From Caulobacteraceae bacterium (GTDB lineage: Bacteria; Pseudomonadota; Alphaproteobacteria; Caulobacterales; Caulobacteraceae), in contig CANJLK010000006.1 in NCBI GenBank assembly GCA_947475465.1, positions 1-64,000 of the forward strand: a stretch of 64,000 nt of DNA, given 5' to 3'. A program made the translations under genes and the position numbers. Below are positions 1 through 64,000 of the stretch, one piece after another (position 1 is the stretch's first letter; the number at the start of each line of letters is the position of its first letter). The notes under the pieces were generated by a model. It was given only the letters and a program-made list of their open reading frames with translations. It was not told the origin of the DNA and did not search any database.

Positions 1-702
1 CGCCTCGCCGGTGCCCATCATCGCCTTGCCCATCTCGGTCATGACCGTGCGGACGTCGGCGAAGTCGAGGTTGATCAGGCCGGGCAGAACCATCAGGTCG
101 GTGATCGAGCGCACGCCCGAGTGCAGCACCTGGTCGGCCATGCCGAAGGCTTCGGCGAAAGTCGTCCGCTCGTTGGCGACGCGGAACAGGTTCTGGTTGG
201 GGATGACGATCAGGGTGTCGACGTAGCGCTGCAGCTCACCAATGCCGGCGTCGGCCAGGCGCATGCGGTGGCGTCCCTCGAAATGGAAGGGCTTGGTGAC
301 CACGCCCACCGTCAGGATGCCGCGCTCGCGGGCGCACTTGGCGATGATCGGGGCGGCCCCGGTGCCGGTGCCGCCGCCCATGCCGGCGGTGATGAACACC
401 ATGTGGGCGCCGTCGAGGTGCTCGCCGATCTCGGGGATGCTTTCCTCCGCGGCGCTCATGCCGATCTCGGGGTGCGCGCCGGCGCCAAGCCCTTGCGTCG
501 CCAGGACGCCGAGTTGCACGCGGCGGTCGGTCTTGGCGAAGGCCAGCTGCTGGGCGTCGGTGTTGGCGACGACGAATTCGACGCCTTCCAACCCTGCCTC
601 GATCATGTTGTTGACCGCATTGCCGCCGGCGCCGCCGACGCCGAACACCACGATCCGCGGCTTCAATTCTGTAGCGCGCGGCGCTGAAAGAGCGATTGTC
701 AT
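1..702 (-). CDS. ftsZ: Cell division protein FtsZ (N-terminal part; truncated by window start)
   Basis: Reverse strand from ATG at 702 reads [40 protein letters not shown]...[11 protein letters not shown], the tubulin/FtsZ GTP-binding signature; open to window edge, so absent from the ORF track. Confidence 0.97.
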
Positions 703-794
703 GGGACCCCTGCGTCCTTCCGAATTTGCCGGGAGCCTTAAGCGAACCTTTCCGCCCACGGCTCCTCGTAAGGATGCGTTAAGTACACGCCGAC

Positions 795-920
795 ATCCTT
801 AAGCGAGTGTTAAGCGCATAGCGTGAGTCGCGAGTCGGTCCAGCGCTGCCACAGCCGAAAAATCCCCTTGCATCACAAAGCGTAAGACGAATCACCCGCG
901 CCCCGCGGCGCCGTGACTCA
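795..920. promoter_or_regulatory. Putative ftsZ cell-cycle control region: CtrA box TTAA-N7-TTAA (799-813) and four GANTC sites (825-829, 832-836, 889-893, 915-919)
   Basis: Direct motif reading: TTAAGCGAGTGTTAA; GAGTC, GAGTC, GAATC, GACTC in the ftsZ-ftsA intergenic region. Confidence 0.6.
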
Positions 921-968
921 GCTGTGGACGACTGAGCGATTTACTAGGGCTAAGCCTGCGGTCGCGAA

Positions 969-2342
969 CTACAGGTTGTCGCGCAGCCAGCTGGCGGCCT
1001 TGGCGACCGGATTGGCGCGGGGGTCGAGCGGCTCGCGGCGGAGCTTGGCCGAGGCAAGCGCCTTGGATGACACCGCCTCGCGCGGGCCGAAGGCGGCGCG
1101 GTGCAGAATGCCGGCGGCGGCGGTGAAGGCCGGGCCCGAAGCGGCGTCGGCCAGGTGCGGCACGCGGCGCGGGCGGCCCAGGCGCACCGGGCGGTCGAAC
1201 ACCCGGACGGCCACTTCGCGGACGCCGGCCAGCTGGCTCGCGCCGCCGGTCAGAACCAGACCCGCGCCGGCCTCGACGGGCGCGCCCGAGGCCTTCAACC
1301 GGTCGCGGAGCAATTCGAGGGTCTCCTCGACGCGCGGGGCGATAATCCCCTTGAGCAGGGAGCGCGGCGCGATGACCGGGCCCGCGCCCGGGTCGTCGCC
1401 ACGAGGGGGCGCCTCGATCATCTCGCGGTCCTCGTTGGCCGAGGCGATGGCCGAGCCGTGCAGGGTCTTGATCCGTTCGGCGCCGACGATGGAGGTCGAC
1501 AGGCCGCGGGCGATGTCCTGGGTCACATGCTGGCCGCCGACCGGCACGGTCTCGACGTGGACCAGGGAGCCGCCGGTGAAGACCGCCGCCGAGGTGGAGC
1601 CACCGCCCATGTCGATGCAGACGGCGCCCAGATCCATCTCGTCCTCTTCAAGCGCCGCCAGGGCCGAGACGAAGGGGGCGGCGACCACGCCGTCGAACTG
1701 CAGGTGGGCGCGCTCGACGCAGGCGCCGAGCGTCTGGAACACGGCCTCCGACACCGAGACGACGAGCAGTTCGACGCCGAGGATGCGGCCGAACATGGCG
1801 CGCGGATCGCGCACCCCGCCCTGCCCGTCCACGGACCAGGCGATGGGCAGGATGTGGGCGGCTCTACGGCCGGGCAGCTTGATCTGGGCCAGCGCATGGC
1901 TGATCGCGCGCACGAGGTCGTTGTCGGAGATCGGGCGCGCGCCGATGGAGACCCGGCCGGCCACGCGGTTGGAGGTCAGCGCCCCGCCGGCGGTGGCGAC
2001 GGTGACGTGCTGGACATTGACGCCGGCGACGTTCTCGGCCCGCTCGACGGCCTGGGCGATGGCCTCGGAGGCCTCGTCGAGATTGACGATCGCGCCGCCC
2101 TTGATGCCGCGGGACTGGACATAGCCGACGCCGGCGGTGGTCAGGGTGCGGTCCCCGCGCCGAACGCCGTCGGGCTTCATGATGAAACAGGTGACCTTGG
2201 AGGCGCCCAGATCGACGGCGGCGACGATCGGCGAGCGGGCCAGGGCGGCCTTCAGCCCGTCCTTGCCGGGCTTGCGCGCCTCGGCCTTGGGGTTCGCGGT
2301 CTTGGTTTCGGGCGCATCACCACGCATCGCCAGGTTCAACAT
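969..2342 (-). CDS. ftsA: Cell division protein FtsA
   Basis: ORF from MLNLAMRGD; 'IVAAVDLGASKVTCFIM' ATPase motif, 'VLTGGASQLAGV'; position between ftsQ and ftsZ. Confidence 0.96.
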   Translation of the reverse strand: MLNLAMRGDAPETKTANPKAEARKPGKDGLKAALARSPIVAAVDLGASKVTCFIMKPDGVRRGDRTLTTAGVGYVQSRGIKGGAIVNLDEASEAIAQAVERAENVAGVNVQHVTVATAGGALTSNRVAGRVSIGARPISDNDLVRAISHALAQIKLPGRRAAHILPIAWSVDGQGGVRDPRAMFGRILGVELLVVSVSEAVFQTLGACVERAHLQFDGVVAAPFVSALAALEEDEMDLGAVCIDMGGGSTSAAVFTGGSLVHVETVPVGGQHVTQDIARGLSTSIVGAERIKTLHGSAIASANEDREMIEAPPRGDDPGAGPVIAPRSLLKGIIAPRVEETLELLRDRLKASGAPVEAGAGLVLTGGASQLAGVREVAVRVFDRPVRLGRPRRVPHLADAASGPAFTAAAGILHRAAFGPREAVSSKALASAKLRREPLDPRANPVAKAASWLRDNL

Positions 2343-2361
2343 CGTCAACTCTTCCGTCTTC

Positions 2362-3252
2362 TCAGGCGCCGGCCGGCAGGGACTGGCCGGGCGTGGGGGT
2401 CGCGCGCGGCCTGACGGCCACAATGTCGGGATTGCGCAGGTCGATCCGCTCGAAGCCGAGCTCCAGGATGCGCGAGCGTTCGTTGAGGTGCTCCAGCGCC
2501 ATCAGCGCCTGTTCCTCGCCCTGGGCGGGAAGCTGGATCAGCGAGCCGTCCTTCATGCGCAGGTCCCAGCGGCGGTCATCGACGCGGACGAGCGCGTCCA
2601 TGTGCTCCATGAGCTTGGGACGCTGGGCCAGGATCGGCAGGATCTTCGGCGCCTGCGCGGCGCCGCCGACGCCCACCACCAGAGGCAGGGCCGCGAAGCG
2701 CGCCGGATCGGCCTCCGGGATCGTCTGGCCATGGTCGTCGATGACGACGCTCTTGCCGGCGTGCTGCCACACCGCCATCTGCCGCCGCTCGGTCACGGCG
2801 ACGACCAGGGTGTCGGGCAGCAGGCGCACCACGCGCGCCTCCTTTACCCAGCCCACCGTCTGGACCCGCTTGCGCAGGGTCTCGAGGTTCAGGCCCAGGA
2901 GCGGTTGACCGACCTGGACGCCCGCGGCCCGGATGATGTCGGCCTTGGCCATGGGCGAGGCGCCCTCGACGCTGACGGTGGCCAGGCGGAAGCCGGCGTC
3001 GCCGAACTTGCCGTCGATGGCGCCGGCAGCCGCGTCGGCCAGGCGCTGGCCGCGATGGCCCGTGGCGAGCGTGACGCCCATGACGCCGATCAGAACAACG
3101 CCGGCCCCGGCCAGGATCCAGCGGGTCGAGAGGCCGCCGGGACCGCGCGCGGACGCCGGCCGCGCCGCAGCGGGGCGCTTAGCTTGAGGCGCCTTGACCG
3201 GAGGTTTCGCCTTTGCGCGCGATCCCCCCCGCACCGCCGCGGGCATAAGCAT
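2362..3252 (-). CDS. ftsQ: Cell division protein FtsQ (POTRA domain)
   Basis: Single N-terminal TM followed by '[54 protein letters not shown]'; dcw context. Confidence 0.95.
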
Positions 3253-4159
3253 CCTCCGTGATCCAAAGCACCAGTTGGTCGAAATCCACGCCCTGCTGCG
3301 CCGCCTGCTCGGGAACGAGCGAGGTTGGCGTCATGCCGGGCTGTGTATTGACCTCCAGTAGGACCAAGACGTCGTTAATATCGTCATAACGCAGGTCGGA
3401 CCGGGTAACCCCTCGGCAACCAAGGGCGGCGTGCGCGAGCTCCGTCATTCGCATCGCCTTTTCAAAGACTTGGGGCGAAATATCGGCCGGGATCACGTGC
3501 CTGGATCCGCCCTCGCCGTACTTCGCCTCGTAATCGTAGAATTCGGTGGACGAAATAATGTCGGTCACGGTCATGGCCTTGCCGTCCATGACGCCGCAGG
3601 CGAGCTCCTTTCCGCGGATATAGGGCTCGATCATCACCTCCTCGCCGAAGGTCCAGGTGGGCGCGACCAGTTCCTGCGGCGGGCGATTCGCGCCGTCGTG
3701 GACGATGAACACCCCGACCGAGGAACCTTCCGAATTGGGCTTCACCACATAAGGCGGCGCCATGACGTGGTCGGCGGCCGCCTCGAAGCGGTTGAAGAGG
3801 CCGCCGCCCGGCACGGTGACCCCGGCCGCGGCCAGCACGGCCTTGGCCTTGGCCTTGTCCATGGCCAGCGCCGAGGCGAGGACGCCGGAGTGGGTGTAGG
3901 GGATCGCCAGGGTTTCCAGCACCCCCTGGACGCAGCCGTCCTCGCCCCACTCACCGTGCAGGGCGTTGAAACAGACGTCGGGCTTCAGACGCCCCAGCAC
4001 CTCAGCCAGATCGCGGCCGGCGTCGACACGGCTGACCTTGGCGCCCAGACGCTCCAGGGCGTCCGCGCATTCGCGCCCGGAGACCAGGCTGACTTCACGC
4101 TCGGAGGAGAGGCCGCCCAGCAGGACGGCGACGTGATGGCCCAAGAGTGGCTTGGTCAT
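3179..4159 (-). CDS. ddl: D-alanine--D-alanine ligase
   Basis: [28 protein letters not shown]...; '[11 protein letters not shown]', '[10 protein letters not shown]' ATP-grasp motifs. Confidence 0.97.
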
Positions 4160-5526
4160 TTGGCGGGGGCTCCCAGGGCGTGGAAATCGATGTCGCTGTT
4201 GGCCGTGGCGTAGATGAAGCTGGCCCAGACGGCGACGTTTTGCGCCAGCAAGGCCGGATCGATCTTGTCCAGCGTGTCGTCGGCGGAATGGTGGATGTCG
4301 AAATAGCGGCTGACGTCCTGGATGAAGTCCACGACGGGCGCGCCGGCCTGCATCAGGGCGCGGGTGTCGGCGCCGCCGGAGCGGGCGGGCGCCGGATCGA
4401 TGACGATCCTGAACGGGGCGATCGCGTCCAGGAACGCCTGCATGGCCGGATGGCCGGCGCTGCCCCTGGGCAGGCGCAGGGTCCAGATGGAATCGGCGCC
4501 ATCGTCGCTCTCGCCGACCACGACCATGTCGCCCACCTCGGCCCGGTGCGCCGCGGCATAGGCCCGGCCGCTGCCGCCCTGTTCCTCGGAGCCCCACATG
4601 ACCACGCGGATGGTCCGCCTCGGCCTCTGCGCGCCCGCCAGCCGCGCCGCGGCCGTGGTGATCGCCACGCCGGCTGCGTCGTCGATGGCCCCCGTGCCAG
4701 GGTCCCAGGAATCCAGGTGACCGCCCACCACGATGACCTGATCGGGCGCCTCAGAACCGCGGATCTCGCCCACCACGTTCCAGGCGGGGGCGACGGGATT
4801 GACGCTGGAGGCCATGTCCAGTCGCACGGTCACCGGCTGGCCGCGCGCCGCCATCCGGTCGAGCAGCTCGGCGTCGGCGGTCGAGAGCGCGGCGGCCGGA
4901 ATACCCGCAGCGTCAGCCTCGCCGGCGTGCGGCAGACGGGTGTTTCCGGTCGAGAGGGAGCGGATCAGATAGCCGACGGCGCCACGTTTGGCGGCCTCTT
5001 TCGGACCCGCGCTGCGCATGCGCGTGACGGCGCTGTAGCCGGCGGAGTCGCGGGTGCGGGTCATCTTCTCAACGACCAAGGCGATCTTGCCGGTGAGCGC
5101 GCCGGGCGGCTCGGCAAGCAGTTCGGCGTAGGTGTGGAACAGCGCGATGGGCGCGGTCAGCCCGCCGGGCGGGGTCGGGCTGGAGTCGCCGAGGCCCAGG
5201 ATCTGCAGGGGCTGAGGATAGGGCGCGATGACCAGTGCCTGTTCAGCGCCCCGGCTCCAGGCCGCGGTGGTGAACGGCTCGGCGTGGACGTTCTCGAAGC
5301 CCAGGCTCTTCAGCTTGGCGAGGCCCCAGTCGCGGGCCCTTTCCATGGCCGGCGACCCGACGGTTCGCGGTCCGACCTCGGTGGTCAGGCTTTCGGCGAT
5401 GTCCCAGGCAATGGGGCTGGCCAGGGCGGCGTCGCGGACGGCGGCGAGTTTCGAAGGAAGGTCCTGAGCCATGGCCGGCGCCGCCGCGAGACTGGCGGCT
5501 GCCGCCGCGAACATGAGAAGACGCAT
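4156..5526 (-). CDS. M28 family metallopeptidase with signal peptide
   Basis: [21 protein letters not shown] signal; '[23 protein letters not shown]' and '[15 protein letters not shown]' zinc-site motifs of M28; 4-nt overlap with ddl. Confidence 0.88.
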
Positions 5527-5684
5527 GGCTTTCCGCGTGCTCCCGCCCGGGATTCCCGTCAAGGCGTGGGGGCGGCGTGGCAAGGGGCAAGGAAGATTGG
5601 GAACCACGGAAAACACGGAAAGCGACACGGAAGGATCGCGCGTCCCATCCACCGGCGCGTCCCTCACCTCCACCCCATACCGAT

Positions 5685-5715
5685 CGTCATCCCCCGGACA
5701 AGCCGGGGGATGACG
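5685..5715. repeat. Perfect 13-bp inverted repeat CGTCATCCCCCGG-ACAAG-CCGGGGGATGACG
   Basis: Both arms read directly; related arms at 24708 and 28067. Confidence 0.8.
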
Positions 5716-5732
5716 AACTTCATCAGGCGGCG

Positions 5733-6263
5733 TCAGGAGGAGTTGGGCGCATGCGCTTCTGAAGCCGCGAGGCCCATCGGCATGATCAGGATGTCGTCCT
5801 GCGGCCTTGCCAGCCCCAGCGCGATGCAGAGGCGGCGGATGTGGTCTTCGACCGGGCCCTCAGCGTAGCGGTCATGGAGGTCTTCCTCGTCCATGATGTC
5901 GCCGAGTAGGGATTCCAGGTCTTCGGCGGCTTCGCCTGAGGCCTCGTGCCAGATGAGCCGCTCGACGGCGGCGGCGATCTGGGCCTTGCGGCGTTCGACA
6001 GGCTCGCGGGCGCTCCGTTCGGCCCGGGCGAGATCGGCCGCGATCTCCAGCCTGGCGTCGCGCTCGAGTTTGGCTTCCAGCGCCATGGTCTGGCGGCCGG
6101 AGCGGGTGATGCGGTGGAAGGCCAGCGTCAGGTCGCGTTTGTCTTGGGCCGTTTCTGCAGTCAGAATTTCATCGTGAAGATGCTCGGCGATGCTCTCGGC
6201 CAGCTCCGCGAACCGCGCCAATCGGCGGGCGCGGGCTTCAGTGGTGTCCGCGAGCGTCTCCAT
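5733..6263 (-). CDS. Hypothetical protein (acidic/helical)
   Basis: Open frame METLADTTEARARRLARF...; no family recognised. Confidence 0.6.
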   Translation of the reverse strand: METLADTTEARARRLARFAELAESIAEHLHDEILTAETAQDKRDLTLAFHRITRSGRQTMALEAKLERDARLEIAADLARAERSAREPVERRKAQIAAAVERLIWHEASGEAAEDLESLLGDIMDEEDLHDRYAEGPVEDHIRRLCIALGLARPQDDILIMPMGLAASEAHAPNSS

Positions 6264-6410
6264 GAACAAAACAGGAACATACAACAAGCCCGCCGTCAAG
6301 ATTTTTCGCCCAGCGGCAGTCCGTCAAGCCGTCGGCTGAGGGTGGATTGCAGACATGACGACGCCCCCGATCCGAAGACCGGCGGCGCGATGCCGTCAAA
6401 GCCTTGAGAG

Positions 6411-7238
6411 TTAAGCTGGGACCGCCGGGCTGCGACGGCGCAGGGCCGCGCCGGCCAGGCCGAAGCCGGTCAACATCAGGGCCCAGGTCGCGGGTTCTGG
6501 AACGAGTGAGGAAGGCGGAGGATTGGGGTCTGACATTGGCCCGATGATGATGGTGTCGGGCGCAAGCGTCGCCCTCACCGTCTGCTCGACTTGGGTGTGG
6601 TAGTCATAGTGCTCGTAGAAGAACGATCCGAGCAAAGTGTCCCCGGCCACCGCATGGTAGGTGAACGGCGTGTCGAAATTGCCCGGCAGGGCCCCGGTGT
6701 GGTTCTGGATCTCCGATCCGTTGATCTCCGATGCGAAGCTATTCACATCGTTGAAGAAATATCCCGTGTTGGCGAAACTGTCGCTGGCGATGTTCCCGAA
6801 TGCATCCACGTCGCCGGCCAGACTCGCAAACAGCTCGCCGATCTCATTGCTGCGGACAAAGACCGAAATGGCGCCGATCTGGAAGGTGCTGCTGATCAGC
6901 GGCGTGGCGATGGGTCCGAAACTCGATCCGCCTCTGAGATCCTCCAGGTACGACAGACCGCTGAGGCTGATCAGCTCGCCGAGCGATGTGTCGAACAGGA
7001 ATGTCGAGGTGTAGTGCGCGCCCGCCAGATCGGTATTGGGGGAGCCGAACACGCCCGTGACGTCGAGGCCAGACGTGATTGTTCCACTGTAGGTGGCCTG
7101 GATGATCGCCGCCGGAGCCGGAGCAGACATCGCCAGGCTCATGGCCACGGCTATCGACAGGGCCGTGACGCCCTTGAAAATGATAGCCATGTCTTGGCGC
7201 CCCTGCGTGATCCGGGCGGATTGCGGACCACAGGCCAT
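6411..7238 (-). CDS. PEPxxWA-CTERM sorting domain protein
   Basis: Signal-like N-terminus (start may be internal, MAIIFKGV...); C-terminus VPEPATWALMLTGFGLAGAALRRRS. Confidence 0.85.
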   Translation of the reverse strand: MACGPQSARITQGRQDMAIIFKGVTALSIAVAMSLAMSAPAPAAIIQATYSGTITSGLDVTGVFGSPNTDLAGAHYTSTFLFDTSLGELISLSGLSYLEDLRGGSSFGPIATPLISSTFQIGAISVFVRSNEIGELFASLAGDVDAFGNIASDSFANTGYFFNDVNSFASEINGSEIQNHTGALPGNFDTPFTYHAVAGDTLLGSFFYEHYDYHTQVEQTVRATLAPDTIIIGPMSDPNPPPSSLVPEPATWALMLTGFGLAGAALRRRSPAVPA

Positions 7239-7303
7239 GGTTACGCGATTACGGCCGTCGGTAAACCTGATTCACCAACCGCGAGAAACGCCCTGCGTGC
7301 TGG

Positions 7304-8233
7304 TCAGAGCGCCTTGCCGATCCGCTTGATTTCCCAGTCCAGCTCTACGCCGAACTTCGCCTTCACGTCGGCTCTCACCGCCTCGCCGAGGCCTTCGAGG
7401 TCGGCGGCGGTGGCGTCGCCGGTGTTGATCAGGAAGTTGGAGTGCAGCGGCGAGAACATCGCCCCGCCGTCCGCCTTCCCGCTCGCGCTAAACGGCTTGC
7501 CGCGCCAGCCGGCCTCGTCGACCAGCTTCCAGGAGGACTGGCCGGGCGGGTTCTTGAAGGTCGAGCCGCCGGTCTTCTCGCGGATGGGCTGGGTGGTTTC
7601 GCGCCGGGCCGTAATCTCGGTCATCCGGGCGTCGATGGCGGCGGGATCGTCGGGCTGGCCCGTGAAGAGGGCGCCGGTGAAGATCAGGAACTCCGCGGCC
7701 GCCCGCGCTGACTTGCGGTAGCTGAAGCCGAGGTCGGCGTTGGAGAGGGTCACGCGCTCGCCAGAGCGGGTCACCGCGTAGGCCTCGACGAGGACGTCCT
7801 TGGTCTCCGCGCCGTAGCAGCCGGCGTTCATCGCCAGGGCGCCGCCCACCGAACCGGGCACGCCGCGATAGAATTCCAGGCCGGCGATCCCGGCCTTGGC
7901 GGCCTCTCGCGCAAGAATGGCGTCGGGGACCGCGGCGCCGGCATAGATCCGCCCCTGGCCGCGCGCCTCGACGGTGTTGAACCCACGTCCCAGGCGGATC
8001 ACCACGCCTTCCACCCCACCGTCACGGACCAGGGTATTGGAGCCGACGCCCAGGACATTCACCGGCACACTGGGATTGAGGCCCTTCAGGAACGCCGCCA
8101 GATCGGCTTCGTCCTCGGGCATGAAGACCAGCTCGGCCGGGCCGCCGACCCGAAACCAGGTCAGGGGCGCCAGGGGTTCGTCGCGCAGCAGCTTGCCGCG
8201 CACCGCCGGCAAGCTGTCTCGCCAGCCGCTCAT
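7304..8233 (-). CDS. murB: UDP-N-acetylmuramate dehydrogenase
   Basis: '[13 protein letters not shown]', '[13 protein letters not shown]', 'GGSTFKNP' MurB signatures. Confidence 0.97.
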
Positions 8234-9669
8234 TCGGCGGCGAGGCCCAGGGCTTCCAGTTCGCCCGGCAGGGCATAGGACCAGGCGGTGATGTCGCCTG
8301 CGCCCAGGAGGACCACCACGTCGCCCGATTGCGCTTCGGCGCGCACGATGCCGGCCAGCGCGGCGGGGCTGTCCAAGGTCAGGACGTGGCGGTGGCCGTA
8401 GCGGCGCAGGCCCTCGGCCAGGCCGTCGCGGTCCATGCCGGCCAAGGGGGCCTCGCCGGCCGCATAGACGTCGGCCACGATCACCACGTCGGCGTCGTTG
8501 AAGCAGCTGCAGAACTCGTCGAACAGGTCGGCTAATCGTGAATAGCGATGCGGCTGGACCACCGCGATCACCCGGCCGCCGGTCACCGCGCGGGCGGCCT
8601 TCAGCACGGAGGAGATCTCCACCGGATGGTGGCCGTAGTCGTCGATGATGCGCACCCCGCCAGCCACGCCGGTGGTGGTGAAGCGCCGCCGTACGCCGCC
8701 GAAGCCGGTCAGGCCTTTGCGGATATCCTCGGCGCTGACGCCAAGCTCGCGGGCCACGGCGATGGCGGCCAGCGCATTGAGCGCATTGTGACGGCCGGCC
8801 ATGGGCAGGTGCAGATCGTCATAGCGGATCGCCTCGCCCGCCCCTTCCCCCGGGGTGTGCGGGCGGATCACTACGTCGAAGCGGCAGCCGTCGGGGCCCA
8901 TCTTCAGGTTTTCGGCGCGGACCTCGGCCTGGGGATTGAAGCCGTAGGCCACCAGGCGGCGGTTCTCGACCCGCGCGGCCATGGCCTGGACCTCGGGATG
9001 GTCGGTACAGACGGCGGCGAAGCCGTAGAAGGGGATGTTCTCCACGAAGTCGCGGAACGCCTTCTTGACCGCCTCGAACTCGCCGTAGTGATCCAGGTGC
9101 TCGGGATCGATGTTGGTGACGATGGCCACCGTCGAGCGCAGCTTCAGGAAGGTGCCGTCGCTTTCGTCGGCCTCGACGACAATCCAGTCGCCCTCCCCCA
9201 CCTTGGCGTTGGTGCCGTAGGCGTTGATGATCCCGCCGTTGACGACCGTGGGGTCCAGGCCGCCGGCGTCCAGCAGGGCCGCGACCATGGAGGTGGTGGT
9301 GGTCTTGCCGTGCGTGCCGCCCACGGCGACCGAGAACTGCAGCCGCATCAGTTCGGCCAGCATCTCGGCGCGTCGGACCAGCGGCAGGCGGCGCTCTCGG
9401 CCGGCCGCCATCTCCGGATTGTCGTGCTTGACCGCCGTGGAATAGACGATGGCGGAGGCGCCTTCGACATGGGTCGCGTCGTGGCCGATGAAGATCTTCG
9501 CGCCCAGCTTTTCCAGCCGCTCGGTATTGGCGCTGGCCTTGGCGTCGGACCCCTGAACCGTGTAGCCGATGCGCAGCATGATCTCGGCGATGCCGCTCAT
9601 GCCGATGCCGCCGATGCCGATGAAGTGCACGGGGCCAAGTTCGAAGGGCACGGGGCGGCGTCGGTTCAT
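8230..9669 (-). CDS. murC: UDP-N-acetylmuramate--L-alanine ligase
   Basis: '[18 protein letters not shown]', '[16 protein letters not shown]'; 4-nt overlap with murB. Confidence 0.97.
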
Positions 9670-9814
9670 CCGCTAGGTGCTAGCGCTTTTCGCGGCGCGC
9701 CGGAATGGGAAAGCCGGAGGCTTCCGGGCGCTCAAAATAAAAATGTCGGGTCTGTGAGGAGCCGCACGTCCAATGATTGCGGGTATGGTGCCGCCTGCCC
9801 TTCGAGGAACCCTG

Positions 9815-10192
9815 ATGCGCTATCTGTTTCTGATCAAGTCCTGCAGCAAGGTGGCTCCGCCGCCCGCGCTGATGGAAGCCATGCACGCCTCGGCGATGCT
9901 CGAGGTGAAGGCGGGAAGAATGATCGCGGACGGCGGACTGATGCCTCAGGACGCCGGCTTCCAGATCGAGATCGCCGGCAAGAAGATGCGGACGATCGAC
10001 GGGCCCTTCACCGAGACCAAGGAAGTGATCGGCGGCTTCGCGATCTTCGAACTGCCTGACGACGACGCGGCGCGGGCCAGCGCGAAGGACTTCATGGACC
10101 TGCATCTCAAGCACATGCCGGACTGGGATGGGGTCTGCGAGATGCGGCAGATCGCCGGGTCCATGGTGGAGATGATCCGCGCCGGCGGCTGA
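9815..10192 (+). CDS. YCII-related (DGPF) domain protein
   Basis: MRYLFLIKSCSKVAPPP...'TIDGPFTETKEVIGGFAIFE' DGPF signature. Confidence 0.85.
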   Translation: MRYLFLIKSCSKVAPPPALMEAMHASAMLEVKAGRMIADGGLMPQDAGFQIEIAGKKMRTIDGPFTETKEVIGGFAIFELPDDDAARASAKDFMDLHLKHMPDWDGVCEMRQIAGSMVEMIRAGG

Positions 10193-10219
10193 TCGCCCAG
10201 TCGGAGAAGGCGTCGCGCC

Positions 10220-11320
10220 CTAAACCCGGCCGGCCGCCGTCCTTTCGACCACATCCGCCAGTCGTTCGGCGGCGTCGGGGATGGCGACGGCGCGGGCGGC
10301 GGCGGCCATGCGGGCCAGGCGAGCCGGGTTGTTGAGGAGCTTTTCCAGGGCGCCGGAGAGGCTGTCGACGGTGAGCTGGCTCTCGCGGCAGATCTCCGCC
10401 CCGCCGGCGTCGGCCAGGAGCTTGGCGTTCTGGCCCTGGTCGTCATCGATGGCGATGGCCAACGGTACGAGGATGGCCGGGCGTCCGGCCACGGCGAACT
10501 CGCAGACCGATCCCGCGCCGGAACGCCCGATCACCAGATGGGCCGCGGACAGCCGGCCGGCCATGTCGCGGAAGAAGGGCGCGATCTCGGCCTCGACCAT
10601 GGCGTTGCGATAGCAGCGCCGGGCGATCTCCATGGATTCGGGCCGGGTCTGCTGCTGGATCAGGATCCGGCCGCGCAGGGCTTCCGGCAAGGCCGCGATG
10701 GCCTCGGGGACCAGCTCCGACAGCAGGCGCGCGCCCTGGCTGCCGCCGGTGATCAGGATGCGGATCGGCCCGCCGGCCACCGGCGGATCGTAGGGGACAT
10801 CGGCGATGGCGCGGATCGCCGGGCGGACCGGGTTGCCGACGACGACGGCGCGCCCGGCGACCTTGGCCGGAGCCTTCAGCAGGGTCGGGAAGGCGCAGGC
10901 GACGGTGGTCACGTGGCTGGCCAGCATGCGGTTGGCGCGGCCCATGACGGCGTTCTGCTCGTGGATCACCGTGGGCCGCCGATCCATGATCGCCGCGACC
11001 AGGGCCGGCGCCGAGGGATAGCCGCCGAAGCCCACAACGACATTGGGTCCGATCTCGCGATAGGCGGCCCGGGCCTGGGCGGCGCCGCGCATCACCGCGA
11101 TGCCGGCCCGCAGCATGCCGATGGGGTCGCCCGGCCGGTAGGTGGCGGCGGACAGGCCGATCTTGCGCTCGGCGGGAAAGTCCTGGGCGAAGCCCGCCAC
11201 CCGCTCGTCGGAGGCGAGAACGATCGTCCAGCCGCGGGCGATCAGGGCCTCGGCGAGAGCCTGGGCTGGAAACAGGTGCCCGCCGGTGCCCCCGGCGGCG
11301 ACGACGGCCACTTTGCGCAT
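10220..11320 (-). CDS. murG: UDP-GlcNAc:lipid-I GlcNAc transferase MurG
   Basis: MRKVAVVAAGGTGGHLFPAQALAE; 'IGRSGAGSVCE'. Confidence 0.96.
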   Translation of the reverse strand: MRKVAVVAAGGTGGHLFPAQALAEALIARGWTIVLASDERVAGFAQDFPAERKIGLSAATYRPGDPIGMLRAGIAVMRGAAQARAAYREIGPNVVVGFGGYPSAPALVAAIMDRRPTVIHEQNAVMGRANRMLASHVTTVACAFPTLLKAPAKVAGRAVVVGNPVRPAIRAIADVPYDPPVAGGPIRILITGGSQGARLLSELVPEAIAALPEALRGRILIQQQTRPESMEIARRCYRNAMVEAEIAPFFRDMAGRLSAAHLVIGRSGAGSVCEFAVAGRPAILVPLAIAIDDDQGQNAKLLADAGGAEICRESQLTVDSLSGALEKLLNNPARLARMAAAARAVAIPDAAERLADVVERTAAGRV

Positions 11321-11331
11321 GACCGATGCCT

Positions 11332-12507
11332 TTAGGCGTACGCGCCGGCCTTTGTAAGGCCTTCGCTGGGGGTGTAGGCGCCGGGACGGCGGCGGGTGAG
11401 GGCGAGCGCCATGCCAAGGGTCAGGCCCATGGCCAGCATGGACGATCCGCCATAGCTGATGAACGGCAGCGTCATGCCCTTGGTGGGGATCAGGTCGAGG
11501 TTGACCGCGATGTTGATGATCGCCTGCTGGCCCACCAGGACGAAGAGGCCGGCGGCGGCCACCTGCTCGAAGGGGTCGTTGAGCTTCAGCGCCCGATAGA
11601 GGCCGCGCACGACGACGAAGGCGAACAGGGACACCAGCAGAAGGGAGAAAATCAGGCCGTACTCCTCCGCGCCCACCGACCAGATGAAGTCGGTGTGGAG
11701 GTCGGGGACGTGGCGCTTCATGACGCCCTCGCCGGGGCCGCGCCCAAAGAAGCCGCCGGCCGCCTGGGCGACGCGCGCGGCGTCCACCTGGTGGGTGTCG
11801 GCCTTGTCCGGGGACAGGAACTTGTCGACGCGGGCGGTGACGTGCGGGAACAGGAAATAGGTGGACGACAGGCCGGCCAGCGCCGTGGCGCCCAGCAGCA
11901 TCACCCATGACATCGGCACGCCGGCCATCCAGAAAGCCGCCCCGAAGGCCACGGTGATCAGCACCGTCTGGCCGATGTCCGGCTGGATGAGCAGCAGCGA
12001 GATCGACAGGAAATAGAGGCCGAAGGCGATCGAGACGCCGGGCACCCCCTGCCCCTTCTGCCCCTCGGCGAACATCCAGGCGACCAGGATGATCAGGGCG
12101 GGCTTCATGAATTCCGAGGGCTGCAGGGAGAAGCCGCCGAACTCCAGCCAGCGGGTCGCCCCCTTGGCGTTGTGACCCATGAACGGCAGGGCGATCATCA
12201 CGGCGATAGCGATCAGCCAGATGAAGAAGGCGCCGCGCCGGACATTACGCACTTCCAGCATGGACGTGCCGATCAGGATCACCACCGCGCCGGCCGCGAA
12301 GACGCACTGGCGGACGGCGAAGTGGAAAGGATCGCCGATGTTCATCCGCGCCGCCGCCGCCGGACTGGCGGCGAAGGACATCACCACCCCGATGGCGATC
12401 AGTAGCGCCACGACCCCCAGCATCCAGCGGTCGACGGTCCACCACCAGACCCCGATCGGGGTGCGGTCGGAGCGGGCGAAGGCATGGGCCTGAGAGGGCG
12501 TGCTCAT
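11332..12507 (-). CDS. ftsW: Lipid II polymerase / SEDS protein FtsW
   Basis: Multi-TM; 'QPDIGQTVLI', 'NLDLIPTKGMTLPFISYGGSSM' SEDS signatures; start MSTPSQAHAF. Confidence 0.96.
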   Translation of the reverse strand: MSTPSQAHAFARSDRTPIGVWWWTVDRWMLGVVALLIAIGVVMSFAASPAAAARMNIGDPFHFAVRQCVFAAGAVVILIGTSMLEVRNVRRGAFFIWLIAIAVMIALPFMGHNAKGATRWLEFGGFSLQPSEFMKPALIILVAWMFAEGQKGQGVPGVSIAFGLYFLSISLLLIQPDIGQTVLITVAFGAAFWMAGVPMSWVMLLGATALAGLSSTYFLFPHVTARVDKFLSPDKADTHQVDAARVAQAAGGFFGRGPGEGVMKRHVPDLHTDFIWSVGAEEYGLIFSLLLVSLFAFVVVRGLYRALKLNDPFEQVAAAGLFVLVGQQAIINIAVNLDLIPTKGMTLPFISYGGSSMLAMGLTLGMALALTRRRPGAYTPSEGLTKAGAYA

Positions 12508-13919
12508 GCCGCCCCCCTGGCCGCCGGCGCGGCGGCCAGGGCCTGGACCGCGGCGCGGAAGTCTTCGCCGCGCGCCTCGAAGTCGGCGTACTGATCGAAG
12601 GAGGCCGCGGCCGGCGACAAAAGGACGATGGTGTCCTGGCTCGACTTGGCGGCGTCCGCATAGGCCTGGGCGACAGCGGCCGCCATGGTCCCGCACGCCA
12701 CGGCCGGCGCCTCGCCCTCAAGGGTCTTGGCGAAGGCGGGCGAGGCCTCGCCGATCAGATAGGCCTTCACCACCCGGGGAAAGAGATCCGACAGCGCCTC
12801 GATGCCACCGGTCTTGGGCTGGCCGCCGGCGATCCAATAGACCCGGGCGTAGCTGGACAGCGCCTGGCGCGCGGCGTCGGTGTTGGTGGCCTTGCTGTCG
12901 TTGACGAAGCGCACGCGGCCGATCTGGCCCACGGTCTCCATCCGGTGCGCGAGGCCCGGGAAGGTCAGGAGGTGCTCGGCGGCTTCCTCCGCCGGGATGC
13001 CCAGGCCCTTGGCGGCGGCGTAGGCGGCCGCAGCGTTCTGCCAGTTGTGGCGGCCCGGCAGCGAGCGGGCGCGGGACAGGTCGGCCACCGCCGTGGCGCG
13101 CTCGCCCGTGGCGTCATAGACCATGCCCTGCAGCACATAGACCCCGCGGCCCATCGCCTTGGAGGCCGAGATCGGCACGATGGTGCGGCGGTTGGCGGCT
13201 GTGATCTCGGTGCAAATCTGCTGGCCGTAGGGGTCGTCCACCCCGATGATCGCGGTGTCGCCCTTGCCCTGGTTGGCCAGGATGCGCCGCTTGGCGGCGA
13301 CGTAGTTCTCCATGCTCCCGTGCCGTTCCAGGTGATCGGGCGACAGGTTCAGGATGATGGTGACGTCGGCGTGCAGGCTGGACGTCAGGTCCAGCTGGTA
13401 GGAGCTCAGCTCCAGGACATAGACCGCCCCGCCGTGCATGTCGTCGAGGCCGAGCACGCCAAAGCCGATGTTGCCGCCGATCCGCACATCTCGGCCTGCC
13501 TGGGCGCAGATGTGGCCGACGAGCGCGGTGGTGGTCGATTTGCCGTTGGTGCCGGTGATCGCGACGATCTTGGGGCGCCGGTGCTCGGGCGCGGCGTTCA
13601 CCGTGCGGGCGAAGAGCTCGACGTCGCCCAGGATCTCCACGCCCGTCGCCTTGGCTTTTTCGACGGTCCAGTGCGGCTTGGGGTGGGTCAGAGGCACACC
13701 TGGCGACAGCATCAGGGCCGCGAAGTCCGACCAGTCGGCTGTGGTCAGGTCGGTGAGTTCGAAGCCCTCGGCCAGGGCCGCTTCGCGCGACGACGCCTTG
13801 TCGTCCCAAAGCGCCACCTTGGCGCCGCCGGCCATGAGGGCGCGCGCGGCGGTCAGGCCCGTGCGGGCCAGGCCGAAGACGGCGACGGTCTTTCCCTCGA
13901 AGCCGGAGACGGCGATCAT
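12504..13919 (-). CDS. murD: UDP-N-acetylmuramoylalanine--D-glutamate ligase
   Basis: 'AITGTNGKSTTTALVGHI'; 'VRFVNDSKATN'; dcw context. Confidence 0.96.
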   Translation of the reverse strand: MIAVSGFEGKTVAVFGLARTGLTAARALMAGGAKVALWDDKASSREAALAEGFELTDLTTADWSDFAALMLSPGVPLTHPKPHWTVEKAKATGVEILGDVELFARTVNAAPEHRRPKIVAITGTNGKSTTTALVGHICAQAGRDVRIGGNIGFGVLGLDDMHGGAVYVLELSSYQLDLTSSLHADVTIILNLSPDHLERHGSMENYVAAKRRILANQGKGDTAIIGVDDPYGQQICTEITAANRRTIVPISASKAMGRGVYVLQGMVYDATGERATAVADLSRARSLPGRHNWQNAAAAYAAAKGLGIPAEEAAEHLLTFPGLAHRMETVGQIGRVRFVNDSKATNTDAARQALSSYARVYWIAGGQPKTGGIEALSDLFPRVVKAYLIGEASPAFAKTLEGEAPAVACGTMAAAVAQAYADAAKSSQDTIVLLSPAAASFDQYADFEARGEDFRAAVQALAAAPAARGAA

Positions 13920-13938
13920 GGTGCGCGCACCGCCTCCC

Positions 13939-15054
13939 CTACCTGAGTTTCAGGGTGGCCAGCCCCAGCAGGGCCAGCATGATCGAGACGATCCAGAAGC
14001 GGATCACGACGGTCGATTCCGACCAGCCCAGCTTCTCGAAGTGATGGTGGATCGGGGCCATCAGGAAGATCCGCCGGCCCGTGCGCTTGTACCAGCCCAC
14101 CTGGATGACCACGCTCAGCAGCTCTGCGACGAACAGGCCGCCGACGATGGCGAGAACGATCTCGTGGCGGGTGGCGACCGCCACCGCGCCGATGCCACCA
14201 CCCAGCGCCAACGCGCCGGTGTCGCCCATGAAGATCCGCGCCGGCGGAGCGTTGTACCAGAGGAAGCCCAGGCCAGCCCCGATCATCGCCCCGCAATAGA
14301 CCGCCACCTCGCCCACGCCGGGCACGAAGTGGAGCTGCAGGTAGTTGGCGAAGACGAAGTTGCCGACCAGGTAGGCGATCAGGCCGTAGGTGCTGGACGC
14401 GATCATCACCGGCACGGTGGCCAGGCCGTCGAGACCGTCGGTGAAGTTCACCGCATTCGCGGCGCCGACGATCACGAAGGCGCCGAACAGCAGGTAGAAC
14501 CAGTGCAGATTCAAGAGCAGCTGCTTGAAGATCGGGAAGCTGACCGAGGTCAGCAGGTCCGGCGCTTCTGGGGCCTTGGGCGCGAATAGGATGATCAGAG
14601 CGACGGCGCCCATGGCGATGGCGGCTTCCAGAACCAGGCGCATCCGCCCGGAGATGCCGTCCGTCGTCTGTTTGGTGACCTTGGCGTAGTCGTCGAGGAA
14701 GCCCAGCAAGCCGTAGCCGGCGGTGACCAGCAGGACCGCCCAGACATAGACGTTGGAGAGGTCCGACCACAGGAGGGTCGAGACGATGAGCCCGGCCAGG
14801 ATCATCACCCCGCCCATGGTCGGCGTGCCGGCCTTCTCAATGATATGGCGCTGGATGCCGTCGGTGCGGATCGGCTGGCCCTTGCCCTGCTTGGTCTGCA
14901 TCCAGCGGATGAAGCGCGAGCCCATGGCGACGACGATCAACTGGGCGGTGGCGATCGACAGCACCGTCCGGAATGTCAGGTATTTCAGAAGGTTGATGAT
15001 CGGGACGTGGCTATGGCCGCCGGCCGACAGGTGTTCGTACAGCCAGTAGAACAT
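13939..15054 (-). CDS. mraY: Phospho-N-acetylmuramoyl-pentapeptide transferase
   Basis: '[11 protein letters not shown]', '[10 protein letters not shown]', '[12 protein letters not shown]'. Confidence 0.97.
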
Positions 15055-16481
15055 CAGCCCGCCTTCCCTGACACGAGGTCGAGCGAAGCCAGGGCCTGCG
15101 CGATGACGCTGGCCTTCGACCCGTTAGACCCCTTCACCATCACCAGATCGCCGGGCTCTGCGGCCCGGCTGACCTGCGGCGCCAGTTCCGCCGCGGTTTT
15201 GGCGTAGCCGCCCCGGCGAGTCGGCGGAAGGGCGTCCCACAGGGATTTCATCAGCGGTCCGGCGCAGAACACCAGGTCGACCTCGGCCGCGGCGATGGGC
15301 TCCGCGAGGGCGGCGTGGAAGCCAGGCGCCTGCTCGCCCAGTTCCAGCATGTCGGTCAGGGCGACGATCCGCCGCCCCCCGGTCTTGGCTGTTCCCGTCT
15401 CGCCGGTCCCCGTCTTGCGCGCGCCAAGCGTCGCCAGGGCGGAGGCCATGGAGACGGGATTGGCGTTGTAGCTCTCGTCGATCAGCGTGAAGGCGCCGCC
15501 CGAGATCTGCACGATCTTCTCGGCGCCCCGGCCCGCCAGGGGCTCGAAGCTGCCCAGCGCGGCCAGGCTGTCGTCCAGGTCGACATCGAGCGCCTCAAGC
15601 ATCAGCAGGACGGCCATGGCGTTCGGACCCCAGTGCGCGCCGGTCTGCAGGATGGGGAAGTCGAGACCCTTGCCGTGGAAGCGGGCCTGGACGATGGCGT
15701 GGCCAGCGTCAGCCTGGAAGTCGATCAGGCGGGCGTCGCACCCGGCTGCGCGTCCAAAGGTGCGGACCTGCGCGCCTGCCCCCAGCGCCTGGGCCTTGAG
15801 CGCCTCGAACCAAACGTTGTCGGCGTTCAGGACCGCCACGCCGCCGGGCTCCAGACCTTCGAAAATCTCCGCCTTTGCCCGCGCCACCCCCGCCTCGCCG
15901 TCAGGGAAGTTCTCAACATGCACGGGACCGACATTGGTGATCACGGCGCAGTGCGGGCGGACCATCGCGGTGAGGGGCCGGATCTCGCCTTCGTGGTTCA
16001 TGCCGATCTCGAAGACGGCGCGCTCGGTGTCGCGCGGCATGCGGGCCAGGGTGAGCGGCACGCCGATGTGGTTGTTGTAGCTCTTCACCGACGAATGCGC
16101 CCGACCGGCCCGGGTGAGGCCGGCCATGATCGCCTGGGTGACGCTTGTCTTGCCGACCGAGCCGGTGACCGCGCCGCGCCTGGCCTTTGTCGCCCGCTGG
16201 CGAGCGGCCGCACCCAGTTGCTCCAGCGCGGTGAAGGTGTCGGCCACCATGACCGCCGGGCCGTCGACGGGCTTCGACACGAGCGCGCCGGCGGCGCCCT
16301 TGGCCAGCGCCTGGGCCACGAACTCATGGCCGTCCCGGACGCCCGCGAGCGCCACGAACAGGTCGCCTCGTTCGACAGTCCGGGTATCGATTGAAACGCC
16401 GTTGGCCGCGAAGGACGGTCCGGCGAGGGTTCCGCCTGTGGCGGCTGCGACCTCGTCCGCCGTCCAGAGCGCCTCAGCCAT
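15054..16481 (-). CDS. murF: UDP-MurNAc-tripeptide:D-Ala-D-Ala ligase
   Basis: '[15 protein letters not shown]', '[12 protein letters not shown]'. Confidence 0.96.
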
Positions 16482-17922
16482 GGAGGGCGCTATGGGTCTC
16501 GGTGACGTCGTCGAAGGGGTGGACCGTGTCGCCGATGGTCTGACCCTGCTCGTGGCCCTTGCCGGCGACCACCAGGATGTCGCCTTCGGAAAGCTGGGCG
16601 ACCGCGGCGCGGATGGCTTCGCGGCGATCGCCGATGTCGTTCAGGCCGGCATTCCCGGCCATCACTTCGGCGCGGATGGCGGCGGGGACCTCCGAGCGCG
16701 GATTGTCGTCGGTGACGATGGCGACATCGGCCAGTTGGGCGGCGATGCGGCCCATGATCGGGCGCTTTGTGCGGTCGCGGTCGCCGCCGGCGCCAAACAC
16801 CACGATGAGCTTGCCGGTGACGTGTGGGCGCAAAGCCTTGAGCACCGTTTCCAGGCCGTCGGGCGTGTGGGCGTAGTCCACATAGGCCTCGCCGCCGCGC
16901 GGTCCCGCGCCGACGCGCTGCAGGCGGCCCGGCGCGCCCTCGATGGTCTCCAGCCCGGCCAGGGCGTCCTCCACCGAAAGGCCCGCTGCGATACACAGTC
17001 CCGCGGCGACAAGGGCATTGGACGCCTGGAAGGCTCCGGCCAGCGGCAGCTTCACATCGTACTCCCGGCCCTGGAACAGCACGGTCAGGCGCTGGCCTTC
17101 CGGCAGCAGGCGCCGATCGACCAGGCGCAGGCCCTGGCCGGTTTCACCGACACTCATGATCGACTGCCCGGCCGAAACCGCGGCGCCGGCGAAGGCGGCA
17201 TAGGCGTCGGAGTCGGAATTCAGCACGGCGGTCCGGCCGCGCGCCAGGAGGGTCTCGAACAGGCGCAGCTTGGCGGCGCGGTAGACCCCCATGGTGCCGT
17301 GGTAGTCCAGATGGTCCTGGGTCAGGTTGAGGAAGCCGGCGGCGGTGAGCTTCACCGCGTCCAAGCGACGCTGGTCGATACCGTGGGACGAGGCTTCCAG
17401 CGCCAGGTGGGTGACACCTTCGCCGGCGATCCGCGCCATCAGCTCAGCCACGTCGGCGGCGTCGGGCGTGGTGAGGCCTGGCGGCGTGATCTGGAGGTCG
17501 GGCGCACCGGGGGCGCTGATGCGCACGCCGAGGGTGCCCATGCTCGCGGCTTTTTTTCCAGCGCTCGCGAAGATCTGGCGGCAGAAGGCGGCGACAGATG
17601 TCTTGCCGTTGGTGCCGGTGACCGCCACGCAGATCGGCGGCTGGGCCCCATGCAGGGCCGCGGCGGCCAGGGCATAGGCGCGGCGGGGGTCGGAGGCGGT
17701 GACCAGCGGGACGTTCAGGCCTTCGATGTCGCGGCCGGCCAGGATCGCGGCGGCCCCCATCTCGGCGGCCTTGGGCGCGAAGCTGCGGCCGTCGACCTTG
17801 GAACCCGGCAGGGCGGCGAACAGGAAGCCCGGCTTCACCTTGCGGCTGTCGGCGGTGACGCCGGTGATAACAGGATCGACGCCCAGATCACGCTGGACCA
17901 GGTCTGAGAGACGCAGGCTCAA
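16474..17922 (-). CDS. murE: UDP-MurNAc-L-Ala-D-Glu:meso-DAP ligase
   Basis: 'AVTGTNGKTSVAAFCRQIF', 'DYAHTPDGLE', 'DNPRSE'. Upstream of residue LSLRLSDLVQ the ORF is antisense-like; a TTG start at 17922 overlaps the ftsI stop by 4 nt. Confidence 0.95.
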   Translation of the reverse strand: MSLRLSDLVQRDLGVDPVITGVTADSRKVKPGFLFAALPGSKVDGRSFAPKAAEMGAAAILAGRDIEGLNVPLVTASDPRRAYALAAAALHGAQPPICVAVTGTNGKTSVAAFCRQIFASAGKKAASMGTLGVRISAPGAPDLQITPPGLTTPDAADVAELMARIAGEGVTHLALEASSHGIDQRRLDAVKLTAAGFLNLTQDHLDYHGTMGVYRAAKLRLFETLLARGRTAVLNSDSDAYAAFAGAAVSAGQSIMSVGETGQGLRLVDRRLLPEGQRLTVLFQGREYDVKLPLAGAFQASNALVAAGLCIAAGLSVEDALAGLETIEGAPGRLQRVGAGPRGGEAYVDYAHTPDGLETVLKALRPHVTGKLIVVFGAGGDRDRTKRPIMGRIAAQLADVAIVTDDNPRSEVPAAIRAEVMAGNAGLNDIGDRREAIRAAVAQLSEGDILVVAGKGHEQGQTIGDTVHPFDDVTETHSALHG

Positions 17923-19670
17923 TGGTCTTCTCCCGCGTCGGCGCCGGCGACGTCGGCAAAGGGCATGGTCTCGGCCCGGGCACGCACGCCCAGGAAGGGG
18001 GCGATGCGCTGGATCACCCGGCCGGCGGCCGGCGCCGCGGCGATGCCGCCCGTCGGGTCGGCGCCGGTCTTGTCGCGCTGCGGCTCGTCCATGAGGATCA
18101 GCACGAAATAGCGCGGCGCCTTGAGCGGCCCGTCGGTGGGGAAGACCGCGGCGAAGGACGAGACCTGCTTGGTGGTGGAGTAGCGCTTGGCGACCGGATC
18201 CCACTTGTCGCCGGTCCCGGTCTTTCCCCCGACATTGAGGCCCGGGATGTTGGCTGACTTGCCCGATCCGCAGGTGCAGCTGACGTTGGAGCGCATGATC
18301 TGCAGCAGGGTGAGCGCGGTGCTTTCCTGGATCATCCGGGGGCCATGGACCACGGTTCCGGGCGGCAGCTTCTTGATGGTCAGCGGCAGCAATTCCCCGC
18401 CGTTCATCAGGCCGGAGTAGGCCCGCGCCACAGCCAGCGGGCTGACATTGATCCCATGGCCGAAGGAGGTCGAGGCGATGGCGTCCTCGTTCCAGACCTT
18501 GGGGACCAGAGGCCTTGCGGTCTCGATCAGTTCGGTCTTGGCCGGCTGGGTGAGGCCGAAGCGGTCGAAATAGGCGTGCAGCCGCTCAGGCCCGATGGCC
18601 TCGCCCAGCCGGGCCGTGCCGATGTTCGACGAGTGCTGGAACACTTCCACCAGGGTCAGGACCGCATGCGTCGCGTGATAGTCGTGGATGGTGCGGTAGC
18701 CGAGCTGGAACGGGTGGGTGGCGTCGAAGGTCGAACGGGGCGTGGCGACACCCGTGTCCAGGCCCGTGGCCACGGTGAAGCCCTTGAAGGTCGAGCCCAT
18801 CTCGTAGATTGCGCCGGCCGCACGGTTAAGGCGCGCGTCGAGGCTGGCCTGGCCGGGGCGGTTGGGATCGAAGGTGGGGTAGTTCGCCAAGCCCAGGATT
18901 TCACCTGTGTGGACGTTGATCACCACGCCGGTGGCGCCCTTGGGATGGAACTGCGCCGTGGCCTTGTAGAGCTCATCCTCCAGGGCGGCCTGAATCCGCA
19001 GGTCTATGGAGAGCGGCACCGCGCCGTGGGTGGCGACCGCGTTGCGGATATCGTCGTTCAGCGCGGCTTCCGCCCCGGCCAGGCCCTCACCACCGGTATC
19101 GGCGAAACCGATCAGGTGCGCGGCCGTGTAGCCCAGCGGATAGACCCGCTTTTCCTCGGGCTCGAAGCTGACGCCGGGCAGGCCCAGGTCATGCAGCTGG
19201 GCGCGGACCTCCGGGGTCAGGCCGCCGATCACGAAGGTCCGGCGCCCGGACTTCAGGGCCTTTTGCAGGCGGTCGGGGGTGAGATCAGGCAGGGCCTTGG
19301 TCAGGGCGGTGCGAGTCTCGCTGGTGTCCCAGATTTCGCGCGGGTCGATGTAGAGGCCGTAGTGCAATAGGTCGGCCGCCAGCATCTGGCCGTTGCGGTC
19401 GACAAGGTCGGCCCGGGCCGCGCCCATGGGCGGCTGGAAGGCCTCGCCCTTGCCGGCGTCGGAGAACAGCGCCGCGCGCGTCGCCCCGAGCGACAGCACG
19501 ACAAATCCGGTGGCGAACAGCGCAAGCACAAAGAAGATGCGGATGCGGGTATCGTCGACGACCTTGCCCGAGGTGCGGGCCCGCTCGAAGGCGTGCTCCA
19601 GCCGCCACATCCAGCCCGTCAGCCAGCGGGCGAGCGGCGATCCGCCGAAAGATTGCTGCGCCATGCTCAC
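17919..19670 (-). CDS. ftsI: Peptidoglycan transpeptidase (PBP3/FtsI)
   Basis: 'MGSTFKGFT' (SxxK), 'HSSNIGTA' (SxN), 'GKTGTGDK' (KTG) motifs. Confidence 0.96.
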   Translation of the reverse strand: MSMAQQSFGGSPLARWLTGWMWRLEHAFERARTSGKVVDDTRIRIFFVLALFATGFVVLSLGATRAALFSDAGKGEAFQPPMGAARADLVDRNGQMLAADLLHYGLYIDPREIWDTSETRTALTKALPDLTPDRLQKALKSGRRTFVIGGLTPEVRAQLHDLGLPGVSFEPEEKRVYPLGYTAAHLIGFADTGGEGLAGAEAALNDDIRNAVATHGAVPLSIDLRIQAALEDELYKATAQFHPKGATGVVINVHTGEILGLANYPTFDPNRPGQASLDARLNRAAGAIYEMGSTFKGFTVATGLDTGVATPRSTFDATHPFQLGYRTIHDYHATHAVLTLVEVFQHSSNIGTARLGEAIGPERLHAYFDRFGLTQPAKTELIETARPLVPKVWNEDAIASTSFGHGINVSPLAVARAYSGLMNGGELLPLTIKKLPPGTVVHGPRMIQESTALTLLQIMRSNVSCTCGSGKSANIPGLNVGGKTGTGDKWDPVAKRYSTTKQVSSFAAVFPTDGPLKAPRYFVLILMDEPQRDKTGADPTGGIAAAPAAGRVIQRIAPFLGVRARAETMPFADVAGADAGEDH

Positions 19671-20092
19671 GGCTTGGTTCCCGGGGAAGGCGGCGCGGGT
19701 GGCGCCGGTGCGGTGGGGGCGGCGGTGGGGTCCGGCGTCACTTCCGCAGGGGTTTGCGCCGTCGCCCCGGGCATAACCGGCGCGGCGTGCGCGAGTTCCG
19801 GAAGCGCGTCAGGCGTCGCTTCATGCTTGATGGGCACCGGGGCGAGACCCAGGTAGGCGACCGACAGGCGCTCGATGCGGGCCGGCTGCTCCAGGTGACT
19901 GACCTCGGCCTGCAGGAGGCGGGTGCGGGCCTTTTCCTCGTCGATCTGGCGTTCGACCTGGGCGATCTTGGCGCGCTCGCCGCCGGCGATGGTCTTGGCC
20001 AGGTAGACGCCAAGGATCAGGGTCGCCAGGACGCCAACCGCGATCAGGTCGATCAGCCGGAAGCCGCGCCAACGGCGCTCAATCAGGTTCAT
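19667..20092 (-). CDS. ftsL: Cell division protein FtsL-like
   Basis: Small single-TM coiled-coil protein [27 protein letters not shown] between ftsI and rsmH. Confidence 0.85.
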
Positions 20093-21021
20093 GCCGCCGC
20101 CCTCCACACAGGCGCGTCGGTTCGCACCGCCGCCCTCAGTTTCGCCGACCGGGCCCGGGGGTTCGCCGCCAGCTCCGCGTCAGACGGCGCGCGGGCGCCG
20201 TTGAACAGCAGGCTGAAGCTCGGCGCCGCACCGGCCGCAACCGGAGGCGCATGGCGCGATCCCGCCGGCGTTCTACCCGCCCGCACCGAGAGAAAACTCT
20301 TCACGATTCTGTCTTCAAGCGAATGGAAGGTGACGACGCAGAGCCGGCCATCGGTCTTCAGCGCCCGCTCCGCGGCCACCAGACCCGCCTCCAGCTCGGA
20401 CAGTTCTTCGTTCACGGCGATGCGGATCGCCTGGAAGGATCGGGTGGCGGGATGGGTCTTGGCGCCCCGGCGACCGCCCAGGGCCTTTTCGATGAAGTCG
20501 GCCAGTTCGAGGGTGCGCGTGAAAGGCTGATCGTCGCGGCGCCGGGCGATGGCGCCGGCGATCCGGCGGCTCTGCCGCTCCTCGCCGTAGACGTAGAGGA
20601 TGCGGGCCAGGTCGGCGGGCTCCGCCTCGTTGACCAGGTCCGCCGCGGTGGGACCGTCGGCCGACATGCGCATGTCGAGCGGTCCGTCGCGCATGAAGGA
20701 GAAGCCGCGGTCGGGTTCGTCCAGCTGCATGGAGGAGACCCCCAGGTCCAGGGCGACGCCATCGACAGCCCCCTCGCCCACTTCGTCCGCCATGATGGAG
20801 AACCGGCTCTGGACCAGACGAAATCGATCGGCGGGAAGGCCGGCCGCGAACTTGGCGGCGCTGGGATCGCGGTCGAAGGCGATGACGCTGGCGCCGGCGT
20901 CCAGCAGGGCGCGCGTGTAGCCGCCCGCCCCGAAGGTGCCGTCGACGATGGTGGCGCCCCGCACGGGCTGCAAAGCGTCCAGGACCTCGCCGATCAGGAC
21001 GGGGACGTGCGGGGTCGTCAT
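20089..21021 (-). CDS. rsmH: 16S rRNA (cytosine1402-N4)-methyltransferase
   Basis: '[36 protein letters not shown]', '[18 protein letters not shown]'. Confidence 0.97.
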
Positions 21022-21503
21022 CCTGCGCTCCCCGGCTTTGCGGGACCGGCGATCTTGGCGGCGCGCTGGGCCGCGCGCATCGAGGCCAGGCCCTCGCGGG
21101 CGATTTCGCGCTGGGCGGCGCGGTGGGCCTGGAAGGCCTCCCGCTCCCAGATCTGGAACCGGTCGCCCAGGCCGACCAGGACCACGTCCAGGGTCAGGCC
21201 GAACTGGTCGCAGAGCAGTTCCGGCAGGGTGATGCGGCCAGCGGTGTCGTAGGCCAACTGCGAGACGCCCCCGAACACCGAGGCCTCAAGGGCGCTGCGG
21301 ATCGGATCGCCAAATTCCAGCTCCTCGATCAGCGCCGCGTAGCGGTCGAACAGGGCCTTGCCGCCCCCCTCAATGCAGTCGGCCTCGATGGACGGGAAAC
21401 AGAAGACACCGTCGAACGGCCCGGCCGTCTGGGCGCGGAACTCCTGCGGCACGACGATGCGCCGTTTGGCGTCCAGCTGCTTCTCGAAGGTCGAGAGAAA
21501 CAC
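21018..21503 (-). CDS. mraZ: Transcriptional regulator MraZ
   Basis: '[24 protein letters not shown]'; GTG start at 21503. Confidence 0.95.
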
Positions 21504-21600
21504 CGCCCAAGCCCCTGCCAATTGACCGGATTACCGATCGCCCAAACCCGCTTCCCGAACGCCCGCCCCAACGCGTCGGTTTGGTTAGCGAAGTATGACT

Positions 21601-21635
21601 TGGGATATCATGGGATTAATTGGGATACAATGACT
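21601..21635. promoter_or_regulatory. Putative MraZ operator: TGGGA-N5-TGGGA-N5-TGGGA
   Basis: TGGGATATCATGGGATTAATTGGGATACAATGACT read directly; exact 10-bp periodicity, ~100 bp upstream of mraZ. Confidence 0.75.
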
Positions 21636-21678
21636 CCAGACCCCTTTCTCTTAAGAAACCAACGGCTGACGGCCACGT

Positions 21679-21739
21679 ATGGTTAACAACATATAGTTAT
21701 CCACAGAACATACCGCGAACTATGGCTTCGGTTGTTAAC
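21679..21739. promoter_or_regulatory. Perfect DnaA box TTATCCACA (21697-21705) flanked by inverted repeat GTTAACAAC/GTTGTTAAC; CtrA-like half site TTAACCAT on minus strand (21679-21686)
   Basis: Direct motif reading. Confidence 0.55.
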
Positions 21740-21802
21740 GAAATTCAGGAGATACCCCCACAAGGGGAATCCGCTCCCAGTTCAAACCGTGTTCGGGAGA
21801 TG

Positions 21803-22208
21803 GATCAGACGGCCTGTAAGCCGGGTTCTGTGCCGCCGAAGCCCGAAGGCGCCGGCATAGGCGATCATTCCTCTGGACCGCCCCTCGCGGGGTGGTTCTC
21901 GCGACCTACCCGGACCGCTCAGGGCTACGACACCCCTACCCGCCTGGGACCTAGGTCCTTTGGGGCGCACGATCCCTATTCGGTCTTGCTCCTGGCGGGG
22001 CTTGCCATGCCGTCCCTGTCACCAGCGACGCGGTGGGCTCTTACCCCACCCTTTCACCCTTCCCGCCCTCGAGAGGGAGGAGGTTTGCTTTCTGTGGCGC
22101 TATCCCTGGGGTCGCCCCCGGCGGGCGTTACCCGCCGCCATGTCGTCGTGGAGCCCGGACTTTCCTCGACCCCCTCACGGGGACCGCGACCGCCCGGCCG
22201 TCTGATCC
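21803..22208 (-). ncRNA. rnpB: RNase P RNA (class A)
   Basis: Minus strand carries GAGGAAAGTCCGGGCTCC (CR-I), terminal pairing GATCAGACGGCC / GGCCGTCTGATC and the 3' ...CAGAACCCGGCTTACAGGCC motif. Ends approximate. Confidence 0.95.
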
Positions 22209-22325
22209 GCGCGGAACGTGAGGGTTGGGGCGGCGCCGGTCAAGGCATGGTTACAGGGTTGTAATCCCGGCCGTCTGGCGGGCGGGCGGGCGAGCGCCTA
22301 CATCACGCGCGACACGGAGACTTCG

Positions 22326-23357
22326 ATGACCTCTCTTCGATCCAAGATCGGCGCGGCCCTGGGGATCAGCCTGGCGCTGGGGATGCTGGCCGCGGGGCCC
22401 GCGGACGCCAGGCGCGGCGGCAGCTTCGGCAGCCGCGGGGCCAGGACCTATTCGGCGCCGCGCGCCACCGACACCGCGCCGGGCTATGTGCCGCCCGTGC
22501 GGCGCTCGATGACGACGCCGGGCGCGGCCCCGGGCGGGGCCTATGCGCCCCAGCCTGGCCAGCCGGGCTATGCGAACGGCGGCAATCAGTTCGGCTCACG
22601 CCTGGGCGGCGGGGGTTTTGGACGCGGCCTGGTCGGCGGCCTGCTGGCCGGCGGACTGATCGGCAGCCTGATGGGCCACGGCTGGGGCGGCGGCGGATGG
22701 GGCGGCGGCTATGGCGGCGGCGGCAGTGGCTTCCTGGGCGGCCTGATCCAACTGGCGATCCTGTTCTTCGTGATTTCGTTTGCGGTCCGGTGGTTCCGCC
22801 GGCGCAACAGCCCGGCCTTCGTCTCGCCCTTCGCCCAGCCTGAGCCGGCGTTCGGCGGCGGCTTCGGCAGCGGTGGCGGATTTGGCGGCAGCGGTTTTGG
22901 CGGCAGCCCTGCGCCGGCCTCGCCCTATGTCCCGACCGGCGGCCCGGCCTGGCAGATCCCGATCACCCCCCAGGACCAGGCGGCGTTTGAAACCCTGCTG
23001 AAGGAAATCCAGGACGCCTTCGGGCGCGAGGACTACGGCGCCCTTCGCGAGCGGACCACGCCGGAGGTGATGTCCTACCTGGCCGAGGAACTGAGCGACA
23101 ACGCCACCCACGGCCGGCGCAACGAGGTCTCAGGCACCCGCCTTCTGCAGGCCGATGTGGGCGAGGCCTGGCGCGAGGGCGACACCGACTACGCCACCGC
23201 GGCCATGCGCTATGAGGGCGTCGACATCATGCGCGACCGCGCCACGGGCAAGGTGCTGTCGGGCGACGCCTCGGTCCCCAGCCAGACCGTCGAGCTCTGG
23301 ACCTTCGCCCGGCGGGACGGCGGCCCCTGGAAGCTTTCGGCGATCCAGGAGACCTGA
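22326..23357 (+). CDS. Tim44-like domain protein, Gly-rich
   Basis: MTSLRSKIGAALG signal-like; Gly-rich linker, TM, and C-terminal 'AFETLLKEIQDAFGREDYGALRERTTPEVMSYLAEEL' Tim44-like domain. Confidence 0.85.
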   Translation: MTSLRSKIGAALGISLALGMLAAGPADARRGGSFGSRGARTYSAPRATDTAPGYVPPVRRSMTTPGAAPGGAYAPQPGQPGYANGGNQFGSRLGGGGFGRGLVGGLLAGGLIGSLMGHGWGGGGWGGGYGGGGSGFLGGLIQLAILFFVISFAVRWFRRRNSPAFVSPFAQPEPAFGGGFGSGGGFGGSGFGGSPAPASPYVPTGGPAWQIPITPQDQAAFETLLKEIQDAFGREDYGALRERTTPEVMSYLAEELSDNATHGRRNEVSGTRLLQADVGEAWREGDTDYATAAMRYEGVDIMRDRATGKVLSGDASVPSQTVELWTFARRDGGPWKLSAIQET

Positions 23358-23379
23358 GTCTTTCGGAGCTTGAGGGCGC

Positions 23380-24099
23380 TCAGCCGCCCAGGCGCAGGAG
23401 CGCGATCAGCCGCGCGCGGGTGACGCCGTCGGCGACGCCGTCGAAGCGGGTCTGCACCCAGTGGCGCTGGAAGGCGCGGACCACGGCGGTGGTGTGGGCG
23501 TCGAACTTGCCGGACGGCGGGATATCGTAGCCGAGCCGTGTGAAGCCCGCCTGCAGGGCGAACACGCCCGCCCCCTCCTCGCCTTCGCCCAGGGGAGCCC
23601 CGGGCGCGGCGGGGGGCTCAAGCCACAGGCCATGGCCCGCCTGCGCCAGCCGCTTCCAGGGGAAGAGCTCGCCGGGATCGTCCTTGCGGTCGGGCGCCAG
23701 ATCCGAATGGGCGATGATCTTGCCGTCCTCGATCGTCCAGCGGCTGCGGATGTCGGTCACCAGCGTGACGACCGCCTCGACCTGGGCGTCGGGGAACGGC
23801 CGGTATCCGAACTCATGGCCGGGATTGACGATCTCGATGCCGACGGAGCTCGAATTCAGGTCGGTGTCGCCCTTCCAGGACCCGCGGCCGGCGTGCCACG
23901 CGCGCCGTTCCTCCGGAACCAGGCGGAAGATGCGGCCATCCTCTTCGACCACATAGTGGGCCGAGACCTTGGCCTCCGGATCGCGCAGGCGGTCGACCGC
24001 CTCGGGGCCAGTGGGCATGCCGGTATAGTGGAGCACGATGCCGTCCGGCGGCGCCTTGCGGGCGTCGAAATTGGGCGAAGGCGCTTCGATGAAGGTCAT
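23380..24099 (-). CDS. N-acetylmuramoyl-L-alanine amidase (AmpD-like) with C-terminal peptidoglycan-binding domain
   Basis: MTFIEAPSPNFDARKAPPDGIVLHYTGM...'GIEIVNPGH', 'HSDLAPDRKDDPG'. Confidence 0.92.
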   Translation of the reverse strand: MTFIEAPSPNFDARKAPPDGIVLHYTGMPTGPEAVDRLRDPEAKVSAHYVVEEDGRIFRLVPEERRAWHAGRGSWKGDTDLNSSSVGIEIVNPGHEFGYRPFPDAQVEAVVTLVTDIRSRWTIEDGKIIAHSDLAPDRKDDPGELFPWKRLAQAGHGLWLEPPAAPGAPLGEGEEGAGVFALQAGFTRLGYDIPPSGKFDAHTTAVVRAFQRHWVQTRFDGVADGVTRARLIALLRLGG

Positions 24100-24140
24100 G
24101 GCGCGATGGTGGGCAGCGCCTGGGCGAGCGTCAACGGCGG

Positions 24141-24635
24141 TTAAGCGGCGGGCTCGGCCTTGCGGCGGGTGAAGCGCAGCGAGGTATGAGTCGGCGAGAA
24201 GGCCACCACCTTGTTGTCCACCAGCCCATGGGCCTTCGCCGCCGCCATCACCTCGACATCCTTGACGGTCGCCTCCTTGCCCTTCCTTGAGACGATCCAA
24301 AGGGCGCCCTTCTCCGCAAGCATGGGAACCAGCGCCTCGATGCGGGCGAGCGCCTGGGCGTCGTCCGCGGCGTAGAACAGCAGGTCGAGGTTGGCGAGTT
24401 CGGTGGTCGGGACCGCTTCGGCGCCGGCCAGCTCGGCGCTCAGCGTCGGATCGACCACCCCCATGACAGCGGCGCGCATGCCGGGTTTGACGCCGATCTT
24501 TTGCACCCTGGTGCGCGTGCTCGCAGGCGGCTTCGCGGCGGCTTTGGGCTTGGCGACAGCCGCAGCCTTCGCGGCGACCTTCGGCTTGGCCGGCGCCTTG
24601 GGCTTGGGGGCGGCTTTGGGTTTCGCGACGGCCAT
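24141..24635 (-). CDS. DUF3052-like protein with Lys/Ala/Pro-rich N-terminal tail
   Basis: MAVAKPKAAPKPKAPAKPKVAAKAAAVAKPKAAAKP tail then 'IGVKPGMRAAVMG...GLVDNKVVAFSPTHTSLRFTRRK'. Confidence 0.75.
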   Translation of the reverse strand: MAVAKPKAAPKPKAPAKPKVAAKAAAVAKPKAAAKPPASTRTRVQKIGVKPGMRAAVMGVVDPTLSAELAGAEAVPTTELANLDLLFYAADDAQALARIEALVPMLAEKGALWIVSRKGKEATVKDVEVMAAAKAHGLVDNKVVAFSPTHTSLRFTRRKAEPAA

Positions 24636-24707
24636 CGATCTCTCCGTGGGCCGAAACATCGACCGGAGGCGCAGGAAACACATGGGCGCGGCAAACCCCA
24701 CCCAAAT

Positions 24708-24751
24708 CGTCATCCTCCGGTCAGCTGAATGCTGATCCGCGGCGGATGACG
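24708..24751. repeat. Imperfect palindrome CGTCATCCTCCGGTCAGC-N5-GCTGATCCGCGGCGGATGACG
   Basis: Read directly; shares arms with 28067-28177. Confidence 0.65.
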
Positions 24752-24756
24752 GGCTT

Positions 24757-25899
24757 TTACGCCGCCTGCCCCAGGCTCAGGAACTCGTAGCGGGCCAGGT
24801 GGTGGTCGGTGGAGCCGAAGGCGCTCTCGATCATCGTGGCTCGTTTGAAGTAGTGGCCGATCGCCATCTCGTCGGTCATGCCCATGCCGCCGTGCAGCTG
24901 AATGGCGTTCTGGCCGACGAACTTGCAGGCCTTGCCGATCTGCACCTTGGCGGCGGCGCAGGCCTTGGCGCGTTCGGCATCGTCGGCGACCTTGATGGCG
25001 GCCATGTAGGTCATGGAGATCGACTGCTCGACCTGGATGAACATGTCGACCATGCGGTGCTGAAGGACCTGGAAATTGGCGATCGGCTGGCCGAACTGCT
25101 TGCGCTGCCGGGTGTAGTCCAGCGTGCCTTCGTGCAGCTTGCGCAGCACCCCGCAGGCCTCGGCGCAGGTGGCGGCGAGCGCCTCGTCGACCACCTTTTC
25201 AATGAGCGGCAGCGCATGATCGGCCGGGCCGATCAGGGCCCCGGCATCCAGCTTCACGTTCTCCAGGGTGACTTCGGAGGCGCGGAATCCATCGACGGTG
25301 GGATAGTCGCGGGTGGTCACCCCGGCCGCGCCCTTGGGCACGATGAAGGCGCTGACACCCTGGGCGTCGCGCTGGCCGCCGGCCGTGCGGGCGGTGACGA
25401 TCAGGTGAGTGGCGTAGGGCGCGCCGATCACCACGGCCTTGGCGCCGTTCAGCACCCAGGACCCGCCGTCTTTCCTGGCTGTGGTCTTCAGGTCGGCCAG
25501 GTTGTAGCGGCCCTGCGGCTCGGCGTAGGCGAAGGCGAAGATCGCCTCGCCGGCGATGATCTGGCCTATCAGGTCGCTCGCCTGGGCATGGCCGGAATGC
25601 TTCAGGAATCCGCCGCCAATCACCACGGTCCCCAGGTAGGGCTCGACGACCAGCGCCTTTCCCATCTCCTCCATGACGATCATGTTTTCGACCGGCCCGC
25701 CGCCCAGCCCGCCCGCCTCCTCCGAAAAAGGCGCGCCCAGGATGCCGAGTTCCTCGGCGAACGCCTTCCAGATTGACGGGCTCCAGCCAGGCTCCTTGCC
25801 CAGCATCGCGCGGCGCTGGTCGAAGGCATAGTGGTCGGCCAGGTAGCTGGCGACCGTGTCGCGCAGCATCGACTGTTCGTCGGTGAAGTTGAAATCCAT
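24757..25899 (-). CDS. Acyl-CoA dehydrogenase
   Basis: MDFNFTDEQSMLRDTVASYL; 'LHGGMGMTDE'. Confidence 0.93.
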   Translation of the reverse strand: MDFNFTDEQSMLRDTVASYLADHYAFDQRRAMLGKEPGWSPSIWKAFAEELGILGAPFSEEAGGLGGGPVENMIVMEEMGKALVVEPYLGTVVIGGGFLKHSGHAQASDLIGQIIAGEAIFAFAYAEPQGRYNLADLKTTARKDGGSWVLNGAKAVVIGAPYATHLIVTARTAGGQRDAQGVSAFIVPKGAAGVTTRDYPTVDGFRASEVTLENVKLDAGALIGPADHALPLIEKVVDEALAATCAEACGVLRKLHEGTLDYTRQRKQFGQPIANFQVLQHRMVDMFIQVEQSISMTYMAAIKVADDAERAKACAAAKVQIGKACKFVGQNAIQLHGGMGMTDEMAIGHYFKRATMIESAFGSTDHHLARYEFLSLGQAA

Positions 25900-25934
25900 T
25901 GCGGCTGGGTTCCGTCAGTCGGAGGTGAAGGCGA

Positions 25935-27137
25935 TTAGAGGCCCAGGACCATCTTGGCGATGATGTTGCGCTGGATCTCGTTGGAGCCGCCGTAGATCGA
26001 GGTCTTGCGGCCGTTGAACATGGCGCCGGCCAGGCCCTCGGCGTAGTCCGGGCCGATCTGGGCGTTGTGGCCGAGGTCGCGCAGGAAGGGCGCGCCGTAG
26101 TGGCCCACCGCCTCCAGGGCCAGCTCCTGGATGCGCTGCTGGATCTCGGTGCCCTTGATCTTGAGGATCGAGCTTTCCGGGCCCGGGCCCTTGCCGCTCG
26201 ACTCGCCGGCCAGCGTCCGCAGTTCGGTGAACTCCAGGGCCGTCAGGTCGATCTCCAGCTCGGCCACCTTGCGGCGGAAGAAGGCGTCGCTGAGCAGCGA
26301 ACCGCCGGCGTCGGAGCGTTCTGTCGAGGCCATGGACCGCAGCTTTTCCAGCCCGCGCTTGGAGCGCGCCACGCCGGCGATGCCCGACCGCTCATGGGCC
26401 AAGAGCGCCTTGGCGCAGGTCCAGCCCTTGTTCTCCTCGTAGATCCGGTTCTCGACGGGGACCTTCACATTGTCGAGGAAGACGTCGTTCACCTCGTGGC
26501 CGCCTTCCAGCGTGATGATCGGCCGGACGCTGACGCCCGGCGAAGTCATGTCGATGAGCAGGAAGGAGATGCCGGCCTGCGGCTTGGCGTCGGGATCGGT
26601 GCGGACCAGGAAGAAGCCCCAGTCGGCGTATTGGCCGAGCGTCGTCCAGGTCTTCTGGCCATTGACGATGTAATATTCCTTGCCGTCGTCGGCGGTGACC
26701 CGCTCGGCCTTGGTCTTCAGGCTGGCGAGGTCGGAGCCGGCGCCGGGCTCGGAGTAGCCCTGGCACCACCAGACGTCGCCGTTGTAGATGCCCGGCAGGA
26801 AGCGCTTCTTCTGCTCATCGGTGCCGAACGTGTAGAGCACCGGGGCGAGCATGCTGACCCCGAACGGCAGGACCGGCAGGGCGTCGGCGCGGGCCAGTTC
26901 CTCCGACCAGATGTACTTCTGGGTGGGCGTCCAGCCGGTGCCGCCGAGTTCCTTGGGCCAGGAGGGCGCGACCCAGCCCTGTTTGGCCAGCACCTTGTGC
27001 CAGGCCAGGTAGTTTTCCTTGGAGAGCTGTCCGCCGGCGTCCTGAGCGGCGCGCAGGCTGGCCGGATAGTTCCCCTTGATGAAGGCCCGGACCTCCTCGC
27101 GGAAGGCGTTCTCTTCTGGCGTGAAGTCGAGGTTCAT
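25935..27137 (-). CDS. Acyl-CoA dehydrogenase
   Basis: MNLDFTPEENAFREEVRAFI; 'CQGYSEPGAGSDLASLKTKA'; 'IYGGSNEIQRNIIAKMVLG'. Confidence 0.95.
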   Translation of the reverse strand: MNLDFTPEENAFREEVRAFIKGNYPASLRAAQDAGGQLSKENYLAWHKVLAKQGWVAPSWPKELGGTGWTPTQKYIWSEELARADALPVLPFGVSMLAPVLYTFGTDEQKKRFLPGIYNGDVWWCQGYSEPGAGSDLASLKTKAERVTADDGKEYYIVNGQKTWTTLGQYADWGFFLVRTDPDAKPQAGISFLLIDMTSPGVSVRPIITLEGGHEVNDVFLDNVKVPVENRIYEENKGWTCAKALLAHERSGIAGVARSKRGLEKLRSMASTERSDAGGSLLSDAFFRRKVAELEIDLTALEFTELRTLAGESSGKGPGPESSILKIKGTEIQQRIQELALEAVGHYGAPFLRDLGHNAQIGPDYAEGLAGAMFNGRKTSIYGGSNEIQRNIIAKMVLGL

Positions 27138-27323
27138 GGCGCGCTCCCTGGACCGCTTGTTTTACAGCGTATCCCTATCGGGCAAACCTTACGCCGGTCC
27201 CCGGGCAGATGGGAAGAATGCCGTGGGGTCAAGACGGGACAGAAGCGGTAAGGATCGAACCCCTGTGCGCCGCAACCGTTGTGTCTCTTGCCTCCGCCAG
27301 GGAAGGCGTGCACCCCGAAGCCC

Positions 27324-28055
27324 ATGCCCCGCATCGTCACCTACAATGTCCATCGCTGCGTCGGGACCGACCGCAGGCTCGACGTGGGCCGCATCGCCGA
27401 GGCGCTGGCGGCGCTGAAGCCCGACATCGTGGCGCTGCAGGAACTGGATGTCGGGCGCAGGCGGACCGGCCATGTGGACCAGGCCCATGAGATCGCCCGG
27501 CGGCTCGACATGGCCTGCCACTTCCACGCGGCGCTCAGGGTCGAGGAGGAGCAATACGGCGATGCGATCCTCACCCATTTCCCCGAGCGCCTGATCCAGG
27601 TGGGGCCGCTTCCCGGCTACGACCGCATCCGGGCGCTGGAGCCGCGCGGCGTGCTCTGGGTCGAGGTCGAGGTGGACGGCAGGCCAGTGCAGGTGATCAA
27701 CACCCACCTGGGCCTGGTGCCGCGCGAACAGCAGATCCAGGCGCAATGGCTGGCGGGGCCGCGCTGGCTGGAGCATCCGCAGCGCCAGGGCCCGACCATC
27801 CTGCTGGGCGACTTCAACGCCACGGCGAGTTCCGTGGTCTACCGGACCCTGACGGCGCACCTGATGCCGGCGCGCGGCCTGGCGCCGACGAAATCGCCGA
27901 CCTCGACCTTCCCCTCGCGGTTCCCGGCTCTGCGCATCGATCACCTGTTCGTAAGCCCTCATATCCGGGTGCTGGACGTCCAGGCGCCCTTCTCGCCGCT
28001 CACCCGCGCGGCGTCCGACCACCTGCCGCTGCTGATGGACTTCGAGGTGGTGTGA
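27324..28055 (+). CDS. Endonuclease/exonuclease/phosphatase family protein
   Basis: MPRIVTYNVHRCVGTDRRLD...'DIVALQELD', 'ILLGDFNA', 'RIDHLFVS', 'ASDHLPLLMDF'. Confidence 0.92.
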   Translation: MPRIVTYNVHRCVGTDRRLDVGRIAEALAALKPDIVALQELDVGRRRTGHVDQAHEIARRLDMACHFHAALRVEEEQYGDAILTHFPERLIQVGPLPGYDRIRALEPRGVLWVEVEVDGRPVQVINTHLGLVPREQQIQAQWLAGPRWLEHPQRQGPTILLGDFNATASSVVYRTLTAHLMPARGLAPTKSPTSTFPSRFPALRIDHLFVSPHIRVLDVQAPFSPLTRAASDHLPLLMDFEVV

Positions 28056-28066
28056 ATGGCTACATT

Positions 28067-28177
28067 CGTCATCCTCCGGTCGCCCGAAGAGGCGATCCGG
28101 GGGACCCAAGCTGAGTGGGGCATCTCTCGAGCCGGCTTGGGTCCCCGGATCAGCCTGCGGCTGACCGGAGGATGACG
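28067..28177. repeat. 111-bp composite palindrome: outer arms CGTCATCCTCCGGT/ACCGGAGGATGACG, inner arms GATCCGGGGGACCCAAGC/GCTTGGGTCCCCGGATC
   Basis: Read directly between convergent genes. Confidence 0.8.
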
Positions 28178-28197
28178 AACGTTATGGGGATGCCGCC

Positions 28198-29709
28198 CTA
28201 CGGCATGTCCGCGATCACGGTGCCCTTGTCCAAGCCCACGCCGCGCACGGCCGCGTAGAGGCGTTCGCGCCTGCGGCCTGGGAGCCAGCTGTCGCGCGTG
28301 TCCTGGGGATCGCCCAGGTGGTAGTGCGATACGAATTCGCCGAAGGCGGTGACCTTGGGTGGCTCGATGGGTTGCAGGCGCCCGTCGCGGTTCAGGGCGT
28401 CGATGGCGCCGACCAGGCCCCCGAAGTCGGCGCGGGCCTTGGCGACCGCATCGCCCGTGTAGCCCATGAAGTGACCGACCAGCCGATCGCGGAAGGCCTC
28501 GACAGTAAGCCGGGCGACCTCGTCATCGGTTTCCACCGCCAGCTCGCACTCGGTGTCGAAACCGCCGGAGCGGTTGTTGAGATTGGCCGAGCCGACACGG
28601 GCGATGCGGTCGTCGAAGACGCTGGTCTTGGAGTGGACGATCACCGTCTTGCCCCCCGGCGTCATCGGCCAGAAGGCGCGGAACCGGCCGAAGACGTCCG
28701 CCGCGCGCAGCCGCCAGATCATCGCGCCGCGGGCCCGGTCCATGGTCAGGCGGTCGAACCAGCTGGGCGCCTCGCCGGTGGATATCAACACGATCTGCGG
28801 CCCGTTGGGTTCGCCCAGCCTCGCGGCCAGGGCCTCGGTGACCAGGGGCGAGGTGAAGTACTGGTTCTCCAGATAGATGGTGTCGCGAGCCTCGGCGATG
28901 CAGGTAAGCGTCAGCTTGCGGATCTCGCTGACCATCGGGCGCTTCTTCCAGTCGGGCTCGGTGCGGGCGATGCCGACCTCGACGTCGGTCAGCTGGGCCG
29001 GCACCTGATCGGGCCAGGGGTCGCCGCCGGCGTCGGGCGGCGGGGCCACGATCTCTCCGGTGGCGCGATGCCAGCGCTCGCGGGCCAGGTCGCCCAGGTC
29101 CTTGGCCGCCTGGCCGTCGACCATCATCATCACCTCGTGGCGGGGCGCGTGATAGTCCTGGTCGGGCATGATCCGGCGCGGGTCGTCGTCGCGGTGGCCG
29201 GGCGTGTCCCAGCGGTCGACGGAGATGTCGCCGCCGCCGCAGAAGGCCAGGCGGTCGTCGATCACCAGCACCTTCTGGTGGTGGCAGGCCCCGAACGGCA
29301 CCGCATCGTCCAGGCGGAACTTGACCGGCGTGTCGTGGAAAAACTTGCGCGCCTTGTGGGGGAAGAATTCCTGCTGGGCGGCGATGGGCAGGGCAGATCG
29401 CCAGATCAGCAGGCGGACATCGAGCTCCGGGCGGGCGCAGGCCAACTCCACCAGGATCCGGCCGACCTCGTCGGGATCGTCGGCGCCATCATAGCCGTCC
29501 GGGAACAGGCGGGTGCGCGGATCGAACCCCCAGCCCAGCAGCAGGATGGAGCGGCGGGCGTTCTGCAGCGCGTCGAAGACGGCGGTGAAATAGGCCTCGG
29601 TGTCGATCAGGAACGCCGCCCGGTTGGCCCGCGCGGTGCGCCAGCAGGTGTCGCCGGGTCTCAGCACCGTATCCAACCGATCCCCCAATCCCCGATGTCT
29701 CTGCCGCAC
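28198..29709 (-). CDS. Phospholipase D-like protein (two HKD motifs)
   Basis: 'HHQKVLVIDDRLAFCGG' and 'VHSKTSVFDDRIARVGSANLNNRS'. Start approximate; N-terminal part of the longer ORF looks antisense-derived. Confidence 0.9.
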   Translation of the reverse strand: MRQRHRGLGDRLDTVLRPGDTCWRTARANRAAFLIDTEAYFTAVFDALQNARRSILLLGWGFDPRTRLFPDGYDGADDPDEVGRILVELACARPELDVRLLIWRSALPIAAQQEFFPHKARKFFHDTPVKFRLDDAVPFGACHHQKVLVIDDRLAFCGGGDISVDRWDTPGHRDDDPRRIMPDQDYHAPRHEVMMMVDGQAAKDLGDLARERWHRATGEIVAPPPDAGGDPWPDQVPAQLTDVEVGIARTEPDWKKRPMVSEIRKLTLTCIAEARDTIYLENQYFTSPLVTEALAARLGEPNGPQIVLISTGEAPSWFDRLTMDRARGAMIWRLRAADVFGRFRAFWPMTPGGKTVIVHSKTSVFDDRIARVGSANLNNRSGGFDTECELAVETDDEVARLTVEAFRDRLVGHFMGYTGDAVAKARADFGGLVGAIDALNRDGRLQPIEPPKVTAFGEFVSHYHLGDPQDTRDSWLPGRRRERLYAAVRGVGLDKGTVIADMP

Positions 29710-29803
29710 AAGAAAGCCTAGGGCGAAGCTTGGGTTCCGGCCAGGGGCGCCGGATCGGCCGAAAAGACGCGCGCCGGCCCGCAAAACCGACGCGCCGCTG
29801 CGT

Positions 29804-30163
29804 TCAGCGCGAAGACGTATCCTTGGCCCCGCCGACCGAGGCGGTGGTCTGCGGGCCGCCCATGTAGGCCGAGCAGGCGCCGGCCAGTTCGGCGGCGTAG
29901 TGGGCGCGGCCCTCGTCGCTCTTGGTCTGGCGGCGGGCCCGCTCGAACTCACTCTGCGCCCGGTCCTCGGCTACCTGCATGCGGCCGCGGCTGGCCGCCT
30001 TCAGGTATGCGTCCAGGCCCTTGGTGGCGGTCAGGCCGGAGCCCACGGCCAGCCCCTTGCATCGCGTTGCTTTGATATAGTCAATATCGGTCACATTTTT
30101 CGCAGCAAAGGCAGACCCCGCCGCCGCCCCACAAAGCATGAATGCGATAACAGCGATCTTCAT
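29804..30163 (-). CDS. Hypothetical small secreted protein
   Basis: MKIAVIAFMLCGAAAGSAFAAK signal peptide; no family recognised. Confidence 0.65.
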   Translation of the reverse strand: MKIAVIAFMLCGAAAGSAFAAKNVTDIDYIKATRCKGLAVGSGLTATKGLDAYLKAASRGRMQVAEDRAQSEFERARRQTKSDEGRAHYAAELAGACSAYMGGPQTTASVGGAKDTSSR

Positions 30164-30353
30164 CAACAAATCTCCATCGGTTTTCGCCCCGCACGGAAAC
30201 TGTTCTTGTTGCATCTCAGACTCAAATTAACTGGAAGCAATGAAATTCTAGAGACGCTTTGGAGACACCGCGTGACATTGTTACTGATCATGAACTGAAT
30301 TTAATTCACGCGGCTGGCGCGGCGGGCCGCAAATCCCTAGGTTCACCCCTGCC

Positions 30354-30572
30354 ATGAGCCAACCCGCCCGCCGCCCAACCGCCATCCGGACGCCCTGCGT
30401 GCAGGTGTGCGTCGTCGATGGGCCGAGCGGCCTTTGCCTGGGCTGTTTCCGGACCCTGGCGGAGATCGGCGGCTGGAGCGGCCTCACCGACGAACAGCGG
30501 GCCGATCTGATGCGCGACCTGCCGGGCCGCCGATCACGGATCGACCCCGCCAAGCTCTCCATGTTTGGCTAA
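30354..30572 (+). CDS. DUF1289 domain protein
   Basis: 'TPCVQVCVVDGPSGLCLGCFRTLAEIGGWSGLTDEQR'. Confidence 0.9.
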   Translation: MSQPARRPTAIRTPCVQVCVVDGPSGLCLGCFRTLAEIGGWSGLTDEQRADLMRDLPGRRSRIDPAKLSMFG

Positions 30573-30622
30573 CCCTGTCCGTTCACCGCTCGCAAACCGC
30601 AGCCCGCTAAACTCGCCCGCAA

Positions 30623-31186
30623 TTGGCCGAAAGGCTGTGGACGCGGGTGGATCCAGGCGTGGCGAGCGGCCTGAAATTGGCGACGATTGCGGCGGTGGCG
30701 CTGATCTCGGGCGCCGTCGGCGCCGAGGCGGTGCTGACGCTCGCCCGCCCCGGGCCGACCTTGCGCGCGGCCAAGGCCGAGAGCCTGAACCCGGCGTTGA
30801 CGCCATCGGCAGCGAACCCCGGCGCCGTGGCCATCCCGAAATCCCCTGACGGCCACTACTGGGCCAACGGCCAGGTGAACGGCGCCAACGTGCGGTTCCT
30901 GGTGGACACCGGAGCCACGGCGGTGGCGCTGACGCCCGGCGACGCCCAGCGCCTGGGGCTGAAGCCCGCCGACCTGCACTACGGCTTCCAGGTGGTCACC
31001 GCCGCCGGCCAGACCCGTGCGGCCCCCGTCAAGCTGGCCAGCATCACGGTCGCCGGCGCCCGGCTGGAGAACGTCGACGCCCTGGTGATCGAAAAGGGCC
31101 TCGACACCTCCCTGCTGGGAATGACCTACCTAGGCCGCCTCGCCGGCTTCCAGGCGAGCCGCACGGCGCTGGTCCTGCAGCCCTAG
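30623..31186 (+). CDS. Membrane-anchored clan AA (retropepsin-like) aspartic protease, TIGR02281-like
   Basis: 'GQVNGANVRFLVDTGATAVALTPGDAQRLGL' and 'DTSLLGMTYLGRL'. Confidence 0.9.
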   Translation: MAERLWTRVDPGVASGLKLATIAAVALISGAVGAEAVLTLARPGPTLRAAKAESLNPALTPSAANPGAVAIPKSPDGHYWANGQVNGANVRFLVDTGATAVALTPGDAQRLGLKPADLHYGFQVVTAAGQTRAAPVKLASITVAGARLENVDALVIEKGLDTSLLGMTYLGRLAGFQASRTALVLQP

Positions 31187-32224
31187 GACGGCGCCGAGCG
31201 CGGCGTCCACAACCTCCACGCCAGCTCCGGGCTTCACGCCCTCGACCGTGAGGATCCGCCGCCAGGTCCGCGCCCCGGCCTCGCCGTGGAAGAGCCCGAG
31301 CATGTGCCGCGTCATCGCCGCCAGGTGCGTCCCCGCCGCCAGTTCGCGGGCGATGTAGGGCCGGTAGCGCGAGACCGCCTCCACCGCCGTGACCACGTCG
31401 CTCTCGCCGAACAGCCGCGCATCGACTTCGCCCAGAAGCCCCGGCGTATGGTAGGCGGCGCGCCCCAGCATCACCCCGTCCACATGCGCCAGGTGCGCCT
31501 GCGCCTCCTCCAGGTTGGCGACCCCGCCATTGAGGACAATAGTCAGGTCCGGGCGGTCACGCTTCAGCCGATAGACCAGCGGATAGTTGAGCGGCGGCAC
31601 ATCGCGGTTCTCCTTCGGCGACAGCCCCTTCAACAGCGCCTTTCGGGCATGGACCACGAAATGCCGCACGCCTGCAGCGGCGCACAGATCGACCAGGCGA
31701 AACAGGCTCTCCTCCGGGTCCTGGTCGTCGACGCCGATGCGGCACTTGACGGTGACCGGGACCTTTACCGCCGCGCCGATGGCCGCCATGCACTCGGCCA
31801 CCAGCTCCGGCTCGCGCATCAGGCACGCTCCGAACCGGCCCGACTGCACCCGGTCGGAGGGACAGCCGACGTTGAGGTTGATCTCATCGTAGCCCTCGGC
31901 CTCGCCGATCCGCGCGGCCTGCGCCAGATCCGCCGGGTCCGACCCGCCCAGCTGCAAGGCCACCGGATGCTCCGCCGCATCAAAGGCCAGCAGGCGCGCG
32001 CGGTCGCCATGCAGGATCGCGCCCGTGGTCAGCATCTCGGTATAGAGCATCGCCCGCCCGCTCAGCGTCCGGTGCAGGACCCGGCAATGCCGGTCCGTCC
32101 AGTCCATCATGGGGGCGACGGATAGCCGGTGGGGCTGTAGGTCTTGCAAGGCGCAGGTGTCTCGACGGGCCGGCGCCGGGCGGGACGCACTGGCGGCAAG
32201 ATAGCGATCCGCGGGCCTTCCCAA
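31130..32224 (-). CDS. dusA: tRNA-dihydrouridine(20/20a) synthase DusA
   Basis: 'HRLSVAPMMDWTDRHCRVLHR', 'EINLNVGCPSDRVQSGRFGACLM'. Start approximate. Confidence 0.93.
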   Translation of the reverse strand: MGRPADRYLAASASRPAPARRDTCALQDLQPHRLSVAPMMDWTDRHCRVLHRTLSGRAMLYTEMLTTGAILHGDRARLLAFDAAEHPVALQLGGSDPADLAQAARIGEAEGYDEINLNVGCPSDRVQSGRFGACLMREPELVAECMAAIGAAVKVPVTVKCRIGVDDQDPEESLFRLVDLCAAAGVRHFVVHARKALLKGLSPKENRDVPPLNYPLVYRLKRDRPDLTIVLNGGVANLEEAQAHLAHVDGVMLGRAAYHTPGLLGEVDARLFGESDVVTAVEAVSRYRPYIARELAAGTHLAAMTRHMLGLFHGEAGARTWRRILTVEGVKPGAGVEVVDAALGAVLGLQDQRRAARLEAGEAA

Positions 32225-32258
32225 AAGCCTCGATGGCGCCGGCGCGGCTGACCACAGC

Positions 32259-32795
32259 TCAGGCGACCTGGGCTTGTGCTTCGGACAGCTCGGCGGCGAA
32301 GGCGGCGCGGGCGGCCTTGAAGGCGTTCAGGGGGAACTTGACCGGCACGCCCATCAGGGCGGCCCAGAGCATCTCCAGGTGCGCGGACCAGCCGGCGGCG
32401 GCGCGCGCGGCGTCCTCGGAACTGGGGACGGTCACCTGCAAGGTCAGCCGGGTCATCGGGCCCAGCGGCTCCAGCTCCCAGCGGATCGGCCGGTCCGGCT
32501 GGCCGGGACTGCTCCAGGAATAGGCCAGCAGGCGCAGCGGCTGCATGGCGGTGACCGGACTGTCGATCACCGAGCCGCTGTCCGAAAAATCGATGCGGGC
32601 CAGGCCGCCCACCTTGAGCTCGATGGTTCCAGGCGCCAGCCAGCGCGACAGTCGGGCCGACTCTGTCAGCTCCGCCCAGACCTCCTCCAGATGGTTGTCG
32701 AGCGTCAGATTGAACGTCGCGGTGATCGTTTGGGCCGTGCGGGTGAAGCAGGCGGCGAGAAAGGCGGATTCGGACATCGGGGGGCCTCCAGACAT
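32259..32795 (-). CDS. SRPBCC/AHSA1-like protein
   Basis: 'LDNHLEEVWAELTESARLSRWLAPGTIELKVGGLARIDF'. Confidence 0.75.
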   Translation of the reverse strand: MSGGPPMSESAFLAACFTRTAQTITATFNLTLDNHLEEVWAELTESARLSRWLAPGTIELKVGGLARIDFSDSGSVIDSPVTAMQPLRLLAYSWSSPGQPDRPIRWELEPLGPMTRLTLQVTVPSSEDAARAAAGWSAHLEMLWAALMGVPVKFPLNAFKAARAAFAAELSEAQAQVA

Positions 32796-32949
32796 CCGAG
32801 GCTAGAATGGGCCACGCCCAGCCGGTTTGACCCAGGTCAAGCCGCGGCGCCTCCATCAGGCTTGACCCCTCTCTCGGAAGGCGCTGTAGCGAAAACGACG
32901 ACGCCCCACCGACAAAGAGGGCGAACCGCGAAAACCCAGGGAGAGCCGG

Positions 32950-33426
32950 ATGAACCTCGAGGAAATCGAAGCCATCAAGCAGCTGAAGGCCCGCTACTTC
33001 CGCTTCATGGACACCAAGCAGTGGGACAAGTGGGGCATGGTCTGGACGGAGGACGCCGAGCTGCATAATCCCAGCGCCCGTCCGGAACCCATCGTCGGCC
33101 GCGCCGAGATCCAGCGTCTGGTGAGCAGCCGCCTGGCCAATACGCTTAGTGTCCACCACGGCCACATGCCCGAGATCACCATCACCGGCGAGCGCGAGGC
33201 CAACGGGGTCTGGGCGATGTACGACCTTCTGATGGGCCAGCACCCCGCCGACCTGCTGTCCGGGAATTCGACCGGACGCACCCTGATCGGCTACGGCCAC
33301 TACATCGAGCAGTACCGCAAGGACCCGGATGGGCAGTGGCGAATCCGGCGGCTGGAACTGCGACGGCTGCATACGGACGAAATGACCCACCAGCGCAGCA
33401 CCGACCCCTCGGTGTTCCCGTCCTGA
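32950..33426 (+). CDS. SnoaL-like (nuclear transport factor 2-like) protein
   Basis: MNLEEIEAIKQLKARYFRFMDTKQWDKWGMVWTEDAEL. Confidence 0.88.
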   Translation: MNLEEIEAIKQLKARYFRFMDTKQWDKWGMVWTEDAELHNPSARPEPIVGRAEIQRLVSSRLANTLSVHHGHMPEITITGEREANGVWAMYDLLMGQHPADLLSGNSTGRTLIGYGHYIEQYRKDPDGQWRIRRLELRRLHTDEMTHQRSTDPSVFPS

Positions 33427-33428
33427 GC

Positions 33429-34508
33429 ATGGCCGCGCAACTGATCAACCTTGCCGACTACGAGGCGGCCGCCAGGGATCGGCTGCCCCGGGAAATCTGG
33501 GACTTCATCGCCGGCGGATCGATGGACGGAATTTCCCTCCGGCGAAATCGTTCGGCCTTCGAGGCCCTGGCGCTGCAGCCGCGCAACCTGCGCGACGTGA
33601 CCAGCCGCGACCTGAGGACCACCGTTCTCGGGACCCCGGTCAGCATGCCGATCATCGTCTCCCCGGCCGGGGTGCAGGCGGCGGCCGATCCTGAAGCCGA
33701 GGTCGCCACCGCGCGGGGCGTCGGACTGTCGGACACCATCATGACCGTGCCCATGGGCGCCAATCGCGCCCTGGCGGACATCGCGGCGGCGGCGACCGGA
33801 CCGCTCTGGCAACAGGTCTACCACCGCTCGCGCGAGCACACCGAGGGGGTGGTGCGCCAGGCCGAGGCGCTGGGCTTCGCCGCCATCTGCCTGACCTGCG
33901 ACGTGCCCGTGTACAGCCTCAAGGAACGCGACCAGCGCAACGGCTTCGACGTCCTGCGCTACGCCCAGACCGGCGATGTGGCGGGCTCCGTGGCGCCCTA
34001 CCCCGCCATGGCCTTCGCGGCGCAACCGCGCGAGCCTCTGACCTGGCGCGAGGTCGAATGGCTGCGCGGCCTGACGAAACTGCCCATCGTGCTCAAAGGC
34101 CTGACGCACCCCGACGACGCCCGGATCGGAGCCGACGCCGGCGCCAACGCCGTGATGGTCTCGACCCATGGCGGACGCATCGTCGATGGGACCCTCAGCG
34201 CCCTTGAATCCCTGCCGTCCGTGGTCGACGCCGTGGGAAGCCGGGTGGAGGTCTATCTGGACTCCGGCGTCCGCCGTGGGTCGGACGCGCTGAAGGCCCT
34301 GGCGCTCGGCGCGCGGGCGGTCGGCGTGGCGCGGCCGTTCCTCTGGGGCCTGGCGGTGGACGGGGCGCAGGGCGTGCACGCGGTGCTGGAGATCCTGCGC
34401 GCCGAATTCGACCTGGCTCTGGCCTTCTGCGGCCACACCGATGTGGCGGGAATTACGCCGGACACGGTGCATGTGCCCCTGGGCTGGGGCCTATCGGCGG
34501 GGCGCTGA
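33429..34508 (+). CDS. FMN-dependent alpha-hydroxy-acid oxidase family protein
   Basis: MAAQLINLADYEAAARDRLPREIWDFIAGGSMDG...'LPIVLKGL','STHGGRIVDG','YLDSGVRRGSDALKALALGARAVGVARP'. Confidence 0.9.
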   Translation: MAAQLINLADYEAAARDRLPREIWDFIAGGSMDGISLRRNRSAFEALALQPRNLRDVTSRDLRTTVLGTPVSMPIIVSPAGVQAAADPEAEVATARGVGLSDTIMTVPMGANRALADIAAAATGPLWQQVYHRSREHTEGVVRQAEALGFAAICLTCDVPVYSLKERDQRNGFDVLRYAQTGDVAGSVAPYPAMAFAAQPREPLTWREVEWLRGLTKLPIVLKGLTHPDDARIGADAGANAVMVSTHGGRIVDGTLSALESLPSVVDAVGSRVEVYLDSGVRRGSDALKALALGARAVGVARPFLWGLAVDGAQGVHAVLEILRAEFDLALAFCGHTDVAGITPDTVHVPLGWGLSAGR

Positions 34509-34561
34509 AACCCGGGACTGGAGTTGCGGGTTTCACGGAGGTCGGTAGAGGAGACCCGCCC

Positions 34562-34750
34562 ATGCCCGCCAAATCCGCAGCCCAGCAGAAAGCCGCCGGC
34601 GCGGCGCTGTCCGCCAAGCGCGGCGACACGCCCAAGTCCAAGCTGAAAGGGGCTTCGAAATCCATGGCCACCTCCATGAGCGAGACGGAACTTGAGAAGA
34701 TGGCCTCGACCAGGCGTAAGGGAAAGCCGGAGCACCTGGCGCGCGGCTAG
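34562..34750 (+). CDS. DUF3008 family small protein
   Basis: MPAKSAAQQKAAGAALSAKRGD...LKGASKSMATSMSETELEKMASTRRKGKPEH. Confidence 0.88.
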   Translation: MPAKSAAQQKAAGAALSAKRGDTPKSKLKGASKSMATSMSETELEKMASTRRKGKPEHLARG

Positions 34751-34805
34751 GGCGGCGTTTGCAACTCTACCCCGCCGCCGCCGTTGGGAAACCGGAGCGG
34801 GAGAG

Positions 34806-36170
34806 ATGAACATGCGCGGATATCTGCTGGCCGGCGCCGGCGTCGCGGCCCTCAGCTTGGCGGCGTGCTCGATGCCGCTAGGCTCACCCGACCCACTGGT
34901 GGGTTTCGGGCCAAACCCCAGCCTTCGTCCGCCGCAGAAGGCCCTGATCCCCACTGTGGGCGTGCCGAAGGTGATCCATTGGCAGGCCGGGGACGCGCCG
35001 AAGGCGCCGCCTGGCTTCACGGTCAACCGCTTCGCCGAGGGCCTGGACCACCCGCGATGGGCCTATGTCCTGCCCAACGGCGACGTCCTGGTCTCGGAAA
35101 GCGCCACGGAAGAAGCTCCCGCAGACAAAATGAACCAGGGCATCAAGGGCTTTTTCGGCAAGCTGCTCATGAAGAACGTCGGCTCGGTTCAGAAGAGCCC
35201 CAACGCCATCTACCTTTTGCGCGACCAGGACGGCGACGGCGTCGCCGAAACCAGGAGCCTGTTCGCCAGCGGCCTGACACGGCCCTTCGGAATGACCCTG
35301 ATCGGCCAGACGCTATATGTGGCCAACGACAACGGCGTGGTCAGCTACCCCTACGCGGACGGCCAGACATCGGAAGCGGGTTCCGGGACTCCTGTGTTCA
35401 GCCTGCCCGGCGGACCGATCAATCACCACTGGACCAAGAACATCGTCGCCAGCCCCGACGGGACCAGGATCTACGCCACGACGGGGTCGAACTCGAATGT
35501 CGGCGACAATGGCATGGCGGCCGAGGAAGGCCGCGCTCAGATCTACGAATACAACCTGGCCACCCGCCAGCTGCGGACTTTCGCCACCGGCATCCGCAAT
35601 CCGAACGGGATGGGCTTCGAGCCCGCGACAGGGGTGCTCTACACCGTGTCCAACGAGCGTGACGAGATCGGCAACGATACGCCCCCCGACTACCTGACCA
35701 GCGTGAGGGATGGCGCCTTCTACGGCTGGCCCTACAGCTACTATGGCCAGAACGTCGATGTGCGCGCCAAGCCCGCGCGGCCGGACCTGGTGGCCAGGGC
35801 GATTGCGCCGGACTACGGCCTTGGGCCCCACACCGCCTCGCTCGGCCTGACCTTCTACACCGCCGAGGCCTTCCCGGCGCCGTACCGCGGCGGGGTGTTC
35901 GTGGGCCAGCATGGATCGTGGAACCGCAAGCCGCTGAACGGCTACCGCGTCGTCTTCGTGCCCTTCGCCGGCGGCAAGCCGCAGATGCCTGCCCAGGTTT
36001 TCCTGACCGGGTTCCTCAGCGCCGACGACAAGATCAAGGGAAGACCGGTGGGCGTGGCGGTCGACAAGCGCGGGGCCCTGCTGGTTGTCGATGACGTGGG
36101 CGGGATCGTCTGGCGGGTCGCCCCGGGCGCCAGCGTCGTCACCACGACAACGACCGGCCCCACGTCCTAG
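34806..36170 (+). CDS. PQQ-dependent sugar (sorbosone) dehydrogenase-like lipoprotein
   Basis: Lipobox 'LSLAACS'; 'FAEGLDHPRWAYVLPNGDVLVSE', 'GQHGSWNRKPLNGYRVVFVPF'. Confidence 0.88.
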   Translation: MNMRGYLLAGAGVAALSLAACSMPLGSPDPLVGFGPNPSLRPPQKALIPTVGVPKVIHWQAGDAPKAPPGFTVNRFAEGLDHPRWAYVLPNGDVLVSESATEEAPADKMNQGIKGFFGKLLMKNVGSVQKSPNAIYLLRDQDGDGVAETRSLFASGLTRPFGMTLIGQTLYVANDNGVVSYPYADGQTSEAGSGTPVFSLPGGPINHHWTKNIVASPDGTRIYATTGSNSNVGDNGMAAEEGRAQIYEYNLATRQLRTFATGIRNPNGMGFEPATGVLYTVSNERDEIGNDTPPDYLTSVRDGAFYGWPYSYYGQNVDVRAKPARPDLVARAIAPDYGLGPHTASLGLTFYTAEAFPAPYRGGVFVGQHGSWNRKPLNGYRVVFVPFAGGKPQMPAQVFLTGFLSADDKIKGRPVGVAVDKRGALLVVDDVGGIVWRVAPGASVVTTTTTGPTS

Positions 36171-36218
36171 AACGGAGGGGACCGTGACCGGCGCCGGCGC
36201 CGGCCACGGCCTTGCCCT

Positions 36219-37397
36219 TTAGTTCAGGCGTTCGACAATGGTGACGTTGGCCAGGCCGCCGCCTTCGCACATGGTCTGCAGGCCATAGCGGCCGCCGCGC
36301 GCCTTCAGCGCGTGCAGCATGGTGGTCATCAGCTTCGTGCCCGAAGCGCCCAGCGGGTGGCCAAGCGCGATGGCCCCGCCGTTGACGTTGAGCTTGGCCG
36401 GGTCCGCGCCGATCGCGCCAAGCCAGGCCATGGGCACCGAGGCGAAGGCCTCGTTGACCTCATAGAGATCGATGTCGTCGATCTTCATCCCGGCGCGCTT
36501 CAGGGCCAGTTCGGTGGCCGGCAGCGGGGTTTCCAGCATGAAAATCGGGTCGCCGCCGATGACGGTCATGTGGTGGATCCGCCCGATGGGGGTCAGGCCC
36601 AGCTCCTTCAGCGCCTTCTCCGAGACGATCATCACGCCCGAGGCGCCGTCGCAGATCTGGCTGGAGGTGGCGGCGGTGAGGCGGCCGCCTTCCTGCAGCA
36701 GCTTCACGCCCTGCATGCCTTCCAGGCTGACATTGTACCGGATGCCCTCGTCGCTGTCGTGGGCCACCACATTGCCTTCCGCGTCCTTGCCCTCGAGCAC
36801 CAGGATCTCGTCCTTGAAGGCGCCAGCCTGGGTCGCGGCGATCGCGCGCTGGTGGGATTCGAAGCCGAACCGGTCCAGCTGGTCCTTGGTCTGGTTGTGC
36901 TTGGCCGCGATCAGTTCAGCGCCCACGAACTGCGAGAACTCCTGGACGTCGGGATAGCGGGCGTGGATCTTCGGGCTCATCGGCCCGCCGAACCCGGCCT
37001 TCATCGGCATCATCGCCGCCATGCCCATGGGCGAACGGCTCATGTTCTCGACGCCGGCGGCGATCACCACATCCATGGTTCCGCTCATCACGGCCTGGGC
37101 CGCGAAGTGCATGGCCTGCTGCGAGGACCCGCACTGACGATCGAGGGAAACCCCGGGCACGCGCTCCGGCAGGCTCGAGGCGAGGATCGCGTTGCGGGCG
37201 ATATTGCTGGATTGCTCACCGGCCTGGGTGACGCAGCCCATCAGCACGTCGTCGACCCGGTTCGGATCGATGCCGGTGCGCGCGATCAGCTCATCCAGCA
37301 CGGCGCCAGCGAGGTCGGCGGAATGCCATTCCCGCAGTCGCCCGCCCTTGCGGCCGCCGGCGGTGCGTGTGGCGGCGACGATATAGGCCTCGGCCAT
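36219..37397 (-). CDS. Acetyl-CoA acetyltransferase (thiolase)
   Basis: 'LDRQCGSSQQAMHFAAQAV', 'NVNGGAIALGHPLGASG'. Confidence 0.95.
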   Translation of the reverse strand: MAEAYIVAATRTAGGRKGGRLREWHSADLAGAVLDELIARTGIDPNRVDDVLMGCVTQAGEQSSNIARNAILASSLPERVPGVSLDRQCGSSQQAMHFAAQAVMSGTMDVVIAAGVENMSRSPMGMAAMMPMKAGFGGPMSPKIHARYPDVQEFSQFVGAELIAAKHNQTKDQLDRFGFESHQRAIAATQAGAFKDEILVLEGKDAEGNVVAHDSDEGIRYNVSLEGMQGVKLLQEGGRLTAATSSQICDGASGVMIVSEKALKELGLTPIGRIHHMTVIGGDPIFMLETPLPATELALKRAGMKIDDIDLYEVNEAFASVPMAWLGAIGADPAKLNVNGGAIALGHPLGASGTKLMTTMLHALKARGGRYGLQTMCEGGGLANVTIVERLN

Positions 37398-37496
37398 GAT
37401 CTGGCTCCTTGATCTTCCGCGCCAAGATGGCGCTGCAACATATGTAGTCGGGCGCCGCTAGGGAAAACAATGTCCCCTTAGGGGAGCATCCCCTCG

Positions 37497-37994
37497 CTAG
37501 TCGGCGAAACTGTCCTGCAGGATGCGCTCCAGCCAGGTCTTATCGACCCCGTCGAAAGCGGACGGGCGCTCAGAATCAACATCGAAGACGGCGATCAGAT
37601 GGCCCTGGGCGTCGACCACCGGCACGACGATCTCGCTGGCCGAGCGGCTGTCGCAGGCGATATGTCCGGGGAAGGCGTGCACGTCTTCCACCACCTGGGT
37701 CTCGCGGCTGCGCGCTGCGGTCCCGCAGACGCCGCGGCCGAAGGCGATCCGCAGGCATCCCAACGTCCCCTGATAGGGACCGACCACCAGCTCGTCGGGC
37801 TTTTCAGGGTCCACCACATAGAAGCCGGTCCAGAAGTAGTGATCGAAGCTGGCCGACAGCATGGCGGCCACCGTCGCCATCCGGGCCGTCAGGTTTGTCT
37901 CCCCGGCCAGCACCGCGGCGATTTCGCCCGCGACCGCCGCATAGCGCTCGGCCTTTTCGGCCGGCAGGGTCGCGTTGTTGAATGCTTCGGCCAT
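37497..37994 (-). CDS. msrC: GAF-domain free methionine-(R)-sulfoxide reductase
   Basis: 'FYVVDPEKPDELVVGPYQGTLGCLRIAFGRGVCGTAA...HIACDSRSASEIVVPV' with conserved Cys. Confidence 0.88.
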   Translation of the reverse strand: MAEAFNNATLPAEKAERYAAVAGEIAAVLAGETNLTARMATVAAMLSASFDHYFWTGFYVVDPEKPDELVVGPYQGTLGCLRIAFGRGVCGTAARSRETQVVEDVHAFPGHIACDSRSASEIVVPVVDAQGHLIAVFDVDSERPSAFDGVDKTWLERILQDSFAD

Positions 37995-38078
37995 GGCGCG
38001 CGGTGTAGCCCTCCCCGCGCGGCTGGACAAACCCTGGATGGGCGGCCTTTCTAGGCTGCGTTGAATTCAGGGGTCCTT

Positions 38079-40118
38079 ATGCGTCTTGTATCGCTCGTTT
38101 CCGTGCTGGCGCTGATCGCCGCCGCGCCGTCCTTCGCCCAGGCGCCGGAGGGACCAGCCAGGACCTTCCAGGCCCGGGACCTGTTCGGACTGCGCACCGC
38201 CAGCGATCCGCAGGTGCGGCCGGACGGCGGCGCGATCGCCTATGTGCGGACCACCCAGGACATCATGACCGACGAGGGGCATCCGTCGATCTGGCTGGTC
38301 GATCCGCAGACCGGCGCGCAATCGCCCCTGGTGGTGGACGAGGCGGCGAACTTCCAGCCGCGCTGGTCGCCGGACGGCTCGCGCCTGGCCTATGTCTCGG
38401 CCGGTCCCGGCGGCGCGCAGCTCTACGTCCGCTGGATCGCCAGCGGCCGGTCCGCCAAGGTCGCCACCCTGGAGCAATCGCCCAGCAGCCTGGCCTGGTC
38501 GCCGGACGGCAAGACCCTGGCCTTCACCATGCTGACCCTGGATTCCGGCCGGCCCCTTGCGGCGCCGATGGCGGCCCCGGCCGGCGCCCACTGGGCCGAT
38601 CCGCTGAAGGTGATCGACCGCCTGACCTACCGCGCCGATGGCGCCGGCTATCTGAAGCCGGGGTACCGCCACCTCTTTGTGGTCACCGCCGATGGCGGCC
38701 AGCCCCGGCAGCTGACCTTCGGCAAGTTCGACGACGGCGGCCCGATCAGCTTCACCGCCGACGGCCAGGGCGTCCTCTTCGCCACCAACCGCGCCGCCAA
38801 CTGGGAACTCGACCCACAGGAGAGCGAGGTCTACCGCGCCAGCGTCGCCGACGGGACGCTGACCCGACTGACCAACCGGGTCGGCCCGGACCTGGCGCCC
38901 ACGCCCTCCCCCGACGGCTCGAAGATCGCCTACATCGGCTTCGACGACACGCGCCACCGCGGCTACGAGAACCAGCGCCTCTATGTGATGGACCGCGATG
39001 GCGCAAACAGCCGGGTCGTCACCGGAACCCTGGACCGCAGCGTCGGCACGCCGACCTGGGCGGCGGACGGAAAGAGCCTCTATTTCGACTACGCCGACCA
39101 CGGGCTAACCAAGGTCGCGCGCGTCAGCCTCGACGGCAAGATTGAGACGGTGGCCAGCGGCCTGGTCCCCGCCGACCTCGACCGGCCCTACACCGGCGGC
39201 GACTATTCCGTAGGCCGCAATGGTCTGGTGGCCTTCACCTCGGGCGACGCGGCCTCGCCCGCCGACCTCTCGGTCGTCCGGGGCGGCAAGACCCAGCGCC
39301 TGACGCGGCTCAACGACGACCTCTTCGCCGGCAAGGAGCTGGGCAAGGTCCAGGCGCTGCCGGTGATCTCCAGCTTCGACAAGAAGCCCATCGACGCCTG
39401 GATCGTCACCCCGCCCGGCTTCGACCCCGCGAAGAAGTATCCGCTGATCCTGGAGATCCACGGCGGGCCGTTCAGCGCCTACGGGCCGGTGTTCTCCACC
39501 GACGACCAGCAGTACGCGGCGGCAGGCTACATCGTGGTCTACGCCAACCCGCGCGGCTCGACGTCCTACGGCGAGGCCTTCGCCAACGAGATCGACCGCA
39601 ACTACCCCAGCCACGACTACGACGACCTGATGAGCGTGGTGGACGCCGCCATCGCCAAGGGTTCGGTCGACGAGGGCCATCTCTATGTAACCGGCGGTTC
39701 CGGCGGGGGCGCGCTCACCGCCTGGATCGTCGGCAAGACCGACCGCTTCAAGGCCGCGGCGACCCAAAAGCCGGTGATCAATTGGACCAGCGAGGTCCTG
39801 ACCACGGACGGCTACAATTCCATGGCCGCCTACTGGTTCGGCAAGATGCCTTGGGAAGACCCTCAGGGGTACTGGGCCCGCTCGCCCCTGTCGCTGGTCG
39901 GCAATGTGAAGACGCCCACCCTGGTGATTGTCGGCGAGGACGACCACCGCACCCCGCCATCCGAAGCGGAGCAGTATTTCGACGCCCTGCAGCTGCGCGG
40001 CGTGCCAACCACCCTGGTCCGCGTGCCGGGCGCTTCGCACCACGGACTGGCTGAACGGCCGTCGCAATCGGCGGGCAAGGCCCGCGCGATCCTGGCATGG
40101 TTTGCGCGGTATCGGTGA
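38079..40118 (+). CDS. S9 family prolyl oligopeptidase/acylaminoacyl peptidase, secreted
   Basis: Signal peptide MRLVSLVSVLALIAAAPSFAQ; WD-like propeller; 'GGSGGGALTAWIVGKTDRFKAA' Ser nucleophile, 'GEDDHRTPPSEA', 'ASHHG'. Confidence 0.92.
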   Translation: MRLVSLVSVLALIAAAPSFAQAPEGPARTFQARDLFGLRTASDPQVRPDGGAIAYVRTTQDIMTDEGHPSIWLVDPQTGAQSPLVVDEAANFQPRWSPDGSRLAYVSAGPGGAQLYVRWIASGRSAKVATLEQSPSSLAWSPDGKTLAFTMLTLDSGRPLAAPMAAPAGAHWADPLKVIDRLTYRADGAGYLKPGYRHLFVVTADGGQPRQLTFGKFDDGGPISFTADGQGVLFATNRAANWELDPQESEVYRASVADGTLTRLTNRVGPDLAPTPSPDGSKIAYIGFDDTRHRGYENQRLYVMDRDGANSRVVTGTLDRSVGTPTWAADGKSLYFDYADHGLTKVARVSLDGKIETVASGLVPADLDRPYTGGDYSVGRNGLVAFTSGDAASPADLSVVRGGKTQRLTRLNDDLFAGKELGKVQALPVISSFDKKPIDAWIVTPPGFDPAKKYPLILEIHGGPFSAYGPVFSTDDQQYAAAGYIVVYANPRGSTSYGEAFANEIDRNYPSHDYDDLMSVVDAAIAKGSVDEGHLYVTGGSGGGALTAWIVGKTDRFKAAATQKPVINWTSEVLTTDGYNSMAAYWFGKMPWEDPQGYWARSPLSLVGNVKTPTLVIVGEDDHRTPPSEAEQYFDALQLRGVPTTLVRVPGASHHGLAERPSQSAGKARAILAWFARYR

Positions 40119-40121
40119 GAA

Positions 40122-40487
40122 CTACGTCCGCAAGCGGCGCGGCGCAGCTAGGTCGTAGCTCGACCGTATCCATTGGCCGACGTGTTCCCAGTCCGTGTCG
40201 GCTGGGGCCAGGTTGATGGCGATCCAGCCGGCCGGGCCGATATAGGCGGGCCAGCTATAGAGATCGGGATCGGCCTCGATCAGCATGTCCTGCTGGTCCC
40301 GCCCCGTAGTCTTGAGGCAGACGACCGTCATCCCGTCGCCGTGATGGTTGTGGCGGAAGTAGGCGAACATCTTGCCCGCCACCTGGAAGGCCTGGGTTCC
40401 ATGCGAGACCTTCTCCGCGGTCTCCGGAAGCGCGAGGCAAAGGCTACGGAGGCGTTCGAGAGCGGCGTCTGGCGCGGGACTGAGCAT
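40122..40487 (-). CDS. MmcQ/YjbR family protein
   Basis: 'RLRSLCLALPETAEKVSHGTQAFQVAGKMFAYF'. Confidence 0.88.
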   Translation of the reverse strand: MLSPAPDAALERLRSLCLALPETAEKVSHGTQAFQVAGKMFAYFRHNHHGDGMTVVCLKTTGRDQQDMLIEADPDLYSWPAYIGPAGWIAINLAPADTDWEHVGQWIRSSYDLAAPRRLRT

Positions 40488-41680
40488 CAGGCCCCCGGGA
40501 CGCCCAGGCCCTGCGCCGTCTGCCTCAGCGCGGCCTGGTCGGCGGGCGAACCGGCGAAGGCCCGCACAGCCTCGCGATAGTCGCCGGCGGCCTGGTCGGG
40601 GTGGCCCAGGACCATGCGCGCCCGGATCAGCCGCTCCCAGCCCGCCCGGTCGCGCGGGTTGGCCTTCAGTTCGCCGGCGAGCTTGGCGACCATGCCCTCG
40701 ATCATAGCCGCCCGGCCCTGGTCGGACATCTGGCCGGCGGCGGCGACCTGATCGGCCGTGGGGCCCGGTGGCGGCGCTGAGGCGGCCATGGCCGGCGGCG
40801 GCGAGGTCTCGGGCGGCAGGCGCCTGGAGATGTCCTCGCCGCGGGCCTGGGCGACCTTGATCACGAAGGCGCGGACCTCGGGCGCCCAGGGCGCGTCGGC
40901 CGGCGCGGTCTTCAGCATGGCGATCCAGTCGTTCATCGCCCCCTTGGCGTCGCCGGCCTGGTCCTTGGCCATGGCCAGGTAGTAGCGGGCGCGCGGGTCG
41001 GCGGGGTCGGCGGCCAACGCCTTCTTGAAGGCGTCCTGCGCCTCGTGGCTGACCTGGCCCTGGTTGGCGAGCACCGTCGCCTCGCCCTGGGCCGAGAGAT
41101 ACTCAGCGTTCCCGGGGTCCAGGGCGGCGGCCTTGCCATAGGCCACGGCGGCCTCTGCGTTGCGGCCCACCTGCAGGTAGGACCAGCCGAGCATCCGCCA
41201 GCCTTCGGCGTTGCCCGGCGTCTCCTTCATCCGGGTTTCCAGTTCGGCGATCATGCTGGGCACGTCGCCGTTCGGGTGGCCGGCGGCGTCCACGGCGGGC
41301 GCGGTCCCGGGCGTCGGATGGACGGAGGCGACATCGGGGCGCCCGATCTTCAGATAGAGGCCGGTGGCGGCCAGCACCACCACGGCGGCGACGCCCAGCG
41401 CCAGGCCCAGGAGGGCGCGCTCGCTGAGCGGCCTGGTTCTGTCCGGAGCGGCCCGGCCCTCGGCCAGGACGCGGCGCTTGACGTCGGTGCGCAGGGCCTC
41501 GGCCTCGGCCGGCGGCAGCGCGCCTCCGGCTGCCTGGCTGTCGATCTCGTCAAGCTGGGCCTTCAGCACCTCGACCGTGTCGTTGCGGGGGCTGCGCGTC
41601 GCATCGTGGCGGCGGATCAGGGGGATCGCCAGGCCGACGGCGGCCAGGACCGTCATCAGGGTCAGGATGATCCACAGCAT
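40487..41680 (-). CDS. ccmI: Cytochrome c maturation protein CcmI (TPR)
   Basis: 'MLWIILTLMTVLAAVGLAIPLIRR' + 'VLKAQLDEIDSQAAGGALPPAEAEALRTDVKRR'; context. Confidence 0.9.
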   Translation of the reverse strand: MLWIILTLMTVLAAVGLAIPLIRRHDATRSPRNDTVEVLKAQLDEIDSQAAGGALPPAEAEALRTDVKRRVLAEGRAAPDRTRPLSERALLGLALGVAAVVVLAATGLYLKIGRPDVASVHPTPGTAPAVDAAGHPNGDVPSMIAELETRMKETPGNAEGWRMLGWSYLQVGRNAEAAVAYGKAAALDPGNAEYLSAQGEATVLANQGQVSHEAQDAFKKALAADPADPRARYYLAMAKDQAGDAKGAMNDWIAMLKTAPADAPWAPEVRAFVIKVAQARGEDISRRLPPETSPPPAMAASAPPPGPTADQVAAAGQMSDQGRAAMIEGMVAKLAGELKANPRDRAGWERLIRARMVLGHPDQAAGDYREAVRAFAGSPADQAALRQTAQGLGVPGA

Positions 41681-42142
41681 TCAGTGCGCCTCGTCGGTGT
41701 TGATCAGGGCCGCCAGCTCCGCCTCTTCGGCGGCGTCCAGCGGCGCGGGCGGGCCGGAACGGCCGCGCATGTAGATCGCCGCGCCCGCGCCGCCGGCCAG
41801 CAGCACGGCCAGCGGCCCCAGCCAGAGCGCCAGGGTGTCGGCCTGGAACGGGGGCTTCAGGCGCACGAAATTGCCATAGCGCTGGACGAGGTAGGCCACG
41901 GCCTGATCGTCGGTGTCGCCGGCCAGCAGACGCTCGCGCAGGATGATCCGCAGATCGTGGGCCAGGGCGGCGTCGGACTCGTCGATCGACTGGTTCTGGC
42001 AGACCACGCAGCGAAGGTCGCGGCTGAGCGAGCGGGCGCGGGCCTCGAGCTTCGGGTCGGGCAACTGCTCGTCGGGCGTGACGGCCCGGACCGGGCCGGC
42101 CATGGCGGCCAGGACCGCCGCCAGGAGGATCAGGCGCCTCAT
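41681..42142 (-). CDS. ccmH: Cytochrome c maturation protein CcmH/CycL
   Basis: 'LSRDLRCVVCQNQSIDESDAALAHDLRIILRERLLAGDTDDQAVAYLVQRYGNFVRLKPP'. Confidence 0.96.
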   Translation of the reverse strand: MRRLILLAAVLAAMAGPVRAVTPDEQLPDPKLEARARSLSRDLRCVVCQNQSIDESDAALAHDLRIILRERLLAGDTDDQAVAYLVQRYGNFVRLKPPFQADTLALWLGPLAVLLAGGAGAAIYMRGRSGPPAPLDAAEEAELAALINTDEAH

Positions 42143-42687
42143 GATTCCGCCCTCAGCCGCGCCAGCAGCGGCTCCAGTTTGCGGTTCCAGTCCTCGACGC
42201 TGATCGCGCCCACATGGCGGTAGCGGACGCGGCCCTTCCGATCGATGACGAAGGTCTCGGGCACGCCGGACACGCCCAGGTCGATGCCCGCGCGCCCTGT
42301 GCGGTCGTTGCCGACGCGGGCATAGGGGTCGCCCCGCTCGGCCAGCCAGCCGGCCCCGTCGGCGGGCTCATCCTTCCAGTCCAGCCCATGGATCGTCACC
42401 CCCTGTTCCTTCAGCCGCATGAGCATCGGATGCTCCACCCGGCAGGCGACGCACCAGGAGGCGAAGACATTAAGCATCACCGGTTCGCCGGAGAGCTGAT
42501 CGGTGGCCAGGCCGCCACGGCCCGACAGCGCGTCGCTTGGCCGGACCGGCGGCAGGTTGAAGGCCGGCACGGGCTTGCCGATCATCATCGAAGGCAACAG
42601 CGTCGGATCGCGCCGCAGGCCGACCGCGAAACCGACCAGGACCAGGACGAAGATCGCCGCCGGCGCGAAGGCGAGGAGGCGCTTCAT
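42139..42687 (-). CDS. ccmG: Thiol:disulfide interchange protein CcmG/DsbE
   Basis: MKRLLAFAPAAIFVLVLVGFAVGL; 'NVFASWCVACRVEHPML'; 4-nt overlap with ccmF. Confidence 0.95.
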   Translation of the reverse strand: MKRLLAFAPAAIFVLVLVGFAVGLRRDPTLLPSMMIGKPVPAFNLPPVRPSDALSGRGGLATDQLSGEPVMLNVFASWCVACRVEHPMLMRLKEQGVTIHGLDWKDEPADGAGWLAERGDPYARVGNDRTGRAGIDLGVSGVPETFVIDRKGRVRYRHVGAISVEDWNRKLEPLLARLRAES

Positions 42688-44666
42688 TCGGCAGCCGCCG
42701 TTGTTGCGGCGGCGGGTGAGCGGACCATGACGCGGCTGGGCGCCCCAAGCCGCAGACGCCGGTCGCTCAGCGAGACGAGCCCGCCCAGCGCCATGGTGAA
42801 CCCGCCCACCCAGATCCACATGATCAGCGGATGGTCCCAGAGCCTGACGACGACCCCGCCGCCGTCCTGCACGTCGCCCACCGAGACATAGAAGTTGCCC
42901 GCCGGAGAGACATGGATGCCGGCGATGGTGGTCTGGGTCTGGCTGGAGGCGTACATCCGCCGCTCGCTGGTCAGCTTATAGGGCCCGCCGCGACCCTCGA
43001 TCAGGAACCGCGCCTGATGGGCCTGGTAATTGGGGCCCTCCACCGGCCCCAGGGCGTCCAGGGTCAGGGTGCGGCCGGCGAAGGCGACCTTGTCGCCCGG
43101 GTGCATGGTCAGCACCTTGTCGCTTTCCCAGGCGGTGACGCTGGCGATGCCCAGGGTCAGCAGGCCAAGCCCGGCGTGGGCCATGACCAGGCCATAGAGC
43201 GCGATCGGCGTGGCGCGGATCGTGCGGCCAAGTTCGGCGCGGCCGGCCCACCAGCGGCGGCCCAGGATGGCCAGAGCGCCCGCGACCAGCCAGGCGGCGA
43301 GCGCCAGGGCGCCGGCGGTGAGCATCATGCGCCACCCCACCGTGACCAGCGCGACCAGCAGCACGGCCGCGGCGATCCCCGCCGGGACGCGCAGGCGGCG
43401 GACAAGGCGGGCGAGTTCATCGCGCTTCCAGTTGAGCATCGGCCCGAACGGCGAGATCAGCAGCAGCGGAATAGCCAGGGGCGCGAAGGTTCGGGCGTAG
43501 TAGGGCGGACCCACCGAAATCTTGTCGCCGCGCAGGATCTCCACGAAGACCGGGCTGAAGGTGCCCAGGAAGACGGTGGCTGCGAGGGCCGTCAGGAAGA
43601 GGTTGTTGAGCGTGATCCCGCCCTCCCGCGACAGGGGTGCGAAGAGCGCGCCGGTCTTCAGCTGCGGCGAGCGCCAGCCGAACAGCGCCAGCGCCACGCC
43701 GGTGGTCAGCGCGATGATCCCCAGGATGTAGATGCCGCGTTGCGGATCGACCGCGAAGGCATGCACGCTGGTCAGGATCCCCGAGCGCACCAGGAATGTG
43801 CCCACCAGGCTGAGCGAGAAGGTCAGGATGCACAGCAGGATAGTCCAGGTGACCAGCGCGCCGCGCCGCTCCAGCACCAGCGCCGAATGCAGCAGGGCCG
43901 TGCCCAGGATCCAGGGCATCAAGGAGGCGTTCTCAACCGGGTCCCAGAACCACCAGCCACCCCAGCCCAGCACATAGTATGACCAGCAGGAGCCGAGCGT
44001 GATGCCGGCGGTGAGCGGCGCCCAGGCGGCCAGCACCCACGGGCGGACCCATCGCGCCCAGGCCGCATCCACCCGGCCCTCGATCAGAGCGGCGATGGCG
44101 AAGGCGAAGGACACCGAGAAGCCGACGTAGCCCATGTAGAGCATCGGCGGATGCATCACGAGGCCGGGGTCCTGCAGCAGCGGATTGAGCTCCGTCCCCT
44201 CCAGCGGCGCGGGATCGAGCCGCAGGAACGGGTTGGAGGTGAAGATCAGGAACCCCAGGAAGGCCACGCCGATCAGGCCCTGGACGCCCAGCACCCGGGC
44301 CTGCAGCGTCTCGCGCAGGGTCCTGCCGAAGATCGCGACGCCCGCGCCATAGACCGCCAGAATCAGCACCCACAGCAGCATCGAGCCCTCGTGGCTGCCC
44401 CAGGTGGCGGCGAATCGGTAGACCGCCGGCTGCAGGGTGTGGCTATGGGCGGCGACCAGGGCGACGGAAAAATCGCACAGAAGATAGCTCGCCGCCAGGC
44501 AGCCGAAGGCCAGAATCACGAAGCCCGCCTGGAGAATCGTCGCGGTCCGCCCCAGCGCCATCAGCACCGGATCGCCCCTGTGTGCGCCCCAAAGCGGCGT
44601 CACCGTCTGGACCATCGCCAGGACGAACGCGAGAATCAGCGCGAACTGACCGACTTCCGCCGCCAT
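42684..44666 (-). CDS. ccmF: Heme lyase subunit CcmF
   Basis: 'ATWGSHEGSMLLWVLILAVYG', 'LGWGGWWFWDPVENASLMPWILGTALLHS' WWD motif. Confidence 0.97.
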   Translation of the reverse strand: MAAEVGQFALILAFVLAMVQTVTPLWGAHRGDPVLMALGRTATILQAGFVILAFGCLAASYLLCDFSVALVAAHSHTLQPAVYRFAATWGSHEGSMLLWVLILAVYGAGVAIFGRTLRETLQARVLGVQGLIGVAFLGFLIFTSNPFLRLDPAPLEGTELNPLLQDPGLVMHPPMLYMGYVGFSVSFAFAIAALIEGRVDAAWARWVRPWVLAAWAPLTAGITLGSCWSYYVLGWGGWWFWDPVENASLMPWILGTALLHSALVLERRGALVTWTILLCILTFSLSLVGTFLVRSGILTSVHAFAVDPQRGIYILGIIALTTGVALALFGWRSPQLKTGALFAPLSREGGITLNNLFLTALAATVFLGTFSPVFVEILRGDKISVGPPYYARTFAPLAIPLLLISPFGPMLNWKRDELARLVRRLRVPAGIAAAVLLVALVTVGWRMMLTAGALALAAWLVAGALAILGRRWWAGRAELGRTIRATPIALYGLVMAHAGLGLLTLGIASVTAWESDKVLTMHPGDKVAFAGRTLTLDALGPVEGPNYQAHQARFLIEGRGGPYKLTSERRMYASSQTQTTIAGIHVSPAGNFYVSVGDVQDGGGVVVRLWDHPLIMWIWVGGFTMALGGLVSLSDRRLRLGAPSRVMVRSPAAATTAAAE

Positions 44667-44741
44667 GGACTTTATGTTCCCCTTCCGACTGGGTGGCTTT
44701 AGAGCGCATTGTGGCTGGCCGGGAAATGGTACAGTGCCAAA

Positions 44742-44761
44742 GCTTCACGGGGGCGTGAAGC
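44742..44761. promoter_or_regulatory. Inverted repeat GCTTCACG-GGGG-CGTGAAGC in the ccmF / redox-operon divergent intergenic region
   Basis: 8-bp perfect arms read directly, 54 bp upstream of the ATG at 44816. Confidence 0.5.
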
Positions 44762-44815
44762 CACAGGCTCGGCGGCCGGTCGGCTGCAGGGGTAGTCGTG
44801 GCGTCAGGGGTTGGG

Positions 44816-47266
44816 ATGTCGGAGACCTTTCGGATCGCGATCGTCGGCTCGGGACCTTCGGGCCTGAGCGCGGCCGCGCATGCGGCGGCGAAGGGTATCA
44901 GCCACGTCCTGCTGGAGAAGACCGACCACCTGTCCGACACCATCTACCGCTACCAGAAGGGCAAGCACGTCATGGCGACGCCGGCCCAGCTGGTGTTGCG
45001 CTCGGACTGCGACTTCGCCGCCGGCAAGCGCGAGGCGGTGCTGGAGCAGTGGAACGCCGACGCCAGGAAGGCCGGCGTCAACGTCCTCTACAACGCCGAG
45101 GCCAAGGCGATCACCGGCGCCAAAGGCGATTTCTCGATCGCGCTGACGAACGGCGACGTCATCAAGGCCGAGACCATCATCCTGGCCATTGGCACCCAGG
45201 GCAATCCGAACCTGATGCGCTGCGACGGCGCGTCCCTGCCCCACGTCCAGTATTCGCTGGATGACCCGGCGGCCTTCATCGACGAGCACATCTTCGTCTT
45301 CGGCGGCGGCGACGCGGGCATCGAGAACGCACTGGGCCTGGCCGCCGACCAGGCCCAGGCCAATGTGGTCACCCTGGTCAACCGCTCAGCCGACTTCGCC
45401 CGGGCCAAGGAGGCCAACGTCAAGGCGCTGATGCAGGCCAGGGACAACGGCCGGATCACCATCCTGGCCGAGACGACCCCCAGCCTGATCGAGGCCGGGT
45501 GGGTGACGGTCGACACGCCGCAGGGCTCGGCGCGGCACAAGTGCGACCGGATCATCGCGCGGATGGGCTCGTCCCCGCCGCGCAAATTCGTCGAGGCCGC
45601 CGGCATCGCCTTCACCAGCGACGCGCCCAGCGCCTTCCCGCACCTGTCGGCGACCTTCGAGACCACCACGCCCGGCATCTACGTCATCGGCGCGCTGGCG
45701 GGCTATCCGCTGATCAAGCACTGCATGAACCAGGGCCACGACGTGGTCGAATACATCGACGGGCGCACAGACCTGAAGCCCGCCGACGAACCGATCCTGG
45801 AAGCCAAGCTGGCCGGACTGCCCGGCAGGATGTCGGTGTCGGAGTGGCTGGAATACCTGCGCAGCCGGGTGGAGATCCTCTACGGCCTGTCGGCCCTGCA
45901 GATGCGGGAATTCCTGCTCGATTCCGACGTCCGCGCCTTCCGGGCCGGCGAGACGATCTTCGAGCGCAACATGATCGGGTCGTCCCTGTTCGGCATCGCC
46001 CAGGGTTCGGTGCGCGTCGAGATCGATCCCAAGAACCCGTCCAACACCGTGCCGATCGGCGCGGGCTCGATCTTCGGCGAGGTCGGGCTGATCTCCGGCC
46101 GCCGCCGCGGGGCGACCATCCGCGCCGGCGAGGACTGCATCGTCGTGGAAATCCCCCGCACCGCGGCGCTGAAGCTGATGGCCCAGGTGGCCGAGGCCCG
46201 CGAGACGGTGAACCGGATCACCACCGAGCGGCAGATCCTGCAGATCTTCAAGTCGGGCCTCGCGCCCTCCGACCTCGAGGAGGTGCTGGCCGGCGCCCAG
46301 GTCATGGAGGTCAGGCCCGGCCAGGCGATCATCAAGGAAGGCGAACTGGGCGACGACCTCTACATCATCCGCTCAGGCTCGATGATCGTGGAGAAGGCGG
46401 TGGGCGGGAAGCAGGTCTTCATGTCCTACGTCCCGGCCGGCTCCTACTCCGGCGAGATGGCGATGATCGACGGCGGCCCGCGGACGGCCACGGTCAAGGC
46501 CGCGATCCGCTCGCAGGTGGTGCGCCTGCCGGCCGACCCGTTCCGCAAGCTGCTGGCCCGCAAGCCCGACCTCGACGCCAAGATGCGCGGCGACATGGCC
46601 GCGCGCCGCCAGGTGAACGCCTTTGTCGAGGACCAGAAGGACAGCTTCGACGGCGTCGTCGACATGTATTCCTCGGTAGCCAGCTTCCTGATCGACCAGG
46701 GGATCGGCGAGGCCACCGACGTGCTCTTGATCGACGAGAGCCTCTGCGTCGGCTGCGACAACTGCGAGAAGGCCTGCGCCGACAGCCACGAGGGCCTGTC
46801 ACGGCTGAACCGCGAGGCCGGCAAGACCTACGCCAAGATCCACGTGCCGACCTCGTGCCGGCACTGCGAACATCCCTACTGCATGACCGACTGCCCGCCC
46901 AACGCCATCCAGCGCGGGCCGGACGGCGAGGTGTTCATCTCCGACGCCTGCATCGGCTGCGGCAACTGCCAGCGCAACTGCCCCTATGACGTGATCCAGA
47001 TGGACAAGCCGCCGCCCGAAAAGCCGGGCCTGTTGTCCTGGATGCTGTTCGGCAAGGGCCCCGGCCCCGGCGAGCCCGACAAGGCCTGGCGCGAGAAGCA
47101 GCCGAAACCAGCCGTGGAGAAGGGCAAGGTCGCCATCAAATGCGACATGTGCATCGGCAAGGCCGGGGGGCCGGCCTGTGTGCGGGCCTGTCCGACCGGG
47201 GCGGCGATCCGGGTGTCGCCGGAGGACTTCCTCTCGGTGGCCCTTCTGGACCGTGGGGCGAACTGA
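44816..47266 (+). CDS. FAD-dependent NAD(P)-binding reductase (YpdA/TrxR-like fold) fused to two cyclic-nucleotide-binding domains and four [4Fe-4S] ferredoxin motifs
   Basis: 'IAIVGSGPSGLSAAAHAAAKG' (FAD), 'IFVFGGGDAGIENALGLA' (NAD(P)), cNBDs 'FGEVGLISGRRRGATIRA' and 'SGEMAMIDGGPRTATVKA', clusters CVGCDNCEKACAD / CRHCEHPYCMTDCP / CIGCGNCQRNCP / CDMCIGKAGGPACVRACP. Possible alternative GTG start at 44798. Confidence 0.93.
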   Translation: MSETFRIAIVGSGPSGLSAAAHAAAKGISHVLLEKTDHLSDTIYRYQKGKHVMATPAQLVLRSDCDFAAGKREAVLEQWNADARKAGVNVLYNAEAKAITGAKGDFSIALTNGDVIKAETIILAIGTQGNPNLMRCDGASLPHVQYSLDDPAAFIDEHIFVFGGGDAGIENALGLAADQAQANVVTLVNRSADFARAKEANVKALMQARDNGRITILAETTPSLIEAGWVTVDTPQGSARHKCDRIIARMGSSPPRKFVEAAGIAFTSDAPSAFPHLSATFETTTPGIYVIGALAGYPLIKHCMNQGHDVVEYIDGRTDLKPADEPILEAKLAGLPGRMSVSEWLEYLRSRVEILYGLSALQMREFLLDSDVRAFRAGETIFERNMIGSSLFGIAQGSVRVEIDPKNPSNTVPIGAGSIFGEVGLISGRRRGATIRAGEDCIVVEIPRTAALKLMAQVAEARETVNRITTERQILQIFKSGLAPSDLEEVLAGAQVMEVRPGQAIIKEGELGDDLYIIRSGSMIVEKAVGGKQVFMSYVPAGSYSGEMAMIDGGPRTATVKAAIRSQVVRLPADPFRKLLARKPDLDAKMRGDMAARRQVNAFVEDQKDSFDGVVDMYSSVASFLIDQGIGEATDVLLIDESLCVGCDNCEKACADSHEGLSRLNREAGKTYAKIHVPTSCRHCEHPYCMTDCPPNAIQRGPDGEVFISDACIGCGNCQRNCPYDVIQMDKPPPEKPGLLSWMLFGKGPGPGEPDKAWREKQPKPAVEKGKVAIKCDMCIGKAGGPACVRACPTGAAIRVSPEDFLSVALLDRGAN

Positions 47267-47269
47267 TCC

Positions 47270-48142
47270 GTGGCAAGGAGCGCGACAGTATCGCAGAGGC
47301 GCCGGTCCTCGACGCACGAGAGCTTCCTCAGACACAAGGGATTCCTGTTCCTCAAGGTGGCGGTGTTCGTCTGTGTCGCCGCCGTCGCCGCCTATTTCTT
47401 CCAGCATGCCCGCCCGCGGCCCGGCGGCGGAACACCGCTGGGCTATTTCCTGGGCACGGTCGGCGCGGGCCTGATCGTCTGGCTGGCGCTGCTAGGCGTG
47501 CGAAAGCGCGCGGTGAGCAGCGGCCACTATTCCCTGAAGGCCTGGGTGTCGGCCCACGTCTATCTCGGCCTGTCGCTCATCGTGATCGCCACCCTGCACA
47601 CCGGGTTCCAGTTCGGGTGGAACGTGCACACCCTGGCCTATGGGCTGATGCTGCTGGTGATCGCCTCCGGAGCCATCGGCGTCTGGGCCTATGTCGCCCT
47701 GCCCGCCCGGCTCAGCGAGAACCGCGGGGAGACCACGCGCAAACAGATGCTGGCGCAGATCCAGTCCCTGGACGAACTGATCCACGAGGCCGCTCAGGGC
47801 TTCCCGCGCGACACCGCCGCCATCGTCCGGATCTCGCTGGAGCAGACCGACATCGGCGGCGGCTTCTGGCGGCGGCTGTTCGAGGACTACCGTGACTGTG
47901 CGAACCTGCGCGCGCTGCGCGAGATCGAGGCGGCCCAGCGGACGGCCGGCGCCCATGAGGCCAAGGCCCTGGGCGAGGTGGCGGTTCTGATGCGGCGCAA
48001 GGGCGATGCGCTGGGCCTGGCGCGGCGGCAAATGCACATCACGGCCCTTTTGGAAGCTTGGCTGTTCGTGCACGTTCCGGCCACATTCGCCCTGCTGGCC
48101 GCGCTCACCGTGCACATCGTCAGCGTCTTCGCGTACTGGTGA
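47270..48142 (+). CDS. Membrane protein, putative di-heme cytochrome b-type electron carrier
   Basis: About 5 hydrophobic TMs; H-X13-H in TM3 (HVYLGLSLIVIATLH) and H-X13-H in TM5 (HVPATFALLAALTVH); cotranscribed arrangement (3-nt gap). Confidence 0.75.
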   Translation: MARSATVSQRRRSSTHESFLRHKGFLFLKVAVFVCVAAVAAYFFQHARPRPGGGTPLGYFLGTVGAGLIVWLALLGVRKRAVSSGHYSLKAWVSAHVYLGLSLIVIATLHTGFQFGWNVHTLAYGLMLLVIASGAIGVWAYVALPARLSENRGETTRKQMLAQIQSLDELIHEAAQGFPRDTAAIVRISLEQTDIGGGFWRRLFEDYRDCANLRALREIEAAQRTAGAHEAKALGEVAVLMRRKGDALGLARRQMHITALLEAWLFVHVPATFALLAALTVHIVSVFAYW

Positions 48143-48143
48143 C

Positions 48144-50036
48144 ATGACCCAAGCGATCACCCTGCGACTGATCACCCGCCAGGCCGGCGGCGGCGAGATC
48201 GTCCGGACCCGTCGGATCGACAGCGGCGAGGCGATGATCGGCCGCGCCCAGGGTTGCGACATCTACCTGCCCGACCTGTCGGTCGACCCGCAGCACGCCC
48301 TGATGCGGGTCGCGGGCCGCAACCGGGTGACCATCGAATCCCTGACCGGCGTCGCCTTCCAGGTGGACGGCAAGCAGACCCTGCGCGCCGACCTGGACGC
48401 CGGCCGTGGCCAGATGGCGAGCTTCGGGGCCTTCGACCTCAGCGTCAGCGAGGGCGCCGAGGACGACATCGCCGTGGCGGTGACGCGCCGGGAGGAGGAG
48501 CACGCGCCCTCCCCCAGCCTGTTCTCGCTGAAGGCCAGCCTGTTCGGGCGCCGGCGGATGGCCTGGGCCCTTGGCCTGACGATCCTGGCGCTTTGCCTGA
48601 TCGTGCCGCTGGCCGGCGCCTCCCTGTTCCGTCACCTGCACATCCATCCCGACCAGCAGTGGTCGACGGGACCGCTTTCCAAGGCCCACGCCTTCCTGGA
48701 AAAGGACTGCCAGTCCTGCCACCAGGCCAAGTTCGTCGCCGTGCGCGACCAGGCATGCCTGGCCTGCCACCAGGCGGGCCGAACGCCGGCCCAGACCCTG
48801 GCCCTGAACGCCGACCTCGGTCGGCGCGGCAGTCCGTTCATTCCCAGACTGATTTCGGACCACGCGGGCCACGACCGCCTGCTCAAGGCCATGCCGCCGC
48901 CGCCCACCCTGGGCGGCAAGGTGAAGGGGCTGTTCGGCAAGGCCTTCAACCACCCCAACGACCGCTGCGCGAGCTGCCACCTGGAGCATACCGGCCCCAA
49001 GGGTCCGGTGATCGAGGCCGACCGGCCGATCAAGCCGACCCTGGTCGTCGCCACCACCTGCGGCGGCTGCCACGGCCAGCTGAAGTCGAGGCTGCCCTCG
49101 ACCGGGTTGATCGACACCCCGGACTGGAAGCGCCATCCGGACTTCCGGCCCCTGGTGACCGTCTCCGCCGAGGGCCCGGCGCCCAGGATCGAGCGGATCG
49201 CCCTGACCGCGGACCCGCAGGAACATTCCGGCCTGGTGTTTTCCCACCGCCAGCACCTGGATCCCACCGGCGGCGTCGCCCGCATGGGGGTCGGCCTGGG
49301 CGCGGCGCGCGGCTACGGCGGGGCGCTCACCTGCATCTCCTGCCACCGACCGACACCGGGCGCCGGCGGCTTCAAGCCGATCGAGATGGAGCGCGACTGC
49401 GCGGCCTGTCACGCCCTGGGCTTCGCCTCGGCCGGCGGTGAGATCAAGCTCCTGCCGCACGGTGACGCGGGCAAGGTGATGGCCACCCTGCAAGCGTTCT
49501 ATGGCGGCGGGTCAGGCGCGGGCGCCGAGCCCCAGCGCCGCCTGCCCGGCGACTTCCGACCGCAGTCCGCGGCCCCCAGGGCGGCGAACCCGGCCATGGC
49601 TTCAGGCGCCTTCCGCCAGGCCTTCTCGCCCGGCGGGACCTGCTACGGCTGCCACCGGATCTCCTGGGACGGCGATGGCCCAATGGGCGTCAAGGTGGCC
49701 AAGGTCCACCTGGCCTCACGCTTCCTGCCGCGTGGCGCCTTCGACCACAGCGTGCCCGCCCACAAGGGCGACGGCCTGGGCGCCTTCAACTGCGTGGATT
49801 GTCACAAGGCCAAGACCTCGGAGCATGCCGAGGACCTGTTGCTGCCGGGCGTCGCCAAGTGCGCCACCTGCCATGGCAAGACGGAACACCAGACGCCGGC
49901 CGCCGCCAGCGGCCAGTGCGCCGACTGCCACAGCTATCACAAGCCCGGCAAGGCCACGCCCACCGGCCAGAGCCGCACCTTCGAGGCGATCTTCGCGCCG
50001 GCCGATGGGCCGGCGCGGGGGATCCCGGGCGGGTAG
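48144..50036 (+). CDS. FHA domain - TM - decaheme c-type cytochrome
   Basis: FHA 'AMIGRAQGCDIYLPDLSVDPQHALMRVAGRNRVTIESLTG'; one TM; 10 CXXCH motifs (CQSCH, CLACH, CASCH, CGGCH, CISCH, CAACH, CYGCH, CVDCH, CATCH, CADCH). Confidence 0.92.
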   Translation: MTQAITLRLITRQAGGGEIVRTRRIDSGEAMIGRAQGCDIYLPDLSVDPQHALMRVAGRNRVTIESLTGVAFQVDGKQTLRADLDAGRGQMASFGAFDLSVSEGAEDDIAVAVTRREEEHAPSPSLFSLKASLFGRRRMAWALGLTILALCLIVPLAGASLFRHLHIHPDQQWSTGPLSKAHAFLEKDCQSCHQAKFVAVRDQACLACHQAGRTPAQTLALNADLGRRGSPFIPRLISDHAGHDRLLKAMPPPPTLGGKVKGLFGKAFNHPNDRCASCHLEHTGPKGPVIEADRPIKPTLVVATTCGGCHGQLKSRLPSTGLIDTPDWKRHPDFRPLVTVSAEGPAPRIERIALTADPQEHSGLVFSHRQHLDPTGGVARMGVGLGAARGYGGALTCISCHRPTPGAGGFKPIEMERDCAACHALGFASAGGEIKLLPHGDAGKVMATLQAFYGGGSGAGAEPQRRLPGDFRPQSAAPRAANPAMASGAFRQAFSPGGTCYGCHRISWDGDGPMGVKVAKVHLASRFLPRGAFDHSVPAHKGDGLGAFNCVDCHKAKTSEHAEDLLLPGVAKCATCHGKTEHQTPAAASGQCADCHSYHKPGKATPTGQSRTFEAIFAPADGPARGIPGG

Positions 50037-50039
50037 GCT

Positions 50040-51401
50040 CTACACCACCCCGTAGGCCAGCATGGCGTCGGCGACTTTCTTGAAGCCGGCGATGTTGGCG
50101 CCGCGGACGTAGTCGATGACCTTGGAATCCTTGCGGGCGCCGTACTCGACGCAGCGCTCGTGAATCCCGGCCATGATGTCGAGCAGGTGCTGCTGCAGGT
50201 CGGCTTCCTTCCAGGAGATGCGCGCTGAGTTCTGACTCATCTCCAGGCCGGAGACCGCCACGCCGCCGGCGTTGGCCGCCTTGCCGGGCGCGTAGAGGAT
50301 CTGCGCCTGCTTGAAGACGTGCACGCCATCCAGGTCGGTCGGCATGTTGGCGCCTTCCGACACCGCCTTGCAGCCGTTGGAAACCAGGATCTGGGCCTCG
50401 GCGCCGTTGAGCTCGTTCTGGGTGGCGCAGGGCAGAGCCACGTCGCAGGCGACGCCCCAGGGCCGGGCGCCGTCGCCGTGGAAGCTCGCGCCCTTGAACT
50501 CTTTCACATACTCGGAAATCCGCCCACGGCGGCGGCCCTTCAGTTCCTTGATCCAGTCGATCTTGGCCTGGTCGATGCCGTCCGGGTCGTGGATGAAGCC
50601 CTCGGAGTCCGACAGGGTCAGGACCTTGCCGCCCAGCTGGACGATCTTTTCGGCGGCGTGGGTCGCCACGTTGCCGGAACCGGAGATCACCGCGGTCTTG
50701 CCCTCGACGCTGTCGCCGACGTTCTTCAGCATATTCTGCAGGAAGTAGACCGCGCCGTAGCCGGTGGCCTCAGTGCGGATCAGGCTGCCGCCGTATTCCA
50801 GGCCCTTGCCGGTCAGGACGCCGGTGAACTGGTTGGTGATCCGCTTGTACTGGCCGAACATGTAGCCGATCTCGCGGCCGCCCACCCCGATGTCGCCGGC
50901 CGGCACGTCGATGTCCGCGCCGATGTGGCGGTAGAGCTCGGTCATGAACGACTGGCAGAACCGCATCACCTCATGGTCCGACTTGCCGCGCGGATTGAAG
51001 TTCGAGCCGCCCTTGCCGCCGCCCATGGGCAGGCCGGTGAGCGCGTTCTTGAAGGTCTGTTCGAAGGCCAGGAACTTCAGCACGCTTTCCGTCACCGACG
51101 GGTGGAAGCGGATGCCACCCTTGTAGGGGCCGATGGCGTTGTTGTTCTGCACCCGCCAGCCGCGCTGGACGCGGATATTGCCCCTGTCGTCTTCCCAGCA
51201 GACCCGGAAGCTCATCACCCGGTCCGGCTCGGCGATCCGGCGCAGGATCTGGTACTCGTGGTACTGTTCCTTGTCGGCGATGAACTCGAAAATGTCCTCG
51301 GCGACTTCCTGCACCGCCTGGACGAATTCCGGCTGCCCCGGATTGCGCCGGTTTACACCGGCGATGAACCGCTCGAGATCGACATGGTCGCTGGAAGCCA
51401 T
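50040..51401 (-). CDS. gdhA: NADP-specific glutamate dehydrogenase
   Basis: 'GPYKGGIRFHPSV', 'GLPMGGGKGGSNFNPRGKSD'. Confidence 0.95.
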   Translation of the reverse strand: MASSDHVDLERFIAGVNRRNPGQPEFVQAVQEVAEDIFEFIADKEQYHEYQILRRIAEPDRVMSFRVCWEDDRGNIRVQRGWRVQNNNAIGPYKGGIRFHPSVTESVLKFLAFEQTFKNALTGLPMGGGKGGSNFNPRGKSDHEVMRFCQSFMTELYRHIGADIDVPAGDIGVGGREIGYMFGQYKRITNQFTGVLTGKGLEYGGSLIRTEATGYGAVYFLQNMLKNVGDSVEGKTAVISGSGNVATHAAEKIVQLGGKVLTLSDSEGFIHDPDGIDQAKIDWIKELKGRRRGRISEYVKEFKGASFHGDGARPWGVACDVALPCATQNELNGAEAQILVSNGCKAVSEGANMPTDLDGVHVFKQAQILYAPGKAANAGGVAVSGLEMSQNSARISWKEADLQQHLLDIMAGIHERCVEYGARKDSKVIDYVRGANIAGFKKVADAMLAYGVV

Positions 51402-51599
51402 TGCAAATTTCCCCCGAAATTCAGCTGCGGGCGCCGGAGAACCGACGCCGATTTCGCCGTTGCGGACGCAAGCTTAGCAGGCATCCGCGGCAGAGTTTAA
51501 GTGACATTCTTAAAAGCCCGTCCAAGCCTTGCCTTAGAGGGCTTCACAAACCCGTGGAAATCGCCACAACTCGGAGGATTGAGCGGGGGGGCTCCACCA

Positions 51600-53246
51600 A
51601 TGACCAAGGCATCTGACCTCTTTATTTCCTGCCTCGAAGAAGAGGGCGTGGAATATGTCTTCGGCGTGCCGGGCGAGGAGAACCTCGACTTCCTGGACAG
51701 CCTGTCGCGCTCGACCAAGATCAAGCTGATCCTGACGCGCCACGAACAGGGCGCGGGGTTCATGGCCGCCACCTATGGGCGTCACACCGGCAAGGCCGGC
51801 GTCTGCGTCGCCACGCTCGGCCCCGGCGCCACCAATTTCGTGACCGCGGCGGCCTATGCCCAGCTGGGCGGCATGCCGATGATGATGGTCACCGGCCAAA
51901 AGCCGATCAAGAGCTCAAAACAGGGCCGGTTCCAGATCCTCGACGTGGTGGCGATGATGGGGCCGCTGACGAAGTACACCCACCAGCTGGCCTCGGCCGA
52001 CAACATCCCGTCGCGGATCCGCGAAGCCTTCCGCCTGGGCCAGGAAGAAAAGCCCGGCGCCGTCCACCTGGAATTCCCCGAGGACATCGCCCACGAGCAG
52101 ACCGATTCCACGCCCATTCCGAAGAGCAATGCGCGCCGCCCGGTGGCCGACGAAAAATCGGTCCGCGCCGCGGCCAAACGGATCGAGCAGGCCAAGTCGC
52201 CGATCCTGGTGATCGGCGCGGGCGCCAACCGGACCATGACCAGCCGGATGCTGTCCCAATTCATCGACAAGACCGGCATTCCGTTCGTCTCGACCCAACT
52301 CGGCAAGGGCGTGGTCGACGAGCTGTCCCCGAAGTTCCTGGGCTGCGCGGCCCTGTCCGCGGGCGATTTCGTGCACCGCGCCATCGGCGCGGCCGACCTG
52401 ATCATCAACGTCGGTCACGACGTCATCGAGAAGCCGCCGTTCTTCATGCAACGGGGCGGCGCGGAGGTGATCCACATCAACTTCCGCTCGGCCGAAGTCG
52501 ATCCGGTCTACTTCCCGCAGTACGAGGTGATCGGCGACATCGGCAATTCGATCTGGCAGATCAAGGAGGACATCCTGCCCCAGGCCGGATGGGATTTCTC
52601 CAAGATGTTCAAGGCCCGCGAGGCGGAGGTGGCGCACACCGCCAGCCAGGTCGACGACATGCGCTTCCCGATCTATCCGCAGCACCTGGTGGCGCAGATC
52701 CGCCAGGCCATGCCGGCCAACGGGATCATCTGCCTGGACAACGGGGTCTATAAGATCTGGTTCGCCCGCAACTATCCCGCGCGGATGACCAACACCGTCC
52801 TGCTCGACAACGCCCTGGCCACCATGGGCGCGGGCCTTCCCTCCGCCATGGCCTCGGCCATGGTCTATCCGGACCGCAAGGTCATGGCCGTCTGCGGCGA
52901 CGGCGGCTTCATGATGAACAGCCAGGAGATGGAGACCGCGGTCCGGCTGAAGCTCAACATCACCGTGCTGATCCTCAACGACAATTCCTACGGAATGATC
53001 CGCTGGAAACAGGCCAACATGGGCTTCAAGGACTGGGGCCTCACCTACGGCAATCCGGACTTCGTGAAGTACGCCGAGAGCTACGGGGCCAACGGCTACC
53101 GTGTAGGCTCGGCCGCCGAGCTTCCGACGCTCCTGGAAAAATGCCTGAACACGCCTGGCGTGAACCTGATCGAGGTCCCCGTGGACTACAGCGACAACGA
53201 CCCGATCCTGAACAAGCAGATCAAGGAACTGAGCGCCGCCCTCTGA
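51600..53246 (+). CDS. Thiamine-diphosphate-dependent enzyme, acetolactate synthase large subunit-like
   Basis: 'YVFGVPGEENLDFLDSL', 'ATLGPGATNFVTAAAYAQL', 'GDGGFMMNSQEMETAVRLKLNITVLILNDNSYGMI' TPP motif. Confidence 0.92.
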   Translation: MTKASDLFISCLEEEGVEYVFGVPGEENLDFLDSLSRSTKIKLILTRHEQGAGFMAATYGRHTGKAGVCVATLGPGATNFVTAAAYAQLGGMPMMMVTGQKPIKSSKQGRFQILDVVAMMGPLTKYTHQLASADNIPSRIREAFRLGQEEKPGAVHLEFPEDIAHEQTDSTPIPKSNARRPVADEKSVRAAAKRIEQAKSPILVIGAGANRTMTSRMLSQFIDKTGIPFVSTQLGKGVVDELSPKFLGCAALSAGDFVHRAIGAADLIINVGHDVIEKPPFFMQRGGAEVIHINFRSAEVDPVYFPQYEVIGDIGNSIWQIKEDILPQAGWDFSKMFKAREAEVAHTASQVDDMRFPIYPQHLVAQIRQAMPANGIICLDNGVYKIWFARNYPARMTNTVLLDNALATMGAGLPSAMASAMVYPDRKVMAVCGDGGFMMNSQEMETAVRLKLNITVLILNDNSYGMIRWKQANMGFKDWGLTYGNPDFVKYAESYGANGYRVGSAAELPTLLEKCLNTPGVNLIEVPVDYSDNDPILNKQIKELSAAL

Positions 53247-53279
53247 CCTTCCGTCACGCCAGCAGAAGTCGATAGCCCC

Positions 53280-54722
53280 ATGGCCGCCCTCAAAGACTCC
53301 TACCCGCTCTACCTCGCCAACGTCGCCCAGACGCCGAACCTCGACCTTGTGGTGACCGACAAGTTCACCGGCGAGGTGGCGACCCGGGTCGCCCAGGCCG
53401 ACGCGGCGACCATCGACGCGGGCATAGCCGCGGCCGTCGAGGCCGCCGAGCCCATGGCCCGCATGGCCGCCTACGAGCGCCAGGCGGTGTTGGCCCATTG
53501 CGTGACCCGGTTCACGGAGCGCTTCGACGAACTGGCCATGGCGCTGTGCATCGAGGCCGGCAAGCCGATCCGCGACGCCCGCGGCGAGGTCGGCCGGCTG
53601 ATCGACACGTTCCGCATCGCGGCGGAAGAATCCGTGCGCATCACTGGCGAAGTCCAGCCGTTGGACATCTCGCCCCGCGCCAAGGGCTACCAGGGGATCT
53701 GGAAGCGGGTGCCCATCGGCCCCTGCTCCTTCGTCTCGCCCTTCAACTTCCCGCTCAACCTGGCGGCCCACAAGATCGCACCGGCGCTCGCAGTCGGCTG
53801 CCCGTTCGTCATGAAGCCCGCCTCGCGCACTCCCCTGGGCGCGATCATCATCGGCGAGGTCCTGGCCGAGACCGACCTGCCAAAGGGCGCCTTCTCGATC
53901 CTGCCGGCCCACCGCGAGGGTGCGGACCTGTTCACCACCGACGAGCGCCTGAAACTGCTGTCCTTCACCGGCTCGCCTGAAGTGGGCTGGGACCTGAAGG
54001 CCCGGGCCGGCAAGAAGAAGGTGGTGCTGGAACTGGGCGGCAACGCCGCGGTGATCGTCGACGAGGACATCACGGGCGCCGACCTGGACGACGCCGTGGA
54101 GCGGATCATCTTCGGGGCCTTCTATCAGTCCGGCCAGTCTTGCATCGGCGTCCAGCGGATCATCGTCCATGCCAGCCTCTACGACGAGTTCAAAGCCCGG
54201 CTGGTGGCCAAGACCAGGGCCCTGATCGCCGGCGATCCGAAGGACGAAAAGACCTTTATCGGGCCGATGATCGACGTGAAGGAGGCCACCCGCCTGGACA
54301 ACTGGATCCAGGAGGCCAGCGCTGGCGGGGCCACCCTTTTGTGCGGCGGCAAGCGCGAGGGTGCCATGCTGGAAGCCACCTTGATGGAAGGCGTCGACCG
54401 CTCGGCCAGGCTCTACAGGGAAGAGGCCTTCGGGCCCGTCGCGATCCTCTCGAAATTCAACGAGTTTTCCGACGCCCTCGACGAGGTGAACGACTCCAAA
54501 TTCGGCCTGCAGGCCGGGGTCTTCACCCGCGACCTCTACAAGATGTTCGAGGCCTGGGACCGGCTGGACGTGGGCGGCGTGGTGATCGGCGACGTGCCGA
54601 GCTACCGGGTCGACAACATGCCCTACGGCGGGGTCAAGGATTCAGGACTTGGACGTGAAGGCGTGCGCTTCGCCATGGAGGACATGACGGAAATTCGAAA
54701 CCTCGTCATCCGTCGGCGATAA
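53280..54722 (+). CDS. Aldehyde dehydrogenase family protein
   Basis: 'SFVSPFNFPLNLAAHKIAPALAVGCPFVMKPA', 'ELGGNAAVIV', 'QSGQSCIGVQR' catalytic Cys. Confidence 0.95.
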   Translation: MAALKDSYPLYLANVAQTPNLDLVVTDKFTGEVATRVAQADAATIDAGIAAAVEAAEPMARMAAYERQAVLAHCVTRFTERFDELAMALCIEAGKPIRDARGEVGRLIDTFRIAAEESVRITGEVQPLDISPRAKGYQGIWKRVPIGPCSFVSPFNFPLNLAAHKIAPALAVGCPFVMKPASRTPLGAIIIGEVLAETDLPKGAFSILPAHREGADLFTTDERLKLLSFTGSPEVGWDLKARAGKKKVVLELGGNAAVIVDEDITGADLDDAVERIIFGAFYQSGQSCIGVQRIIVHASLYDEFKARLVAKTRALIAGDPKDEKTFIGPMIDVKEATRLDNWIQEASAGGATLLCGGKREGAMLEATLMEGVDRSARLYREEAFGPVAILSKFNEFSDALDEVNDSKFGLQAGVFTRDLYKMFEAWDRLDVGGVVIGDVPSYRVDNMPYGGVKDSGLGREGVRFAMEDMTEIRNLVIRRR

Positions 54723-54762
54723 CCATACGTATCTCTATCGAAGCAGCGGCCAGGGCAGGCCA

Positions 54763-55620
54763 TTGCAGGGGCCTGGGGAGGCCGTAGTGCTGACGATCGC
54801 ACAGATAACCGATCTGCATATAACGACCGACACCGACCCGGTGAATCTGTGGCGGAACGCTGAGCGTTTGCAGCACGTCCTGAAATCCATTCACGCGCTG
54901 AAGCCCCGGCCGGTGGCGATCTTCGCCTCCGGCGACCTCGTCGACCGCGGCGAGCCGGAAGAATACGAAGCGCTGATCGAGATCCTGCGGCACGTGGAGA
55001 TTCCAATCTATTTCGGGATCGGCAATCACGACCGCCGCGAGCCGTTCCTGGCCGCGCTCAGCGGCCACGGCGTCCAGACCGATCCCAACGGCTTCGTGCA
55101 ATACGCCGTCGACTTCGGCGACCTGCGGGTCATCGTCTGCGACACCCTGGATGAGGAAAGCGAGGGCGGGGCGTTCTGCGAGGACCGCGCGGCCTGGCTG
55201 GCCAAGACGCTGGACGAGGCGCCTGACCAGCCGACGGTCATCGCTTTGCACCACCCGCCCATCGCCAGCGGCATCCGCTGGATGGATCCCGATCCCAAGG
55301 CCGGCTGGATCGCCCGGCTGGCCAATGCCGTGCGCGGACACGATCAGGTGCGCTCGATCCTCTGCGGTCACGTTCACCGGGCTTTCAACGGCGTGCTTGC
55401 CGGCCGCGCGGTGGCCGCGGCGCCGGCCACGTCGATCCAGCTCACCCTGGACCTCACGCCGGTCGACATGCGCAATCCCGACGGCCGCGAGATGCTGGTG
55501 GAGGAACCGCCCGGCTTCGCCGTGGTGATGGCCTATGAGGGCCAGGTGAACACCCACGTCTGCGTGGCAGGCGACTATGCGCCTGCGGTGGCCTATACCT
55601 CTCCATTCGTGAGGGGCTAG
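54763..55620 (+). CDS. Metallophosphoesterase, class III cyclic nucleotide phosphodiesterase (CpdA)-like
   Basis: 'IAQITDLHI', 'SGDLVDRGE', 'GIGNHDRRE', 'LHHPP', 'LCGHVHRAF' metal-site motifs. GTG at 54787 is an alternative start. Confidence 0.87.
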   Translation: MQGPGEAVVLTIAQITDLHITTDTDPVNLWRNAERLQHVLKSIHALKPRPVAIFASGDLVDRGEPEEYEALIEILRHVEIPIYFGIGNHDRREPFLAALSGHGVQTDPNGFVQYAVDFGDLRVIVCDTLDEESEGGAFCEDRAAWLAKTLDEAPDQPTVIALHHPPIASGIRWMDPDPKAGWIARLANAVRGHDQVRSILCGHVHRAFNGVLAGRAVAAAPATSIQLTLDLTPVDMRNPDGREMLVEEPPGFAVVMAYEGQVNTHVCVAGDYAPAVAYTSPFVRG

Positions 55621-55633
55621 CGGGGGGCTGCAA

Positions 55634-57472
55634 GTGCCAGGGGTTCAAAGGGGCGTATTGGGCCGGCTGGCCGGCGGCCTGGCCGCCCTGCGGACGGTCG
55701 CGGGGCGATGGGGCGATGCGGCGGTCGTCGGGCTTGTCGCCGTCGCCTGTTCGGTCCTGGCCCTGGCGTTGAACGCCACGACGCCTGTCCGCTCGGTCGA
55801 GAACCTGATGTACGACCTGCGCGTGTCGTTCAACGCGCCGGCGGCCCAGCCCGACTTCGCGATCATCAAGATCGACGACGCGGCCACCGCAGCCATGCAG
55901 GAGGCGTCTCCCTGCCATTGCCTGGCGCCGATCAACAAGGCCTGGCTCGGGGACCTGATCGCGGCCCTGGACGCCAAGGGCGTCAAGGCGATCGGCGTCG
56001 ACTACCTGCTCGACACCTGGTCCTCGCCGGAGGAATTCGCCGACTTCAACGCGCGCATTGCACAGGTGAAGGCGCCCATCGTGGTCGCGGTAGATCCTGA
56101 TCGGCAGGCCGGCGTCGACTACCCGGTGTCACCCAAGCTGATCTATTCCGACGCCCGGGCCCTGACCCACAAGGACTACGACGACGTCATCCGGGACTAC
56201 GACCCCAAGCCCAGCCAGTACCTCGCCCTGGCGGCGGCGGTCGACGCCGCGATCGGCCGGAAGCCTCCCGAGCACCCTTTCCTGATCCGCTACCGGCAGC
56301 CTGACGCACGCCTGGGGGCGGAGAACCTGGGCGCTATCAGTCCATCGTTCTCCGCGGCCTTCGTGCCCTTCGTTCCCGAAGTCCAGCTGAAGAACAAGAT
56401 CGTCTTCATCGGCAGCGTCACCCGATCGGCTACTGCAGATTCCAGCACGCCCAAGGAGGACATGCACTCAACGCCCCTGCGCTATCGGCCGGGCCACGAC
56501 CACGGGACACCGGGCGTCGAAGTGCATGTGCACGCCCTGTCCCAGATGATGGCCGGCGACCAGATTCACAAGCCCGGCCCGTTCTGGGCCGGAGCCCTTG
56601 TGCTGGTGGCGGGACTTGGGGGCGCGGCCCTCGGCCGAGGCAGCAACCGCTGGTGGGTTGCCGTGGCGATCGTCCTGCTGATCCTGGGCGGCTGTTTCAT
56701 CGGCGCGATCTATTTCTTCCGCTGGTACAACATCATCACGCCGGTGATGGCGCCGACCATGTGCTTCGCCTTTGCCTTCTTCCTGATGAGCCGCCTGGCC
56801 GCTGTGGAGTTGCAGAACCAGCGTGCGCTCTATTCCTCCACCCTGGAACGCTACCTGGCGCCCCAGGTGATCGACCGCATCGTCGAGGGTCGCGAGGCGG
56901 TGAAGATCGGCGCCGAGGAGCGCGAGATCACCGTCATGGTCTCCGACCTGGAGAATTTCTCGAACCTCGTGGCCACGCTGCCGCTGGAACCCTTCTCTAA
57001 AGTGATCAACGGCTACTTCGACGGCCTGATCGAGATCCTCTGGAAGCATGAGGCGATGATCGACAAGATGACCGGCGATGGCCTGATCGTCATCTTCGGC
57101 GCCCCGATCGCCATCCCGGACCACGCCCAGCGGGCGATCGCCTGCGTCAAGGAGATCGACACCTTCGCCGAGGCCTACCGCGAACGGATGCTGGCGGAGC
57201 ACGGCATCTTCGGGCGCACCCGGATGGGACTGGATTCCGGCATCGGGCTGGTCGGGAATTTCGGCGGCGAGCGCCGGTTCAACTACACGGCCTATGGCGA
57301 GGTGGTGGTGATCGCCGCCCGCCTTGAAGCCGCCAACAAGACCTTCGGGACCCGCATCCTGTTCTCGGCGGAAACCAAGCGGCTGGCCGGAGAACCGGGC
57401 GACGTGCGCCCAGTCGGCAGTATCGAGCTGAAGGGCGTTCCATTGCCAATTGAAGCGTTTACGACGCTTTAA
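55634..57472 (+). CDS. CHASE2 sensor domain adenylate/guanylate cyclase
   Basis: N-terminal TM, CHASE2-like extracytoplasmic domain, TM bundle, class III cyclase 'TVMVSDLENFSNLVATLP', 'KMTGDGLIVIFGAP', 'FNYTAYGEVVVIAARLEAANK'. Confidence 0.92.
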   Translation: MPGVQRGVLGRLAGGLAALRTVAGRWGDAAVVGLVAVACSVLALALNATTPVRSVENLMYDLRVSFNAPAAQPDFAIIKIDDAATAAMQEASPCHCLAPINKAWLGDLIAALDAKGVKAIGVDYLLDTWSSPEEFADFNARIAQVKAPIVVAVDPDRQAGVDYPVSPKLIYSDARALTHKDYDDVIRDYDPKPSQYLALAAAVDAAIGRKPPEHPFLIRYRQPDARLGAENLGAISPSFSAAFVPFVPEVQLKNKIVFIGSVTRSATADSSTPKEDMHSTPLRYRPGHDHGTPGVEVHVHALSQMMAGDQIHKPGPFWAGALVLVAGLGGAALGRGSNRWWVAVAIVLLILGGCFIGAIYFFRWYNIITPVMAPTMCFAFAFFLMSRLAAVELQNQRALYSSTLERYLAPQVIDRIVEGREAVKIGAEEREITVMVSDLENFSNLVATLPLEPFSKVINGYFDGLIEILWKHEAMIDKMTGDGLIVIFGAPIAIPDHAQRAIACVKEIDTFAEAYRERMLAEHGIFGRTRMGLDSGIGLVGNFGGERRFNYTAYGEVVVIAARLEAANKTFGTRILFSAETKRLAGEPGDVRPVGSIELKGVPLPIEAFTTL

Positions 57473-57601
57473 CCAAGAAATTCTCACTAGAGTTGAGTCA
57501 CCTCCTAGGTGAATCGCGTTGTCGTTGTATTTTCCTCGTGATCACTGAGCCTCGGACGCCGGTGTCGGCCGCGTCCAAGGACAGACGAGGGCTTGGCGAT
57601 G

Positions 57602-58267
57602 GGCATGTTCACGGCGACCACCTGGGGACGCAATCTTGCGCATCTCGCGCCCATAGCCGCCATCGGCATGGCGCTCTGCGCCGCACCTCCGGCCGCCGCG
57701 AGCGTGCTCTACAGCAATGGCACCATCAGCGGCCAGACGCTGGGGTTCACCATCAACAATGGGTACGCGGTCTCCAACTCCTTCACGCTCTCGAGCGCGG
57801 CCACAATCTCCAGCATCAGCTTCGGCAGCTGGGTGGAACAGGGCGACTCGCTCAACAATGTCATGTGGTCGATCGTTGCCGCGCCTGAGGACTACAGCAC
57901 CGGCGCCATGGCCCAGGTGAGCTCCACCTTCCTGGACAGCAACGGCGAATTCGACATCTTCTCCAGCAGCTTTGAAACAGGCGATGTGACCCTGGCGGCC
58001 GGCACCTATTACCTGGTGCTCCAGAACGCCGTGACGTCGCAGAGCGGCTTCGCCTATTGGGATGAGAACTTCGGCCCCTCGACCGCGTCGGACAGCAGCA
58101 TTGGACCGCTGACCGCGGACAATGGCTATGGATCTGAAAGTTTTGAGATCTTCAGCAGCGACAGCACCTCCGCGACGCCCGAGCCCGCGGCTTGGTCGCT
58201 GATGCTGGTGGGCTTTGGCGGACTGGGCGCCGTGCTTCGCGCCAATCGCCGGCGCGCAATCGCCTGA
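57602..58267 (+). CDS. PEPxxWA-CTERM sorting domain protein
   Basis: Signal peptide; C-terminus TPEPAAWSLMLVGFGGLGAVLRANRRR. Confidence 0.88.
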   Translation, partial: GMFTATTWGRNLAHLAPIAAIGMALCAAPPAAASVLYSNGTISGQTLGFTINNGYAVSNSFTLSSAATISSISFGSWVEQGDSLNNVMWSIVAAPEDYSTGAMAQVSSTFLDSNGEFDIFSSSFETGDVTLAAGTYYLVLQNAVTSQSGFAYWDENFGPSTASDSSIGPLTADNGYGSESFEIFSSDSTSATPEPAAWSLMLVGFGGLGAVLRANRRRAIA

Positions 58268-58307
58268 CGCGCCCGGCCACTCTGGTGCTACCGGAGCGGA
58301 TGAAGCT

Positions 58308-61300
58308 CTAGGGTCCGGCGGCGATCCAGGCGGCCATGTCAGGATCGTTGGCGACGCTGTAGGGCCGGCCGTACCCGTCCGTGAAGAAGCGCTCCATCTC
58401 CGGCCGCGAGAACGGCCTGGAGCCCACCCGCCCGAAGATCGCGATCTGGCCGCCCGTCTCATCGACGCCCCGGTCGCGGTCCAGCCCCTTGGACATGGCC
58501 AGCGCCGGCGATGGGGTCTTCGCCCAGGCGATCAGTTCCGGCTTCGGAGGCGGAGAGAAGCCGTAGAAGTTCGGCTGGCTGGCCGGGCTTGTGAGCTGCA
58601 GCACCTTCATGCCGTTCCGGCCGTCGGCGACATAGGCGAACAGCGAGGCGTTGGTGGAGCCGACCACCACATCCTCGGCGTCGTTCATCCGGCCGCCGAA
58701 GTCGACCTTCTGGTAGATCCGCGGGCGTTCGGGCGCCTTCACGTCGACGATGACAAGGCCGTCCTTCTTGGCCGCCACGTAGGCATAGGTGCGGGCCACA
58801 TAGACGCGGCGCGCGTCGGCCAGGGGCACGGTGGCGCCCGCGACCAGGCGCGGCTGGTCAAGACGGGTGACATCGACCACTTCCAGCCCGCGCGCGTCGG
58901 TGACGAACAGGTAGCGGAACTGCAGGGCGCTGGCCCGCACGTCCGGCAGTGCCAGCGTCGCCGTCAGGCGGGGTTTCAGCGGATTATCCAGGTCGACCAC
59001 CACCAGGCCCGCATCGGCGGCGATGTAGGCGAAATGGCCGCCCAGGGTCACGTGGCGCGCGCCCTTCAGGACATTGCCCGGGTTCCAGGTCACGGCCCGC
59101 TTCAGCATGTTGTTGCGCGGATCGCCGTCGGCCAGGGTGTCGATGTTGACGAGGATCAGCCCCTCCTCCGCGTCGGTGATGACGGCGTAGGAATAGATCG
59201 GGTGGAAGGCCTGTTCCTGGTTGGCCTCGCGCATGGCGGGCGTGTTGCGGCTGGGCGCGATCGACTGGTTGGTGGGCAGCGCCATGCAGGTCGCGTTCTT
59301 CGACGCCACCCGGGTGTTGTCCCCCAGCGGCGAGAACGGCGCGGTCACGATCTTCTTGGAAACGCCCTTGTTGGCGATGCTGGCCACGTCATAGGCGCGG
59401 AACCCGTCCTTGCCGCCGGCCGCGTACATGTATTCGCCGCGCAGCTGCAGGCAGCGGACCGCGTCGCTGGTGTGCTCTACGACATTGCGGATGTCCTCGG
59501 CGCCATCCCCCTCGCCGCCCTTCAGGCCTTTGACGAACGGCGCGCCACGGACCCAGGTCTTCAGCTCCCGGCCGTTCTTCTCCACGTGCATTCGGTAGAA
59601 GTCGGGATAGGCATATTTCTGCAGATAGGAGCCGAACACCGCCTGGGGTTCGCTGAACTCGGTCACCCGCACCGCCTCAAGGTCCTGGCCCTCGCCGACC
59701 CAGGCATGCAGGCCCAGGAAGTTGACGTAGTTGGTCCCCAGCAGCAGCAGCTGGGCCATGATGGCGTTGTTATCGTTGGCGGCCGAGACGTGGCAGTCGT
59801 CGCAGGTCTTGGTCTCGGTCGTCCGCACGGTGTGGGCGAAATGCGGCGCGAAGGCCTGGCTGGAGAAGCCGACCGCCGAGATCGGCGGCTGCTGGTTGTA
59901 GATCCGTTCCCGGTTGATGTTGGTCGAGGTCAGGATCAGGGCCGACGAGGAGCGCACAGGCGCGATGGTCGAGCCCTTGGTGGTCATGTGGCGGCCCAGC
60001 TGGAACATGTCGTCGCGGGCGACCTGCGGATTATAGGTCGCGTAGTTGCGGGTCTCCTGGGACTCGTACTTGTGGGTATTGGTCTTCCAGTTGGCCTCGA
60101 TGGGCAGGTGGCAGCCGGCGCAGGACGTCGTCCACGAGGTGTGGCAGGTGAAGCACTCCATCTCGCTGTCCTTGTGGGCGAGATTGGCTTCAGAGACGCC
60201 GGGGCCCCAGGTGAACGGCTTACCGTCCTTGGTGATCTTGCCCATCAGCTTGGCGCGGGCCGCGCGGGGGTTGAAGTCGGGGCTGGCGCGGTCGACGGAG
60301 TCCTTCACCAGGTGGACCTGCCATTCGAGCTTGGGATCGATGATCGAGCGCTGCATCAGCACCTGACGACCATCCTTCTCCACCCACTCGAAGCGCCGCT
60401 GGCCGTCGGGATTACGCAGCAAGGACAGGTCCGCGCCGCCCGGTCCGGCGGCCGGGCCGGAGGTGCGCAGCGTCGGATAGGCGTTGATCGAGCCGTGGCA
60501 GTCCTTGCACCGGATCTCCACCGCATTGGCGACCTCGCCCATGATCAGGCCCGAGCCGTGGCTGTCCTGGGCAAAGTGGCAGTCGGCGCACTGCATGCCC
60601 TTCTCGGCGTGGATGTCCATCATGTGGACCGCCTTGCCCTTCTGTTCGCCCGGCGGGGTGAACTCGGGCGCGCCCTTCTTGCGGAACTTCTCCGGATCGT
60701 CGTTGGCGACGATCTTGCCCTGGGCGTCCAGCAGGTTGCCGTCCCGGTCGCGCTTGAAGATCGCCCGGAAGTTCCAGCCGTGGCCGTGGTAGTCGGCGAA
60801 TTGGGTGTCTTTCAGGCTGTCGTTGAGCCCGAAGACGTTGCGCAGGAAGTCCAAGCTGGCCCACAGGCCGCGGGGCGAGGCGCCTTCCGGATTGCGGTTC
60901 AGGACCTTCCGCATCTCTTCGGCGGTCGGATAGCGCTGCCGTTCAGGCCACATCTTCGGCGCGTCGGCCTCGTAATCCCACATCGTGTAGCCGAGGTAGG
61001 TGTTCATGAACATGTTCGGCTGGTGCATGTGGCAGTTCATGCACTGCGAGGTCGGGATCGAACGGGTGAAGGCGTGGGTGATCGGGTGCCCGCTTTCCGA
61101 CCTGTCGATGGTCGGGTCGACCGTGGCCGACTGGCCGTCGCGGCCATACTGCGAATAGCCCAGACTGTGCTGCGGCTGGCGGTCGTTGGCGTAGACTACG
61201 TGGCAGGACGCGCAGCCGGAGGAGCGGTAGTCGCCCGGCTGGTCATTGGTGCCCATGAACCAGGTGAAGGGGTCGTTCAGCCGCGTCTTGTGGATGTTCA

Positions 61301-62219
61301 GCAGCGGGATGGCCACGCGCAGGCCGGTGCCGGGACCCCGGTTGGACTGGCGGATATCCGGCCGCCCGGGCTCCTCGAGCCGCTGCAGTTCGCCGGTGGC
61401 GTCGGGCAGGCCGATCTCGGGGAAGGTCGGATTGATGTTGCGCCCGCCGCGCTCGAAGACGCGGAAAATGTCGCCGGGCGGCGTCACCTGCCAGGTCGGC
61501 AGCGGATAGAGGGCGGGCAAGGCGCCACGGGCCTTCTGTTCCGGCGTCACCGTGCCCGGCGGATTGCCCGGCGAGACGATCTTCGCGGGCTCGCCGTCCT
61601 GCGTATAGGCCTCACCCAGGATGTAGTGCTTGAAGGGCAGGATTCCGTTGTTGTAGGCGGCCCCACCGAACAGCATGGCGCCGGACGCCATCAGCGAGCG
61701 TTCGGCCTTCTCGATCAGTTCCTGGTGGCAGGCCCCACAGGCCTGCCGCGCGACGCGGTAGTCCGACGGGTTCACGAAGCGGACGAAGGCCGGCGCCTCG
61801 CGGTTGAGGAGGGTATAGCTCTCCTTCGGATTGGCGGAACTCGGGAACTTCCAGGCGCCCGGATAGCGCGGCAGGACGTGGGCCCGGTCGCGGATGCGGG
61901 CATATTCGGCCTGGCCCTTCTTCAGGCCCGCCGGCGCCTTCACCGTCGCATCCCCGCCATGGCAGTCGGCGCAGCCCAGTACAACCGCGGTTGAGGCGTG
62001 CATCGAGGGCGCGTCGGAGGCCGAGTGGCAGCTTATGCAGCCGGCGCTCTTGGCCGCGGCCTGATCTTCGGTCTGGGTCTTCGGGGCCGCAGGCGCGGCG
62101 ACATAGGTCCGGGCGACGGGCTTTTCTTCATCCCCGGCGGCGTGCAGGGCGACAGGCATGGCGAAGATCAGCGCCGCCAGCGCCGCCATCCTCCAGGTCC
62201 ATGTGCCCGCTTTCCCCAT
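58308..62219 (-). CDS. Large decaheme c-type cytochrome with C-terminal LVIVD-type beta-propeller repeats
   Basis: Signal peptide; 10 CXXCH (CISCH, CADCH, CGACH, CASCH, CMNCH, CADCH, CKDCH, CFTCH, CAGCH, CDDCH); repeats such as 'YIAADAGLVVVDLDNPLKPRLTATLALP', 'FVTDARGLEVVDVTRLDQPRLVAGATVP', 'YVAAKKDGLVIVDVKAPERPRIYQKV'. Confidence 0.93.
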   Translation of the reverse strand: MGKAGTWTWRMAALAALIFAMPVALHAAGDEEKPVARTYVAAPAAPKTQTEDQAAAKSAGCISCHSASDAPSMHASTAVVLGCADCHGGDATVKAPAGLKKGQAEYARIRDRAHVLPRYPGAWKFPSSANPKESYTLLNREAPAFVRFVNPSDYRVARQACGACHQELIEKAERSLMASGAMLFGGAAYNNGILPFKHYILGEAYTQDGEPAKIVSPGNPPGTVTPEQKARGALPALYPLPTWQVTPPGDIFRVFERGGRNINPTFPEIGLPDATGELQRLEEPGRPDIRQSNRGPGTGLRVAIPLLNIHKTRLNDPFTWFMGTNDQPGDYRSSGCASCHVVYANDRQPQHSLGYSQYGRDGQSATVDPTIDRSESGHPITHAFTRSIPTSQCMNCHMHQPNMFMNTYLGYTMWDYEADAPKMWPERQRYPTAEEMRKVLNRNPEGASPRGLWASLDFLRNVFGLNDSLKDTQFADYHGHGWNFRAIFKRDRDGNLLDAQGKIVANDDPEKFRKKGAPEFTPPGEQKGKAVHMMDIHAEKGMQCADCHFAQDSHGSGLIMGEVANAVEIRCKDCHGSINAYPTLRTSGPAAGPGGADLSLLRNPDGQRRFEWVEKDGRQVLMQRSIIDPKLEWQVHLVKDSVDRASPDFNPRAARAKLMGKITKDGKPFTWGPGVSEANLAHKDSEMECFTCHTSWTTSCAGCHLPIEANWKTNTHKYESQETRNYATYNPQVARDDMFQLGRHMTTKGSTIAPVRSSSALILTSTNINRERIYNQQPPISAVGFSSQAFAPHFAHTVRTTETKTCDDCHVSAANDNNAIMAQLLLLGTNYVNFLGLHAWVGEGQDLEAVRVTEFSEPQAVFGSYLQKYAYPDFYRMHVEKNGRELKTWVRGAPFVKGLKGGEGDGAEDIRNVVEHTSDAVRCLQLRGEYMYAAGGKDGFRAYDVASIANKGVSKKIVTAPFSPLGDNTRVASKNATCMALPTNQSIAPSRNTPAMREANQEQAFHPIYSYAVITDAEEGLILVNIDTLADGDPRNNMLKRAVTWNPGNVLKGARHVTLGGHFAYIAADAGLVVVDLDNPLKPRLTATLALPDVRASALQFRYLFVTDARGLEVVDVTRLDQPRLVAGATVPLADARRVYVARTYAYVAAKKDGLVIVDVKAPERPRIYQKVDFGGRMNDAEDVVVGSTNASLFAYVADGRNGMKVLQLTSPASQPNFYGFSPPPKPELIAWAKTPSPALAMSKGLDRDRGVDETGGQIAIFGRVGSRPFSRPEMERFFTDGYGRPYSVANDPDMAAWIAAGP

Positions 62220-62226
62220 GCCGCCC

Positions 62227-64000
62227 CTAGAAGTTCAGAATCGCATTGAGCAGGATCGAATAGTAGCGGCTGTCGCCGCCGCTGTTCGTGAATAGATCGC
62301 CGAAACCCTGACCGGGATCGAACACCGCCGCCGAGGCGCGCAGCACCACGTTCTGGGTCATCTTCGGCCGCCAGATCGCCGAGACGGAATAGTCCCAGCC
62401 AAGCGCGGTGGGTATCGAGCCCTCGTTGCGCAGCGCCCGCACCACGGCGGTGTCCACGAAGGCCAGGCGATTGACGTTGCCGGACAGACGCAGCCGGGGC
62501 GTCAGGTCGAAGTCCGCGCCGCCGCCCAGAAGCATCGTGCCGGGATTGTTGAAGTTCGACTGGCCCTCTTCCTTTGAGGAGCGCAGATCGTTGAGGACGC
62601 CGTTGCGGCCGCTGATCGCCACCGCCCGGCCGCCGCCCGCGAACGGGATCGACTGGCGGATCCAGTAGCTGGTGTCGGCGCCGGCGAACTGCGGGTTCTC
62701 GAAGATCGCGTCGTATCCGGTTTCCTTGTTGTCGTAGGGCTTGGAGTCGCCGGAGGCGTAGAGGACCGAGCCGCGCACCCGGATCCAGCTGAAATCGTAG
62801 GAGGGTTCGGCGGCGGCGAACCAGGCGCGGATTTTGGCCGGCTTGTTGGTGAAGACGCTGTTCCGGTCCTCCCCGAAGGCCCCGTAGACCGAGGTGGTGA
62901 GGTTCAGGCGACCGTAGTGCCCGTCGCCATTATAACCAACATAGACAACATCGTAATCCCGCGTCCTGATGTTTCCGATCAGGGCGGGGCGGACGGGGAA
63001 GCCGTTGTCATCGACATGGATCCGGCCGGATTCACGGTTACGGTTATAGGCCACGGTCAACTGCGAGGTCATGCCCGGTACGGGCAGGTCCTGGCGATAG
63101 AGGTTGGCCACGAAGATATCGTCGTCGCGCAGCCGCTGGGTGACGTCGTTCAGGCCGGAGTTGGTGTCCTTCTCCAGGCGGCGGAACCAGGCCAGGTTAT
63201 ACTGGAACCGGTTGTTGTCCCGGTCGCCGAACAGTCGGACGCCCAGCTGATTATCCTGGAAAAGAAATCCTCGGAAGTCACTGGAAAATGGCTGAATTCC
63301 AACTCTTAGCGAGTCGAAGTCGTAACGCTCCGACACATTGCGCAGGTGGTAGTCGACGAACGCTTCCTGCACGCCGATCCAGCCGTCCGTACGGTGGGGC
63401 GCGCGGCTGGGGGCCACGGACAGGACGCGCTTCTCCGGCACCTGGACGTAGTTGGCGTTGAACGCCAGGGTAAGGCGGACTTCCACCTCGGGCGGCTTGA
63501 AGGCGGTCGAACCCTTGGTCAACGCCATGCCCACCAGGGTCGTCTGCGACGCCACCAGGCTGGAGGCGCGGCCGAACACGTCCAGGCTGCCGGCCCGCTG
63601 GGTGGTCTGCACGCCGACAGGAATGGGGAAGCTGCGCGGCTCCAGCACCGTGTCGACCACGCCGGTGAGCGCGAAGAACCAGTCGTGGGTTCCCTTGATC
63701 GGCCGATCGCCCTTGAGGGTGTTCTGGTTGTAGGGATCGAACCACCGCGAATGCACGCCCACGGCCTCAATCAGCCGCCAGCGGTCGGGAATCGGCGTCT
63801 GGTCGACCGGAAAGGCTTCCGGCGGCGGGGCGCTGACCGCGCCGGGATTGACCTGCCGGACGGGCGGCGGGAGGTCCCTTTGGCGGCCCGGGCGGCGACG
63901 GCCGTCGACGGGGGCTTCATCGGGGACTTCGACCGCCTGGGCGGCGGCGACACCGGCCTGGGCCAGGATTTCGTCGATGGTCAGGGAGGACGCCCGGGCC
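62227..64000 (-). CDS. Outer-membrane beta-barrel protein (N-terminus beyond window)
   Basis: Alternating amphipathic strands, C-terminal ...YSILLNAILNF (terminal Phe). Frame stays open from 63762 to 64000 (reads ARASSLTIDEILAQAGVAAAQ...WRLIEAVGVHSRWFDPYNQNTLKGD), so the GTG at 63762 is not the true start. Confidence 0.85.
   Translation of the reverse strand, partial: ARASSLTIDEILAQAGVAAAQAVEVPDEAPVDGRRRPGRQRDLPPPVRQVNPGAVSAPPPEAFPVDQTPIPDRWRLIEAVGVHSRWFDPYNQNTLKGDRPIKGTHDWFFALTGVVDTVLEPRSFPIPVGVQTTQRAGSLDVFGRASSLVASQTTLVGMALTKGSTAFKPPEVEVRLTLAFNANYVQVPEKRVLSVAPSRAPHRTDGWIGVQEAFVDYHLRNVSERYDFDSLRVGIQPFSSDFRGFLFQDNQLGVRLFGDRDNNRFQYNLAWFRRLEKDTNSGLNDVTQRLRDDDIFVANLYRQDLPVPGMTSQLTVAYNRNRESGRIHVDDNGFPVRPALIGNIRTRDYDVVYVGYNGDGHYGRLNLTTSVYGAFGEDRNSVFTNKPAKIRAWFAAAEPSYDFSWIRVRGSVLYASGDSKPYDNKETGYDAIFENPQFAGADTSYWIRQSIPFAGGGRAVAISGRNGVLNDLRSSKEEGQSNFNNPGTMLLGGGADFDLTPRLRLSGNVNRLAFVDTAVVRALRNEGSIPTALGWDYSVSAIWRPKMTQNVVLRASAAVFDPGQGFGDLFTNSGGDSRYYSILLNAILNF

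Follow-up and report, generated by a model that had tools for sequence, protein, structure and literature searches.

Bacterial cAMP is best known for its role in transcriptional signalling. A bacterial family that joins tandem cyclic nucleotide-binding (CNB) domains to a Pyrredox domain, "Bact_Pyrredox", was listed in 2007 with no function given (Kannan et al., PMC2246266). According to the same work, a glycine of the β2–β3 loop co-evolves with the arginine that contacts the cAMP phosphate. Among multihaem systems, the Geobacter proteins ExtM/N/O belong to a selenite/tellurite cluster (PMC5877670). The core protein of the locus described here carries the features of Bact_Pyrredox, namely tandem CNB domains, an N-terminal Pyr_redox domain and a phosphate-binding cassette (PBC) of the GEMGLISGRRRGATVRA type. 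The CNB-Pyrredox combination is already on record as a computationally defined family. Searches of the open-access literature for LVIVD multihaem proteins, for cNBDs with multihaem, FHA or EET, and for CNB with pyridine nucleotide and 4Fe-4S yielded no description of the gene set, be it of the Fe-S module, of the cytochromes across the envelope or of the linkage to a cyclase and a phosphodiesterase (PDE).

The core protein is encoded in the window, i.e., the whole stretch of 64,000 nucleotides of Caulobacteraceae DNA that was analysed (contig CANJLK010000006.1). By its closest named relatives, this MAG is Phenylobacterium-like. The core protein and its domains are as follows:

44816–47266, + strand: core protein, 816 aa, with a YpdA-like FAD/NAD(P) domain, tandem cyclic nucleotide-binding domains (cNBDs) and a predicted 4x[4Fe-4S] module
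44828–45736, + strand: FAD/NAD(P) two-dinucleotide-binding domain, YpdA/Bdr-like, no CXXC (residues 5–307; Pfam PF07992/PF13738)
45932–46186, + strand: cNBD1 (Pfam), PBC FGEVGLISGRRRGATIRA, E422 and R431 invariant
46304–46561, + strand: cNBD2 (Pfam), PBC SGEMAMIDGGPRTATVKA, E547 and R556 invariant
46721–47215, + strand: HycB/DmsB-like module predicted to hold four [4Fe-4S], 16 invariant Cys

The reading frame starts with the ATG at 44816 and stops at 47266; an in-frame GTG at 44798 is a possible alternative start. Pfam places Pyr_redox_3/2 at residues 5–307, two cNMP_binding domains at approximately 373–457 and 497–582, and Fer4 dicluster domains at 636–800, all above the gathering scores, which bears out what an earlier note on this DNA had proposed, a fusion of two cNBDs with a FAD/NAD(P) domain and a four-cluster Fer4 module. 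The nearest curated models, each scoring under its cut-off, are YpdA (flavin part), CRP (cNBDs) and HydN/DmsB/AegA (Fe-S part). AF2 modelled the FAD and cNBD domains of the whole protein with confidence, and the Fe-S region poorly (pLDDT <50 over most of residues 628–816). No DNA-binding domain was found in the Pfam and curated-model searches, and a function as a transcription factor was therefore ruled out.

The conservation of the protein was followed in an alignment of 32 core relatives with 45–78% identity. The fold closest to the FAD domain is that of the bacillithiol disulfide reductase YpdA/Bdr, the top Foldseek match (TMt 0.81), but the core differs from this enzyme in its fused cNBD and Fe-S modules, in its score against the YpdA model TIGR04018 (127.7 bits; cut-off 339.9) and at position 15, which lies in the first GxGxxG loop, corresponds there to the active-site Cys of YpdA and is S, A, G or C in the alignment. 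Because this cysteine is not conserved, the flavin domain is not a YpdA-type disulfide reductase, and since no cysteine of the FAD domain is invariant among the 32 sequences, disulfide-reductase function was rejected. The earlier note had also remarked that the flavin domain has no CXXC; none occurs in residues 1–330, and the absence of this redox-active disulfide rules out a thioredoxin reductase.

In both cNBDs, the canonical cAMP-type PBC pattern (FGE...R-x-A, with the β2–β3 Gly) is present. The two cassettes that had been quoted before are there, and their G/E/R/A contacts are invariant in the alignment: G421, E422, R431 and A433 in cNBD1, and G546, E547, R556 and A558 in cNBD2. Likewise invariant are G397 and G521, which by eye occupy the position of PKA Gly169 in the β2–β3 loop. 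Degenerate pockets, named beforehand as what would count against the proposal, were looked for in the sequence; Glu and Arg are kept, and the proposal withstood this check. The Fe-S region has four motifs of invariant cysteines (644, 647, 650, 654; 681, 684, 689, 693; 712, 715, 718, 722; 776, 779, 788, 792), which fit a predicted four-cluster ferredoxin of the HycB/DmsB type.

Full-length relatives of the core protein were found in 23 of the 297 genomes of the order and 36 of the 386 of the class, with a few more outside the class, and a pattern scan of GTDB species gave at least 575 confirmed relatives. The architecture is conserved far beyond chance, and the family is widespread in Alphaproteobacteria. 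Its previous description as "rare" was wrong, given more than 500 genome loci that encode core relatives and the listing of CNB-Pyrredox in 2007 (PMC2246266).

Two further genes follow the core gene:

47270–48142, + strand: membrane protein, likely a di-haem cytochrome b, 290 aa, with His pairs
48144–50036, + strand: FHA domain, one TM helix and decahaem cytochrome (ATG 48144; 10 CXXCH)

The membrane protein is likely a di-haem cytochrome b, as judged from two invariant His pairs, H96/H110 and H268/H282, each 14 apart and located in two hydrophobic segments; in di-haem transmembrane cytochromes b, two helices each carry two His at a distance of about 13–14 residues. Sequence searches of Pfam and PDB found no homologue of it. 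In one genome (G703), it is fused to the core into a single polypeptide of 1118 aa, and in another with the same fused layout (G808), the open frame comprises 1120–1125 aa and has the same C-terminus. The ATG of the FHA protein lies one base past the preceding stop. It has an N-terminal FHA domain, predicted to be cytoplasmic, a single TM helix at residues 185–203 of the longer reading frame, and a periplasmic decahaem part. Within the FHA domain, GR and His are conserved, and the position of the pThr-contacting Ser is D, E, N, S and others; as this usual contact is not kept, a docking role is suggested. The cytoplasmic FHA domain of YscD was also matched by Pfam in this region.

The gene context was determined by unbiased ORF clustering with 10-kb flanks for 81 loci (the window and 80 named ones). 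The membrane protein gene stands beside the core gene in 71 of them, with a median gap of 3 bp, and the decahaem gene is found in 76, all 10 CXXCH being present in 73 of these 76. In most of the 81 loci, the three genes are adjacent on one strand. The order core, membrane protein, FHA-decahaem protein repeats in 12 genomes mapped with wider flanks and on one plasmid, and this three-gene unit is kept in 10 of 11 more distant genomes.

At the far end of the window, two genes run on the opposite strand:

58308–62219, − strand: LVIVD-repeat cytochrome of 1303 aa with 10 haems (ten CXXCH), probably secreted
62227–64000, − strand: predicted outer-membrane β-barrel, ~18 strands, AlgE-like fold, 5' end beyond the window

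By eye, the LVIVD cytochrome has an apparent signal peptide. Its distribution over the 297 genomes of the order is identical to that of the core protein (23 genomes; hypergeometric p ~8e-35, a value that ignores shared ancestry), and includes one genome (G025) in which the two genes are 1.7 Mb apart. Of the 81 loci, 32 showed the LVIVD cytochrome and 23 the barrel, both counts being limited by the 10-kb flanks. The barrel is predicted to have an outer-membrane porin fold with about 18 long strands and AlgE as top match, at low confidence (pLDDT 56.5, pTM 0.62). PDB profile searches with the barrel, the membrane protein and the LVIVD cytochrome gave nothing useful. A nearby operon of c554-like cytochrome, HbpS lipoprotein, barrel and LVIVD cytochrome was present in 11 of the 13 maps with wide flanks (12 genomes and the plasmid); in G025 the LVIVD gene is the distant one mentioned above, and G177 is cut by short contigs.

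Just past the window (L147:2560–4518, −), an HbpS/GlcG-like lipoprotein, conserved in the operon, is encoded between the barrel and the c554-like cytochrome. After the cytochrome operon follow, by eye, genes for a two-partner-secretion transporter and for filamentous-haemagglutinin-like and CHAT-type proteins (L147:6084–14685, +). The terminal module varies among the 11 more distant genomes. In G673, G356 and G400 (L202–L205, L207–L208), a 5-haem protein of ~600–650 aa is encoded near the core, and LVIVD cytochrome and barrel were not found there; this suggests that terminal modules are exchangeable.

Two genes of cyclic nucleotide metabolism are located between the decahaem and the LVIVD genes:

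54763–55620, + strand: CpdA/SpdA-like metallophosphoesterase, metal-binding motifs all intact
55634–57472, + strand: CHASE2-class III nucleotide cyclase, metal Asp residues and Lys478 kept, Asn replaced by Val

The class III PDE motifs of the first (DxH, GD, GNHD, HH and GHxH) are intact. It scores higher to the SpdA than to the CpdA model, under the cut-off in both cases; SpdA is 2',3'-specific in vitro (PMC4222275). The window's cyclase has Asp438, Asp482, Lys478 and the Arg, and Val in place of the transition-state Asn, so that by its residues the window type would not qualify as a class III adenylate cyclase. The Caulobacteraceae-type CHASE2 cyclases (window 55634–57472; L152–L156) share GxVVVIAARLE and are otherwise well conserved; they may be inactive, regulatory, or of other chemistry. 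The Sphingomonadaceae and Brevundimonas cyclases near the gene set have canonical catalytic motifs including Asn.

CHASE2 cyclases were found in all 23 core-bearing genomes of the order. Their distance to the core could be assessed in 16 of these and was at most 15 kb in 13, against a chance rate estimated at 2%. The PDE occurs in 14 of the 23 and adjoins the cyclase in nearly all; the pair is adjacent even when apart from the core (G079, G122, G188, G246), also on contigs other than that of the core. A same-strand PDE gene was seen in 65 of the 81 loci, mostly straight after the decahaem gene. Cyclase and PDE are thus genetically linked to the core gene set in two orders. In the 11 more distant genomes, neither a cyclase nor a PDE was detected next to the core, so that evidence from linkage for cAMP control is confined to Caulobacterales and Sphingomonadales.

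Between the decahaem and PDE genes, the window contains, by eye, glutamate dehydrogenase, ThDP-lyase and aldehyde dehydrogenase genes (50040–54722), which also split the module in Phenylobacterium relatives. They were judged a lineage insertion because the PDE gene directly follows the decahaem gene in locus L070.

On the other side, genes for cytochrome c maturation diverge from the core gene:

42684–44666, − strand: CcmF (cytochrome c maturation), divergent neighbour
42139–42684, − strand: CcmG/DsbE-like thioredoxin-fold protein
41681–42142, − strand: CcmH
40487–41680, − strand: CcmI/CycH-like TPR protein

A CcmI-like TPR protein is encoded in 64 of the 81 loci. The gene set, except for the nearby cyclase (none was seen within 16 kb), is also carried by pMSHV (L162, NZ_CP020539.1), a conjugative megaplasmid of Sphingobium herbicidovorans, and the module can therefore be mobile. 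The annotation of pMSHV lists the barrel as hypothetical and calls the core just a "cyclic nucleotide-binding domain-containing protein". A ShlB/FhaC-type gene lies near the set on this plasmid (L162:11285–12964, −), and 11 further Sphingobium plasmids bear the core gene.

On balance, the core protein is probably the cytoplasmic head of an electron-transfer chain that crosses the envelope and is controlled by a cyclic nucleotide. This proposal builds on what was observed: the domains of the core, its conserved residues for ligand and cofactors, and the linkage, fusion and co-occurrence of the genes. What we infer is which ligand binds, that it gates the enzyme, that the cofactors are loaded, which way the electrons run and where they end. 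Electrons would pass from NAD(P)H via FAD to the four [4Fe-4S] clusters within the core protein, then to the two haems b of the 290-aa membrane protein, from there to the FHA-anchored periplasmic decahaem cytochrome, and on to the outer-membrane barrel and the LVIVD decahaem cytochrome. The final acceptor may be periplasmic, extracellular or at the cell surface; a binding site for a quinone or an acceptor was not identified. The tandem cNBDs, flanked by the flavin module on one side and the Fe-S module on the other, would bind a cyclic nucleotide that the linked CHASE2 cyclase produces and the linked PDE degrades, 3',5'-cAMP being the likeliest candidate, and could switch flavin-to-FeS transfer by domain movement. 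It is likely the adjacent haem b, decahaem and porin machinery, overlooked in the earlier note, that gives the core its role. A chain from NAD(P)H to the outer membrane, gated at the cNBDs, is the most economical reading, and we lean modestly towards it. The earlier idea of direct second-messenger control of an electron-transfer enzyme, its claim of rarity aside, is well supported at the level of anatomy and gene context by the intact PBCs, the lack of a DNA-binding domain and the linkage of cyclase and PDE in two orders.

The same chain may exist with cNBDs whose ligand is cGMP, another nucleotide or a different small molecule, or which do no more than stabilise the fold, the cyclase and PDE serving CRP-type regulators. 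The genome has further cNBD proteins, several of CRP-like size, and the residue after the PBC Arg, Gly in cNBD1 and Thr in cNBD2, leaves the preference for cAMP or cGMP undecided by sequence. The replaced Asn of the window cyclase, the SpdA-like PDE and the absence of a linked pair in distant lineages also speak for this alternative and are the reason for caution about cAMP control. However, Glu, Arg and the β2–β3 Gly, invariant in both cNBDs, form the pattern that is reported to co-evolve with cAMP binding (PMC2246266), cyclase and PDE are linked to the set in two orders, and the nearby Sphingomonadaceae and Brevundimonas cyclases are catalytically canonical. Binding of another ligand, or of none, is considered rather unlikely, yet it is the alternative that survives best.

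More doubtful is a chain that supplies cytoplasmic reductant for Ccm haem or apocytochrome handling, or for detoxification of, e.g., selenite or tellurite, instead of respiration. Such a role could be read from the position of the ccm genes, since ccmF/G/H/I adjoin the core in Caulobacteraceae and ccmF/H lie directly downstream in other families, and from the sub-threshold similarity of the LVIVD cytochrome to Geobacter ExtM/N/O. Yet neither ccmF nor ccmH was found within 20 kb of the core in G045, G104 and G197, while LVIVD cytochrome and core co-occur fully, and twenty haems in two cytochromes plus an outer-membrane barrel would exceed the needs of maturation. It is most improbable that electrons run inwards from an extracellular or periplasmic donor to NAD(P)+ or the quinone pool: the present results do not fix the direction, and porin-cytochrome conduits such as PioAB/MtoAB work both ways, but no energy-coupling subunit for uphill NAD(P)+ reduction was seen at the loci, and heads combining FAD/NAD(P) with low-potential-type Fe-S clusters would usually oxidise NAD(P)H.

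If the outward, cNBD-gated chain is true, cAMP would act on an electron-transfer enzyme directly and thereby switch respiration or surface reduction quickly, at the post-translational level; a CNB family on record since 2007 would gain a function, and Sphingomonadales and Caulobacterales would have a possible extracellular electron-transfer route, also on a conjugative megaplasmid. In its full form, the claim is tentative: an undescribed class of conduit, widespread in Alphaproteobacteria, in which cAMP from the set's own cyclase/PDE pair would directly switch an NAD(P)H-oxidising flavo-FeS enzyme that bypasses the quinone pool and delivers electrons through the di-haem b and FHA-docked decahaem proteins to an outer-membrane porin-cytochrome.

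Compared with known systems, the core shares with Bact_Pyrredox the tandem CNB, the N-terminal pyridine nucleotide-disulphide oxidoreductase and a nearly identical PBC consensus (GEMGLISGRRRGATVRA), whereas the Fe-S module, operon, cyclase/PDE, cytochromes and a function are not named in the table of that family (PMC2246266). The Cys4 motifs of its Fe-S module are arranged as in HycB/DmsB/HydN-type four-cluster subunits, but the module is the C-terminal part of a flavoprotein rather than a subunit of its own and scores under the NCBIfam cut-offs. Like AegA and other NADPH-FeS flavoproteins, it fuses Fer4 clusters to a FAD/NAD(P) domain; in contrast to AegA, the order is reversed and cNBDs are inserted, and the match is restricted to the Fer4 part. 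In S. meliloti, the redox-sensing cyclase CyaC also ties cAMP to the respiratory redox state, but in that case cAMP synthesis is under redox control and the target of cAMP is transcription (PMC10463352), whereas here cAMP is proposed to act on a redox enzyme. Membership in the Geobacter Ext group was rejected because the scores against the ExtM/N/O models are 73.6, 30.5 and 31.2 bits, far under the respective cut-offs of 800, 200 and 200. As in the Geobacter ext (ExtI porin, ExtM/N; PMC5877670) and Mtr/Pio systems, an outer-membrane β-barrel is encoded with multihaem cytochromes and a putative haem b inner-membrane protein, conduction being putative; unlike in these, the barrel has no PDB sequence match and is AlgE-like with ~18 predicted strands, and the input is a cNBD flavo-FeS protein. 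By analogy, and with no claim to Mtr membership, the set would function as a porin-cytochrome conduit does, but with an input at the inner membrane that is new.
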